Shown one piece after another: positions 1-64,000 of a stretch of DNA of 64,000 nucleotides. The DNA lies in assembly GCA_951394405.1 (NCBI GenBank), contig OX596339.1, forward strand, positions 4,030,001 to 4,094,000, read 5' to 3'. Both the position numbers and the translations under genes were made by a program. Each line of letters starts with the position of its first letter. Position 1 is the first letter of the stretch. The DNA comes from Coprinellus micaceus (lineage: Eukaryota > Basidiomycota > Agaricomycetes > Agaricales > Psathyrellaceae). The notes below the pieces were generated by a model. That model was not told the DNA's origin and made no database searches. It was given only the letters and a program-made list of their open reading frames with translations.

Positions 1-2174
1 GTGCTGCGCTTTAGAGAGCAGTCAGGCCTCGAATTCAGATCGAGGTCCCGAAAAGGCGAGTAGAATCCAAAGTGGTGCGAACGCACCCGGCCAAGCACTC
101 TTCAGACTGGCACACCGTGTCCCATCGTGCGGCTGCGATTTTCCATGAGTGCCACGTCGCAGCAGGGACCCGGAGGGGAGCCATCATAGAAGAGAGGGAT
201 GGCGGAGGTGGGTACTACCGATTGCAAGATGTTCAGTGTAGGGGAGGTCGGTGAGGATACCGAGTCGTCCGCGCTGTAGGTCGGGGGATCGATCGGAAGT
301 CGTGGGTGATGTGTGGTGGTCGAGATACCCGATCGTCGAAGGCGAAGGTCAAAAAGGAAGGAGGAACGACTCGACGCCAGGGAGTCTATGTAGTTGTTGT
401 CGTCGGACAGAGCGCCAAGAGTCGAAGCGATATCGATCAGGCAGAGCAGAGGCGCGTCGGACCCACCCAATGAGTCAACGCAGGTGTCGGCGGGAGTGGT
501 TCACGCAAGGCGTTGAGAGTCGAGCACAGTGTTGAGACGAGCGAGGGAGGTGGAAGAATCCTCAGTTGGCCCCCACTCCCTCCCTTCAATCAATTCGCGC
601 TGATCCCAACGTACCGATTCAGAACGTCTCAGCGAGACGTTTGAGCAGAGACGAGGGGAGAAAGGGTTTTGGCGGGGAGGGAAAGAGTCGTCGATGCAGA
701 GTGAGAGGTGTTGATCGAGAGTCGAGAGATGTAGGAATGTCGTCAGATATCGACCACAGACCGAACACCAAGAAATCGAGAGAGGATCGATGACAACCGC
801 AGAAACGCACCCCTATAATCCCTCTCTTCGCAACGGAGCACCCATAGATTCCCTCCCATCAGGACGAGCACGCCCCAGGATCCCGAGTCGAGCGCCTCGA
901 CGGCACGTCCGAACGGGAACGAGACTGATATCGAGAGGGAGATCGAGAAGAGAGAAAACAAAGTTGATATCGGAAACCGGGTACAGAAGAGAGAGAAAGG
1001 GAGAATCGATACATATACATCTGCACGCACGTACGAACGAACGGGCTCGCCACTCCCTTCCTCGTCCGAGTCTCAGTTCCAAGTGTACAGCCTCTGCCGC
1101 TCGCTCAACGGCGCGAGCGGCCGTAAGGGGGGAGAACCGGCGTCGAGAGATCAGCATTCTGAAGTGTCGGTGTTGAGTGAACGACGGGAGAAAACCACGA
1201 TCGATCCGCAAACGCGCGCAGCTGGAAATTCCCTCGAACCACCACCCGTCCAATCACACCGTACCAAGTCGATCGCGTCAACGAGACGTCCCGAACGAGG
1301 GCGAGGGAGTAGAGCGGTCACAGAAAGGAGGGAGTGTTGGTCTGTGCAGAGTAGGAGGCGTCAATCGAGCGGCGGATCTATGGTGAAAGCCCAGGGATCG
1401 ATACAGAAAATTTGAGATACAGAGAGAGCATCGAGGAATTGAGGAGATCGATGGCGTCGCGGAGAGACGGAGAGAAACAGAGAGGTGGGATGGGAAACTG
1501 AGAACCTCGCGAAGGCCCGCGTACATCCCTCTCATATCGGGGATGCCAGATCACAGCGCCTCGCGATCCCCGCTCGTTGGCGAGTTCGATGGTACGACGG
1601 TGAGTGGAGGCACCGTTCGATGGGAGGGATGAGGGTGTCGAGGGGCGTCGATGTTGGCGGAGAAAGCGAAGTCGATACACTGCACCAACCCGCGCACTCT
1701 CACATTCCTCCCCGTCTTCGACATCCGTACCCCATTTGCACCGACTCGATCGTTTCAATGGAACGGTGGGACGGGAACGAGGGAGTCATGAGTCGTTGGA
1801 ACGGGGAGGGGTGCGGCGTTGAGACGAGGGAGAGAGGTCGCCCAGATCTGTCATCGCGTCGAGATGGAGAATAGATAGAGAACAGATAGAGATATAACAG
1901 CGATAAACGCACGCACGAACGCGCTCGCCACTCCCTCCAATTCCTTATCTCCCGATCCCAAGCGTACGACGTCCAATCACATCGATCGACGGTGGGGACG
2001 GGAACGGGGAGTGAGGACGGCGTTGATAGAGGGAGTGGGGAGTGCGTTGAGAGCGTCGATACAATCTGGAAGCCGTTCGGCCCGAGGAAAGGGTAGTCAA
2101 TCGAGAGTCCTAGGAGCAGCGCCGTATCGAGTGGGATCCCCGATCGATGATCCGAAGTGCCGAAGAGCGAGAGG

Positions 2175-2212
<38 letters not shown>

Positions 2213-4290
2213 CGAGCGAGGTGGGAAGACGCCGGAGTTCAGATCTTTCCTCGATCGTTGAAGGCGTAGGGGGAGAATCAAACATAAAGAAGAAACTAGG
2301 CGACGCAAAGAAGCCGTAGTCCTCCCCGTCGTCGGGGAAAGCGCCCAGACCACGAGATAGCGATCGGCTGTGTAGGGATCGAGACTAGATTCAAGCCTCG
2401 CCACGGGATTCGGCTCGTTAACGAGCTCAATCTGGGAGTACGGTGTGAGACCCTCCGGGAGTGATGGGTGAGGCGGTTGAGGGGGCGTCGACGTTGGCTG
2501 AACAGAGAGAAGAGCGGAATCGAAAGACGGTCGAATACATACAGTCGATCGGTCCTTCCAAGTAGCACAGCGCGCCGCATGCAGTTGCGAGTTCCTTCCC
2601 AGTATCTGGAGCTTCCTATCCCGCGCGCACCGAGTCGATCGCCTCGATCGGATGGTCAAACGGGGACGAGGGAGGGAAGAGGAAGAGGAAGAGGAAGAGT
2701 GGTTGGGGCGGGGAAGGGAGTTGACTGTGCTGTGAACGCAGAGCGCGCTTCGAGACTGGGGCCGAATGTAAAATAGACGAGAGTAATGCTGAACGCACCC
2801 GCAACGTCCCTCTCGGCGTTTCAGCCTTCACGTCCCCGCGACCCGAGTCGGTCGTCTGAATCGGGCGTTTGGGTGGGAGAGGAGGGAGTGGATGGCCGGT
2901 CGTTGCGGGGTCGACGAGGGGTCGAAATCGAAATCGAGACGAGATGGACAACGAGAAAGAGCAAGGTTAGAGGCACGAACGCGCTCGCCACTCCATTCAA
3001 CTACAACCTTTAATACCAAGCGTCCGACGCCCAGGCCGCTCTAAATAGAGGGCGGACGTGGACGGGGAGTGAAGGCTGGGTTGGGAGGGAGTGGGGGGCG
3101 CGTCGAAGTGCCGGTGTTGAGTGGACGAACGGTGAGAGAGACAGAGGGAACAGGGGGATCGATCCGCAAACGCATTCCCGCGTACATCCTTCCCAGAACG
3201 AAAATAGCCCAATCACAGAGTCCCGCAATACCCGCTCGATTACGAGCCGGATCCTAGAGGATGGAGTGGGCGGGACCGGGGGATGGGAGGGATGAGGCGG
3301 TTGAGGGCGTCGACGTTGGCCGAAGGGAGGGAAACGTGAAGCGAGGTCGATAGAGTACAAGAACGCTCGTAGTCGCCGACCCCCCGGAAGAGAGAAGTCT
3401 ACGTCGAGACGAGGTAGACACCAAAACGAGAGACCAGAACAAGAGACTGCTCTATTAGAGCACGAACGAACTCGCTCCCCACTCCCCTCCCCTGAATTCC
3501 ACACCTCCAATCCCAAGCGAACGTCGCCCGGACACCCCTAAAGAGAGGGCGGACGTGGACGGGGAGTGAGGGCGGGGGTGAGGGGAGTGGGGAGCACGTC
3601 GAAATGCCGGTGTTGAGTGGACGTCGAGTGAGAGAGCGAGACCGAGAGAAAAGCAAGATCGACCCACAAACGCCTGCCCGCGCCCATCCCCCATATACGG
3701 TCGTCCGATCACAGCGCCTCGCGATACCCGCTCGACTACGAGCTCGATCTAGGAGTGAGAGGGCCCGTTAGAGAGGAGAGGAGAGGTCGAGCGTTTCGTG
3801 CAGAGTCACTTTTTGAGAGGTAACGCGAAGTGGAATCGGCGTCGATCGGTCGTCTGAGAGTGAGGGTGAGAGACGAGTGAGCGACGTCGGAGCGTAAGTA
3901 GGGACAAGATTCAAACCCCACTATCGTTGAAGGAAAAGAAGAACGAGAGAGGAATGGAGGATTCGTCGGCGTCGGAGATAGCGCCAAGAAGGATTCAGAG
4001 AGATTGCATCAGCGAGATAGAGATCGAGCCTAGATCCAACGCGCAGGCACAGAGCCAAAGAGAATGACGCTACAACCCTCTTACGCACAGCGTCTCTCCT
4101 CGTGCCTTTGGAGTCGAAGCCCTTCCTCGTCGTCGTCGTCGTCGTCGGAGTTGAAGCGCACGCCCTGCATCAACTCCACATTCCCACTCACCGCGTGTGG
4201 GCTTGGCCCGTGCGCCGGCCGGCCTCCCCCGTCCCCCCCACACACAGCCCGCCTAGCCGAGCGGAGTTCCAACCTCCCCCCGTATTTGAA
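1..4290 (-). repeat. Arm A of a large inverted repeat family
   Basis: This GA-rich stretch is, read on the minus strand, a diverged copy of 18,720-21,860 on the plus strand. Matching landmarks run in reverse order: 4,040-4,280 against 18,730-18,960, 1,000-1,080 against 20,970-21,060, 800-850 against 21,140-21,210 and 102-470 against 21,498-21,860. Within the arm a sub-unit recurs near 1,560, 2,400, 3,220 and 3,720, marked by a short imperfect palindrome around CGAGCTCGTAATCGAGCGGG-like sequence. The left end is cut by the window. The long frames here are translated repeat DNA; the 121-codon frame conserved between the arms was not accepted as a gene because other frames are equally open. A GA microsatellite lies at about 2,178-2,210. 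Confidence 0.75.
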
Positions 4291-4507
4291 AAACCCAGGC
4301 CGGCGCTGCCAGCTGTCATCACTCCTCCTTCTCTCTCTCTTCTTCCCACCTTCCTTCCAAGAAACGCTTGGCCTTTCTTGTGCTCCTCATCGTTAGAATC
4401 CAAGCCGACTTCGGCGACCCCACGCTCTCTATCCCCCTCCTCACCTCATCGTGAGGTTCAGAACACACGTTATACGTTTAGAAGACAGAAGATAATAGGA
4501 AGACAAG

Positions 4508-6683
4508 ATGTTCAGCACGACCCTCGTCGCCCTCGCCGCCGCCTCCGTCGCCTCGCTCGTTGGCGCGCAGGACGTCACCGGAACCTTCCCCCCCGTTCCC
4601 CTCGCCAGCAAGCACTACAACTCTCCCGCTGACCTCGTACGTTTCTCCCTCCCTCGTTCGCTGTGTAAAGAGGACGCCAAGCTAACGATCTCCCGTCCTC
4701 TTTCTTTTTCGATACATCGACCTTCCGCATTCGACTGCACTTGGCAATACGATACCTTGGCGGTACTCATCCTTGGCCCGCTCTTCCTCCATCCCACCCT
4801 CTTTCAACGACGACGACCTCGACGACGCGGAACGTGCCCTTGACAACGCCCCTGACGATGACCTCGACGCAACACGTCATCACCGCTCCATCCATCACCC
4901 ACCTCGCCTCATCTTTCCTTCCTCTCTCTGACAGCCCTACAAAGTCGACACCGACGTCGGCCTCATCCGCGGCGTCCAAGCCGGCTTCAACATCTGCAAC
5001 TCCACCACCGAGACCCAGACCTCCCTCTGCCAGACCGCCTACTTCAACGGCCCCGACGACTTCTGCATTTGGGGCCCCCATGTCGTCGACTCGACGGTCG
5101 CGGACACTGAGGGAGAGATGGTTGCTTGGTGCGTTCTTTCCCTCCCTCGCTGTGTTTCGTGATGGTGTATGTGGGATGGAGCTAACGCGATGAACGGACA
5201 GGTGCACGAAGCCAGGACATGGAACGCGTCTCATCCCCGCTGGAGCTCTGACCGGGTTGCAGTGGATCCAGACGCCGGATTACGTGCAGGCTGTTGGGTT
5301 TATGGACCAGGTCCGTTCGTCTCTTCACCCATTCATTCGATTCGCTGACCGCCTTCCCTCCTCGTCCCTCTCTCTCCCATCCCTCTTCCTCTACTCCTCG
5401 TCTCTCCTCCTACCCCTCGCATCACCTCTCCCCTCCATCCAACCCCACGACCCACCCCCGCTCCTCACTCCCCTCCAATAGTCCGCCATCAACATCAAGA
5501 CGGGCGACTGGGGCGGAGAAATGGACCCCCACGGCGCCGACCTCCGCGGCAACCCCATGGGCGGCGTCATCTTCAGCTCGGCATTTGGAGGTGTTAAGCA
5601 GGTTATGGAGTGGCATAACTTTATCGGTGCGTTGGCTTTTATTGTTTCGTGTTATGGAAGTCGTTCGTTTGTATCCGCTCGACCCCGTCGTGCGCCGATG
5701 ACGAACGAAAGACCCCCGATGAGTCGAGAACGACGAAGATACCCCCACCCCAGCGCAGCTTGCTAACCCCCTCCCCTCCCCAACAGGTGGCGGCCGGTTC
5801 TGCTTCAAATCATGCGACCCAGCCGGCGCGAACGCCGCGCACTACTGCGAGCACGTCTTTGACCGCATCGGGTGCGACTATAATATCCCCAACGCCGCGA
5901 AGGATGGGGTGTTTGAGAGCTGTAAAGGTGCGTTTTGGGTGTTGAAGTGGTGTTTGGGTATCGACTAACCACGTCTGTTTCTCTCCGTCTCTCCCTTCGT
6001 CGACCTCGCTTCGCTTGACCTCGCCGTCGACTCGTTTCACTCAACGATTCGCATCGCTCGTCGTCCGTCTCGCCTTGGGTCAACGATTCGACGTTCGACT
6101 TCGTTTCACCGTCTTACCCGCTTCGCCCAACAACTTACAGGCGACAACCAAGACTTCCCCGGCGTGTACACCGACAACGGCGTCGTCATGACCTACACCC
6201 AGCCCGCCGAGTCTCTCGGCGCCGTCTCCACGATGCCCTATCAGCCGAGGGTCCCGGCGTCGAGCGAGTGTAGCAGTTTCACTTCGAGGTGAGTTGTTTT
6301 TCTCTAGCTATGTGTAACTCCGTCGGCGATCCCCCTTGGTTCCGCGTGCCGCCTCTGGGTCTTAACCGCTCTTCGGAGAGACGTATGGAGGGTTGACCTC
6401 GCTACGCTCGGAATGATATGCTAACTCCCTCGTTAATAGTGTTGTGTACACCGGCCTCCCCTCTCCTACGAAGGCGCTCGTCACCTCCGCCGCTACGTCG
6501 ACGGGAACCTCGGGTGCCGCAGCGACTGGGACGTCCAAGGCGGTGGGGAGTGCGGGGGGTAGTTCGACGGGGACTGCGAAGAGTGCGTCTGCTACCGGTA
6601 CGGATAACGGAAGCGGCGAGCTGGCGGTTAGTCTGGTTGCGAGCTTCTTTGGTGTGGCGTTCGCTGCTGTGTTCTTGTCGTAG
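4508..6683 (+). CDS. Secreted GPI-anchored protein, macrofage-activating-glycoprotein-like
   Basis: Seven exons: 4508-4636, 4935-5128, 5202-5310, 5482-5626, 5787-5927, 6141-6288, 6440-6683, giving 369 residues in one frame. All introns are GT-AG and the phases join cleanly. Residues 1-20 form a signal peptide ending near LVGA/QD. The middle (about 40-290) is Cys-rich with conserved-looking WGPHVVDSTV, WCTKPGHGTRL and GGRFCFKSCDP segments. Residues 300-345 are a Ser/Thr/Ala/Gly-rich linker, and the last 20 residues are hydrophobic after NGSG, as expected for a GPI-anchor signal. The name follows a common annotation of this family in Agaricomycetes; the biochemical role is not known to me. It is the only recognisable protein gene in the first 24 kb and is flanked by inverted repeat arms, one of which reaches into its promoter region (4,150-4,290). 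The start is supported by the signal peptide and the CAAGATG context. Confidence 0.88.
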
Positions 6684-9600
6684 ACGCCCTCACGGCTTGA
6701 GCCGTCGAGACCCCCTTGCGCTGGATGTTGGACGCTCGTAGTTGTTGACGTTGCCCTTACGAAGTACGCGTACGTCTTATATTCTTACTGACTCTTTCTC
6801 GCTTCGTTGCTTCGTGCATGTCGCTTCTCTTCACGCGTGTTACATGTTACATGTTATTTTCTTTCTCTACGTCGTCGTCGTCGGAGCGGGGGACTTGGGT
6901 CCCCTGAGTCGTCGATGGTGATGATTTCGTTTGGTTCGTACGCGTCTAGAACGTGTGTGGACTGTCCGCTCTCTCTCGTTAATGCTATAGTTTGTGCGCT
7001 TGGACTTTTAATGGATTCGTGTCTCTCGTTTTCTCCTCGGTTGTCTACCCTTGCTCCACGTGCGAAGTGTAAATGAATTATTGAAGTCGGATCGACGGTG
7101 ATGTGGGATGGCAGGCTGGCGTGCGGTGGACATGCGGGGAATGGACGCTCGGGGAGTGCACGCCGTCTTCGTCGTCATGCGCGCAGCGAGGTGAGGTGAG
7201 GTTATTTATAGAGTGGTGTGCATGGGGAACGGGTGGGGATGGAACCTGGGGGATAAGAATAGAATTGAGGGTGAGGGGTGAGGTGAGGAGATAGGAATAG
7301 AGCGGGAGTGGGGACGAGAATAGAGCGGGAGCGGGCGAGAATAGAACTGGACGGGGACAGGAGCGAGGGGACAATCGAGGGTCGAAAAACGCGGAGTAAA
7401 GTACGAGCGAATATTTTTGTACCCGGTGAAGCTACATCGCACCCCCTTCCTCGAGCCTTGGTACGAAAGCAGGGGACTGTGAGCGCGTGTGGCCGGTGTG
7501 CGCGTGTGTGCGATAGGAGGGTGGGGTGGGGTATTCTTAGAATAGAGGAAAGGGGAAGGGAAAGGGGACGGGAATGCGGACAGGAGTAGACGAAGGGTTC
7601 TATTTGTGGAGGGTCTGTTTGTGGGGTGTGTATATATAGACGTGGGGAGTGAACGGGAAGGTTGGGCGTTGAGCGTTGAGTGGTCGGGAGACGGGGGGAC
7701 AGGAGGTGAGTGGGAGATGCAGTCTGGATGGACGGGTGGATGGATGGATGGATATTCTTAGTGAAAGGGACAGCTTCGCAATCTTCGTTCGTTCGTTCTA
7801 TTTGTAGAGGGATGGATATAGACGCGACATAGATAGATAGACGAGATACCTCGAGGCATTTAATTCGGGGATCTTGGCGTCGAGTATCACCCGGCGCTGG
7901 CCCTGTTTCTCGAAGTCCCACCTTCATATACAGTAGCTGGGAGAAGGTCGAGGTCGTCCAACCGTACGCGAGAGCGAGTACGAGCGACGTTGACTCCTCT
8001 CGAACGCGTGTTTGAAGTCGAGGTAGCACTCGGGGGGAATTCTATCCAAACGGGCGTACGAACCGTGTAAGGATGGATCAGGGGAGAACGCCGAAGGGAG
8101 AACGACTATGAGGGCCTCGCGAGAGAGCGAGAGAGAGTCGTCCATTAGTTCTCATCTCCGAAGGTGTAGGCTTTCACGTGTAGGTCACAGCACACAGCGA
8201 TGGGCGGATTCAGGCCGCCTCATTCAAGATCGAGCTGCGGAATGGGTACGAGCGGGGTTGGGTCCGTACCTCGTTCGGGAGGGTATTACGAGGAGACGAG
8301 GTTGGGGATTTATGTGCGGTGCGGGTGTCTTCTCAGCCTAGATCTATAGCTGAGGGTGTTTGTACGGAGACGAGCACGTCCAATCGACTGTTGCGAAGCC
8401 TATCTCGCGAGTATTCTATCTTGTTCTATATGGGGGCGTTATTCAGGCGGAGGCGGAGAATGTAGGTGAGTAGTCCCGTTGTCGAAACACAGTAGAACGA
8501 TGGATTTATTCGCTCGTTTGTTCGTTCGATTCGTGGAAAGTTATATGAAAAGATATAGCTCGTTAACGTTGAGTGTCGATATATACCTGTCCCTATTTCC
8601 CGAGGCAGCAGCTTCGTATACAGGAGCCGCGAGTATGTGTAAATTGTCTACTGGCACGACGCGGGAACGAGTACGAACGCCGTTGAATACCTCCTCTCCA
8701 ATGGGTGAAATTTGATGTCAAGGCATCACCGTACATATACATACAGTTAAACCGTGGGGAGGTCTATCCAGATATCCAGATGAACTGTGGAAGCATGGAT
8801 CCAGGCCTAACGTCGAGAAGGACGAGCACCGTGACGCGAGATCGCTGGAGCCGTTCACCCGTTCCCCGGAGGTGCGGGGTTTCAGGCGGAAGTGCAGGGA
8901 GTGAGGCGGGCCCAGACATCGTTCGAGGTCGAGCTGCGGAGCGGGTACGAGCGGGGTTGGATACGCTCGTCCTTTGGGAGAGTATTGGGGGTTCAGGCAG
9001 GCCCGGTTTGGAGAGATGAAATTCTGAGTTTGACGTGCGGTGCGGGTGGCTTCTCAGACTCTACGTAGGTGCTGAGAGCTGTGTATACTCTACAAGCATG
9101 TCGGGAGAGCGTGTCCTGCGGGTGTTCTATCCATTTCGACCCGGGGCCGTTATAGAGGCGGAGACGTGGAGAGACGGGGAGACGTAGTGTATTTACGTAT
9201 TGTGCGAGCGTTCAGAACGTAGCGCGATATCTCAGTCGGCGGTTTACACGTGTGGAAGGGCCTTGATGAGAGGACCTTGGGAGTTTGGGGAAGGTTGGGC
9301 GTTCGAGAGTTGCAGATATCGGGGAAGTGGTGGATAAGTTAGGACAAGGGGATCAGGTCAATTTGAAGTCAGGAGAGGAAGAGACGATGGAGAAGGCTGA
9401 GAGCGACCCTCTTTCGTTCGTTCGTTCGTTGGCACAGATTTGAGAGTCGTGGGATGTCGGGGGAGTAAGGCTTTCAGAACGCACCTTCGTCTTCTCGGAT
9501 TAATTTATTGACCGTGTCGGAAAGTCTAGGACCTTGCGTTTCTAGTGGTACATCGAAGCCTCGAGCAAGCGCGTTCTTGGAAAATGCTTGGTGGGTAATT

Positions 9601-11629
9601 AGACTTGTGCGCCATTGACCCCCTTGAAAGAAATGTTGTTCCCCGTTGACCTCGACTTCCGAATGAACAAACGAACACCAGCGCTATCCACGAGCTAGGC
9701 CGCTCGAACTGTCTTTTCATAGTACCTACCTATCCCGCTGAAGCTCGTGTCATAATGCGGCAGGCCTAGAGGCTGCCCAACATTCCCGCTCCTTGGTGTT
9801 GTTCGATCCAGACTCCCGAACTTGGACGTGGACGTGACCGGTTCGTTCGAGCGTTATTGGGGTGTCAAAGAGAACTTCGAGCTCGACGAGGCTGAGCGCT
9901 GGAAAGAGAGAGGACGAGAGGGTGCGATTGAGGGGTACGGGCTCGACGGTGTGAGTCGGTGGTCTGCGGAGTGGAGTACGGGCTTGTTCTCTCTGTGACT
10001 CTGTGACTGTGTCCGACGTTCCAGATCGGTCGCATATTCACCGGTTCTAATGATGCATATGCTAGTCGCCACTCCCTACACTCGGTTATTGGACTAATAT
10101 TGTTAGAGTTACAGTATGGGTGACTGCCGAAGGGGACTTTGAGCGTGCGATAGAGGAGGTGAGGGCCTCTTTGACTCGTGTTGGGTCCGCATGGAAACAC
10201 CCGAGACGGGTTGAGGGAGAACGAGGACATGAGTCGAAATTGCTTGACTGCCCGTAGATTCATTCGCCTTACATCGTCATGTGTGTACGTACGGTAAGGG
10301 GATGGATCGGGAGACAGGGAGAGGGAGTCCAAGCGCGGACCCGCTCGGACGTTCGAAACGGAACTCGAAATGCCGTACGAATGGGTGGCTTCGGTTGGGC
10401 GAACGAATTGTGGCGGCATGAATTACACACAAGGATTGCGTGCGTTTGCGAAGAGTGATACTCGATCTGTGCGGATGAGAAATTCGAGTGGGTGAGGTAT
10501 ATCGAAGGAGGGAGGCAGGTTCTAGCTGGCGGAGTGCTTTGCAGCTATGATAATGGGGTATTGGGGTGCGGAGAACCATCACAACGGAATAGACGTGCAC
10601 GGAATTGGGTGCATACTTTGAATGGCTGAAGCGACTCTGAGGGTGTTCCGATGAACGATTGAGAGCGGGACCAGTGAGGCTCGGGGCTGGGTTGTGCGTA
10701 CCTGGAGTCATTGATTTCTGGTGCGTCCTGGGTTAGTCTGAGATCTCAACATTGTATGTAACACGTCGATCACTCATCATACCTCTCGAGAAGGAAGGCG
10801 TAAGTGGGTTCCGAGCCTGGTCGAGAACATATCGTCGATTCTCTTTGTATCGGTTGAGGGACCATCGAGGTACGAATTGCGAGTACGATTCTGAAGCCAT
10901 GCGGAGACCCGAGAAGCGTTCATAGTTTGGGAGACGTGGGTCGGTAGCCAGTAATACAACAATACCGAGGATGTGGGTAGGAAAATCTGTGTTCGAGAAA
11001 CGACCACTGCGCAAAACCGAATGCTGCGTCCCGTACGAATATGTGGGTGTCCTCCCTTCCTCAACGGGTTTGAGATGGCCAAGTAATCGCAATTCTAGTT
11101 CTGAAGTTTCGGGCATTCGGGATCATCTGAGCGCACAGACCAGGATCACGGGAGAGGCACGAGGCGGGTGGGAACGTCTTCGCGATAAGGATCAAAACGA
11201 AAGATAGATTGCGGTTTGTTCTTGACGCTCATCTCCACCTTCCTTCCACTCATCGACCTCGGGTCACGCTTCATCGTCCGCCATCCTATGATGTGTCTGG
11301 ACCCAGCCCCAACAGGATGTCAATCTCAAATGATCGTTCCGTCTCGACCGACTGGGGACGTGCTCTCGGCGTGGCTCACCCACACCCACACGTACGTGCG
11401 GCTTTCACCGAGCTGTTATGTTTGGACGCCGTTGGGGATGGAAGGGAGGGATAGTATGTCGGTACATGTGGCATCGCGGCGGCGCAAAGTTGGTTACATC
11501 GAAGGGCGTACGTTCTCCCGATCTTCCACCCGTTGCACGGGACCGTCGGGGATGGCCCCAAAGGTGTGTTGATGCAGGGCGCTTCTGGCCAGTTCAACTC
11601 CAACGCTAACGAAGGGGCGTAAACGGCTA
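6684..11629. other. Gene-poor region with degenerate duplications
   Basis: I see no convincing gene. The segment 8,190-8,480 is repeated with divergence at 8,880-9,190 (shared blocks such as GAGCTGCGGARYGGGTACGA and GCGGTGCGGGTG), a spacing of about 690 bp. Short GTTC/CGTTCG runs and a GGAT tetranucleotide run (about 7,735-7,752) occur. The minus-strand frame 7,202-8,029 is Ser/Pro-rich low-complexity translation and was not accepted. Confidence 0.5.
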
Positions 11630-14600
11630 TAGTAGCGTCACTCGCCTCTGTGTCCTGTCGACGTGCTGGATCTGAGCTCGGTCCCCGTCTAGCTGGTCGC
11701 TGTCTCTCAGAGCCCCAATGCTATGTCCGACGGCGGCGGCGACCACTACCTCGCTTCGAATCGCCCTTTCCTTGTTCCTCGACATCGGGGGATCGAACGA
11801 CTTGGCTATTTACAGCGCTCAAATAACCGTCTCGTCGTGCTCTTCTGGCTCTCGATCTATCGATACACTGCAGCACGCGCCTTCCTACACACGCTGAACG
11901 TCTGTCCGAGTATCGAACTCATCAGCCACCTCCCTTACTTCACAGGGCGTCTCTCTGGGTCCCCGGTGTGGCGCTTCATCGAGGCTATCTCCACAATACG
12001 CTGGGACGAGGTGGAGGTCTTGCTTGGATATTAGGGAATTAGTGACGACAAGTGCGTTTCGGTTTGCCTCCGTTAAATTCACTCCGGTGTTCACTTCGCG
12101 CTGGGGGCTCCTCATCTTGGCCCCCTGTCGCGCTTTCCTCGTAATAAATTGCGTCTCTAAACCACCAGTTCATAATGAGACACTTGGAACCCGGGGGGAA
12201 GCCGTACAGGGACGGACTGTGGCCCTCCTTCGCCGTACCTCCGACCTCCCTCGAGACGTTGATGCTGCGCCGCCCTTGCGATGGGCCCCGCCTTTCCCTC
12301 CCGTTTGGAGCCCTCCTTACTCCCTCGCTCTCATTCGAGCGTCCCATTGAAGCGATCGAATCGATGGCCGAGGATGGAATGGACCAACACTTCGAGGGAA
12401 TCGGCGGGTGCCCGTGTTCGTGTAGTGTATCGGCCTCGCTCTTTCTCGCTTTCTCTCAAGATCTTGCCTTGCGATCAACCCTCGTCCTGTCTCTCTCGGT
12501 AAAACGGCATTTAAACATTCACTCGGCCTCAACTCTTGACATCCGTCCTCCCGTTCTGGGACACCTTGAGATAGACGTGCGGTCCGATATCGAACGCCCC
12601 TTGTGGATAGACGTGCTGGGATTCGATATATGCATAGGGAGGGAATCCTGCAGTGAGTTCGTCTGTGCGTGTATCGATTCTCTCAATCTTCCCCTGGGCA
12701 CTCGTCTCGACGATGCACTTGCTCTCAAATCTTCAACTACTTCCCTCGCGCCGAATGAAACCGCCTTCACTCCATTCTTGTCGCGCGCGAGTACTCTCAT
12801 TGTTGGGGATGATGCGCGATTGTCTTGGGGTCAAAGATGGTGTTGACTTCGGGAGGGAAGGCGAAGTGGGCTCGTGCGCCTTTTACCTCTCGTTGCTACT
12901 TGGGTTTGGCTCCATCTTTCAAATACTGGGCTTATCCACGGTCCCGGAGCTACACGTTATATGCGCAGTGCTGGATGACGATTTATGATCGTTTGGGCGT
13001 CTTCCCAAAGACTGTACACGAGCCAAACGTGGAGGAAAGCGTCCTCCACTCGGCACATTCAAACACTTATCCCATTGTGGGGAGGCGACTATGTACGGTG
13101 GAATGTAAGGCGGACATGGGCGGGGTGAAGTGGGTTAGAGCGAGTGCGTATAATCGATTCTCCGACCTCTCTTCCTTCTGTGCTTGCGTTCCTAACGTTT
13201 AACATCTCAAGTCGCACCCTGCACCAAACCACGCCCTCGATACGTAGAGATTGGCCGGCTCAGCGGAGAGAGCCCGAGGTCATCGACTCCATACATTCTG
13301 TGGAACTGTGACTCTACGGAGAGGTTGGCCAGTGAGCTCGCGTACGCAAATTCGCGCTCTTCTGAATCCTACATCTGTTCGAACGTTCACTCTGCATTGG
13401 CCATACGTTCGACGAGGCGAATCCCGTGCCGAGGCTTGAATCTGGTCTCGATCCCTACACAGCTGATCGCTACCTCTTGGTCTTGGCGCTTTCCCCGACG
13501 ACAGTGCCTTCTTTGCGTCGCTCAACTTCTTCTTTATGTTTGATTCTCTCCTACCCCTTCAACGATCGAGGGGAGATCTGAACTACGGCGTCTTCCTAAC
13601 TCGCTCGTGCTTCTCTCTCCCTCTCCCTCTCTTCGACACTACGATCGAGGGTTCCACTCGATACGGCGCTGCTACCTGACTCTCGATCGACTACCCGTTC
13701 CTCGCGCCGAACGTCTCCCGAATGGGATCGACGCCCTCGACACGCTCCCCACTCCCTCCCAACACCGTCCTCACTCCCCGTCCGCGTCCACCCCCTCTAT
13801 CGACGGCATTGGGCGTCGTACGCTTGGGATTGTGAGATGAGAAACGGAAGGGAGTGGTGAGCGCTTTCGTTCGTGCCTCTACTCTAATCTCGCTCTCTCT
13901 CGTTCCGTTCTCTCTTGTCTCGGTGCCGACCCCTCTCCTCGTCCGGATCGGTGACTGCATGCGTTCGTGTACTGCACCGACCTCGCTTCAGGTCTCCTTC
14001 TCCTCAGCCAACGTCGATGCCCCTCGACGCCCTCATCCCTCCTATCCTCCGGTCCCGCTCACTCCGTACTCCCTAGATCGAGCTCGTAATCGAGCGGGTA
14101 TCGCGAGGCGCTGTGATGCGGTGAGCCTCGTGATGCGAGGGATGTGCGTGGGCAGGCGTTCCTGGACCGATCTTGGGTTTCTCTCTATTTCTCTCCGACT
14201 TTCTACACCTCTCGACCTCGACTCTGAGCCATGGCTCGATCAACACCTTTCGCCATGTACCAACCGTCTCTCCCTCTCATCCCGAACCGCTCCACTCCCT
14301 TGCCCTTGTTCGGGACGTCTCATTGACGCGATCGAGTGGGTACGGTGGGATCGGATGGGTCAGTATTGGAGGAAATAGCCGGCTACGTGCGTTCATACTC
14401 CGCTTAGTGTATCGATTTCGCTTTCTCTCACTGACTCTCAAAATTCAAACCCGGGTACAACAGTCAGCCTCATCCCTCTACTCAAACAGCCCCTCTCACT
14501 CCGTCGTACCAGGTGTAACTCGTAAACGAGACGGGATCGCGAGACGCTGAGATGCGGTGAGCTTCGTGATACAAGGGATGTGCGCGGGTGTTCGGGCGTT

Positions 14601-16020
14601 TCTCGACCTCGCTTCTCTCTATTTCTCTCCAACGTTCTACCCCCCTCGACGGCCGTCACTCCCCTTCCCCGTCCACGCTCTCTTTCGAGGTGTCCGGACC
14701 TGGCCAGTGCCTTCGAGATACAAGCCCGAGGCCAGTTGTTGAACAGAGTGGTGAGAGCGGTCGTTCGTTCGTGCGTCATTCACTGCTTTTATCTCTGGAC
14801 ATCGGCCGTGTAACAAACCCGGTCCTTCCCTCCCGTCCGTCGACGGTCTTCACTCCCCCCCTCTCGTTCGGACGCCACATTCACTCCCTCGTTCCCGTTC
14901 GAACGTCGAGACGAGACGATCGGCTCGGTACGCGCGGGATGGGAAGTTCCAGATACTGGGAAAGAACTGGCGACTGCATGCGGGGCGCTGTGCTACTTGG
15001 AAGGAACTAGCGATTCGATGCATTCGAGCGTCTTTCGATTCTGCCCTTCTCTCTGCTTAGCCAACGTCGACGCCCCACGACCGCCTCACCCATCCTCTCA
15101 CCCCGTCCCTCTCACTCCGTACAACTCGTTAACGAGACGAATCTCGTGGCGGTGTGGAGAGTGTTATTTGATTAGAAGGAGTGTACGAGCGTTCGTGCGG
15201 TTCTCATTTCTGTTACTCTCTCTGTGTCTTTCTAGACGTTCAATCTGCGTATAATGCTCGATGAATGCCGTTCCCTTGGTATCCAACTCCTCTCCCTGTC
15301 GCCGCTCCCTCTTTCGCCTAGTTCCTGTTTGAACGTTGTTGAGGCGTTCGACTCGGTACGCTGGGATATGAAGGAAGTCCAAAAGGAGGGAATTAGCGAG
15401 TGTGTGTACTGGAGTATTGCTCTGGCCTCGCCGTTACATACACCTATTGCCCGAGTCCGTCATTTCGTTTCCGGCTTCATTTGGTCGACGATTCTCCCGC
15501 CGTAGACTCTCTCCACTCCCCATCGAGGAGACGGTCCGCAACACGCTCGCGATTAGGTGAAGTCTTCGGACGGAAGGTGAGATGATTTAATGTGTCCTTT
15601 CCATGCTTCATCGAAGGGATACCTCCACCCTCACTATCCTTTTGATGTATGCATGCATGCAGAGGTCCGTCGTCTCGATTCAACTCACCGCGAATCCCAT
15701 CAAGAATCCACTCGTTTCGTTTTGAATGACCCGCTGCGAAGAAACGACATCCCGTGTGCCTGGGGATTCCGAAGCGACAGAAGAAGAGGGGTTGTGTGAT
15801 GAGGTGGGTTTCACTTCTATGCTTGGGTTCCTCTAAACGTTTAACATCTCGAGTCCCACACTACACCAAACCACACCCTCGACACGCAGAGACGGGCGAA
15901 CTCCGCTGACAGTGCAACGGGTGCACAGTGAGCTCGCGTATTCTGCTTCTGTTCGAACGTTCACTCTGAGTTGGCCATATGTTCGACGTCTGTCCCCTCT
16001 CCCAATTAAAGCCACCATGC
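11630..16020 (+). repeat. Copy C of the large repeat family, direct orientation
   Basis: The start at about 11,630 (TAGCGTCACTCGCCTCTGTGT) matches the start of arm D at about 18,936, and 13,440-13,900 matches the reverse complement of 1,900-2,400. Sub-units with the CTCGTAA-CGAGCGGG-type palindrome recur near 14,085, 14,515 and 15,125. A block at 13,190-13,420 is repeated at 15,830-16,000 (shared AACGTTTAACATCTC and GTTCGAACGTTCACTCTG). No gene is supported. Confidence 0.65.
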
Positions 16021-18600
16021 ATTCGATCCTTATCGTTCAAACGGCTTGCCGGAGCTATATTGACTCAATGCGCTAGCGTATAGGATGCCGCGTAAATGGC
16101 ATGGCATGGAGCAGGAGCGTATGTGCGTATGTGCCTCAAGCGCTCGTTTCTCCCGCTGGTACAAACACAGCCCGACACGCTATCTGCGTGTGTCTTATCT
16201 GGCAAACACCCTCGCACCTTCAACAGTTGCCCGTCGACACTCAGATATGGGACAATGGACGCGACTCTATACGTGGATATATCCACCACTCTTTAAGTCG
16301 GGATGCACTCCTTGGAGTCCAGAGCCACCGAACCGAAGGCGCTCTTGGATCTTTCCGTAATGGGAAAGCCCGAGCCGCGTTTATTCCCCCAGGCCTCCCC
16401 GTACGCGGTCCACCCACTGAATTGAGGTCCGTTTCCTGGGCCTCCGCTCTCTTCTATGCACGAAACCCACGAACTCAACCCCAAATTCGCTTTGATTTGA
16501 CAATGAAAACGAGCCATGATTTTCCCGTTCGCTTGATCGAAACCTCGCCGATGCTGATCAATGTGTATCTCCCATATTCCACTTCCCGATATTTCGTCGA
16601 TGTTACACTAACAAGGCTTCGACAGCCGAGTCCAAACTCCAGAGGTAAGTTCTCATTCAAAACGCCGGGACTAGGTAGGTGCGAGAGGACACGTAGGCAC
16701 ATCCAGAATCCGTGCGACGTTGCGAAGCGCGACGAGGCTTTCGGGGTGGGTTTGACGGCCATCGTTATCGAAACAGATATCGATGCTGACTTCGCCGGTG
16801 GGCAGACACGGAGTGAGACGCACTCTAAACGGGACAGGCTGGTGTACATTATAAGGCCGGCAACGTGCGTCGGGCTTCGGAAGCAGGATGTGACCGCTGG
16901 GCGAGGCCTACAAAAAAGGCGCGCTGGGGAATTGCAGGTGGCGGTCACGGGATAGAGGTCGAACGACGACTACGAACGACTCCAGGGTGAAACGAGGGGA
17001 ACCATGCGATGACAGAAGTCATATTTATTCCAGTACGCAGAATGAAGACATAAAACTGTGATGCGGAGCTTAAAGACTTGATGAACGCAGGTCGACGAAC
17101 ATCGCCTACGCTCGTCGACATCCCCGTCTCACCTCTCTAACACTCTCAACATTGTACCCCCTCACACTCCATGTCGCAACGCCGTCATGCTAACCCTCGA
17201 CGTGCTCGCCTTCGACGCCCCTTCACGTTAGCGTAGCTAGCGCGGCTAAGGAGAGAAGGGTCAGTGACGTGAGAGAAGGTGAGGACGGACACGGGTTAGG
17301 ACAAGCTGCGGAAGCGGGGAAAGGGCACGAGTCGTCGAAGTTGTAGGAGGAAGCGATAATACAGAGCTTAGAGGCGGCGAGGATCGAAGTTGAGGTGTTG
17401 TCCTCGCGTCAGCCGATGGTACGTACGGCACCAACAGCAAGACTGGACGGGGGATGGAGGGCTCCTCGGAGTGCACAGTTCTCCTAACGGCGAACGCGGT
17501 TCGACGGGGTCGAACGGGAATACGCCAGCTGCCCTCTCGCCACGCCGTGACAAGTCACAAGGATCGAACGACTCGCAGGGAACTACCGTCGAGCGAGAGT
17601 ACCTCTCGTATCCGCGAAGGGGACATCGAGACGCCGGGACGTCGTGGTTCCGTGCGGGAAGGCGATGGGTGTGTCGTATACTGTGGAATATGAATAAGTT
17701 AGCATGTCTGCGTTGGGGTGTTGAGATTGGCCGGGCGCGAAAGAGGGGATTCAGAGGCAAATGAAATGGGGCAAATGAACGGAGGGCGAAAGGTAGGATG
17801 TGGGGGAATGGAAGTGAGGAAGGAGGCGAGCGGGGAGCGCAGGTGTCGGAGGTCGGAGACACTACAGCGACGTGTGGTGGACAAAACTTGTGTAAACATG
17901 GGGAACAGCACAAACAAGGAAACGATTCAGGGCAAAGAATGGATGAAGTGAGGATCGAGGTGAAAGATGGACGATAGAAACATAGAAGCGGGCAAATGTA
18001 GAGTCAAATCCGGCTTCGTACTCACCTTCGTAATGCCCATATCACCACCTTCTCACCCTCCAGCGCCAGAGTTCTCATCGCTCGATCTCTCCAAATCGTT
18101 GTAACCGCTCGAGCGATTCGGCGTGCGTACACTTCTCTCGAAGCGGTCGTCAAAGCAGATCTTCTACGTCTGAACAAGACGAGGACAGGGACCCTTGGGA
18201 CTGCGCTTTGGTGGGATGTGCCGTCCAATCGACGAGGCGGATTGGACGTTCGGTGTGCTAGGTCGCGAACGTGAGAAAGACAACGCGGTGAAACCGTCGA
18301 TGAAAGAGCGATGGAAGAGGGAGAGGGGGGGCAAAGGGGGCAAAGGTGTACATAAACTCTTCAGCTGGATAGGAAAACGTCAGTTAGATATGGGGTGGTA
18401 ATCGGGGGATTACGCAGTGAATACCGCCTCCATCCCACAGCGTCAGCGCCCGGCTCTTCTTCATCCTAACCGAGATGTTCATGGCGGTGTAGGCGGAACC
18501 TAGCAAGGGCCGCGCTTTTCCACTCCATCTGCCCAAGGGATGTAGGCGGAGAGGCGATCGAAGGTGTGTTTAGGGGTCGGGGAGAAAGGCGATCCGAGCG
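16021..18600. other. Intergenic region with weak coding remnant
   Basis: No complete gene is visible. Around 16,730-16,810 the sequence resembles 29,110-29,180 over roughly 50 bp. Read on the minus strand both contain a K-S-x-S-I-T/S-V pattern followed by an M-L-R-V-L-type segment, so they may be remnants of one gene. The stretch 17,390-18,000 shares patches with 29,750-30,900 (GCGTCAGCCGATGGTACG; GGTCGGAGACACTACAGC), showing a second dispersed repeat family. Confidence 0.35.
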
Positions 18601-18719
18601 AATTCAGGTTCTGCACTATGCTGGTCAGCGAGACGCGCTGGAAGGTGAAGTAAGATCGTCTCGGCATACCTCGCAGTGGGACGAGATAGCCTCGACGACG
18701 GGTAGTCCATAGTCGTCGT

Positions 18720-21700
18720 CGTCCGCGAAGGTGTGGTTGGAATTCCGCTCGCGTCGAAGCACGGTGGAGACGGAGGGAGGCCGGCCGGACGCACGGGCCA
18801 AGCCCACGCGGTGGGTGGGAATGTGGAGTTGATGCAAGGCTTCGACGATGACGACGACGAGCAAGGTGAGGAAGATGGGCTTCGACTGCAGCGAGGAGGA
18901 AGGCACGAGGAGAGACGCTGTTCATAAGAGCGTTATAGCGTCATTCGCTTTCTGCGCTGTGTCTGCGCGTTAGATCTGGGATCGATCTCTCGCTGATCGC
19001 TATCGCTGCGAGGCTTGGCGCTATCTCTGACGACGAGGACGACGATGACGTCTCTGCGTCCTCAAGGCTCTTCTTTACGTCGCTCGCTCTCCTCGGCACT
19101 TTCGATCCACTGGCGTACTGGCCTAGAGGATACGGCGTTCATACCTGGACTCTCGATCGACTATTCTTTCCTCGCGTCGAACCTATCCACACAATCGACA
19201 CACTCCCCACTCGCTCTCACCCCCGTCCTCACTCCCCGAACCCGTCCGCCCTCTCTTTAGAGGTGTCCGGACGTCGTCCGCTTGGGATTAAAGCCGTGGA
19301 ATCAAGGTGAGTGGGGAGCGCGGTCGTTCGTTCGTTCGTTCGTTCGTGTCTCTAGCTCGCCTCGATGTAGGATTCTCTCATTCCGCCCTCGATCTCATCT
19401 CGATGCGGACTTCTCTCCTCGGCCGGATCGGCGACCACATGCGTTCGTGTACTCCGTCAACCTTGCTTTACGTCCCCCTCTCCTCCGCCAACATCAACGT
19501 CGACGCCCCTCGACGTCCTCATCCCTCCCATCGAACGGTGCCTCCACTCACTGTCGCACCATCGAACTCGTAACCGAGCGGGTATCGCGAGGCGCTGTGA
19601 TTGGGCTATTCTCGTTCTGGGAAGGATGGGTGTGGGCGTGCGTTCGCGGATCGACCCCGCTCCTCTCTCGTTCCCGCTCTCCCTCGACCTGTGGTTCTCT
19701 GGGAGTGCACCCCTCCACTCCTCTCAACGCCATCCTCACTCCCCGTCCACGTCCACCTCCTCGATCGATGGGATTGGACGCGGTACTTTTGGGATAGTAG
19801 CTACGGAATAAGGGGAGTGGTGAGCGCGTTCGTTCATGCGTTTATCGTCACTCTTATTCTGCTCACTCTCTGGTCTGGAGGTAGATTCTCTCTTCGGATG
19901 GATCAGCGACTACGTGCGTTCGTGTACTCTATCGACCTCGCTTTCTCTCAACCCATCTCCACCGCCAACCTCGACGCGCCTTCCTCCCGGCCAGTGCCTC
20001 TGCTCCGTGTCCTCCCAGGTAGCGCTCGTAACCGAGCGGGTATCGCGAGACGCTGTGGTATGCAGATACCTGTGGAGTGAGGGATGTGCGCTGGCTTGCG
20101 TTCGTGAATCGACCATACCTTTCTGTCTTAACCTCTCGATGTCCACCCTTCGCCCATAGCCCGATCAACGACCTCTCACTCGGCACCTACCGCCTACCTC
20201 TCCCTCCTTTCCGTGACCACTGTACTCCCTCGTTCTCGTTCGAGCGTCTTATTGGGACGATCGATTCGTACGGTGGGATGGGATACATCGGGTACTGGAG
20301 GGAATAACCGGCTACGTGCGTTCGTACTCCGCTTAGTGTATCGATTTCGCTTTCTCTCTCCCTCGACACCTCGGAACTCGACTGTGCATGAAACGCTCGG
20401 CCTCGTCCCTCCTCTCAAAGAGTTCCCCTCATTCCACCGTCCCAGGTCTAACTCGTAATACAACTGGGATCACTGGGAGGGTGTTATATGACGTGGGGGG
20501 GTTATGCGCGTACGTCCGCGGGTTTCTCGATTCTGATCTAACCTCTCTGTTTCTCTGTCTCTACTCTTCGTCTCTCTCCGTCTCTCTCCGTCTCTACTCT
20601 CTATCGCTCGGTGATACTCGTATTCTCCCTCGATTTTTCGATACTCTCTCTTTTTCTCGATTTTCTCACTGAGCCTCTCGACGTCCACCCTTCCCTGAAT
20701 GGTCGCCACCGACCGCCTCTCCCTCCCTTCCCCAACCGCTCTCCACTCCCTCGATTCCGTCCGAACGCCGGTTGAGGCGCTCGACTCGGTACGGTGGGAT
20801 CGGACGGGTGGTGATTCGAGGGAATGTCCGGCTGCGTGCGTTTTTGTATCGATTATGCTTTTCTCTTTCTCTCTCCCGTCGTTCACTCCACACCGACACT
20901 TCGACATGCTCATCTCTGGACACCGCAGTTCGCGCTCTCGATTCAGGGGCGCAAGTGGTACACTTGGGAGATTGGACTGAGACTCGGACGAGGAGGGAGT
21001 GGTGAGCCCGTTCGTACGTGCGTGCGTGCAGATCTATATGTGTATGCATCGATTCTCCTTTTCTGTCTCTTCTCTATCCGTTTTCCGATATCAACTTCGT
21101 TTTCTCGCTTGTCTATCTCCCTCCCGGTATCAGCCTCGTCTGCTCGTTGTGATGGGAGGGAACCTATGGGTGCTCCGTTGCGAAGAGAGGGATTATAGGG
21201 GTGCGTTTCTGTGGTTGTCGTCGATCCTCTCTCGCTTTATTGGTGTTCAATTCCCGCCAAAACTCTGTCTCCCCTCGTCTCTGCTCAAACGCCTTATTGA
21301 GGCGATCGAGTTGGTACGTTTGGGTCAGTGGAATTGGTTGGAGGGAGTTGGGATCAACGGAAATTGATTGAATGGGGGGAATTGGCGAAGACGTGCGGAA
21401 GGATTCTTCTACCCCGCTCACTCGTCTCAACGCTGCGCTCAACTCTCAACGCCTTGCTTGAACCCTCCCGGCACCGACACCTGCGTCGACTCATTGGGTG
21501 GGGTTAGCGCCTCTGCTCTGCCTGATCGATATCGCTTCGACTCTTGGCGCTCTGTCCGACGACAACGACTACATAGATTCCCTGTCGTCGAGTCGTTCCT
21601 TCCTCCTTTTTGACCTTCGCCTTCGACGATCGGGTATCTCGACCACCACACATCGCCCACGACTTCCGATCGATCCCCCGACCTACAGCGCGGACGACTC

Positions 21701-23150
21701 GGTATCCTCACCGACCTCCCCTACACTGAACATCTTGCAATCGGTAGTACCCACCTCCGCCATCCCTCTCTTCCATGCTGGCCCCTCTCCGGGTCCCTAC
21801 TGCGGCGGCTTATTCATGGACAATTGCAGCCGCACGTTGGGACACGGTAGGCCATTCTAAAGAGGGCGTGGCCGAGTGCGTTGTGTGCGATTCGTGCGGC
21901 TTTCAATTCTTCTCATTTCGTCTCTCCCGATCTTTCTTTCTCTCTCTCCGCGCACTCTGCATTCGAGGCCTCTCTCAAAGCTCGGGACGGGTTGAACCCA
22001 CATTCTCGATCTCTCCCCCCGACCCACCCACCCATTTCCAGACGCTCCTCACTCCCCGTCTTTCGTTCGAATGCTTGGATGTGGTGATCGAGTCGGTACG
22101 AATGGGATACGGAGGGAGGAAATCGGCGAGTGCGTGTGGGTCCATGTATCGACGTCATCGTGTTCGCCCTCTCTCTCGATCTGACAATCGGGCTCTGCGT
22201 TCAAGGCTCGACTTCATCCCTCCACTTGCTCTCTATGGTCTCGCCAGACGCCGTGGAAGGTGGTTCCAGTTGCGGGAGTGATGTGCGTGGACGACGTTCG
22301 TGCAGTTCTCGATTATTCTGGTTTACTCTTTCCGTCTCTCGGTGATACTCTCTCTCTCTCTCTCTCTATCTCTCGATTCTTCGATACTCTCTCCATCTCT
22401 CACTGTCCCTCGATCCCTCGATACTCTTACTGTCTTTCCCCGTCTCTCCACACCTCTCGACGTCCGCCCTGGCCCCACCGCCCGATCAACACCTCCTACT
22501 CTGCAACGACCGTCTCTCCCTCTCCTCCCGAACCGCTCTCCTCTCCCTCGATTCCATTCGAGCGTCTCGTTGAGAATATCGACTTGGTACGGTGGGATAT
22601 TGTGTGAGGCGGTATTGGAGGGATTGACCGTCTCCTTGCGTTCGTATGGCGCGTATTGTATCGATTTCGATTCCTATCTCCATCGACGTCCCAAATTTCC
22701 ACTCTGTGTTCACCGCTTGAGCTCTCTGTCCCGCATTCAAAACAGGTTTCCAACGTCCACTCGGCGTCGTTCTTCACGTTCTCCGACACTTCTGGGATCG
22801 ATATCCTTCTTCCTGTTCTGGGACACCCCTTGGGATTGGAATCTTCCACAGTTTCGAAGGAGTGTGTAATTCCGCATATCCTCTCTCGGTCCTTCGACGT
22901 GCACTCCGCGCTTGGCGTTAGATCTTGCTCCTCCACGTTGGGTCCGTTGTTATTCTTTGATTAATTATAGGCTATCGAGTGAACGGTGGGATGTCGTTCG
23001 ATCACCGACTGGTTTCCACTCGGTCGACGATCGAGTAGGCGATCCCTGGGGTACTCTACCTATCCTACGTCACTCACACGGGCTTTCAACTCTCGATCGC
23101 CCCTTTGCCCCATTGAACGAGGACAAGTGGCCTCTCCTGGTCCCTGCAAA
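18720..23150 (+). repeat. Arm D of the large inverted repeat family
   Basis: This is the plus-strand partner of arm A. It starts with a copy of the sequence upstream of the 4508 gene (GCCGGCCGGACGCACGGGCC at about 18,779-18,798 mirrors 4,200-4,230) and stays alignable to 21,860, where arm A runs off the window. Sub-units recur near 19,565, 20,020 and 20,450. A CT microsatellite is at about 22,350-22,370. CT-rich frames on this strand are low-complexity translation, not genes. Confidence 0.75.
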
Positions 23151-23990
23151 GTCTTCCATCTCATCACCATGACGTACGCGGGACGTTGGGATATGCTATG
23201 CGGTGTTCAGAGTGAGGGAGTACGCGAGCGATCGGGTGCGTTTACACGTGTATCCAACCTGCTCGGTTTTACTGGGGATTTTTTCATTGACACCCCCCGT
23301 TCCTCTTTGCCTTTCCCTGACGCACCTGCGTCCTCTCTCCCTGTCGTACACACACCCGACCGAGAAGAGGCCGTCCTCGGTGTGAGACCAGTGCAGGCAC
23401 TGCCTGAGTCCATGCAGGAAGTAGGACATGAGTGTACTCTCTTCAACTTGGTCTCGCAATTCCTTTCCTTCCAGTTTCGCCTGCACTCATACCGCTACAT
23501 GTCACATCGTATAAGCCGATTTCGATTCTCTGACGTTCAGGTCCAGAACGCCATCGATTAAATTGACCTTATGATTGACGAGGACGAGTATAGCGTTCGG
23601 TTAACGATGCGGGTGTGCGGTGTGAGTGAGTGTCCATTGTTGCGAGCGAAGGCTACGGGGATGTGAATTTGAACGGGTCAAGAGGGAAGGAGTGAGTCTC
23701 GATGCGTCTGCCGTAGGAGGTACGGATGAATGGCCGTATTGTAAGAATGGGGATGTGAGATAGCTGCGAACCGGTAAGACTGCTTTCTCGACAATGAATC
23801 GTTTCGGGGTGCTGCACGGAACAAGTGACAATGTATCAACTTCCGCGCTCGTTGATAGAGCGGTGGGTGGGCGGGGGTGAAGGTTACATACGAATGAGAG
23901 CAAGTGTGCGAAACGCCCAGTACATAGAAAGTGAAGGGGTGGGAGGGGACGGAACACAAACCGAACGAGGAAGCGTGGGCAGCGGCGGAA
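23151..23990. other. Intergenic sequence before the tRNA gene
   Basis: I see no gene, repeat or RNA signal in this stretch beyond the tail of the neighbouring repeat family. Frames are short and lack family resemblance. Confidence 0.4.
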
Positions 23991-23995
23991 GATAT

Positions 23996-24079
23996 GGTTC
24001 TATAGTGTAGTGGTTATCACTCGAGATTCTGACCTTTCAGAACCTTCTCGAGACCCAGGTTCGATCCCTGGTAGGACCT
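23996..24079 (+). tRNA. tRNA-Gln (anticodon CTG) with 12-nt intron
   Basis: The acceptor stem GGTTCTA (23996-24002) pairs with TAGGACC (24072-24078) with one G-T pair; the discriminator base is T. The A-box-like GTGTAGTGGTTATCAC and B-box GGTTCGATCCC are intact. The anticodon stem CGAGA/TCTCG (24022-24026, 24046-24050) closes a loop with anticodon CTG at 24029-24031. A 12-nt intron (24033-24044) follows the base 3' of the anticodon, the canonical place. Its TTTCAGAA segment can pair with the anticodon region, as splicing endonuclease expects. A TTTT Pol III terminator lies at 24092-24095. Confidence 0.93.
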
Positions 24080-24091
24080 CGTCGAGTTCTC

Positions 24092-24095
24092 TTTT
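24092..24095 (+). terminator. Pol III T-tract terminator of tRNA-Gln
   Basis: Four T residues lie 13 bp beyond the tRNA 3' end, the usual signal for RNA polymerase III termination. Confidence 0.6.
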
Positions 24096-24099
24096 GGTT

Positions 24100-27000
24100 C
24101 TTCCACGTCATTTTTGCCCTTTCCGAGTCCCATTCTCCCTGAGCTTTAAGTCCCCAACCCATCCCACCGACAGTTGCAGATCGCACAAACACAGTTGAGT
24201 CAGCGACTCCAAGTGATAAATGTTCTCATTCGTTCTCTATCCGTTATAAGTGAGAGCTCAAGTTCCTGAACCCTTGTGTAATCGCCGCGAATGCATTCGA
24301 CATCCCAACCGTTCACGGAATGAACGATTTCCTTTGTCCCCGGAAGGTAGTCCCAACCACAGATTCCTCGTGCGAATTTTCTTTACTGATCAAAGCACCT
24401 GCCTACCGTCCTCAACGACGAGTCGCCACTCAAAATCTTCAGTCCGAGAGCGTATAAAAAGGCTGCGAGATACGCAGGGAGTAAAATCAATCTTTCACTA
24501 CCCACCCACCGCACTCCACAGAAACTCCTCGCCCGCTTCTCAGACCTCGCACATCCCAGTCGACCGTTCAAGTTTCCGGCCCATTCATAGCACCGAAAGT
24601 ATATCCACACTCAAGAGATTGAGTACAGCAAGAACCATCCATGCGTCAACGGAATAGCCATGCGTCCCTGCATGCCGTCCACTGGAGACCCTTGCCCTCT
24701 GTCCCACAAAGGAATTTGCCTCGCCAACCCCGAGACGGGGCTGGGTTCAGAAGCCAGACGTATGTGTAAATGAGACTCTCTGGACACAACCTCACGGTGT
24801 TCCCTTCCCAGTGAGCGCTGTTCGCCCCGAGACCTTGTCCTCTGCAAATCAGTACCCAACTATTCAGCGCATGTAACGAGATTTCTCTCCTCTTTACGAC
24901 CCTAGAGTTGAATTCCATCACGTACCTTCATTTCTCCGCCGTTCGAGGCATGGAACGCCAAGGCCGGTGTTTGGTATCGCCGTTGAGGCCAAGCGCGGCA
25001 TTTGCCGAAGAACCTTGCCAGGTTCCATTCCGCGCTGTCGTTCCTTCCCTCATCGCCCTCGAAGGGTCTCTAGCCATCCTTCGCGTCCCCATACACCAAG
25101 CGCCCATGAATCAACTCGTATACGCGCCTGTGGAAACTATGAAGTCGATGCCGTGGACCTGATAGAGGGAAAGGCTTGCAATTGCGACGACGGCTACGAG
25201 GTGAGCAACTGTGCTTGATTAGGTCGAGTCCGTCCCTGACGGTAGTTGAAACGCTAGCGGCCGAGTATACCCTCTCTACGTACCTGCGTAAGTGCCGGGG
25301 TCCATCCTCAGACGCGTCTTTCCGATAGATGATGTCGACATCGGGCTGCCCGTACGTCTCGGGCCCTGGTCTCAACGTCGCTCCTGCGCGCCTGGGTCGA
25401 ACGCTTGAGCACCTCTGCGCCGGCCCTCACCCCGACCCAGTCTACGAAACCGTCATATGCTCCTCCCTCGAGCGTACGAGCCCACCGGATTTCACCTCTC
25501 AGAGTGGGGAATTGGGCGTTTGCATCGGCGTTTGGATGGCAGGAAGCGATTAACGATTGCGGTTGAACGCCATCGGCCGGATACGAGGTGCGTCTAAGTT
25601 CATTGATTCACGGCTCTTTGCTTTGACTGACGTTGACACTCCAAGGGAACCCCACTTACGATCCTCGCCCTGGAAGCTATCTCCCCCACCCGTCTCTGTG
25701 CCGCCGATGTAGATGCCGCTTCACCTACGTATCCAGTCGATGCTATCGGTCCCTGTGCAGACGTGGGTCTACGCGCCGACCTTGACTACCTCGGACCCCG
25801 CCCACGATGTATCCAACCACTCCAGAGACGAAGGCCCTACGCACGTACCCCGAACCGGTGTGCTCCGCCACGGGCTACGCGATATCCTTTGACTAAGAAC
25901 GGCGGCTCACCGGGCACGCGTTTGGGAAGGGTGGATAGACAAAGGGGGTAGTTGAGTGGTGTCGGGGGGATACCAAGTGAGTTACAGTTCGCTCGCTCTG
26001 GCGTTCCTGTCCCGAGAAACATCCGATGACTAGGATCCAGGGCTGGCCGTTCAGGAACGCAGCGTAATTCGATGGTTGCATGTGAATCCCTTTAGATAGG
26101 CGAGACAGGGGGACCATGGTCGCACCAACATGACCCCGAAGGTCGTAGGACGACAAGGGGGAGATACGTGGTACAAGCGACAGGGCCATCGAGGACTTTG
26201 GCGTGCATTCGAGACTGCGGACTCGCCGAATCACCCAAACACCGCCGTTATGCCTGTTCGTCCCAGTAGCCTCTACCGGTGTCCGAATATGAATGACTTT
26301 GAGTAGTCGGGCAGGGGTGCGTAGTTACAGTACGCCGTTCGAAGTGGCGTCCGACTCGGAATCTCGATCCATAGGTCACGCGGAGGAGGAAGCTCTCCGG
26401 TGGAAGTACGCAGTCATAGGCGTGCGTATGCTATCCTTGCTAGTCCAGGCATGCGTATAGACTCAAATTCTCGACAAGCCTTGCCTTCTAACACGGGACG
26501 ACTCTCAGGCGTGAGTCATAGGTGCCCGCTTCCTCTCAGCGCATGTGAGTCGAACCTTTGGCGGTTTCGGATAGCAACCTCTCTGACCTTCGTTCGTCGC
26601 TTTCCCGAACGACGACGTGCGAGCGAAAGTCATTGCCAACCTCTTCGTTAGCCAGTCTGCAATCTTCGATTCATCCTTCCTGTCGAGGGACGCGTCGAGT
26701 ATTGTGTGATGGTATGAGGGAGATGCGGGTGTGATTTACGTTACTTAGTACGGTCCGCATTCTGTATAGCTGGATGGAGGACTATAAAGGATTTCGCTTT
26801 GACGTGGAGCCTGCGGCGCTGCCTCCACTTATTCCGTTGGGCAGCTTTCACGCCGTAGTTCTGAGTCCGCGCCTCGACGTACTGCCTCGATTTCCGTGGG
26901 CTTCGTTCGATGTTCTTCACGCAAGAATGCCGCTCCGATTTGCCCTCAAGACTCCACTCCGGTCGGAACACCACCCTTAGAATTGTTCCTCTCGGAAAAG

Positions 27001-28125
27001 CTCAGGTAGAGTCTGCTCGATTAGTTTGTCATCTCGTTCGTCGGGCGCTATGAATATTCCTTGGACGCAGCTCGTAAATCGTAAAGTAGTAACGGCGATG
27101 CTTGACACTGTACGCATGCCATCACAATGCGGGCATACCCTCCGTCTCGATCTCCCGGACTCAGAGCCTTCATCATGATTCACCGATGTTCCCTTTCCTT
27201 TGGACCGTGGGATTAGTGCCCCAAAGATAGACGCCCACTGGCGACCTTTCGATAATGGGTGCGTCGACTTTTGCATTTGTTTATCATCGACTTCGGGCCA
27301 GCTCTTCTCACTCGGCGCTCGTATAATTCGAGGCCGACAACCTCAGACATTATTTCCCTCCAGCTGGATGACCGGGCATAACGATGGGACCGGGATCTCT
27401 GCCCTGCATTGGATGTTCTATGAACGGGGGAGCACCGAGGCGGGGCTCGTACGGCTCCAAGAATCTCAAGCCGAATGATGGTGTTCGTTGAATGGACCTT
27501 ACAATCCCCCGACCTGAACCGCGCACTGAGTGAAGCGTTGTCTTTAGTTATTCTGTGGCAACCTAATGAGCGCCTCGGATAGCTATCTGCGAAGAAACGG
27601 GTCCTCGGCGTATACAGGCACGGTGACGACTGCACTCACCAGTTTGTGTACAGGAGTTCCAAAGCAGTGGGAGTCGAAATAAAATGAAGTATATGCTTTG
27701 CCGCCCGTTGACGGAAGCGCCGGCGCCGCTTCACAGCACTCCCAAAATAACCGATTGAGCGTCCCTCAACCACTCACTCTGTTCCTCCCATCCTCACAGT
27801 CCACGCCAGAGGATCCTGAACAGGCTACGTATCCCGTCGTAGATGCCGGCGGGCGAGTGGTATTGCAATGCTTCAGCTGGCGTTCGGACAAATAGGTCAT
27901 AAATGGCCCGATATGGATCCCCGAGCCTATTCGACTGGATTGGAATTTGGGGTCTTCGAGGGAGATAAATAGGCGGTAAAACGTGGGGTGTGCCCCGCTT
28001 TCTTCCTCCCTTCCCCCACTACATCTCCTGCCGTTCCTTCCCCCGCTACTCACTCTCATAAACGCTATAGCTTACTGAGGCTCGGGCCTTCCCGTGGTCG
28101 CACTCCAGAAACTGGCAGTCCTCGT
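24100..28125. other. Gene-poor region, possible coding relics
   Basis: No gene model could be built. Some stretches look exon-like (for example 25,640-25,800 plus strand, Ala/Asp-rich; 26,774-26,980 plus strand, proline-rich), but no splice pattern joins them and no family is recognised. The minus-strand frame 27,766-28,059 may be a downstream exon of the hypothetical gene at 28,130-28,567. Confidence 0.3.
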
Positions 28126-28129
28126 TTAC

Positions 28130-28567
28130 TCAAGTACGTGCATGTCCTGCGATCGGACCGCGAAACCTGACCCGCAGCGCTCGTTTCTGTAGATCTTCCG
28201 GGATGTCGTCGTCGTCGTCAGCAGTCCCAATCGTTGTCGACATCGGGAACCCACGTCTTGCGAGCATTCTTTCGACTCTAAATGAGATGCTCGCAAGGTC
28301 AAACCAGCGCCCGCGCTCAATCTCCATCGTCGGATGCCCCGCGATGACAGACGGGCGCCAATGATCCTCGAACCTGTAGCTGTGCATGCGGTGCTCAGGC
28401 TGTTGAGGCTTGATTGTGGACGCATCCAAACGCTTATGGTGCACACGGTACTCCGCTCGACTGTCAGAGGTGTGGTGGAGGTCGTACCACACCAGGATCA
28501 TGGAATATTGGTGCAGTTTGGGATGTATTTTTATGTCGACGATTTTGTCTCGAGGTGCGTGTACCAT
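28130..28567 (-). CDS. Hypothetical protein, 145 residues
   Basis: A single open frame with balanced amino-acid composition, unlike the low-complexity frames around it. It begins MVHAPRDKIVDIKIHPKL, has a central Trp/His/Tyr-rich part, an Asp run (about residues 116-120) and an Arg-rich end. No family is recognised. The 3' end may be an exon boundary: a GTACTT donor-like site follows GGACATGCAC, and an open minus-strand stretch with a GSGIHIGPFMTYLSE segment lies at 27,766-28,059. It could be a gene fragment or chance; neighbours give no help. Confidence 0.3.
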   Translation of the reverse strand: MVHAPRDKIVDIKIHPKLHQYSMILVWYDLHHTSDSRAEYRVHHKRLDASTIKPQQPEHRMHSYRFEDHWRPSVIAGHPTMEIERGRWFDLASISFRVERMLARRGFPMSTTIGTADDDDDIPEDLQKRALRVRFRGPIAGHART

Positions 28568-28599
28568 CAGGATGTCTTATGCTCGGTGCTGCCCGGTTA

Positions 28600-29740
28600 C
28601 TCGACGGTCAATCTTTGTTCTGGTCAGATTAGATGACGACTACGCATTGGTTCTAGCTACTCCCAATTGCGCTTCTGCGATACCATTCAACTGTCACTCC
28701 AGAACCTATGTTTACTTCTCTCTCAGTCCTTCTCCGTGTTCCTTCTCTCGTACTGAGCTTGCTTATTTATCAGCTCTGCTTCGGTTCAGTCAACCTCTAC
28801 TTCTTGTATCATCCTTTCCAGCCCCTTGCATAACCGATAATGTTTCTTTCTTCGTTACGTCCTTTTCCTGTACTTCACTCAATGCCAAATGGTTGATCCA
28901 ATTAGGCGGCGGAAAATCGAAGCGTAGGTGCTGTGTTCACGTGTAGCTAATACAAAATGCAGGAGACAAGAATTGGTAACAGCCACAGACATACGCGAGT
29001 ATATACCTCGATGAGATTCGTAGCGAGAATACGAGCGAATGAAAGCGCGGAGAGGAAGATCATGTGTAGGAGAACCCGTAACATCTGCATCGTGTCATCC
29101 ACGCGCTCAAGATAGGGTGTTATTACCGAGGCGGGCTCTACAACCATCGCTGTACAAACGGTGATCGACGGTGACTTCCCGATGGCAGGGGAAATCAAGA
29201 AATCGAGAGGCGGGACAGCGATGGCGGCGACGGAAATCGTCCTCCTCGAAATGGTACCCAGAGCCAGTGTCCTCACTCATGCTTGTGGAATCCGCGAAAA
29301 TGGCGTGCTAGGGAATGATGGGTGATGGTCGCTGGACAGAGGTCTACAAATGTCAAAGAACGGCTCTACGTATCCCGAGTCGAAACCGGGGTGAAGAGAA
29401 GTGTATGGCGGCGGCAGGCGGCCGTCTGCCAGTTGGGAGAAGAAATCGTTCTAGGGGAGACTCGACGAACGCGCTTCGAAGAACGTCGCTGGAAACTTAC
29501 TCGAAACGACGGTTCCAACTCGGGGGTCGGACACTTCCAGGCCCTCGCACCTCCGTCGTGCGTCCACTCCACGTGCCCGCCGCCGACGCACCGGGAAAGG
29601 GAATTCGCAAAGCAAGCGTTTGTCTATGTCGGCGCCCTGGCTAAGAAGAGCAGAGTCAGGGAGGGAAACGGCGGTGATAACGGCAACGAATCGAACGGGG
29701 ATGAGCCGCGAAAGCGGAGACGGAGTCCGAATCGAAATTG
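28600..29740. other. Intergenic region with weak coding relic
   Basis: The minus-strand stretch 28,947-29,276 resembles the minus strand at about 16,690-16,810 at the protein level (S-I-T-V then M-L-R-V-L-x-H), so it may be a relic of a protein gene. The plus-strand frame 29,322-29,741 ends in a basic RKRRRSPNR stretch but runs into repeat DNA and was not accepted. Confidence 0.3.
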
Positions 29741-29749
29741 AGGGAGGAA

Positions 29750-30900
29750 GCCGAGGTCGTCTAGCGTCGAGGTGTCGATGAACTCGGAGGTCTTGGAATC
29801 GCGCCAGCTGGAACGATGCGTACGACCGAAATTGGATCTTGTTTCGGCTCTCGAACACGAGCTGTCCATCGAGCGTCGACGTTTAGAGGTAGCCTGACGA
29901 CGAGAGGGTGCAATACGGCGGACGCACTCTCAACCCGTCAGAACGCGTACCGAGGAAGCAAGGGACGTTGACAGGAAGATACGCCCAGTCGTATGCGAGT
30001 AAGGTCGAGCGATCAGAGCCGGCGGAGGGGGCAAAAGAGATGGAGAACCGCGGGTGACGCCGCAGCGGCGAGTCGGACGTTGACACCCCAGGATATCGTC
30101 GTTTTGTGGATTAGCACGACAGGCGGATATAGGCACTCTGAGTTCCACAAACGACGTATGAAGGTGAGCATTTCGGTGACAACGGACATGAATCGAACCG
30201 CGTCCAGCCGTGAAAATGGGTGATGACGATTAGACCCTCGAGGAAGACGAGGAGACAGCGTAGGAGCGACAGAAATTGAAGTTGAGAAAGCCTTGGACTC
30301 GCGTCAGCCGATGGTACGACCGAAATCGACCGTAAGATATCACGTTCGAACGTGGGCTATCCTTCGGGCGTCGAAGTACAGATGTATCCTAACGACGAGT
30401 CCAGTCCAACGAGGTCTAACCGCAATGCGGCAAACACATAGGCGTTCCGAGGAAACAAGAGACCCAGAAGACGAACACTCGTTCGCAAAGTGATCGAAAG
30501 GTGAAGAGTTAATGATGCTCGCACTGGCGAGTTCGACCCTGGCTCCCCGGAACTTCCTGGTTCGTGGATGAGGCGATAGGCGGGTATAATCGCGGAACTG
30601 AATAGGAATATATTATGTGTCTATCGGGACTATTGGGGTGAAATCGGCGCGATGACGAACGGGAGTGAGGGATGGGATGTTGGAAGGTGGCGAAGAGGAC
30701 CGGGGAGGAGATAGGGGGGTCGGAGACACTACAGCAAGATATCGGAGTGAACTCGATTCGTAAACGCGTGGAACGGTGTAAACGAGGTGATGACGCAGAG
30801 AAAAGGATGGACCACGTGGAGGTGAAGGTGAAGGAAGGAAAACGGCGGGAGGTGCCGTAGCGAGGGCGAACGTGAAGTGAGAAGGTGGTTTCCTACTCAC
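29750..30900. repeat. Dispersed/tandem repeat, about 500-bp units
   Basis: The segment 29,780-30,170 is repeated with divergence at 30,280-30,540 (GTACGACCGAAATYG; GCGTCGA-GT-AGA-GTA; CGAGGAARCAAGRGAC). Part of the same family occurs at 17,390-17,900. No coding function is seen. Confidence 0.5.
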
Positions 30901-30959
30901 TTACCTTATTCCATCCATATACGGACTCTGTCTGTCACCCAAACGGCGACCGGCCGGAC

Positions 30960-31040
30960 CCTGTCGGAGGGGCTCTCCCTTTAGATAGACGCCATCCCCC
31001 CTTAGATAGACGCCACCCCCCCTATAGACAGACGCCAGGC
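30960..31040 (+). repeat. Short tandem repeat of TAGATAGACGCCA
   Basis: Three nearby copies of TAGATAGACGCC or TATAGACAGACGCC separated by C-runs lie upstream of the ACGCGT-rich stretch. Confidence 0.6.
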
Positions 31041-31216
31041 ATCCGGCGGGTCCGGAGGTCGTCGGCGGGCATTGCCCAAACGCCTAACCACCCCTAATGG
31101 GTCGTGCTCGTCGTCTCTCCCGCCTTTGCTCATCGTCACCGCCCTTGCTCGTCATCGTCATCGTCACCCGCCTTCCGCCCTCCGCTCATTGTTCCCCGCC
31201 AACACGCCCGTCATCA

Positions 31217-31529
31217 ACGCGTCACCGCCACACACCTAACTCGCCATCAACATCGTCGACGCGTCCTCATCGCCGATCCACCCCTTGCTCATCGTCACTC
31301 CCGCCGTCGACGCGTCTTCACCATCAATTCACCCCTGCTCATCGTCGCGCCCCGCCGTCAACGCGTCACCATGGCTGATCGACTTCCGCTCATCATCACC
31401 ACCACACCTCTCGACACGTCGTCGCCCTTCATCATCGCGCCCCGCCCTCGACGCGTCTTCACCACGGCTCTTGACGCGTCCTCGCCATTCATCAATCGTT
31501 GCTCATCGTCACACCCGCCCTCAACGCGT
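31217..31529 (+). repeat. Degenerate minisatellite with seven ACGCGT boxes
   Basis: ACGCGT occurs at 31217, 31259, 31310, 31361, 31451, 31474 and 31524. Four copies share the longer form CCCGCCSTCRACGCGTC, with spacing mostly 42-51 bp or about twice that. ACGCGT is the MCB element bound by MBF in yeasts; whether it acts here is unknown. Translated Ser/Pro/His-rich frames over this stretch are by-products of the repeat. Confidence 0.6.
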
Positions 31530-31639
31530 CTTGCTCAACCTCCACGCATTCCCGCTCGCTCACCACACCCAATCCTGTTCGATTCTCGACCCCGCCCAAC
31601 GTCAAATCCTAGGATACATCTACGCGTGTCGTTTTGTCA

Positions 31640-32410
31640 TTGGGCGATGTCCTGAAAACCCACGTACGTCGACTTTCTGCACGCACTTAGGGGACTACTG
31701 ATCTATTTAGGGCGTCATTCCAACCAGGTACGCTCATTGTCTTGAGCCCGCCCAACCCTAAACGTAGCATACAGCCCTTCTTCACCTCCCTCTCTACCTG
31801 CGACGTGGCAAGCTAGTACAGTAGACAGTCCTTCCCTTGGCTAGTGTAGACACTTCTCCCTTGTGGTCAGCGTGTACTTCTATAGACACAATATTGAATA
31901 CACCTCATTGACGCTTCACCCAATCCGTGCGCTGTGAGATCCTACCCACCCATCCTACACAATCCTCGTTAGGCGGTGTTCCTGAAACCCGCGTACGTCT
32001 CATTTCTGTAAACAGGGTTAGAATGAATCCTATTCTCTCCTCAACGCATGCTCAACACTCAACCCTGCTCGTCACTCACCACATCCCCAGTGACGGCTCG
32101 TGTACATTCACCCTTAGGGGTGAATATCAACCCTGCTTGTCACTCACCACATTTCCAGTGACAACTCGTGTACATTCACTCTTAGGGGTGAATATCAAGC
32201 CCGCCTAGTATCAAATTGTAGTGTACAGCGTCCTACCCATTCACTTTTCATCTGGCCAACTTCTGACGTGGCAAACGTGAGGACAGACCTCGCGTAGCTC
32301 ATACTCCCTTGCATAGCGTAGAGGCTCGACATGTACACTTATAGACAGCCTTGAATACCCCTTGTTGACGCTTCCCTCACTGTTCCGCTGTGAGATTCAA
32401 GCCCGCGCTG
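31640..32410 (+). repeat. Diverged duplications, including a 68-bp tandem pair
   Basis: Segments at 31,790-31,960 and 32,250-32,410 are related (GACGTGGCAA; ACTT-TATAGACA; TTGACGCTTC; GCTGTGAGAT). A tandem pair with a 68-bp period starts at 32,061 and 32,129. Each copy contains TTCAC-CTTAGGGGTGAA, a near-perfect inverted repeat with one mismatch. No gene is seen. Confidence 0.55.
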
Positions 32411-32434
32411 CCGACTACTCATTCGAGGACCGCG

Positions 32435-32450
32435 CCTCTACATGTAGAGG
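32435..32450. repeat. CTACATGTAG palindrome, site 1
   Basis: Perfect palindrome CCTCTACATGTAGAGG upstream of the first F-box gene. No gene is recognised immediately before it, so it may mark the end of a lost gene. Confidence 0.85.
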
Positions 32451-32752
32451 TGAGCTCACCGAAAGGGTTACTTGATCGGCGATTGTCACTGGTGCTCTGG
32501 TGAAAACTATATATCTTTAATACAAATAACACCTCAAGCATCGTCTCTGTAAACTCGCCCAAGAGGGATCCCGTTTGCGAACATTTTCGAGTGGCAGGGT
32601 TGAGGCAGATCGCATGGGGGATATTCCCTCTCACAACTCATCGATGAGACGACCTCAATATTCTCTACCGTGAACGCCGTCATCATGAGACAGCAGTACT
32701 CTCACCTCTACCATTCCGAACCTTCTTCCCCCTCTCGCCTCCTCCCCCCCCA

Positions 32753-32808
32753 AATAAGCGCCCAGGGAACGCCGAGGCCGAGGCACGTGCAGTGACGTCA
32801 CATGCCCC
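32753..32808 (+). promoter_or_regulatory. Shared upstream block of F-box gene 1
   Basis: AATAAGCGCCCA (32753-32764), CACGTG (32784-32789), TGACGTCA (32793-32800) and CATGCCCC (32801-32808) lie 75-130 bp before the start codon. CACGTG is a bHLH E-box core and TGACGTCA a bZIP (CRE/ATF) core. The same order and spacing occurs before gene 2. A T-tract follows at 32,819-32,832. Confidence 0.75.
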
Positions 32809-32882
32809 TAGGTTGAGTTTTTTTTTTTTTTTCATCCTTCGATCTCTCTTGTTTCTTCACCGCTTGGAGTGACACGTTCATC

Positions 32883-34477
32883 ATGCCTCGCTCTCTACGC
32901 CGACCTGGTGTATCGCAGTTCCCTCTCAATCAAGATTTGTGGTCGCAAGTGGGACGGCAGGCGGAACCCAAGGACGCACTCGCGCTTGCATGGGTATGTC
33001 GTCCATCGGGTTCTGGGCTCTGCTCATACCTAAAATTTCCAGACATGCCGGGCTATTCGACAAGTAGTCAACACAAGGTCGATCTGGACGGAGATTCTCC
33101 TGAAGATGTGCTACAAGTACGGGATCATCTACGCTACCTACCCCACAAACGACATGTCACAGAAAGAGATCCAGCAAGCGGCATGCCGACCAGAGATCTG
33201 GGCTCAACTTGTCGAACGTCGACACGGCCGCTACTACCCAACGTTCCAGGGTCGTGTTCCGAGAGAGGGTCAAAGGTGGTCCACGCAAAAGCCCTATTTC
33301 CAACGCTTGACATCGGGGGGACGCTACTTTGTCGAGGCGGTTTCGCCGCAGCAGCAAGATACCAGACTCAAGATCTGGGACCTTGGGATCCCTGGGCGCG
33401 CCGATCGCCAGCCTGGGCCAGTCGTCCTCGCTTCCAGAGTGCTGGAGGATACGAACGGTGCGGTCATGGTCTCGTGTTGTTCGACCCCAGACTTGATCCT
33501 TGTCGCGTCGACGTGGCAACTCTCTAAGCGAAACTACAAGTACGTTTCTCTCTCTCTCTCGCTCTCTCGCCTTTGGACTGACCGTAAGATTAGATGTGTT
33601 ATATTCTCCGTCTCTCCCGAAGAAACCAACCCAGCCTACAATCAAGTCGCCGAGTTGACCTTTCAACCCCGGGAAAGGGTCGTCGGTTGCCTCCTCACCG
33701 ACCGCTACGTGCTCTTCCGTCTCGCCATGCCGCACCTCATTTTGTGGGACTACAACAACCAACATCTTAGAAAGTGGAGGGCGGTCGAGTCGGATGACAC
33801 TTGCCACGTACGTCGTCGTTTCGTCCACCGAAACCTCCCACCCACTCATACTTACTGCGCAGGTCCTCGCGCTCCGCGACGCCGTCATCATGACCTCTTG
33901 TTTGCGAAAGCAGATCATGTTGTGGTCGGTCGACAATATCCTTGAAGATCCACGAGAAGACCACCTCCCTCTCACCACACTTCGTGTCATGAACGCTAGC
34001 CACACTATTCCTTACCCTTGGCCCGAAGCCCCCCAAGACTGCGAACCCTTGCGCCGACCCATGCAGCACAGCCAAGCGCACCGAATGTACAACATGGATT
34101 GGAAGCGGCCTCTTAACCCTACGCTCGCGAATCCTGTTGTCTTCAGCGTTCTCTTCAAGTCTGGTACACGTTCGTTTACCGTCATCGTCAAGAAAGTCGG
34201 GGAGGGCCTCCAGCTCATCGTTGATCCTATCCGTCGGAGCGGCAAGATCATCACTTCCTTCACGGGCACGATCCAACAAGGGCTTAGGGTGGTCGTTATG
34301 CAAAAGCAGGAGCTGGTTGGAGGAGGGCGTGTTATCACAGAGACCTGTTGTCTTCGTGGTTCTATTCATTCAGGTTTGAACTCGTTGTACTTTTGCCCTT
34401 TATCTGGACGCGCGATCTTTGGTAGCATCGAGCCCCATCTTGTGCCTATATACGCTTGTAGCGATGTATTACCCTAG
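32883..34477 (+). CDS. F-box-like protein, tandem array member 1
   Basis: Exons 32883-32993, 33043-33539, 33594-33807 and 33863-34477 give 478 residues. Residues about 13-53 match an F-box (FPLNQDLWSQVG, then CRAIRQVVNTRSIW), the domain that binds Skp1 in SCF ubiquitin ligases. Next come a YGIIYATYP block, ACRPEIW, GGRYFVEA, and WD-like strands (LKIWDLGIPG, LILWDYNN, IMLWSVDNIL) that suggest a beta-rich substrate-binding part. The C-terminus has LNPTLANPV, YFCPLSGRAIF and ends CSDVLP. The exon phases (0, 2, 0) are the same in all complete paralogues. Its nearest relative is member 2. The substrate is unknown. Confidence 0.86.
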
Positions 34478-34484
34478 CTATATA

Positions 34485-34500
34485 CCTCTACATGTAGAAG
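34485..34500. repeat. CTACATGTAG palindrome, site 2
   Basis: CCTCTACATGTAGAAG starts 8 bp after the stop codon of F-box gene 1; one arm position is mismatched. Confidence 0.8.
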
Positions 34501-34539
34501 TCAAATCGCTGAGAATGGTATTCGATCACCCTCCCCCCG

Positions 34540-34595
34540 AATAAGCGCCCAAGCAACGGCGAGGCTCAGGCACGTGCAGTGACGTCACATGCCCC
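34540..34595 (+). promoter_or_regulatory. Shared upstream block of F-box gene 2
   Basis: AATAAGCGCCCA (34540-34551), CACGTG (34571-34576), TGACGTCA (34580-34587) and CATGCCCC (34588-34595), nearly identical to the block of gene 1 and 79 bp (TGACGTCA to ATG) upstream. Confidence 0.75.
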
Positions 34596-34665
34596 TGTTA
34601 ATTTCTTTTTCTGTTCTTTTTACCTCTTTGCGCTGTGTTGCCACGTCTCGCGTTATACATCGACC

Positions 34666-36266
34666 ATGCCCTACTCTGGTCTATCAAATTTGCCTCTGAA
34701 CGAAGACGTGTGGTCGCAGGTGGGATGCCAAGCAGAACCGCAGGATGCGCTTGCACTCGCGAGGGTATGTCATGCATGCTCTCCGTCTTGTTTGGGCTCT
34801 GCTCATCCCCCGGTGCAGACGTGCAAAAGGATTCGACAAGCAGTCAACACCAAGACGATCTGGACGGAGATCCTTTGGAAGATGTGCTACAAGTACGGGA
34901 TCATCTACGCTACCTACCCCACAAACGACATGTCACAGAAAGAGATCGAGCGAGCGGCTTGTCGACCGCACCTCTGGACTCGACTACTCCATAATCGATG
35001 TGGCCGCTACTACCCAACATTCCATAATAACAATCCGAAGGATGGACCCAGGTGGTCCATTCCAAAGGCTCATTTCCAACGAATGACGTCTGGTGGACGC
35101 TACCTTATCGAGGCGGTTTCGCTGCAGCAGAACGAGGAGCAAGAGACTGAAATCAAAATCTGGGACCTCGGCATCCCTGGACGCGCTGATATGCAGCATG
35201 GGCCGACCCTCCTTTGTTCCAGAGTCGTCCAGGATACAGGGAGTGAGGTGGTGATCTCGTGTGGGTCAACACCCGACGCCATCTTGGTCGCATTGGTATG
35301 GAACCTCTTTGGGAGAAACTACCAGTACGTCTCTCTCTCTCTCTCTCTCTCTGTCTTTACGTTTCACTGACGGTAAGAGTAGATCTGTCGTCTTTTCCGT
35401 CTCTCCAGAAGATACCAACCCTACGTTCACTCAAGTCGCTGAGCTGAGCTTTCGACCCCGGCAACCCGTCATCTGCTGCCTCGTCACCGAAACCTATGTT
35501 CTGTTCAGACTCTCCATGCCACACCTCATGACCTGGGACTACAAGAACCGATGTATCACAAAGTGGAGAGCCGTCGAGGCGGATGACACTTGCCATGTAC
35601 GTCGTCGTTTCATCCACCGAAACCTCCCACCCACTCATACTTACTGCGCAGGTCCTCGCCCTCTCCAATGCTGTGGTACTGTCCTCTTGTTTGCGAAAGG
35701 AGATGATGTTGTGGTCGCTCGAAGATATCCTTGAACACGCTCGACCGGAACATCTCCCTCTCACCACGGTCCGGGTCATGAAGGCCAGCCACATCGTTCA
35801 TTATCCGTGGTCTGAAAGCCCGAAAGACTGTGAACCCATACGCCAATCCATCCCGTACCACCACGCACACCTGCTCTACAACGTCCAGTGGAGGAGACCG
35901 CTCAACCCTACGCTCTCGAACCCTGTCGTCCTCAACGTTCTCTTCAAGTCCGGAACACGTTCATATTCGCTCTTCATCCAGGAGGTCGGTGGAGGGCTTC
36001 GGCTTGTCATCGAGCCTGTCCGTCTCAGCGGCAAGATCGTCACGACTTTTAGGGGCTCGTTTCAACAAGGACAATGGGTCGCTGCCATGCACAAGCAGGA
36101 GTTGGTTGGAGGGCGCGTCATCAACGATACCTCTGCCCTTCAGCATTCCCCTCATCCCGGTTTGCAAGTCTTGTACTTTTGCCCTCTATCCGGACGCACG
36201 CTCTTTACAAATGTTGACCGACCCAACGATGTGGCAGAGTATGCCTGTAGCGATGTATTACCGTAA
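34666..36266 (+). CDS. F-box-like protein, tandem array member 2
   Basis: Exons 34666-34764, 34819-35324, 35383-35596 and 35652-36266 give 477 residues. The F-box occupies about residues 8-50 (LPLNEDVWSQVG, TCKRIRQAVNTKTIW), followed by the same KMCYKYGIIYATYP, GGRYLIEA, IKIWDLGIPG, YVLFRLSMPHL, FKSGTRS and YFCPLSGRTLF blocks as member 1. Intron 3 (55 nt) differs from that of member 1 at one base only, and much of exon 2 is identical, which points to recent duplication or gene conversion. Intron 2 contains a CT tract. Probable SCF substrate receptor by domain; substrate unknown. Confidence 0.86.
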
Positions 36267-36269
36267 ACG

Positions 36270-36285
36270 CATCTACATGTAGAAG
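36270..36285. repeat. CTACATGTAG palindrome, site 3
   Basis: CATCTACATGTAGAAG starts 4 bp after the stop codon of F-box gene 2; the centre is intact and the outer pairs are imperfect. Confidence 0.75.
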
Positions 36286-36322
36286 TCAAGTCACCCAGAA
36301 TAGCATTCGATCGCGGTCTGGA

Positions 36323-36368
36323 GAATAAGCGCCCGAGACGGAAGCTGATGACGTGGCATCACATGCCC
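36323..36368 (+). promoter_or_regulatory. Shared upstream block of F-box gene 3, diverged
   Basis: GAATAAGCGCCCG is kept at 36,322-36,334. The middle is changed to TGACGTGGCATCACATGCCC (36,349-36,368): TGACGT and CATGCCC remain, CACGTG is lost. A CT microsatellite at 36,377-36,411 separates it from the start codon. Confidence 0.6.
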
Positions 36369-36374
36369 AGGTTC

Positions 36375-36414
<40 letters not shown>

Positions 36415-36424
36415 CCTTTTCGTC

Positions 36425-37968
36425 ATGCTGAACCCAGACATATGGTCTCAAATCGGTGGCCAATCTGAACCCCTCGATCTTCTCGTCCTCGCTCAGGTGG
36501 GTGGCACGATTGCTGATCGATTATCGGGATCATCCTCCTCATCGATCTCGTTCAGACGTGCAGGAGCATCCGGGGCGTAACCAATACCAAATCCGTCTGG
36601 ACATGCGTCCTCTTCAAAACCTGCAACGACTATGGGGTCATGCCCTCGACGTATCCGACAGGGCAAATGTCGCAGCAGGAAATCGAACGAGCAGCCTGTC
36701 GACCCCATCGCTGGATTCGCATCCTCCGAAAACATCAAGGGCCGTTCTTCCCAACGTTCATCAACCACCCTCCGCTCGCAAGCCTGCAGTGGCACATCCC
36801 TAGGCCATACTTCCAGCGCATCACAGCAGGAGGCCGCTATCTCGTCGAAGCCGTTGGACATCCACGCCAGGACGTCACCCTCAAAGTCTGGGACCTTGGA
36901 GTGCCGGGACGGATTAACCTTTTGACTGCCCTTGTCCTCGTCGCTTCAAAGGTCGTCCAGGGCACCGATGGCACGACCATGGTCTCTTGCTGTTCCACCG
37001 GAGACTCGATATTGGTCGCGTCGACCTGGCGTGTTGCTTCCCGAAAGTATAGGTACGTCTCGACGAACTGAACTGGAGGTCCTCTCGACGCTGAACATTC
37101 ATTATAGATCCATCGTGTTCTCTGTTTCGCCTGGAGAATCCGCCACCTTTACGCAAGTCGCGCAGCTCGATTTCCCCCACAACGAAAACGTCTTTGCCTC
37201 GATCGTCACTGAACGCTATGTGTTATTCAGGATGCCCATGCCCGAGCTCATGGCGTGGGATTACAGGGAAGGCAAGGTGGTGAGATGGAATGCCATCGGC
37301 GCCGATGCCACATGCGAGGTACGTCGTCACCCTTTATTCGCCCCAAAAGCGCTGCTCATATTCCTCAGCTTGTTGTTCTCTCCAACGCTGTCGTCCTCAC
37401 ATGCTGCTCGGCCAAGCAGTTTATGCTCTGGTCCATCGATCCGATCCTCGAGCGCGCACAACCTGCCCACCTGCCTATCAATACCGCATTCCGAATTCGT
37501 CCGCACCACGTCGTCGCATATCCCTGGCCCGAGGGCCCTGAACATTGTCTCCCCATGCCGTACCCTAACCCTCATCACCAGAGCAACGAACTCTACCGTT
37601 TCCAGTGGAACAAGCCGCTGAATCCTACACCCGCCAACCCCGTTGTCCTCGACATATTGTTCAAGTCTGGCACCCGCTCCTACCGGCTTCTCACCAAGAA
37701 CAACATCGGCTCCCACCTTCAGCTCGAGGTGACACCGGTTCGGCTACGGGGTGAGGTTCTCAATTTCCACAACGGCCTACAGAACCTGGCTATGCGGAGG
37801 CAGACGTTGGTTGATTCGCTGGGCATGGACGTGTATTTCCCTCTCGCGCTTGCTTTTCATCACAATTTGGAGGCTACCTATTTCTGTCATCTTTCTGGTC
37901 GTACCTTCTTTAGTAACACTGACCCCGAAACCCCCACCGCTTATGCCTGCCTCGATGTTTTGCCTTGA
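36425..37968 (+). CDS. F-box-like protein, tandem array member 3
   Basis: Exons 36425-36496, 36556-37052, 37108-37318 and 37369-37968 give 459 residues. The first exon is short: the protein starts MLNPDIWSQIG, directly at the F-box, without the 10-12 residue leader of members 1 and 4. An upstream in-frame ATG would add a run of Leu-Ser encoded by a CT microsatellite and was not preferred. The remaining blocks are conserved (CRPHRW, GGRYLVEA, LKVWDLGVPG, IVFSVSP, MPELMAWDY, FMLWSIDPIL, FCHLSGRTFF, CLDVLP). Exon phases match the family. Likely SCF adaptor by domain; substrate unknown. Confidence 0.84.
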
Positions 37969-38039
37969 ATTCCCCATGTACTTCTTGTAGGAACAATGCT
38001 CAATGCTTAGTAGTATCGCACCTGGCGAGTGGACTCGAA

Positions 38040-38087
38040 TTAGGCGCCCAACGGCCTGAGGCACGTGAACTGACGTCACAGCCCCTA
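38040..38087 (+). promoter_or_regulatory. Shared upstream block of F-box gene 4
   Basis: TTAGGCGCCCA (38,039-38,050), CACGTG (38,062-38,067) and TGACGTCA (38,071-38,078), followed by CAGCCCC, 82 bp before the ATG. Order and spacing agree with genes 1 and 2. Confidence 0.72.
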
Positions 38088-38159
38088 TCCTCTGGACTTT
38101 CCAATCCTCCATGCCGTGATCCACTAACCACGTCCTCCGTCGTCTTTGTCGTCGTCGAC

Positions 38160-39788
38160 ATGCCTCGCAGCACACGTTTCCCCACAGTCCAGCAATTTCC
38201 CCTAGTAGCAGACATCTGGTATGAAATAGGACAACATGCAGAACCCATGGATCTTCTTGCGCTCGCACTGGTATGTGGCATGCTGTTAATCACCCGATTC
38301 TCTCTCCCTCTCTCTCTCTCCCTCTCTCTCTCTCTCTCTCATATTTGGCCCTTTCCCAGACATGCAAGTCCATCCGAATCGCTGTTAATACCAAAGCAGT
38401 ATGGACTAGCGTCCTCTACAAATCGTGCCACAAACATGGAATCATCACGTCGACGTATCCCTCACAACAAATGACAATGGAAGAGGTTGAAAAGGCAGCG
38501 TGTCGACCCGAGATCTGGATTCGTCTCCTCCAGCATCGACGCACCCGCTTCTACCCGACCTTTTGCAATCGAGTTCCGTTGAAGAGCAAGAGATGGCGCA
38601 TTCCGAGTGCCTACTATCAGCGCATGACTGCCGGAGGGCGTTATCTCATCGAGGCGACTGGAAACAAACACCAAGATTCCACTCTCAAACTCTGGGACCT
38701 CGGCGTTCCAGGAAATGCCCACCTCCTCTCCATACCAACCCTTCTCGCATCACAAGTGGTCATCGGAGCCCGGGGAGATGTTATGGTGTCCTGCTGCTCG
38801 ACCTCCGAGTCCATCCTTGTCGTGCTGACGTGGCTCCTTTCCGGCGATAATGTTCGGTATGCCCTATTCATTCGTTCTGATTAGCTCTTTTCAGGAACTC
38901 ATCATGGACCCAGGTCTGTCGTGTTCTCTGTATCGCCAACTGCCAGCACGACCTACACCCGAGTGGCCGAGCTAAGCTTGAAACATGCAGAAACCATCCT
39001 TTGCGGCTTCATCATGGAAAGCTACGTTGTATTCAAGTTGCCTATGCCCTACATGATGGTGTGGGATTACAAGCAAAACCGGCTGGTTAGGTGGAAGGCG
39101 ACCGGATTGGATCGAACGTGCCGAGTAAGTCCTCGTTCGTTTACCCCAAAGCCATTGAGCTCATCCTTCTCAGCTCGTCTCTCTACCCAACGCCGTCGTC
39201 ATGAGCTGCTGTTCAAAGAAGCAATTCATGCTCTGGTCCGTCCCGTCAATCCTCCAGCATGCCCGACCCGCCCATTCTCCACTCGACAACCCCCCAACTC
39301 TCCAGCCAAACCACATCATCGCATACCCTTGGCCTGAAGGACCACGGTCTTGCGTTCCTATCCCAAGTCGCATCCGGTATCCCCATAGCCATATGCTTTA
39401 CAACTTCTGCTGGAGGAAGCCCCTCAATCCGACACTCGACAATCCCGTCGTACTCGACCTTGAGCTGTGGAGCGGTTCCCGTTCGTACACCGTTCTCGCT
39501 GTCGACAGGCCAAGTGGGATGGAGCTTGTTGTCGAACCGGTCCTCTTGTGTGGCGAAATTGTGAACCACTGGGAGTACCATGCGCGTCGATTTGAAAGGT
39601 TTGTCGCGTTACGAAGGCAATCATTGATCGGACGACATCACGGTCTACACGAGCACTTTAAACTCTCCCAACCCATGCATTTGGACCTGGACGTTTCTCA
39701 TTTCTGTCACCTCTCGGGGCGTACCCTTTTTAGCACCGTCGAGCACCCTGGAATCACTGTTCAAGCCTGTGTCGACTTTTTACCTTGA
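38160..39788 (+). CDS. F-box-like protein, tandem array member 4
   Basis: Exons 38160-38270, 38360-38856, 38914-39124 and 39174-39788 give 477 residues. The F-box spans about residues 13-53 (FPLVADIWYEIG, TCKSIRIAVNTKAVW). The family blocks follow: HGIITSTYP, CRPEIW, GGRYLIEA, LKLWDLGVPG, VVFSVSP, YMMVWDY, FMLWSVPSIL, KPLNPTLDNPV, FCHLSGRTLF and the final C-V-D-F-L-P. Intron 1 is the longest of the family (89 nt) because of a CT microsatellite. The start follows directly after the shared upstream block and matches member 1 (MPRS). Confidence 0.86.
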
Positions 39789-39825
39789 TCTCTGTCTTAC
39801 ATCAATAAAAGTATTCTTGTCGCCA

Positions 39826-39871
39826 TAGGCGCCCAGCGACGGGCCGATGCCGGATCATATGCCTCTTTCCA
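39826..39871 (+). promoter_or_regulatory. Degenerate upstream block of F-box gene 5
   Basis: ATAGGCGCCCAGCGAC is kept at 39,826-39,840, but CACGTG and TGACGTCA are lost; only ATCATATGCCTC remains where CATGCCCC is expected. Confidence 0.5.
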
Positions 39872-39923
39872 ATTTTTTCGTCTTCTTCCTCTTCTTCTCC
39901 TCTTACGCTTCCAACCCCCCACC

Positions 39924-41454
39924 ATGCCCGCTCTCATTCATCTCTCTGCTCTCCCGAAGACCATGAATGAAGACGTCTGGTTTGAAATCGGGAAACTTGG
40001 AGAGCCTTTTGACGTCGTCACTCTGTCGAGGGTAGGTCGTAGTCCTGATTCGATTCCTCGCATTCCAACTCCCCCATAGTGCTGTAAGATTATCCGCGCT
40101 GCAGTCAACCAAAAGATCGTCTGGACCCACATACTCAAACGCGTTTGCCACGATTATGGCATCCTCCTCTCGACGTACCCCTTTGACGAAATGTCGTGTG
40201 AAGAGCTCACCCGTGCTGCATGCAATCCCAAACTCTGGATGCGCATAGTGGACCGCCTTTCACCCAACAAAGAATATCCCACTTTTGGCCTCGCCGTCCC
40301 AATCAGCAATTCCCGATGCTATCTAGAACGAGGGCTATTTGAGAAATTGACCGATGGCGGTCGATATCTTTTTCAGGCTCACGGAGGGGACGGTTCGCCT
40401 ATCCTCATCCAATTCTGGGACTTGGGGCGCCCAGCCCACCCGTCGAAACCCAAGCTCGTCACATCACACACACTGAGTCGGACGCCAGACCTGCCCCTAC
40501 TATCAGCCTACTCCACGGCACACTCATTCGTGTTCACGGTAGCATGGTGTGTCCAACGTTCGAGGATGAGGTGCATGTTCTCCGTACCTCGTATATCATC
40601 ACGCCCTAACACCCTTTAGATGCATCGTTTTCTCCCTAACACCTGGGTCTCAAACCCCTCTCTCTCAAATCGCGGCTACCGAGTTTGATTCCACCGATCA
40701 TGTTTTCCGCTGTCACTTGACGGAAAACTACGTTCAGTTCCAGAGCCGGGTACCCAGGTGCATCACCTGGTTCTACAAGCTCGGAAAGCTACGCAGATGG
40801 GTCGCTGAGCCAGTAGACGAAGATAGACTAGTGAGTCTATCTTGTCTATTCGGTCGTGAAACACGGCATGAATATGTCGCCCTTTAGCTCATCTGTCTCC
40901 CCAACACCGTGGTCGTGGCCTCTGATCGAGTGGACGCATTTCATCTCTACTCTGTAGACTCCATCCTTGACCAAGCTCACGAAGATGAATCTCTGGCGCT
41001 CGACCCGTTGGCTCCAGAGGCTAGGGTCCCCTACCCCTGGCCCAATCGTGCACACCCCTACGATTCCTTGATTGGCTTTCATGAACACTCCCTCACTGTT
41101 CGCGTGCCCCTCAACCAAACCGTTCTGAATCCCATCATTCTACACGTTAAAACTGGCCAGGGAATGCGGACATACAACATCGCTGAGGAGGAAGATCGTA
41201 CACTGATCCTTCAACCCCATTGCCTCATGGCACAGGTCGAGCTCGGGCAAGGTTCAACACTCTTCTTACGCCGAACAAGGTGCCTTGGGAACACCTTTAC
41301 GCAGGATTATTTTCGTATCCCCATTGCTATACCGAAATACCTTTCGCTTACGCATTCTTGCACCATGATTCCAGGCCGTATCGTTCTTCATAATTGCCGC
41401 AACCCGCCCTCTGAAAATTCTATCATTAGAGCTTGTATCGACCTTTTGCCTTGA
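39924..41454 (+). CDS. F-box-like protein, tandem array member 5
   Basis: Exons 39924-40031, 40080-40570, 40620-40830 and 40888-41454 give 458 residues. The F-box-like start has LPKTMNEDVWFEIG then CCKIIRAAVNQKIVW. Conserved blocks include YGILLSTYP, GGRYLFQAHGG, IQFWDLGRP, CIVFSLTPG, VRVPLNQTVLNPI, a diverged C-terminal motif (SCTMIPGRIVL) and a final C-I-D-L-L-P. It is the most diverged complete member, with a shorter last exon and a weakened upstream block. It is closest to the broken copy that follows. Confidence 0.82.
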
Positions 41455-41486
41455 GCTGTAGTACCTCATGTTTAATGTGATCGAAC

Positions 41487-41508
41487 ACGCATCTACATGT
41501 AGATGCGT
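41487..41508. repeat. CTACATGTAG palindrome, site 4
   Basis: A perfect 22-bp palindrome whose inner part is CGCATCTACATGTAGATGCG, 33 bp after the stop codon of F-box gene 5. The outer arms differ from the CCTC/GAGG form of other sites yet remain paired, a compensatory change. Confidence 0.85.
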
Positions 41509-41623
41509 ACTCGGAACCTTGACGCTCAGGCATGTGATGAGTGCTAGCGATGTCATACTCCCGCCCAGTTGGCTGGTTTTTTCTTTCTTTCTTTATCGCC
41601 GCTACATCCACGTCCATGTTCCC

Positions 41624-42422
41624 CATGTCTCAATGATCTGTGGTTTCGAATCGCCAAGATCGTCGAACCTGTGGACTTGTTTGCTTTGACGATGGTACGT
41701 ACGCCTCCTTGCTTTCTCGATAGACGACCTGTTTGATATCCTCTTCAGAACGACCCTCAACGCCAGGTCCTTGTGGGAGTTCCTCCTCAAACGCAGCTGT
41801 CACGAACATGGCATCCTCCTCTCGACGCACCCCTGGGACGAAATGTCGAGCGTAGCGCTCACTCATCCCAACAAGTCTACCACACCTTTGGCGGTCGTGT
41901 TCCAGCTATCGAGAGGTTAGCCGAAGGAGGAAGATCCCTCTTTCCAAACCTTTGACTCTATACTCCAACACGCCTCGAGACCAACGCTCGAGCCAATCAC
42001 ATTCAGCCCCTAGGCGTCAGCACGCCGTATCCGTAGTCTGAAGGGCCGACCCCACACAGCCTTCCATGGCAGATCTCCGACGACGCCTATAGTCACCAAT
42101 TCCGCATCACGGTCAGAGCGCCCCTGAATCCAACTCGCTCGAATCCAGTCGTCGTCCATGCCTCCTTTGCAGGCGGGACGCGTTCATATACCATCGATAC
42201 GATGGATCGTAGGAGCCAAGAAGGCGGAGGCTGGGACATGGTGCTGCATCCTCGTCATTCACATTCTCACTCGTGTCGTCATGTGGTGAAGCTCAAGCGA
42301 ACTGGGTGCATCCAAGGCATGTTCATGGAGCATCTGTTTCGCTTTACCTTGAAATCGCGCACTATTGTCACATCACTGGCCGACGTCTAATCGTCACTTG
42401 TATCGACCTCTTGCCCTCCTGA
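41624..42422 (+). pseudogene. Broken F-box family copy, array member 6
   Basis: Pieces of all parts of the family gene are present in order but cannot be joined. There is an F-box remnant (NDLWFRIAKIVEPVDLFAL, stop codon just before it), then after a GTACGT donor-like site a LLKRSCHEHGILLSTHPWDEMS segment. An internal deletion leads to YHTFGGRVPAIERLAEGGRS in another frame. A last-exon remnant (APLNPTRSNPVVVH, GGTRSYTID) and the end CHITGRRL...CIDLLP follow. The WD-like middle is missing. It is closest to member 5. Confidence 0.8.
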
Positions 42423-42868
42423 GCGCCGTATGTAGCCTGTGCCGAATTTATATATATCTTTGGTTTCGAAACCTTGTTACGACGAATCTAACAGTATCTG
42501 GAAGCCTCCTTTTACATAGCTACGAACACGTTGTAAACAAAGCCGAAGAGCATTTCCTATGCAGATCAGGAAATTTCGGCTCAGCCGGAAATTTGGCGTT
42601 GGGTTAAGGTTAGCTAGCCCCTAACTTGAATTTATCCGTCCTTCATTGGAGTTAGGAACCCCGAATAACCCTGGAAGGGATGCTTTACATGTACAGTCAA
42701 TCACAGCGCCCGTTCCTCACACCCGCTACCACACACACACACCCACAATAGGCGCCCTTGTCCCTATCCCCAGGGCGCCTATCCCCAGTCACGTGCCCCA
42801 TGGAAGACCAAGGTTTTTCTTTAGGCGTCCTTTTTGGGGTTTGGAAGAGAACCACATTCATCCTCACC
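42423..42868 (+). promoter_or_regulatory. Upstream region of F-box gene 7 with inverted GGCGCC boxes
   Basis: ATAGGCGCCC at 42,748-42,757 faces GGGCGCCTAT at 42,773-42,782, an inverted pair of the family box with a 15-bp spacer. CACGTG at 42,790-42,795 is followed by CCCCATGG; TGACGTCA is absent. A weak CTTTACATGTACAG element near 42,682-42,695 may be a degenerate palindrome after the broken copy 6. Confidence 0.55.
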
Positions 42869-44402
42869 ATGTCGATACGAAAGCCAGCTCCAACTCTGCC
42901 TGGAGATGTCTGGTATCAGGTCGTCCAGCTCAGTGATCCCCTTACCACCCTCTCCCTTTCAATGGTGCGGCGGCGATGCGACAACGACGCGTCCGAGATT
43001 ATACTGACGCGTGCATACCCAGACTTGCCGCTCCCCAAGGTCGCTGCTCACAGACAGGCGAATTTGGGTTTCCCTATTAAAGGAGGTCTGCTCTCGCTAC
43101 GGCATCATACAGCAAACATACCCGGTCGAAGAGATGTCCGACGACGAGATTGTCCGCACGGCGTGTCGCCCAGGATTGTGGCATCGTACCATTCAACAAA
43201 TCCGTGGTCCGCATTACCCGAGAATCAACCGACCGCCTACCACTTTGCGAATGCGCGAAGGCTACTACCAACAGCTCATTGCAGGAGGGAGGTTCATGGT
43301 CGAGGCGATCTCAAACCGAGAAACCACCAATATCTCCATCAAGCTTTGGGACCTTGGTATACCTGGGCGATGCTCCAGTTTGATTTCACCCACAATCATC
43401 GCCGCGTACCCCATCCGAGGGTCGTCGGAGGGTGATGTGGTCGGCTGTTCCACCACAGACTCGTTGATACTGGTCTCCATCGCCCTACGTGTTAGTTGTG
43501 GCACTTCCAAGTACGCATCGCTTCCAATCTCTTTTGTTAACTTGACCCTTACGCCACATCTAGCCTTGTTGTTCTTTCCATATCACCTGGAGTGGATACA
43601 GAGTTTACCCTTGTTAAGCAATGCAGTATTCCGACCGGCTACTCAATCCATAAGGTGTCGATCACGGAAACCTACGCCCTGATCAAGTTGGGCGGCTCTG
43701 CATACATCGTACTCGACTATCGCAGCGACAGAGTCGTATTCTTCACGCCGGTTACAACTAGCGACACATCCCAGGTGCGTGCTCCCTTTCCCATTTTCAC
43801 ACCTACGTGTTCTCAGTACGTTTTGCCAGGTCATAGCGCTTCCAAACGCCATTATCGCCACATCCCCTTCAACCAGAAGCTTCCGCCTGTGGTCTCTGTC
43901 CTCCGTGCTCCAGCGTGCTGAGCCCCTTCGCCGATCGGGTTACTCTGTCGTCCCTCTCCACGCCGACAGCTCTCTTATCTACCCATGGCCAGAAGCGCTT
44001 GGATCCCCCGTCAACATGTTCTGGAGAAAGCCTCTCAATCCGACACCCTCCAACCCCGTTCAAATTGACGTTCATTTCGAGTCTGGAACGCGAACCTACT
44101 CGATCAGCAGTGGGTTAGGGCTGGACACAGAGATCATCGCCCGACCCTGCTCTCTTTTGGGAGAATTCGTGACTACCTGGGAGCCCCTCGACGAGGGTGT
44201 CCTGCGCGAAACCTGGCTACGACGACAAGAGCTCGTTGGGGATTCTGTGCAGGAAGACTACTTTTCCCTTCCCTTTCCCATTGCCAATGATCTACGTGTT
44301 TCACAGTTCTGCCACCTCTCTGGACGCCTCATATTACAAAGACTCTGTCACGATCAGCCCGGATTTACCCCCTGTCGCGTATACCATGCAATGTTGCCCT
44401 GA
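42869..44402 (+). CDS. F-box-like protein, tandem array member 7
   Basis: Exons 42869-42964, 43023-43510, 43564-43774 and 43830-44402 give 455 residues. F-box part: LPGDVWYQVVQLSDPLTTLSLSM, then TCRSPRSLLTDRRIW. Family blocks: YGIIQQTYP, CRPGLW, GGRFMVEA, IKLWDLGIPG, VVLSISPG, YIVLDYRSD, FRLWSLSSVL, KPLNPTPSNPV, FCHLSGRLIL. The phases match the other members. The C-terminus ends HAMLP rather than the usual C-x-D-x-L-P. Function inferred from the F-box only. Confidence 0.84.
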
Positions 44403-44432
44403 AGCGCCGATGTAATTATTAAGCGCTCATTC

Positions 44433-44456
44433 CACGTGACGCACGCCATGTCGTAT
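44433..44456 (+). promoter_or_regulatory. CACGTGACG element before array member 8
   Basis: AAGCGCTC followed by CACGTGACGC at 44,433-44,442, a reduced form of the shared upstream block; the same CACGTGACGC occurs at 44,947-44,956 before member 9. Confidence 0.5.
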
Positions 44457-44519
44457 ATTCAATTCAAATGATTCCTTTTTGGCCTTTACTCTTCATTATT
44501 ATCATCATCATCATCATCA

Positions 44520-44900
44520 TGTCCCTCCATCTCAAAGGTGCCTCCTACTCCTGGCCACTACAGGCTGGTCTGGCGGTCCCAGCTCAATCCGAAACCCTTG
44601 AATCCTACTCCACCTCGGGTCTCAGACATGTCTCTACGAGGTCACTGTTGTTCCTGGTCGAGCCCCACGTCGTTTCGGCAGAGTTGTCAGATGAACATGA
44701 GCGGCGATCGCCCTATTACCGTCCTCCTCAGGAACACCCGGGCGACGGGCACTTGGAGCACAGATCTCTATCCAATTCGCATTGACATTGCGCAAACTTA
44801 TTCCGTCCAATGCTTTTGTCACCTGTCTGGCCGCGCTCTCTTTAATTCTCGTTTCACGCAACCTATCGTACACTGCGCTCGAGTGGATCTTTTACCTTGA
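44520..44900 (+). pseudogene. 3' fragment of an F-box family gene, array member 8
   Basis: Only last-exon material is present. A WRSQLNPKPLNPTPP segment corresponds to the KPLNPT-NPV block of complete members, and the end has FCHLSGRALF and VDLLP. The F-box and the first three exons are absent, and 44,600-44,730 does not keep the family frame. The fragment retains an upstream CACGTGACG element and a downstream palindrome, so the flanks outlived the gene body. Confidence 0.75.
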
Positions 44901-44921
44901 TTCTCGTATTACAAGCAGTAC

Positions 44922-44939
44922 ACCTCTACACGTAGAGGT
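44922..44939. repeat. CTACATGTAG-type palindrome, site 5
   Basis: ACCTCTACACGTAGAGGT, 22 bp after the stop of the array fragment 8. The centre is ACACGT instead of ACATGT; all other pairs are kept. Confidence 0.8.
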
Positions 44940-44946
44940 CAGAATC

Positions 44947-44956
44947 CACGTGACGC
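44947..44956 (+). promoter_or_regulatory. CACGTGACGC element before F-box gene 9
   Basis: CACGTGACGC lies about 55 bp before the start codon of member 9. It resembles a fusion of the CACGTG and TGACG cores of the fuller blocks of genes 1 and 2. Confidence 0.5.
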
Positions 44957-45001
44957 GTTGAACCCAAAGCCCAGACAGACTGCCACTTTATCCGTTGAAC
45001 C

Positions 45002-46615
45002 ATGACCACCATGCCCAGGCACGCTTTTCTAGGTGTTGTTGTAAACCGACCAATCCTGAACGCAGATGTGTGGCTTCAAGTACACAAGCACACTCGGGCG
45101 CTTGATATACTTCGGCTCGTCAAGGTACGGCTAATACCCCCAAGGTGGATGGACGGCTAACCCTCCGAATCCGTAGACATGCAAGGACTTTAGAGCCATG
45201 TTCAACCTCAGACACCTCTGGATCAAAGTCCTCGAGAAAACGTGTAACGAATACGGCATCATCATCTCCACCTACCCCACCCGCGACATGAGTGACGACG
45301 AGATCATCCGTGCTGCGTGTCGCCCGAGTATGTGGCCTCAGATGTTGGAGAGACTCAAGACCGGGAAGGATCCCCTCCGCGTTCCGATCGTCTCTGACGG
45401 TTGGTCTCTTCCAAAGGCGTCATATCAACGCCTTACACCAGGCGGCAGATATCTTGTCTCTGTCAACCCCTCCAACAGCGACGGCGGACCTGCCACCGTC
45501 AGTGTCTGGGACTTTGGAGTCCCTGGTGGCCGACAAGGCCCTTCCGAGCCTACTGAAACCGCGTCTTGGTCCCCTCCCAACTCGGAATCCTATGAAGGCG
45601 TATCCTCTTGCACGACGAATACGTCCATCTTTGTCCTGTTGACGAGGAGGGTCTCCCCGACTCACGTTTGGTAAGCACCGCACACTCCTGTCCCCACTCC
45701 CACCGTAACCCATCTGGCATGCCAACAGCGCGATCGTACTTTCCCTATCGCCCACCATCACCACCTCGTTCTCCGTGGTCAGTCGAACACAGTTTGAGTG
45801 CCCTGAACACGTCGCGACATGCCAACTGAGGGAAACGTACGCTTTAATAAGCACACACAACGAAACCCTCATCCTCTGGGACTTTGTGCACGACACCGTC
45901 ACCTGGTGGAACGTGACAGCTTTCGACCCTACCCAGTGCAAGGTGAGAGACCGCTTGTCTTTCAAGTGAGTCGGGGTTTGCTCATGCGCACCATCTTGAC
46001 TAGATCCTTGCTCTTTCCAACGCCGTCCTCGTCAGCTTCTGTCAGACCATGGAATTCAAGCTTTGGGCTCTGTCCTCTATTATCGCTCATTCGCAACTCC
46101 CGTCCACAAACTCTCCAACCGTCGCGTCCATTGACGCTGACACCGTTCAACCCTATCCATGGCCCGAAACTCCCACCACTCCCCCACCTGGCCGCTCTCC
46201 TTGCTACCCAAATAATGTTCTGCCCGGCCAGTTTCTTCTCTCTTGGCGACGCCGGCTCAACACGACCCCATCCAATCCAGTTCTAGTCCAACTAACCCTC
46301 CACTCTGAGAGCCGCCTCTATCAACTCACCGTCATTGAAGCGCAAAAGCTCAAGATTGTCGTCACGCCGCTGGACCTGTTTGGAGATCTTGTCGGTCAAG
46401 GCGTCCAGCGCAAGTCACTCGAGTGGGAGAGGGAGATCGCCATTCGCAGGGTTACCCGGAGCCGAGGTCAATGGTTCGAAGAACATTTTCAAATTCCTTT
46501 TACGCCGCTCCAGTCCTCGTATGCCAGTTGCTTTTGTCACCTCTCTGGCCGTGCGCTCTTGACTCCTTACCACCGAAACGTCAACATTGAGGCCTGCGTC
46601 GACATCCTACCTTGA
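45002..46615 (+). CDS. F-box-like protein, tandem array member 9
   Basis: Exons 45002-45124, 45177-45670, 45729-45942 and 46004-46615 give 480 residues from the first ATG, or 477 from the in-frame ATG at 45011, which starts MPRHAF like other members (MPRS). The F-box-like part has LNADVWLQVHKHTRALDIL then TCKDFRAMFNLRHLW. Family blocks: YGIIISTYP, CRPSMW, GGRYLV, VSVWDFGVPGG, IVLSLSP, LILWDFVHD, FKLWALSSII, RLNTTPSNPV, CFCHLSGRALL and the final C-V-D-I-L-P. It is the last member of the array and lies 0.6 kb before the recombinase-helicase gene. Confidence 0.85.
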
Positions 46616-47207
46616 TAAGATATGTAGTGGCTGTGTGTCTCGGGTGCTGTATGATACGAGTTTCAGATAGGCGCCCATTTGGGGCGTCGCTGGAGATAAC
46701 ACGGCGATAGAAGTTGGTCTTCATTTAAACTACCTACGTACAGCGGTCCCGAGCGCCCCAAGATCCATCTCACATTCCGGAGTTTGCGGGGGCTCGGAAC
46801 CGAGAGGGACAAGAGAATCCGGTGTGAAATTTCAACTCAGCCCCAAAAAAATTGGCTATGGGTTAGGGTCCGCCGCGAAGCCGTCCCGACTTGGCTTTCT
46901 CCTCGTCAACCTCCACATACTCACACACAGACCCTGCGATAGCATGAAAAGAAAGAGACCCGAATCCCAGGGCACGGGGAGCTCTCCGTACGTAAATCGC
47001 CTTTCTTGGGCAGTCCCAGTCTCCTGATCCATACATCTATATAGACCCAAACGACTACAGTCGCTGGCCCCCCTTGACGGCGATGCCGAGCCCCACCCAG
47101 AGGTGGATTCGATTCTCTTCATTGTTTAACCAAAGCACAAGCTCAGTTTCAAGCAGGCCGGCCCCACGCATTCACCAGACTCGGAGCTTGCCATTCCAAA
47201 CGCCGAG
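46616..47207 (+). other. Intergenic region between F-box gene 9 and helicase gene
   Basis: Contains one ATAGGCGCCCA box (about 46,669-46,680), the element shared by the array promoters, without CACGTG or TGACGTCA. No gene is seen. Confidence 0.45.
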
Positions 47208-47321
47208 ATGATCACCGCAGAGACCGTGAGTATGCTAGATCTCAAATATCGAACCACCCACCCTAAAGTCGAGAGAATATAGTCTTGCACTAGTAACACG
47301 CTTGAAGAAGACGAGGATCTC

Positions 47322-50300
47322 ATGATGTACAACTTGGCGGTCAATACCACGCACAAGCTTCTCATATGTCGAACGTGCAAATGTGCCGTTAACCCAACCA
47401 CCTTGTACGACCACTTCAGACGGGGCCTGCATTTACACGCACCTACTCGGCCACCTAAATCCTATACCAAAACCCTCCAGGCCAAATACCAGACTCTTTG
47501 CCAAAACCCGGTACGACCCCAACAGCGCATTCCTCTTATCCAAGGACTAGAGCTGCACACATCGTATCACGCATGTCCGTCCTGCAACACGGCGTGGAAA
47601 GTGGCCCCTCAGAACGGTCAATGCTCTTCCAAATCCTGCAACGCCAGTCTTACGGAGGAAAGCCTCATTCCTACGTCCGCTCAGCGGTTCGCTACGAACA
47701 ATCAATCCCCCTTCTTTGGAGTCCTGCCACAGGTTAATACCGAACCAGAGCCAGATCCCGTTCTCCAAGCCCACCTCTACGAACTTTGGCTCGCACAAAA
47801 CCCAGTCCCTACACAACAAGCCCAAAACGCCCTCAGTCTCGACGAACGCGCCGTCCGCAAGTTCTTGAAGGACTTTAGATGGATCGATCACATCAACAAT
47901 TGTGGAGTGTCGGGCGAGAATCTTCAGCAACTGCATACCAGGCAGCCACAAGACGCTTCGCTCCGAAACTATCTCACCAGGACGCTCACGGATATGTTGG
48001 TCGACATGCAGGACAGCCTCCAATGCGACCCATTCCTCCGTTATGAGATTGGAAGGCGGCCTCCTACCGAGCACACTCAGACGGAAGTCGTTGCTCACAA
48101 AATGGTGCGGTACGAAACGCTGAAGCGTTATGCGACCTATCTCGCCTCCCTGATCGTCTTTATTCGTCGCGCACCTCACACCGAATATCGCATGCGGATA
48201 CCACAGGAACTCGCGGAAATGATCAACCAGGTCTGCATCCTCACCGACGACCAGAACGAGGAGTACGCACCCACGCTCACTCCAGAAGAGGAAGATGCGC
48301 AGGACGAAGCGCCCATTGAGCCGCTCGACGAGAACGGCGAGCCCATTGGCGATCATCAGCAGCAGCAGGACGAACCGGCCCCGGACCTCGCCGGTCCATC
48401 TCAGTTCCCCATACTTGGGCCTACCCAGATCAAGCTAGTGGAGCTCATTCGCTTTCTCATCTTCTACACACCCAAACAGTCTTCGGAAGCCCAATTTCAC
48501 TCCCCCATCATGCACTATCTCGTCGTATCGTCCACTCGGAAGAACAACGACTGGACTCCAACCACCCAAATCAGCCAAAAGATTGCGGGGTTGGCCTGCG
48601 TACTCCGACTCGTCCTCTCCCATATCATCATTGGTGATAGCTTCAAAGGCAAAAGACTTCACGCAGAGTGAGTGCGAATCCCTTGTTGTTAGTATGCGAG
48701 TGTGCTCACAACACGCTTCTCTTCCAGGACTTTTGCCGAGTACCAGCACGCGTTGGATCACAACAAGCAAGGGATCATGCCCACGCTCTATACCACCCTC
48801 CGCCTCATGAAAAGTCTCCGTGGCGCGGAGGAGGGAGTGACCTACTTTAGTTCTCCGGACTGGACTGGGCAATCCGCGTTCCATGGGACCAAAGTCATCC
48901 ACGTCTCCAACTTCAAGGACATGGTAGAAAGGCTCTGCATCGAAGTCTCTTCCGAGCTCACAAGGCTGACCTTTGACAACCCCGTCTACGACATTGATTG
49001 GTCCAAGGACATCTACGACGAGCCGCGCTGCCTCACCAGTGGATTCTCCTTTATCAACGACAAGAGGAATCACTGGACGAACGTCCCGCCCTTGCTCCAA
49101 TACATGCTAAATACCCCCTCGATCGCGTCCGTCTATGTCACGGTCACGGTTGAGCCCGACGGCACCAGGCTCCAAAACAATCTCTACCAGTTCCAGAACC
49201 TCCGGAAACGTATCTACGAGCTCCAGAAGAAGCTCATCGTCCTCATCATGGTCACTTACGGCGCTCCCGCTCGGGGGACGGAACTCGCGTCTCACCTGAT
49301 TGAAAACGTTGCGGGCGGCTCTATTCGAAACTTCTTCCACAATTTCGGTACCACCTTCCTTCGAGGCTCGTACAACAAGACCACAAGTCTCACCGGTCTC
49401 GATCAGACAATGGCGAGAGCGCCCCTCCCCGATGTGTCCCGACTCTTTATCCGGTTCAGCGTATTCATCAGACCGCTCTACATCTCCGTCCAGCGTATAT
49501 TGCGGTACAAGTTCCTACACATTGACCAGCACAAACTCTTCATGGGCCTCAGCTCTCCCATAGAATCTTGCGATCTGGGTCTCAACTTGGAAAAGACAAC
49601 GAAGCGCTTTATCAACGCTCCCATCAGCATGTCCTGGTTCCGCCAGTTCATGGCCTATATCAGCACGCACCATGAAGACAAGTTTCCTCTGAAAGCTGCC
49701 GACAGCAGCGTCGCCCATCAGCTGGGACATTCGAGCAAAATGGACGCCCAGCACTATGGTCTGGACCGCAATCTCCCTCCCAGCAGCAATTATCAGGGGC
49801 TCAAAAAGTCCATCCTCACCAGCGGCACCTTTCATCGAATCTTTGGCCTCGGGACGGAGATCATCGATAGCGTCTATAGGCACACCAATGGTCTTGCTAC
49901 CGTCCCCACGGGACTAGACATTATTACGACCGGAGAGCTCTCGGAACAGACGATGAGCTCCCTCTCTCTCAGTATCTCGAGGAACCTTCTCCCGACGGTC
50001 GTCAACTCTATGCAGCAATGTGTTCAAGAGTCCCACGCCGGCGTTGTCCACCTCTTCTGCCCTGGCAAGATCACAAGAGAGACGACCCACCGGGGTAACA
50101 ACACCTCTATTCAAGTCTCTCCTCGGCTCATTCAAAAACTTCGAGAATTCTTCAACGCTCCCGGATCCACTCTCGGCTTCACTGATCATAACCAAGCGCA
50201 GGCTACGCAGATTGCGGTGGACGGTCGAGACTCGCTCCTCCTCGTTACCGCTACGGGATCAGGCAAGACGATACCAGGCTTCATCGCCACGCGTTACTTT

Positions 50301-51991
50301 GACCAGGCGAATGCGGTCACCGTGTACATCGTCCCTTACAACGCCATGCACGAGCAGTTCCACAAACGTCTCCAGGACGCCGGCGTCAGTCATTCGTCCT
50401 GGCATCAAGGTATCACCCCGGAAAGCGCTCCTCAGAATATCATCGTCACCTGTGATACCGCCACCATGAAGCATTTCGTCAGCTTTCTCCGCGAAATGGC
50501 CTCTCAAAAGCGCCTAGCTCGCGTCATCTTTGACGAAGCCCATCTCATCATTCGTCAAGACGACTTCCGACCCGTCATGCACCAGCTCAAGTTCCTGGCA
50601 GAGCTGGGCGTCCAGGTCTTCTTGCTCACTGCTACCCTTCCGGTAGCGCTCCAGCCCAAGCTCCTCGAATACGTGGGGCTCACAGCCCCCATTGTCCTTC
50701 GAGGAGTGACGCCCCGCCCCAACATATCATATCGAATCATTCGAGTAGCGGCGGCCAACGATGTTCTCCCCAAAGTTCAAGACGTCTATCTCTCTCTCCA
50801 AACCCTGGATGAAGCGAAACGCATCCTGATCTTTTGTCGATCCGTATCCGACACAACCAAACTCGCCGAGAAACTGGGCATCGAGGCCTGTTATGCCAAC
50901 TTGGGACAAGTGGAAATCGCCAAACTCATTTCCCGATTCCGCTCCGGAGAGGTCAAAGCCATCGCGACCACCTGCGTGCTCGGAGTGGGGCTGGACATTC
51001 CTGGCGTGTCGCATGTCCTCCATGCCGGAAATCCGAGGGACATCATCGACTTTGCTCAGGACACAGGGCGAGCCGGGAGAGACAAGGCTACGAAAAAGGC
51101 ATACTCTGTGGTCATCTCCAGCCCCATCCCCAATCCTACGTCCGAGGACGGCGATCCTGCAGTGGTAGCCATGGAAAAGTACCTCGAGAACCGAAAAGCA
51201 TGTCGACGCGTCTGTTTGCAAGAGCCTCTCGACGGCTCTGCCCTTCCCTGCTCGATGCTAGGTCCAGAAACACACCTCTGCGACGTCTGCTTGAAGGAGA
51301 GCACAGGATCGAGTTCTTTGATCGCCCCAAGCCAACCACCTCCATCTCTATCAGGTTCCCATCGTCTCGTACCCAACTTGGGTCCACACCAGCACATTGC
51401 CGCCACCCACGCAGCTCTCGCATTAGCCCACGTCCGGCCCGACGACGGCGGGTTGTGGCGCCTCCTTCACAAAGTCATCCCGGCGTATTCGGAACTCTGC
51501 ATACTCTGCCTCCTCAGAAGACAAGACCACAACCACAACTTTCTGGAACGCCATCCGAAAATTCTGGATGCTTATAGCTCTATGAAAGCGGACATCAAAG
51601 GACGTTTGCCTCCAGGGACGTGTCATACGTGCCTTCTCCCTCAGCACGTCAGTCAAAAACCTCTTTCTCTCTCTCTCTCTCGCTGATACACGGTTAGGGT
51701 CAATTCAATGAAGAAGATGGCTCCCAACGACGTATTCACCCTTGGATAAATGACGGTGATCATTGTTCCCAACCAGAAACCCTCTGGGCCTTTGTCTTTG
51801 CTTCTCGGACTATGGAGACTGTCATATACTCCGTTTTGCCCGCGGAAATCAGCAGCCTCCTCAACCAATCAAAATCGCTCTTCCTTTCTGGTGTATATGA
51901 CTGGTTTTGCAAGACATCGAGCGACGGAGAAGCTATCAATGCTTTGACATTAATTAGAACCATCGAGCGGAAGTATTCCCTCCCTGTATAA
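47322..51991 (+). CDS. Zinc finger / tyrosine-recombinase-like / RecQ-type DEAH helicase
   Basis: Exons 47322-48667, 48728-51647 and 51698-51991 give 1,519 residues. A further 5' exon at 47208-47225 (intron 47226-47282) would add 19 residues with a clean splice. Residues 11-36 carry a C2H2-like finger (CRTCKCAVNPTTLYDHFRRGLH); a CPSC...C...C pair follows near 88. Residues about 620-800 look like a tyrosine recombinase catalytic domain: Arg631 (ARGTEL), Arg754 (SWFRQF), LGHSS with His783, and Tyr792 nine residues later, the usual spacing. Helicase motifs: TATGSGKT (about 956-963), DEAH (1051), LLTATLP (about 1083), QDTGRAGRD (about 1228), as in RecQ-type SF2 helicases. Cys clusters follow near 1280-1310. 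Such helicases occur near fungal telomeres (telomere-linked helicases). The last intron carries a CT tract. Confidence 0.88.
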
Positions 51992-52262
51992 TTACGCGCC
52001 TCCTTTTGAGAAAAAGAAATATAGAAAACACAACCGCTCTTCCTATCGAGCGCAAGTATTCGCCCCCGCCTCCCTGAATAATTATGTGCACCCTATGAGA
52101 AAGAAAAAAAAAAAAAACCGCTCTTCCTTTCCGGTCGGTGTATATGACTGATTCTGCAAGACATCGAGCGACGGAGAACCCATCAACGCTTTGACAGTAA
52201 TTAGAACCATCGAGCGGAAGTATTCCCTCCTGTATAAGTAGGCGCATCCTTTGAGAGGAAAA
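51876..52262 (+). repeat. Triplicated 3' end of the helicase gene
   Basis: The helicase 3' end from CGCTCTTCCTTTC at 51,876 to about 52,020 recurs at 52,118-52,262 with few changes (GTATATGACTG, CAAGACATCGAGCGACGGAG, ACCATCGAGCGGAAGTATTC). An internally deleted copy lies at 52,035-52,105. Short A-runs separate the copies. The third copy ends at the start of the next gene. Confidence 0.85.
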
Positions 52263-52271
52263 AATGGAATC

Positions 52272-52538
52272 ATGTCCCTTCCTTTCGCCCCCTCCCCTCC
52301 TCCTCCTCCTCCTCCTCACGTCTGCGCCATGTATACCAAGCTCGGTGCCGCTCGATGCTCGTCCTGTGGACACAGAAAGGACACTGAGCTGCACCGCTTG
52401 TACTGCGGGGTCGATTCCCTCACGATCTCTATTCCTGGTCTCCCCACCATCGTCGTCAACCGCTCCAACGACGGGTTCCTTGAATGCCCATTTCCTTGTG
52501 CGACTCCAAGGATAAAAAACGCCGAGGCGTTCCAGGTG

Positions 52539-52574
<36 letters not shown>

Positions 52575-53732
52575 CGCTCTCTCTCTGATTCTTCGTACAG
52601 ATTCATGTCGAGAGCTGCCCTCGATTCCCCGTGCTGTCCACAAAGTCAGTGCCTCTCGGGCGTCTCGTTCGTGTTCACAACTAACCTCTCTCTCTCTCTC
52701 TGTAGTGTGCCTCAAACCCCTCTCTCTCGGTCGTGGCGCGCCCCTGTCCCTCAATCGTCGCACTCGGTCAACCGCCCATTCTCGTTGCCGGCCCCTAGCC
52801 AAGTTCCTATCACCCCTATCAGTATCCCTAAACGCAAGAATCCCCCGGATGACCCCATACCTCCCCCCACAAAGCGACGTATCATATCTGACTCTGGCCT
52901 CAGCGCGGCGACGACTTCTTCGCCACTCCAACAACCATCCTCGCCGTCCGTTCCTGGCCCATCGACCGCCCCTGGACGGGGTTTCATTAGGCAATTTGGG
53001 CTCACCGAAGCCGACCCTATCTGCTCCAGCACGGAACTCGTTACAGCCTCGTCACAGCTCTCTGAGAACGGTGTCTGTACCCAATGCTACATCACCAACA
53101 GGGTCGACATCCTACATACTCCCAACGGCTGCCCCTATCTATACGACGAAAACTCCAAGGCGTACTCCAAATCCTTCCGCGAAAAGGTCCACTTTGACCG
53201 CCTAGATAGTATCTGCTATCGGTGCGGCGTACCGTTTGGTGTACGTGTCTTGTCATCCCATTCTTCATTCATTCTTTCTCGTTCTCATATCCCTCTTCAG
53301 TTAGGGCTTCCAACAAGCCACGGTCTCAGTCCTTTCCACAAGGATCGGCCCACGTCTAGGCATCCGTGCCAGTATCAAGACGCTCTCCTCCACCTTCCTT
53401 ATCTCTTTCTTTGTCTCAGGGACAAGCCGCTGTTCCGCCCATCGCTCGTCACCCTTGCCAAGGAGATTCGCAAGGTCGAGGGAGGTCCAAGTTTCGACCT
53501 CATGACTGCCCCACCTACTGACTTTTACACTTGGATCACCGCCGCTCCTCTCCGCCTGACGAGTCCTGCTACCCTCCTCATGCTCCATGTCCTCGTCAAG
53601 CTTCGTGGCTTACCCCGATCCCCAGCATTAACCACCTACCCTCAGGACTTTGGCGATCTCGACCAAGCTGCCGCCCAGTTGACTGAATTCCTCGAGGGCG
53701 GGGACTCTGTCCTTGACGCCACGTCCGTCTAG
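52272..53732 (+). CDS. Zinc-finger protein partner of the helicase gene
   Basis: Exons 52272-52535, 52601-52644, 52706-53240 and 53301-53732 give 424 residues. After a poly-Pro start, CSSCGHRKDTELHRLYC and ECPFPC...FQIHVESC form two Cys/His clusters; the second is completed only if the 44-nt exon 2 is spliced in, which supports the model. A basic, Pro/Ser-rich middle (KRKNPPDD, PTKRRI) looks like a nuclear localisation region. CTQCYITNRVDILHTPNGC and CYRCGVPFG...H...CQYQDALL add further metal-binding-type residues. No named family is recognised. It starts 280 bp after the helicase stop on the same strand, so the two may be a functional pair. A read-through frame also exists across the introns. 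Confidence 0.75.
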
Positions 53733-53775
53733 ATTCGCCCAACCCCCACCGTGTACGTTTACCATTCGTCTCTGC

Positions 53776-54200
53776 ATTGTCGATCCGGGATGTTCTGTCT
53801 CTCTCTGTACTTTTATCACTAGAACGCATTTCGTCTCTCTCTCTCTCTCTCTCTCTCTCTTACCTGCATTGTCGATCCGGGATGTTCTCTCTCTCTCTCT
53901 CTCTCTCTGTACTCTTATCGCTAGAACGCATTTCGTCTCCCTCGATTACCTGCATTCTCTCCATCCTTCTCTCTCTCTCTCTCTCTGTACTTTTATCGCT
54001 AGAACACATTTCGTCTCCCTCGATTACCTGCATTCTCTCCATCCTCCTCTCTCTCTCTCTCTCTCTGTACTTTTATCGCTAGAACACATTTCGTCTCCCT
54101 CGATTACCTGCATTCTCTCCATCCTCCTCTCTCTCTCTCTCTCTCTGTACTTTTATCGCTAGAACGCATTTCGTCTCCCTCGCTTACCTGCATTCGCCTC
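53776..54200 (+). repeat. Minisatellite of about 67-82 bp with CT tracts
   Basis: About five units, each with a CT tract, TGTACTYTTATCGCTAGAACR and CATTTCGTCTCCCTCGATTA followed by CCTGCATT, with starts near 53,810, 53,918, 53,986, 54,067 and 54,148. The Leu/Ser-rich frames are by-products. Confidence 0.8.
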
Positions 54201-54304
54201 TGTTCGTTCACTTGATCCTTCTCCGTATAGCTTCCTCCGTCGATCCATACTCTAGCACACCCCTTCGTCAAACGTCCGTCCATGTACTCTACCACACGTC
54301 ACGT

Positions 54305-54318
54305 CTCTACATGTAGAG
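54305..54318. repeat. CTACATGTAG palindrome, site 6
   Basis: CTCTACATGTAGAG, extended by GT/GT imperfectly. It lies between the zinc-finger gene (570 bp before) and the next start codon (144 bp after). Confidence 0.8.
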
Positions 54319-54461
54319 GTGTAAATTCCAAATTAGACGTGTCGGCTCGATCTCCCGGCCACTTCGGTGATCGCCCCTTGATCAAAACGCACAATCCTTC
54401 GTTTCGTTATAAGCAGTCGAACCACTCTCCCATACACGCACCCCGCCCCAGCCTGCACAAT

Positions 54462-55571
54462 ATGGCCACCACGTACGTCCCTCAACGTTTACACATCCCC
54501 CTCCCTCCCTCCCTCCACCGACACAGACACAGTCACACAGTGATTCATAACCCTTTGTATCACAGAGATACCGAACATCAGAGTCTTCTCCTCATACGCA
54601 CGTCCATCGCCGTCCCTATTGGGAAGGACCTTTGCAGGCTCCTGCTGGATTCGCCCCACAACGTTTTATTGGCCTGCCTCCCAAACGACCACCTTCCACG
54701 TCTTCAAGTCACCATTCTCCCTCGCATGAACAGCGTCTCTCACCCTCTGCTCGCGTTCCAAGGAGCCACCCACCTCCAACGGCTAGCGATATCAGGCCCC
54801 GTTCAACTGGACGCAGCCCTCGAGGACACCAACCTTACACACCTCAGCCTCGTCGGCGCTAGTCTCTCCATGCCCATCCTCCCCAACCTTCAGAACTTGA
54901 AGTATCTGCATCTTCACGGCGCCCAGTCCATTCTCATCGCCAACGGACGATCATACGGCGTACTCCCCCGCCTTGAGACCCTATGCGTTCACGTTCGGGG
55001 CGTCAACACATTTCGCCTGTTCACGTTCTTTACCACCATCCGCACGCCAGGCCTCAAGTGCCTCTCCCTCGATTGCGACTGGCTTCTTATGAGAGCCTGC
55101 ATCTCTGGAATCTGCGATCGACTGCAGACCATGCCCCGCATTGAACGCCTTCGAATTATCGGTCCAAACATCAACAGTTACACAATCTCCCAGCTCGCGT
55201 CCGTCACTCCCCATATCGATACCCTCGAGTTGGCACACGACGCCCTGTCCGCTGTTGCGGAAGCGATCAACCAAGTTCTCTGGCTGGACATTGAAACCGT
55301 GACCATCGTCTACCCAGAGACCCGCCTCGGCGACTCTGTCACACCTACTCACCCATACATATCCATTTTTGTCGACCTCCCTCATCTTCAATCCCTCCGC
55401 CAAGCCTTCCCCGACCTTGTTCTTTATGTTCAAGGACAGTACCCCGAACAGCTCTCCACATTGTTTGGACAGATCGCAACCGTTCGAGATATTCACGACT
55501 TTGGCATCGATCACGACTCGGAACACGTCGCTACCAGGCTGAACGAATCCCTTTTCTATTTTACAGATTGA
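54462..55571 (+). CDS. Leucine-rich-repeat-like protein
   Basis: Single exon, 369 residues from MATTYVPQRLHIPLP. The open frame extends 60 codons upstream, but that part contains the palindrome and is taken as 5' flank. Residues about 130-330 show leucine-rich repeats (LQRLAISGP, LTHLSLVGA, LKYLHLHGAQ, LETLCVHV, LKCLSLDCD, IERLRIIGP), the pattern of fungal F-box/LRR proteins. I see no clear F-box at the N-terminus, although IPLPPSL and CRLLLDSPHNVLLACLP could be a diverged one. Probably a protein-interaction scaffold; the partner is unknown. It follows the zinc-finger gene and faces the RBR gene tail to tail, with 77 bp between stops. Confidence 0.78.
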   Translation: MATTYVPQRLHIPLPPSLHRHRHSHTVIHNPLYHRDTEHQSLLLIRTSIAVPIGKDLCRLLLDSPHNVLLACLPNDHLPRLQVTILPRMNSVSHPLLAFQGATHLQRLAISGPVQLDAALEDTNLTHLSLVGASLSMPILPNLQNLKYLHLHGAQSILIANGRSYGVLPRLETLCVHVRGVNTFRLFTFFTTIRTPGLKCLSLDCDWLLMRACISGICDRLQTMPRIERLRIIGPNINSYTISQLASVTPHIDTLELAHDALSAVAEAINQVLWLDIETVTIVYPETRLGDSVTPTHPYISIFVDLPHLQSLRQAFPDLVLYVQGQYPEQLSTLFGQIATVRDIHDFGIDHDSEHVATRLNESLFYFTD

Positions 55572-55648
55572 GAAAATGCACTCTCCGCGTTTTGTACGTA
55601 CGGGCGCCTAATACATAAATGAGATCCGAGCACTGCCACCGATTGATC

Positions 55649-56673
55649 TTATCTGCGAGATTGGCCGCCTGGCGGATGCGCCGGGTGAAGGACTTGTTGG
55701 TTCTGCACGACTCCCCCCATGAACCCCCACCCGTCCTCATCGCTACTGATTCCAGAATCGTCCGAACTGTCCATGGGTGCAAAGTCGATGCTGGGGTACG
55801 TGGCCTCGAAGCGTGCCGTTACTCGAGCTCGAGCCTCGACCCGGACCTCTCGATCGTCCACATAGCCGGAGCATACCCCCCCTTGTCCGTCCTCGCGAAA
55901 GTGGGCGCCCTTGTCATTCCATAAGATTGCGCCACACACCGCGCAGGTGCACGTACCGCACCTCGGACAGGTCATTCTACTGCACTGAACACGCGTGATG
56001 AGCGGGCCTAGGGCGTCCCAAGTGGAAAGGCGACTTACCCCGCCTATCTTTAAAGTTCCTATCCACGCCAGCTTGTCAGTATCAAGTCTTTTTCTCTCTC
56101 GAACGAGAAGCACGTACTTATCATACAACGCCCACATTTTCCCAGCAATGTCTCTGAAAGCTCGTTCTCGTATGCTCGAGAGACGCGCTCATCCGAGTCT
56201 CGTCCTTCTTCGTCCTCCTCGTCCTCTTCTTGTTCCGTGGCCTCTGTGCCAAGCACATTACCGCAACCCTCGCAGTTGATAGCCTCCTCCCCGATGTTGC
56301 CTCGGTCACAGTTGGTGCAATAGACGATGTGCTTTGTCTTGTCCAATCCGTCGTTGTGTATCAACACGCAGTACCTGGCTTGCTCCGTAGAGTCCAACAG
56401 GCGGCAGACCATCTCCGAATCGAGGCGTCCTGAACACTCGGTAGTGGACGGGCACGCGATCTTTGCGGTCCACTTTGCTCGCGAAAGCTGTACAAGTTTC
56501 CCCATACAACGCTGGCAGACGGGGTGCGTTCCCCCATCGCACCACACCCTGTGGCCGGCAGTGGTACCACAGTCGCATACTGCGCATTTTTCATTATCGG
56601 CTTCTTCCTCGTCGTCCCCCCAGATCTCTTCTTCTGTCGACCTGGCCCCCAAACTAGAGATCGGCTTTCGCAT
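55649..56673 (-). CDS. RBR (RING-IBR-RING) E3 ubiquitin ligase-like protein
   Basis: Minus-strand exons 56673-56118, 56058-56039 and 55984-55649 give 303 residues. The middle exon is only 20 nt, yet it completes the second RING: CGRCMIRTLKIGGCSRMTC then CPRCGTCTCAVC, the RBR RING2 pattern with the Gly-Gly-Cys catalytic position. RING1-like: CAVCDC...CDGGTHPVCQRC...ACPS. IBR-like: YCTNCDRGNIGEEAINCEGC. Acidic runs lie before and between domains. RBR ligases take ubiquitin from an E2 onto the RING2 Cys before transfer. The N-terminus may extend beyond the chosen ATG. It is convergent with the LRR-like gene. Confidence 0.82.
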
Positions 56674-57196
56674 TACTTTTGGAACATCTTGTCAAAATTC
56701 TCGCGAGCAACAAGAGGGACGCGAAACGACATACCGACGGCTCGACCTCCAGCAGGTGTTCGTGCTTCGAGTGCGTGAATCAAACTTCTTTTCGCAGGTA
56801 TTCGTCCTCGAGTGCGTGCAAAAAGAGGCAGACGGTATCAAAGCACTGCGCGACAGAGCAAAAAGGTAGCGAGGCTGGCCTGTGCGCGAATCCGTGGTCA
56901 CTTGTCACCTGTCACGGTTCTGTGTGACATGTCTGTCAAGAAAAACAAGAAGAAAATCCTCGTTTGCCTGCCTCAGCCGTCAAGGAAAGGGGGTTAGGAT
57001 GAGAAATGACCGTTTCAATATGTTTATGATTGGCGCCCAGAGTAACCTCCCCGATATATTATCCCATTGATCGACCCGCAACGGTTGAGCGCTGATACCC
57101 CCGCATTCCGTCCGAGATGGGATTTCATCACGAGCGCTTCTTCTCCTTCTGCCGAATTCCATCTCCCTATACACCGCCGCCCACCCAATTCGCCAA
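56674..57196. other. Divergent promoter region
   Basis: This 523-bp stretch lies between two divergently oriented genes (RBR, minus; small basic protein, plus) and probably holds both promoters. A TTGGCGCCCAG box is at 57,029-57,039. No coding exon is recognised. Confidence 0.45.
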
Positions 57197-57697
57197 ATGG
57201 CTCGTACAAAGCATACCACACAACGCAAGGAACCTCGCCAACCGAGCGAATACAAAAAGTTGGCCACGATGACCTGCCAGTATCCGGGGCGGAGGAATAG
57301 AGCCGGGGAAAGGGTGCTCCAGGAAGCCCAAGGTAACGTACATAGTTCGAGATGGGTTGCACTACCGCGTCGGAACCAGCTCACCCTAACCCACCAGAAG
57401 TTGAACGCCTAGAAACCTTGCGCGTCGCCAGAGAAGCGAGAAGAGCTGCAAAAGCCGCTGCTCTCGCAAAGGATCTCGCTGCGATACTCGAAGAAGAAGC
57501 ATCCCGCAAAACTCACTACAGGCTGAGGTCCTACTCGCGGAGCCAAGTGTGTACTATACCATTCCCTGGAACCCTAAACCCCCTTGCTGAAAACGCCACA
57601 ACATCGGCAGGAAAACGACAAGGAGAAGCAGGAGGAGAGTAACAAGAAGAAGACGAAGAAGAAGAACCCCAACACGCGCTCGATAGTCCGCGTTTGA
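57197..57697 (+). CDS. Small basic protein with histone-H3-like N-terminus
   Basis: Exons 57197-57332, 57398-57546 and 57611-57697 give 123 residues. The N-terminus MARTKHTTQRK resembles the histone H3 tail (MARTKQTARK) and is followed at the matching distance by YKKLAT (H3: RKQLAT). The rest is unlike H3. Residues 45-80 are Ala/Arg/Glu/Leu-rich and helical (EARRAAKAAALAKDLAAIL), and the end is Lys-rich (SNKKKTKKKNP), suited to nuclear or nucleic-acid binding. If intron 2 is retained, another frame ends at 57,642. The role is unknown; a histone-tail mimic is a speculation based on the first 24 residues. Confidence 0.6.
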
Positions 57698-58084
57698 AAG
57701 AGAGACTACTTATAATAGGTGAGTCCTCGTGTACACCTCTGTGCCATTTCCCCGCTGACGTCGGACGTCCACACCAGAAACTCGTTCGAGATGTATACAC
57801 TACGCCGTCCAATAAAGCCACTCTAACCCCACACTGGCACGCATAGTGCGCGAGTTTTGATGGACAGGCTCTCTTGCCTCTTTCCTTCACCCCAACCCGA
57901 AAGACCTAGGCCCACAGCGTACGATTCGAGAGCCGGTTGAAAAAAGGGGGACCCTGGGTATGGCTCTCAACCGCAGTTGCACACCGTGAAATGATGTCCT
58001 GCATAAAGACGTTCGAGGACCCTAGCTGTCACAGATGCGTACTGTCGGTGTTGCGGTCCTGCCCATGGTTGTAGTTTCATTCTC
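57698..58084. other. Intergenic region before the 330-bp array
   Basis: No gene seen. From about 57,900 some words of the array appear (GCTCTCAACCGC at 57,963; TTTCAGAAGTACGTG at 58,087), so very diverged array units may begin here. Confidence 0.35.
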
Positions 58085-61000
58085 TTTCAGAAGTACGTGC
58101 TGCTAGCTAGTGGCCGAGGGAGCACTCGTGCTAACTGAACTAGCCCTGGCACCCTGCCCGCGCCTCCCAATGTGGTTGAATACCCTACCCTAATCGGCCA
58201 ACCAACCACCCCCCTGTCGACGGTTCGTTCTACAAACTCCCGAGTTTTCCCTAGAGTCTACTCATTACACCCTCGAGGTACATTTTCTCAATTGTTTTCA
58301 TTGCGATCGGGTTAGGGACATTCTGTGTTTCGGTCGTTCCACCCTACAGCGGGGCGTATTGTTCGGCGGCCCAACGCCCTTTTCACCCAAGAGACAAGGG
58401 AATCCTCGGGTCCAAAGGTCCAAGGTACGTGTATCAAAGGTTTCACAGTCAGGCGCTCACCCCAAGACGTTGCAGTAACTAGCCGTATGTGTATATATAC
58501 CCCTTAACCCTCCAAGCCCGCCATTGACGTGACAATCGCCCCGGGCCTGCAAATGTGTGTCGATATCCTTGCTCAACGCTTCATTATATGCACAACGAGT
58601 CTCCTGGAGCGTGGTCGTTACGCTGTGAGGTACGTTTGGAAGCTGTCCATATCACGATCCACCGAGGTAATGTCGCACTAGGGCAAGACGACCAAGTCCG
58701 GGTAATACGGTGTACAACCACACACCCCAACGCTCAACTGCCCAAGGGCCAATGCCATCCTCGTCTTTGACATCCAAGGTACGTGCACGGAAGATTTCAA
58801 GGCCGAGGGCTAACCGTGGCCGTCGTAGTGCATGTATGTGTGTACGCCTCCTCGTCATTGATGGCAACCCCCGCGCCTGCAAATATGTTTGTATACCACT
58901 CTTCAACCGCTCGCCCTACGCCCAACAGCCTCTAGGAGCTTGGTTATTAGGTCTAGAGGTACGCTTCTCAATTGTTCATATCGAGATCTACCCCGAACAT
59001 TTGGCGCTAGGTCGTTCCTCTCATCCCCGGGCAAGACGCTCCACGATCGTGCATCCGGACCCTCTTGTCACCAAATCTACGCCGCCATCCTCGTCTTTAA
59101 CATCCAAAGTACGTGACCACAACGTTTCAAGGCCGAGCGCTCACCCTAGCCGTTGTAGTAGATGTATGTGTGTACGCCTCCCCGCGATTGATGGCAACGC
59201 CCCGCGCCCCCAAACGGGTTTGAATACCCTTCATCAACCACTCGCCCTACGCCCAACAGCCTCTAGGAGCTTGGTTATTAGGTCTAGAGGTACGCTTCTC
59301 AATTGCTCGTATCGAGATCTACCCCGAACATTTGGCGCTAGGTCGTTCCTCTCATCCCCGGGCAAGACGCTCCACGACCCAACACCCTGACCGCCAATGG
59401 CCGAATGTATACCGCCATCCTCGTCTTTTACATCCAAAGTACGTGACCACAACGTTTCAAGGCCGAGCGCTCACCCTAGCCGTCGTAGTGCATGTATGTG
59501 TGTACGCCTCCTCGCTATTGATGGCAACCCCCGCGCCCCAAAACGGGTTTGAATACCACTCTTCAACCACTCGCCCTACGCCCAACAGCCTCTAGGAGCC
59601 TCCTTATTACGCTACAAGGTACGCCTTTCAATTGTTCGTATCGCGATCCATCGACTCAATAACGACGTATGGACTCATATTTAGTGCCGTCCCCATTACA
59701 GTATCGCGTCGTATCAAGCCATTCGAGGGGTCCGATAACAACCGGCCTCGGTTCATTAGCATCCAAAGTAGGTGACCACAACGTTTCACGGCCCAGCGCT
59801 CACCCTAGCCGCTATAGTAGGTCTACCAGTATACGCATTCCCCGCGATTGATGGCAACCCCCGCGCCTGCAAATATGTTTGAATACCACTCTTCAACCGC
59901 TAGTCCTACGCCCGACAGCCTCTAGGAGCTTGTTTATTAGGTCTAGAGGTACGCCTTTCAATTGTTCTTGTTGCGAAATTCCAACAACGTGCCAGGTTAG
60001 GTCGGTGCTCTCAACCGCGGTCGACGGGGCGTATCGTTCAACAACCCAACGCCTTATAACCAAGTCTACCCCGCCATCCTCGTCTCTTCCATCCAAGGTA
60101 CGTGACCACAACGTTTCAAGGCCCAGCGCTCACCCTAGCCGCTATAGTAGGTCTACCAGTATACGCGTTCCCCGCGATTGATGGCAACCCCCGCGCCTGC
60201 AAATATGTTTGTATACCACTCTTCAACCGCTAGTCCTACGCTCAACAGCCTCTAGGAGCCTGGTTATTAGGTCTAGAGGTATGCCTTTCAATTGTTCTTG
60301 TTGCGAAATTCCAACAACGTGCCAGGTTAGGTCGGTGCTCTCAACCGCGGTCGACGGGGCGTATCGTTCAACAACCCAACGCCTTATAACCAAGTCTACC
60401 CCGCCATCCTCGTCTCTTCCATCCAAGGTACGTGACCACAACGTTTCAAGGCCCAGCGCTCACCCTAGCCGCTATAGTAGGTCTACCAGTATACGCGTTC
60501 CCCGCGATTGATGGCAACCCCCGCGCCTGCAAATATGTTTGTATACCACTCTTCAACCGCTAGTCCTACGCTCAACAGCCTCTAGGAGCCTGGTTATTAG
60601 GTCTAGAGGTACGCTTCTCAATTGTTCATATCGAGATCTACCCCGAACATTTGGCGTTAGGTCGTTACTCCCATCCCCGGACAAGACGCTCCACGATCGT
60701 GCATCCGGACCCTCTTGTCACCAAATCTACGCCGCCATCCTCGTCTTTAACATCCAAAGTACGTGACCACAACGTTTCACGGCCCAGCGCTCACCCTAGC
60801 CGCTATAGTAGGTCTACCAGTATACGTGTTCCCCGCGATTGATGGCAACCCCCGCGCCCCCAAACGGGTTTGAATACCCTTCCTCAACCACTCGCCCTAC
60901 GCCCAACAGCCTCTAGGAGCCTGGTTATTAGGTCTAGAGGTACGCTTCTCAATTGCTCGTATCGAGATCTACCCCGAAAATTTGGCGCTAGGTCGTTACT

Positions 61001-62730
61001 CCCATCCTCGGACAAGGCGCTCCACGACCCAACACCCCGACCGTCAATGGCCGAATCTACGCCGCCATCCTCGTCTTTAACATCCAAAGTACGTGACCAC
61101 AACGTTTCAAGGCCCAGCGCTCACCCTAGCCGCTATAGTAGGTCTACCAGTATACGTGTTCCCCGCGATTGATGGCAACCCCCGCGCCCCCAAACGGGTT
61201 TGAATACCACTCTTCAACCACTCGCCCTACGCCCAACAGCCTCTAGGAGCTTGGTTATTAGGTCTAGAGGTCCGCCTTTCAATTGTTTTTGTCGCGAAAT
61301 TCCAACAATGTGCCAGGTTAGGTCGGTGCTCTCAACCGCGGTCGGCGGGGCATATCATTCGACAACCCAACGCTCAACTGCCCAAGGGCCAACGCCATCC
61401 TCGTCTTTGACATCCAAGGTACGCTCATGGAAGATTTCAAGGCCGAGGGCTAACCGTGGCCGTCGTAGTGCATGTATGTGTGTACGCCTCCTCGCTATTG
61501 ATGGCAACGCCCCGCGCCCCCAAACGGGTTTGAATACCACTCTTCAACCACTCACCCTACGCCCCAGAGCGTCTCGGAGCCTCGTCATTAGCATTATATG
61601 TACGTCTTGCAATTGTTCTTATCGCGATCCATGGACTCAATAACGACGTATGGCCTCATTTTTAGTGCCGTCCCCATTACAGTATCGCGTCGTATCAAGC
61701 CATTCGAGGGGTCCGATAACAACCGGCCTCGGTTCATTAGCATCCAAAGTAGGTGACCACAACGTTTCAAGGCCGAGCGCTCACCCTAGCCGTTGTAGTG
61801 CATGTATGTGTGTACGCCTCCCCGCGATTGATGGCAACGCCCCGCGCCCCCAAACGGGTTTGAATACCCTTCCTCAACCACTCGCCCTACGCCCAACAGC
61901 CTCTAGGAGCCTGGTTATTAGGTCTAGAGGTACGCTTCTCAATTGTTCGTATCGAGATCTACCCTGAAAATTTGGCGCTAGGTCGTTACTCCCATCCCCG
62001 GACAAGACGCTCCACGACCCAACACCCTGACCGCCAATGGCCGAATGTATACCGCCATCCTCGTCTTTTACATCCAAAGTACGTGACCACAACGTTTCAA
62101 GGCCCAGCGCTCACCCTAGCCGCTATAGTAGGTCTACCAGTATACGCGTTCCCCGCGATTGATGGCAACCCCCGCGCCTGCAAATATGTTTGTATACCCT
62201 TCCTCAACCACTCGCCCTACGCCCAACAGCCTCTAGGAGCCTGGTTATTAGGTCTAGAGGTACGCTTCTCAATTGTTCGTATCGAGATCTACCCCGAAAA
62301 TTTGGCGCTAGGTCGTTACTCCCATCCTCGGACAAGGCGCTCCACGACCCAACACCCCGACCGTCAATGGCCGAATCTACGCCGCCATCCTCGTCGTTTA
62401 CATCCAAAGTACGTGACCACAGCGTTTCAAGGCCCAGCGCTCACCATAGCTCTTGTAGTGAACGTACGAGTATAATCCTTGCCCGATGTTGATGGCAACG
62501 CCCCACCCATGCAACAAGTTTGGATACCCCTCTTCAACCGCTCGTCCTACACCCATGAGTGTCTCGGTGCCTGTTCATTACGGGTAGAGGTACGCCTTTC
62601 AACTCTTCGAATCGTGTTCTCCTCCTCACCGAATATCAGGCCAGGTCGCAAGCACAAGCGTCTCCTATTTAGTGTTCGTTCTCACAAGCTAGCAAGCATA
62701 ATCCTTTGTAGACCACGTTGTTCGTACCAT
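58085..62730 (+). repeat. 330-bp tandem array of exon-intron modules
   Basis: The word CATCCAARG starts units at 58771, 59101, 59431, 59760, 60090, 60420, 60751, 61081, 61411, 61741, 62071 and 62401, a period of 330 (once 329, once 331). Two more degenerate units precede (about 58,085 and 58,417). In each regular unit GTACGTG starts a 50-nt segment ending TAG with a GCTCACC branch-like site. A 131-nt segment B ends GGTCTAGAG. GTACGC starts a 52-nt segment ending TAG, and a 97-nt segment A ends ATCCAAR. B plus A is 228 nt, 76 codons, and the phase joins the next unit. B reads FPAIDGN...YAQQPLGAWLLGLE; A reads AILVFYIQ or AILVSSIQ. Most B segments carry a stop (TGA or TAG). Edge units are the most diverged, as in unequal-exchange arrays. 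Confidence 0.85.
61982..62408 (+). pseudogene. Best-preserved open segment of the repeat-protein array
   Basis: Segments 61982-62078 (A), 62129-62259 (B) and 62312-62408 (A) are free of stops and join in one frame through two GT-AG introns (62079-62128 and 62260-62311). Together they encode 108 residues, including VVTPIPGQDAPRPN, PAIDGNPRACKYVCIPF and YAQQPLGAWLLGLE. The units on both sides break the frame: TGA in the B segment of the preceding unit (about 61,862) and TAA early in the next B segment (about 62,473). It is listed as a pseudogene because no start codon or intact continuation was found. Family unknown. Confidence 0.5.
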
Positions 62731-62774
62731 TTGTGTTCTCGAATACCTCAAAGTTGGTCTCGGATCATCGTACG

Positions 62775-62790
62775 CCTCTACATGTAGAGG
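62775..62790. repeat. CTACATGTAG palindrome, site 7
   Basis: Perfect CCTCTACATGTAGAGG, 43 bp beyond the stop codon of the minus-strand kinase-like gene. It keeps the 3'-flank position seen for plus-strand genes. Confidence 0.85.
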
Positions 62791-62833
62791 TATGCCTCGG
62801 CGAAATTGCGATCGATTATAAATAGCATAGTGT

Positions 62834-64000
62834 TTACCCCTCATCGTCCCCTTTCCAACGATCATCACCACCCCCTTCGCTAAAGCTCGCATACCCGAAA
62901 TCGATGATCCTCAACTCCCCGTGGCTATTGCGCACCACATTTCTTGCATGGAGATCATTGTGGCGTACGCCCACCGCATGCATCTGTTCCACAGCACGTT
63001 CCAGGGCCTTCCTACAACAAAGTCAATGTTATCTCTAGCTAAACCAATAAACAATATCATGACTCACTTGTCGGATTCGGTCACTGTATCCACACGCTCG
63101 CCCTCGTTCGACATGACCAGAAACGGCCGCTCACCCTCTGCGACAACACCCGAAGCATAAAGTATAGGGAACCATGGACAATTCTTTAGTGAAGCCAGCT
63201 TCTCGTACGCCTCCTTCTCAGCACAGTAACACGGAGAATCTGGTTCAAAGTAGATCTTGATGACAATGGGAGGGGTTGCATAAATGAACGTCTCGGCAGT
63301 TGGAGAAACAAAGTGTTGCCCCGCAGGCGGCAATGTCCAGCACTCGTCCTTGTTAACCCTATTTCTTGTGTCAATTGCACCATAAACCGACGGGAGTTTG
63401 TCCAACTCACCGGTCGTGAAGCTCCAAGACGTAGTCTTCGTCCATGCTAATCCAGCGGTATCTCTTCAGACGCCAGAGCTGACAGTGTGCCCACCGCTGG
63501 ACCAGTCGCTCCATGAGCAGCTGGACCACGTATGACACTGGCCGGAGTAGTCCCAGCACCGACAGCAGGGTTAACAACCCCTGTACAAGCCAATAGCGCA
63601 ACCCAGTCACGAGCCGGGTCAATACGGACCACCGCGAGGCAGGTACGGATGCCTCACCAGCTCGTTGGAGGAACAGCCGAATTGTCTGCACTTGTGTCGG
63701 AGCTTTCTGCTCCCAAAATTCCCTTGTGGAGGGGTTAGTCGTGCAAAGGGTCGCAAAAACCCAGCCAAAAAACCTCTCCACAAATCTCTGTATCCATCTT
63801 TCATCCTTCAGGATCTCCTCTATGAAATGTGAGTTTGACAATCCCGTCGGTATTTGCCGCACTCACCAACACTCCAATTCTCCTTCTCCAGCCAGAGGTC
63901 CCTCATGAGATCCTCACCCAAGGATAGCGTGCCATCCTTCTTCATCACCCCAACGAAGAAATGTGACGGAAACACGCCCGCCGCGACGTGGAACACGGGG
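62834..64000 (-). CDS. Truncated protein-kinase-like protein (5' end outside window)
   Basis: Minus-strand exons >64000-63867, 63819-63411, 63358-63068 and 63011-62834 give about 336 visible residues. The C-terminal part is a protein-kinase fold: an IVIKIYFEP lysine strand, a KEAYEKL helix with the paired Glu, hinge-like PFLVMS, catalytic loop VRHNDLHARNVV and IIDFGYA. The protein then ends within about 20 acidic residues, so the C-lobe after the DFG motif is missing. The middle (about residues 95-145) has hydrophobic helices (WLVQGLLTLLSVLGLL) that may be membrane-associated. The N-terminal part visible is not assigned. Such short kinase-like proteins are common in Agaricomycetes; activity is doubtful without the activation segment and C-lobe. 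Confidence 0.78.

What the first reader, a model, noticed from the sequence alone, without database searches (positions are those of the whole stretch)
58085..62730. A 330-bp 'satellite' that is built from intron-containing coding modules
Seen directly: about 12 regular units of 330 bp, each divisible into 50 + 131 + 52 + 97 nt. The 50- and 52-nt parts start GTACG and end TAG, with a GCTCACC-type branch sequence in the first and a similar layout in the second. The 131- and 97-nt parts add to 228 nt = 76 codons, and the splice phases (1 nt carried, then 0) close from unit to unit. Variants of the 97-nt part with quite different DNA still read as open, related peptides (AILVFYIQ, AILVFNIQ, AILVSSIQ). 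Inference: the array arose as a gene for a 76-residue repeat protein, with introns copied along with each repeat. I know of no described family with this unit.
Basis: partly seen in the sequence, partly recalled or inferred. Interest (0 to 1): 0.9.

Follow-up and report, generated by a model that had tools for sequence, protein, structure and literature searches.

The report
Subtelomeric tandem array with intron-like signals
A 330-base piece of DNA beside a kinase-like gene near a chromosome end of a fungus-like genome has multiplied into about fourteen copies; it carries intron-like signals, but it does not read as a working repeat protein.

Summary
The array is real: 14 head-to-tail units at 58093-62738 (right end nominal), 13 of them 329-332 nt. 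BLAST-level searches found it at one place in the 50.3-Mb genome. A profile scan of 15 context loci found one diverged single unit on contig C7, at the matching place downstream of a paralogous kinase-like gene. The best reading is local amplification of that gene's 3' flank near the end of contig C6, reshuffled by unequal exchange or conversion.

The intron signals hold up partly. Segment 1 has donor, branch and acceptor in 14 of 14 units, and splice-signal positions are better conserved in diverged copies than random blocks (P 0.0008-0.016, by copies counted). The C7 unit keeps that donor but lacks branch and acceptor. Segment 2 is complete in fewer units.

The protein reading mostly fails: 1 of 14 units is open, 'exons' vary as much as 'introns', codon position 3 is not the most variable, pN/pS is about 1, and no protein relatives were found. 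Two results point the other way: coding-like statistics of the 97-nt part, and a long open path under permissive splicing.

Verdict: a real, mildly unusual tandem repeat; coding claim not supported; splicing untested.

The parts
58093..58424 (+). U01, left edge unit, most diverged
   Evidence: 39-50% identity to the other 13 units in the MAFFT alignment; begins GTACGT, has CTAAC and TAG at 51 nt
58425..58778 (+). U02, diverged edge unit (354 nt)
58779..62408 (+). U03-U13, eleven core units of 329-331 nt, 58-97% identical to each other
   Evidence: mosaic: 1460 of 5460 informative site pairs fail the four-gamete test
62409..62738 (+). U14, right edge unit next to the kinase-like gene (right end set at 330 nt); collinear with the single unit on C7
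59953..60611 (+). 329-nt identical tract and its repeat at an offset of exactly 330 (U06/U07): the longest identical tract in the array
62079..62128 (+). segment 1 of U13, the 50-nt intron-like part (GTACGT...CTCAC...TAG); its signals recur in all 14 units
62260..62311 (+). segment 2 of U13, the 52-nt intron-like part (GTACGC...TAG, no CTNAY branch)
62312..62408 (+).
   Evidence: score 0.347 against a noncoding 99th percentile of 0.117
62834..63990 (-). kinase-like gene (part), whose 3' flank the array occupies; window 62767-63990 matches C7 (L029:7820-9069) at 76%

Best explanation
A locus-specific, subtelomeric tandem array. A roughly 330-bp stretch of the 3' flank of a kinase-like gene, present as a single unit beside the paralogous gene on contig C7, was amplified on C6 to 14 units away from the gene. 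Unequal exchange and/or gene conversion keeps the centre similar and mosaic while the edges decay (shape shown; mechanism inferred). The unit carries plus-strand splice-type signals, so it may be, or may once have been, transcribed and spliced (inferred). It is not now a gene for a continuous 76-residue repeat protein.
For: One locus: DNA searches with two parts of the array and a protein search (16 of 16 matches) return only the array. A third DNA search, with the right edge, adds only one flank hit on C7. The C7 unit is found by a 14-unit profile that did not include it (L029 7449-7628, E = 2e-18 over the 15 loci scanned), at the collinear place beside the paralogous kinase-like gene. Edges are more diverged than the centre. 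Mosaicism: 1460 of 5460 site pairs incompatible. All 12 identical tracts of 75 nt or more lie at whole-unit offsets. Frame open in 1 of 14 units, no codon periodicity, pN/pS about 1. Subtelomeric: array end 25.6 kb from the C6 contig end; window 32.1-39.8 kb recurs at 98-99% at the telomere-capped end of C12.
Against: Splice-signal positions are conserved beyond random blocks, which pure junk would not give. The 97-nt part scores as coding in the predicted frame in many units. A permissive splice model gives a plus-strand path of score 927, above all 120 null arrays (maximum 899). The single C7 unit could be a reduced array rather than the ancestral state; the direction rests on collinearity only. 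The genome-wide BLAST searches did not themselves hit the C7 unit, so other diverged single units may exist unseen and the single-locus claim holds only for close copies.
Confidence: 0.62

Rival explanations
1. Decayed coding array: the unit was once an exon-intron module of a real gene, amplified with its introns, and has lost its frame since.
For: Segment 1 has canonical signals. The C7 131-nt counterpart scores 0.030 in its own open frame, above the noncoding mean. A precedent exists for intron-containing repeat expansion (PMC2395259, passages read).
Against: No relatives at E <= 1 for two queries, though the database seems thin for this organism: a neighbouring 331-aa ORF had a single hit at 58%.
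Confidence: 0.2
2. Spliced non-coding transcript: the array is transcribed from the + strand and the signals are maintained for splicing, without a protein.
For: Segment 1 signals complete in 14 of 14 units; in the core, changes within them fall at tolerant positions (donor +4 and +6, branch position 3); conservation of signals in diverged copies P = 0.0008-0.0156 by set, while the frame is broken in 13 of 14.
Against: No transcript evidence is available. The C7 unit lacks branch and acceptor for segment 1. U14 is not independent of the core in segment 1 (6 of 50 differences). U01, U05, U11 and U14 lack the acceptor at 52 nt in segment 2 (others at 50-72 nt), and U10 has a GTCCG donor.
Confidence: 0.12
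3. The conserved GTACG-containing blocks are DNA elements (protein-binding or recombination sites), not splice sites.
For: The four hexamers fully conserved between core consensus and U01, U02, U14 lie in GTACGTG and GAGGTAC. GGTACGCYTYTCAATTGT has 7 exact matches in the genome, 6 in the array and 1 in the C7 unit (list ordered by mismatch). A similar GTACGCCTCT / AGAGGTATGCCT arrangement flanks a palindrome near 62778.
Against: It does not explain the CT[C/A]AC ... YAG arrangement in 14 of 14 units.
Confidence: 0.1
4. One reading: a working gene for a 76-residue repeat protein with introns in each repeat.
For: U13 reads open; the best permissive splice path of the + strand exceeds 120 null arrays.
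Against: 13 of 14 units have stops. The 2-intron model gives at most 130 codons in a row over 11 units, and the best 3-intron model's longest frame lies within the null. No codon periodicity; pN/pS 1.06.
Confidence: 0.04

Closest known systems
Intron-containing repeat expansion in a gene (Cryptococcus neoformans CNN00420; PMC2395259, passages read)
   Same: A tandem repeat in a fungal genome with an intron-type segment in the repeated DNA; copies identical or nearly so, attributed there to unequal crossing over, conversion or slippage.
   Different: There, a gene with introns compared between resequenced strains; here no transcript evidence, no open frame in 13 of 14 units, and the unit lies in the 3' flank of a kinase-like gene.
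Subtelomeric or gene-flank minisatellite/macrosatellite (general kind; recalled)
   Same: Head-to-tail array, homogenised centre, decayed edges, near a chromosome end.
   Different: A traceable single-unit counterpart, and conserved splice-type signals.
Exon-intron tandem duplications in repeat-protein genes (general kind; recalled)
   Same: Near-constant unit length and splice-type signals in each copy.
   Different: Reading frame, codon periodicity and protein conservation are missing here.

Membership tests
Gene for an intron-bearing repeat protein | Reading frame open across units after splicing | tested here: not met
   1 of 14 units open; a permissive path exceeds the null but mixes splice choices between units
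Gene for an intron-bearing repeat protein | Codon-position bias of substitutions | tested here: not met
   heterozygosity 0.216/0.231/0.194 for positions 1/2/3 in 11 core units; pN/pS 1.06 over 55 pairs, 1.47 over 17 close pairs
Gene for an intron-bearing repeat protein | Homologous proteins | tested here: not met
   none at E <= 1 for two queries (word-limited search, thin database for this organism); no Pfam match for the 76-residue unit
Gene for an intron-bearing repeat protein | Coding-like codon statistics | tested here: inconclusive
   97-nt part yes in many units; 131-nt part and second C7 part no
Spliceosomal intron (segment 1) | Donor, branch site, acceptor at short-intron spacing | tested here: met
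   14 of 14 units on C6, not the C7 unit
Spliceosomal intron (segment 2) | Donor, branch site, acceptor at short-intron spacing | tested here: inconclusive
   YAG at 52 nt in 10 of 14, consensus branch in few; all three on C7 and in U14 (acceptor at 50 nt)
Spliceosomal intron | Spliced RNA | not testable with these tools
   no RNA data
Tandem satellite-type array | Head-to-tail copies, exchange between copies, edge decay | tested here: met
Dispersed satellite or transposon-derived repeat | Copies at many loci or terminal repeats | tested here: not met
   one locus by BLAST plus one diverged unit; BLAST would miss units as diverged as that one; no inverted repeats of 14 nt or more in 57000-63200
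Known structured RNA | Rfam match | tested here: not met
   at gathering thresholds only a tRNA elsewhere in the window

The most novel reading that the evidence does not exclude
A spliced locus whose repeat unit keeps its splice signals under selection while its exons are free to change. It would be either a non-coding RNA made of up to 14 copies of an exon-intron module, or a fast-changing repeat product read by variable splicing, grown from the 3' flank of a kinase-like gene near a chromosome end.
Probability: 0.12. Interest if true: 0.7.

Novelty: new member of a known kind. Interest (0 to 1): 0.33.

Why it matters
The array comes with a single-unit counterpart at a paralogous locus, so the two states can be compared base by base. 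If RNA shows splicing at the conserved signals, it would be a clean case of intron number growing by DNA repeat expansion, an idea reported for one Cryptococcus gene (PMC2395259). If not, it warns that GT...AG modules with a closing phase can be read into a satellite.

Tried and rejected
Rejected: exhaustive shared-intron models over the 11 core units. With up to 2 introns the longest frame was 247 codons on + and 245 on -, against a column-shuffle median of 209, with 8 of 60 shuffles above 300. With up to 3 introns it was 359 codons on + against a null median of 241.5 and 90th percentile of 397. Fewest stops was 3, below the null 10th percentile of 4.9 but with null arrays down to 0 (200 shuffles).

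Rejected: the unit as an old dimer of one shorter module (local score 21, P = 0.34). Rejected: flanking inverted repeats of 14 nt or more (none). Not found: a translated relative. Rejected: protein conservation in a consistent frame. BLOSUM randomisation over 6 unit pairs gave 10 of 144 overlapping tests at P <= 0.05 (7 expected; 3 tests degenerate).

Calling the neighbour a FunK1 kinase in my notes was recall; Pfam gives only a generic protein-kinase match, so I call it kinase-like. Literature: six searches; two returned nothing. Only PMC2395259 was opened, and only the passages. For the others I saw titles and abstract openings as listed (8 of 20 papers); none of these mentions such a unit.

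Full report
WHAT IS THERE. Tandem Repeats Finder reports a 330-bp array at 58754-62614, 11.7 copies. Cutting at the recurrent GTACG donor-like site gives 14 units at 58093-62738: ten of 330 nt (for U14 I set the end at that length) and one each of 329, 331, 332 and 354 nt. A profile of the 11 core units finds all 14, the edges only in part (U01 58157-58408, E = 9.5e-13; U14 to 62648). Identity is 58-97% among core units, 50-62% for U02 and 55-62% for U14 against the core, and 39-50% for U01 against all others. Genome searches with two parts of the array found only the array, as did a protein search (16 of 16 matches). A third, with the right edge and its flank, added one flank hit on C7. These searches score only the best candidates and did not hit the diverged C7 unit described next, so other equally diverged units cannot be excluded.

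A SINGLE UNIT ELSEWHERE. The flank hit at C7:938819 led to a paralog of the kinase-like gene: window 62767-63990 matches L029 7820-9069 at 76%. Left of it, at the collinear place, C7 has one diverged unit. It is found by the 14-unit profile, which did not contain it (L029 7449-7628, E = 2e-18), and it aligns with U14 and the following flank. Of 15 context loci scanned, only this one had a significant match; the six other kinase-like loci (L042-L047, about 3.2 kb each) had none. So the array most simply grew from the 3' flank of this gene, with U14 the unit nearest to it. That C7 shows the ancestral state is inferred.

HOW IT GREW. Edges are the most diverged units. Informative sites conflict: 1460 of 5460 pairs show all four combinations among core units. 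All 12 identical tracts of 75 nt or more lie at whole-unit offsets (1, 3, 4, 5, 6 or 8 units), the longest being 329 nt between U06 and U07. This is the pattern expected from unequal exchange and conversion (established theory, recalled). The array ends 25.6 kb from the C6 contig end (contig length). That end shows no telomere repeats in its last 400 nt, while the other end of C6 and the right end of C12 do show them. The C12 end carries window 32127-39782 at 98-99%. Hence the region is taken as subtelomeric.

INTRON-LIKE SIGNALS. Segment 1 has GTA[C/G]G[T/C], CT[C/A]AC and YAG at 50-51 nt in 14 of 14 units. A finder requiring donor, branch and acceptor reports the segment-1 intron in all 14 units, plus one segment-2 intron (U14) and three overlapping candidates in U11, on the + strand, and none on the - strand of the array. 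In window 1-58000 it finds 40 candidates against 35.2 in resampled sequence, with an excess at 52-67 nt (20 against about 9.5) and GTACGT the commonest donor on the + strand (7). So the overall excess is small, and 50 nt lies just below the enriched lengths. Under uniform neutral divergence to 58, 65 and 67% identity, the segment-1 signals would survive in place with probabilities 0.009, 0.023 and 0.029; but U14 differs from U13 at only 6 of 50 positions there, so it is not an independent case. By random placement of blocks, signal positions are better conserved than expected: P = 0.0011 for U01, U02, U14; 0.0156 for U01 and U02 alone; 0.0045 for U01, U02, C7; 0.0008 for all four; 0.044 for C7 alone. 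For segment 1 alone the values are 0.0059, 0.050, 0.038, 0.0092 and 0.23 in the same order. Against it: the C7 unit has no branch and no YAG in the place of segment 1, though it has a complete segment 2 (GTACGC, CTGAT, YAG at 52 nt). Segment 2 in the core mostly lacks a consensus branch, U10 has GTCCG, and U01, U05, U11 and U14 lack the acceptor at 52 nt.

CODING. Exons and introns vary alike (0.214 and 0.186) and the third codon position is not the most variable. pN/pS is 1.06 over 55 pairs and 1.47 over 17 close pairs. Another frame of the same exons gives 0.74 and 0.63, but in the 131-nt part it carries a TGA at unit position 82 in 11 of 11 core units. No relatives were found at E <= 1; the database seems thin for this organism (one hit for a neighbouring ORF). 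No Pfam match for the unit. Shared-intron models are not longer than shuffles. The coding set was 16 stretches of the window chosen by me (11988 nt). Also, a permissive splice search over the + strand gave a path of score 927 with 17 introns, above all 120 null arrays (95% 685, maximum 899), but with different splice choices in different units. It is the best of four searches (two strands, two stringencies); the strict + search was ordinary (239 against a null 90% of 322). These keep a decayed coding origin possible.

CONCLUSION. A real tandem array with a likely source and a surplus of splice-type signals, not a working repeat-protein gene. Its closest described kind is repeat expansion that carries introns along (PMC2395259, passages). 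RNA is the missing test.

Noticed in passing
window 32437, 34487, 36272, 41492, 54306, 62777: The palindrome TCTACATGTAGA occurs at only 10 places in the 50.3-Mb genome (3 for the reversed control): 7 on C6 within 56 kb of the contig end, one on C9 5.9 kb from its start, two on C12 within 8 kb of its telomere-capped end, the latter in the segment shared with C6. So all 10 are near contig ends. Two lie within 10 nt downstream of ORFs of the tandem family and one in the 3' flank of the kinase-like gene; the C7 paralog keeps CTACATGTAG.
   Followed up: partly
window 30904-39782: Copied at the C12 right end at 90-99% identity, the contig ending in TTAGGG repeats: probably an exchange between chromosome ends.
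   Followed up: partly
window 32817-46615: A tandem family of at least five related ORFs (by eye, and self-matches), one with a weak F-box-like match below cut-off.
   Followed up: no
window 47283-51686: Two adjacent ORFs, OrsD-like (below cut-off) and a DEAD/Helicase_C helicase, reminiscent of telomere-linked helicases (recalled).
   Followed up: no
window 57197-57697: A possible small plus-strand gene with two introns (placed by eye) whose product begins MARTKHTTQRKEP, resembling the histone H3 tail (resemblance recalled; no Pfam match above cut-off).
   Followed up: partly
window 53889-54195: A second, shorter tandem repeat of about 80 bp, 3.9 copies.
   Followed up: no
window 58671-59390 and 61864-62475: Unspliced plus-strand ORFs of 239 and 203 codons run through units U02-U04 and U12-U14; paired one-base indels in some units step around the TGA at unit position 82.
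   Followed up: partly
L029:7441-7750: The C7 unit can be read as a start codon plus two exons of 85 codons across its complete segment 2; codon scores are 0.030 for the first part and -0.143 for the second.
   Followed up: partly
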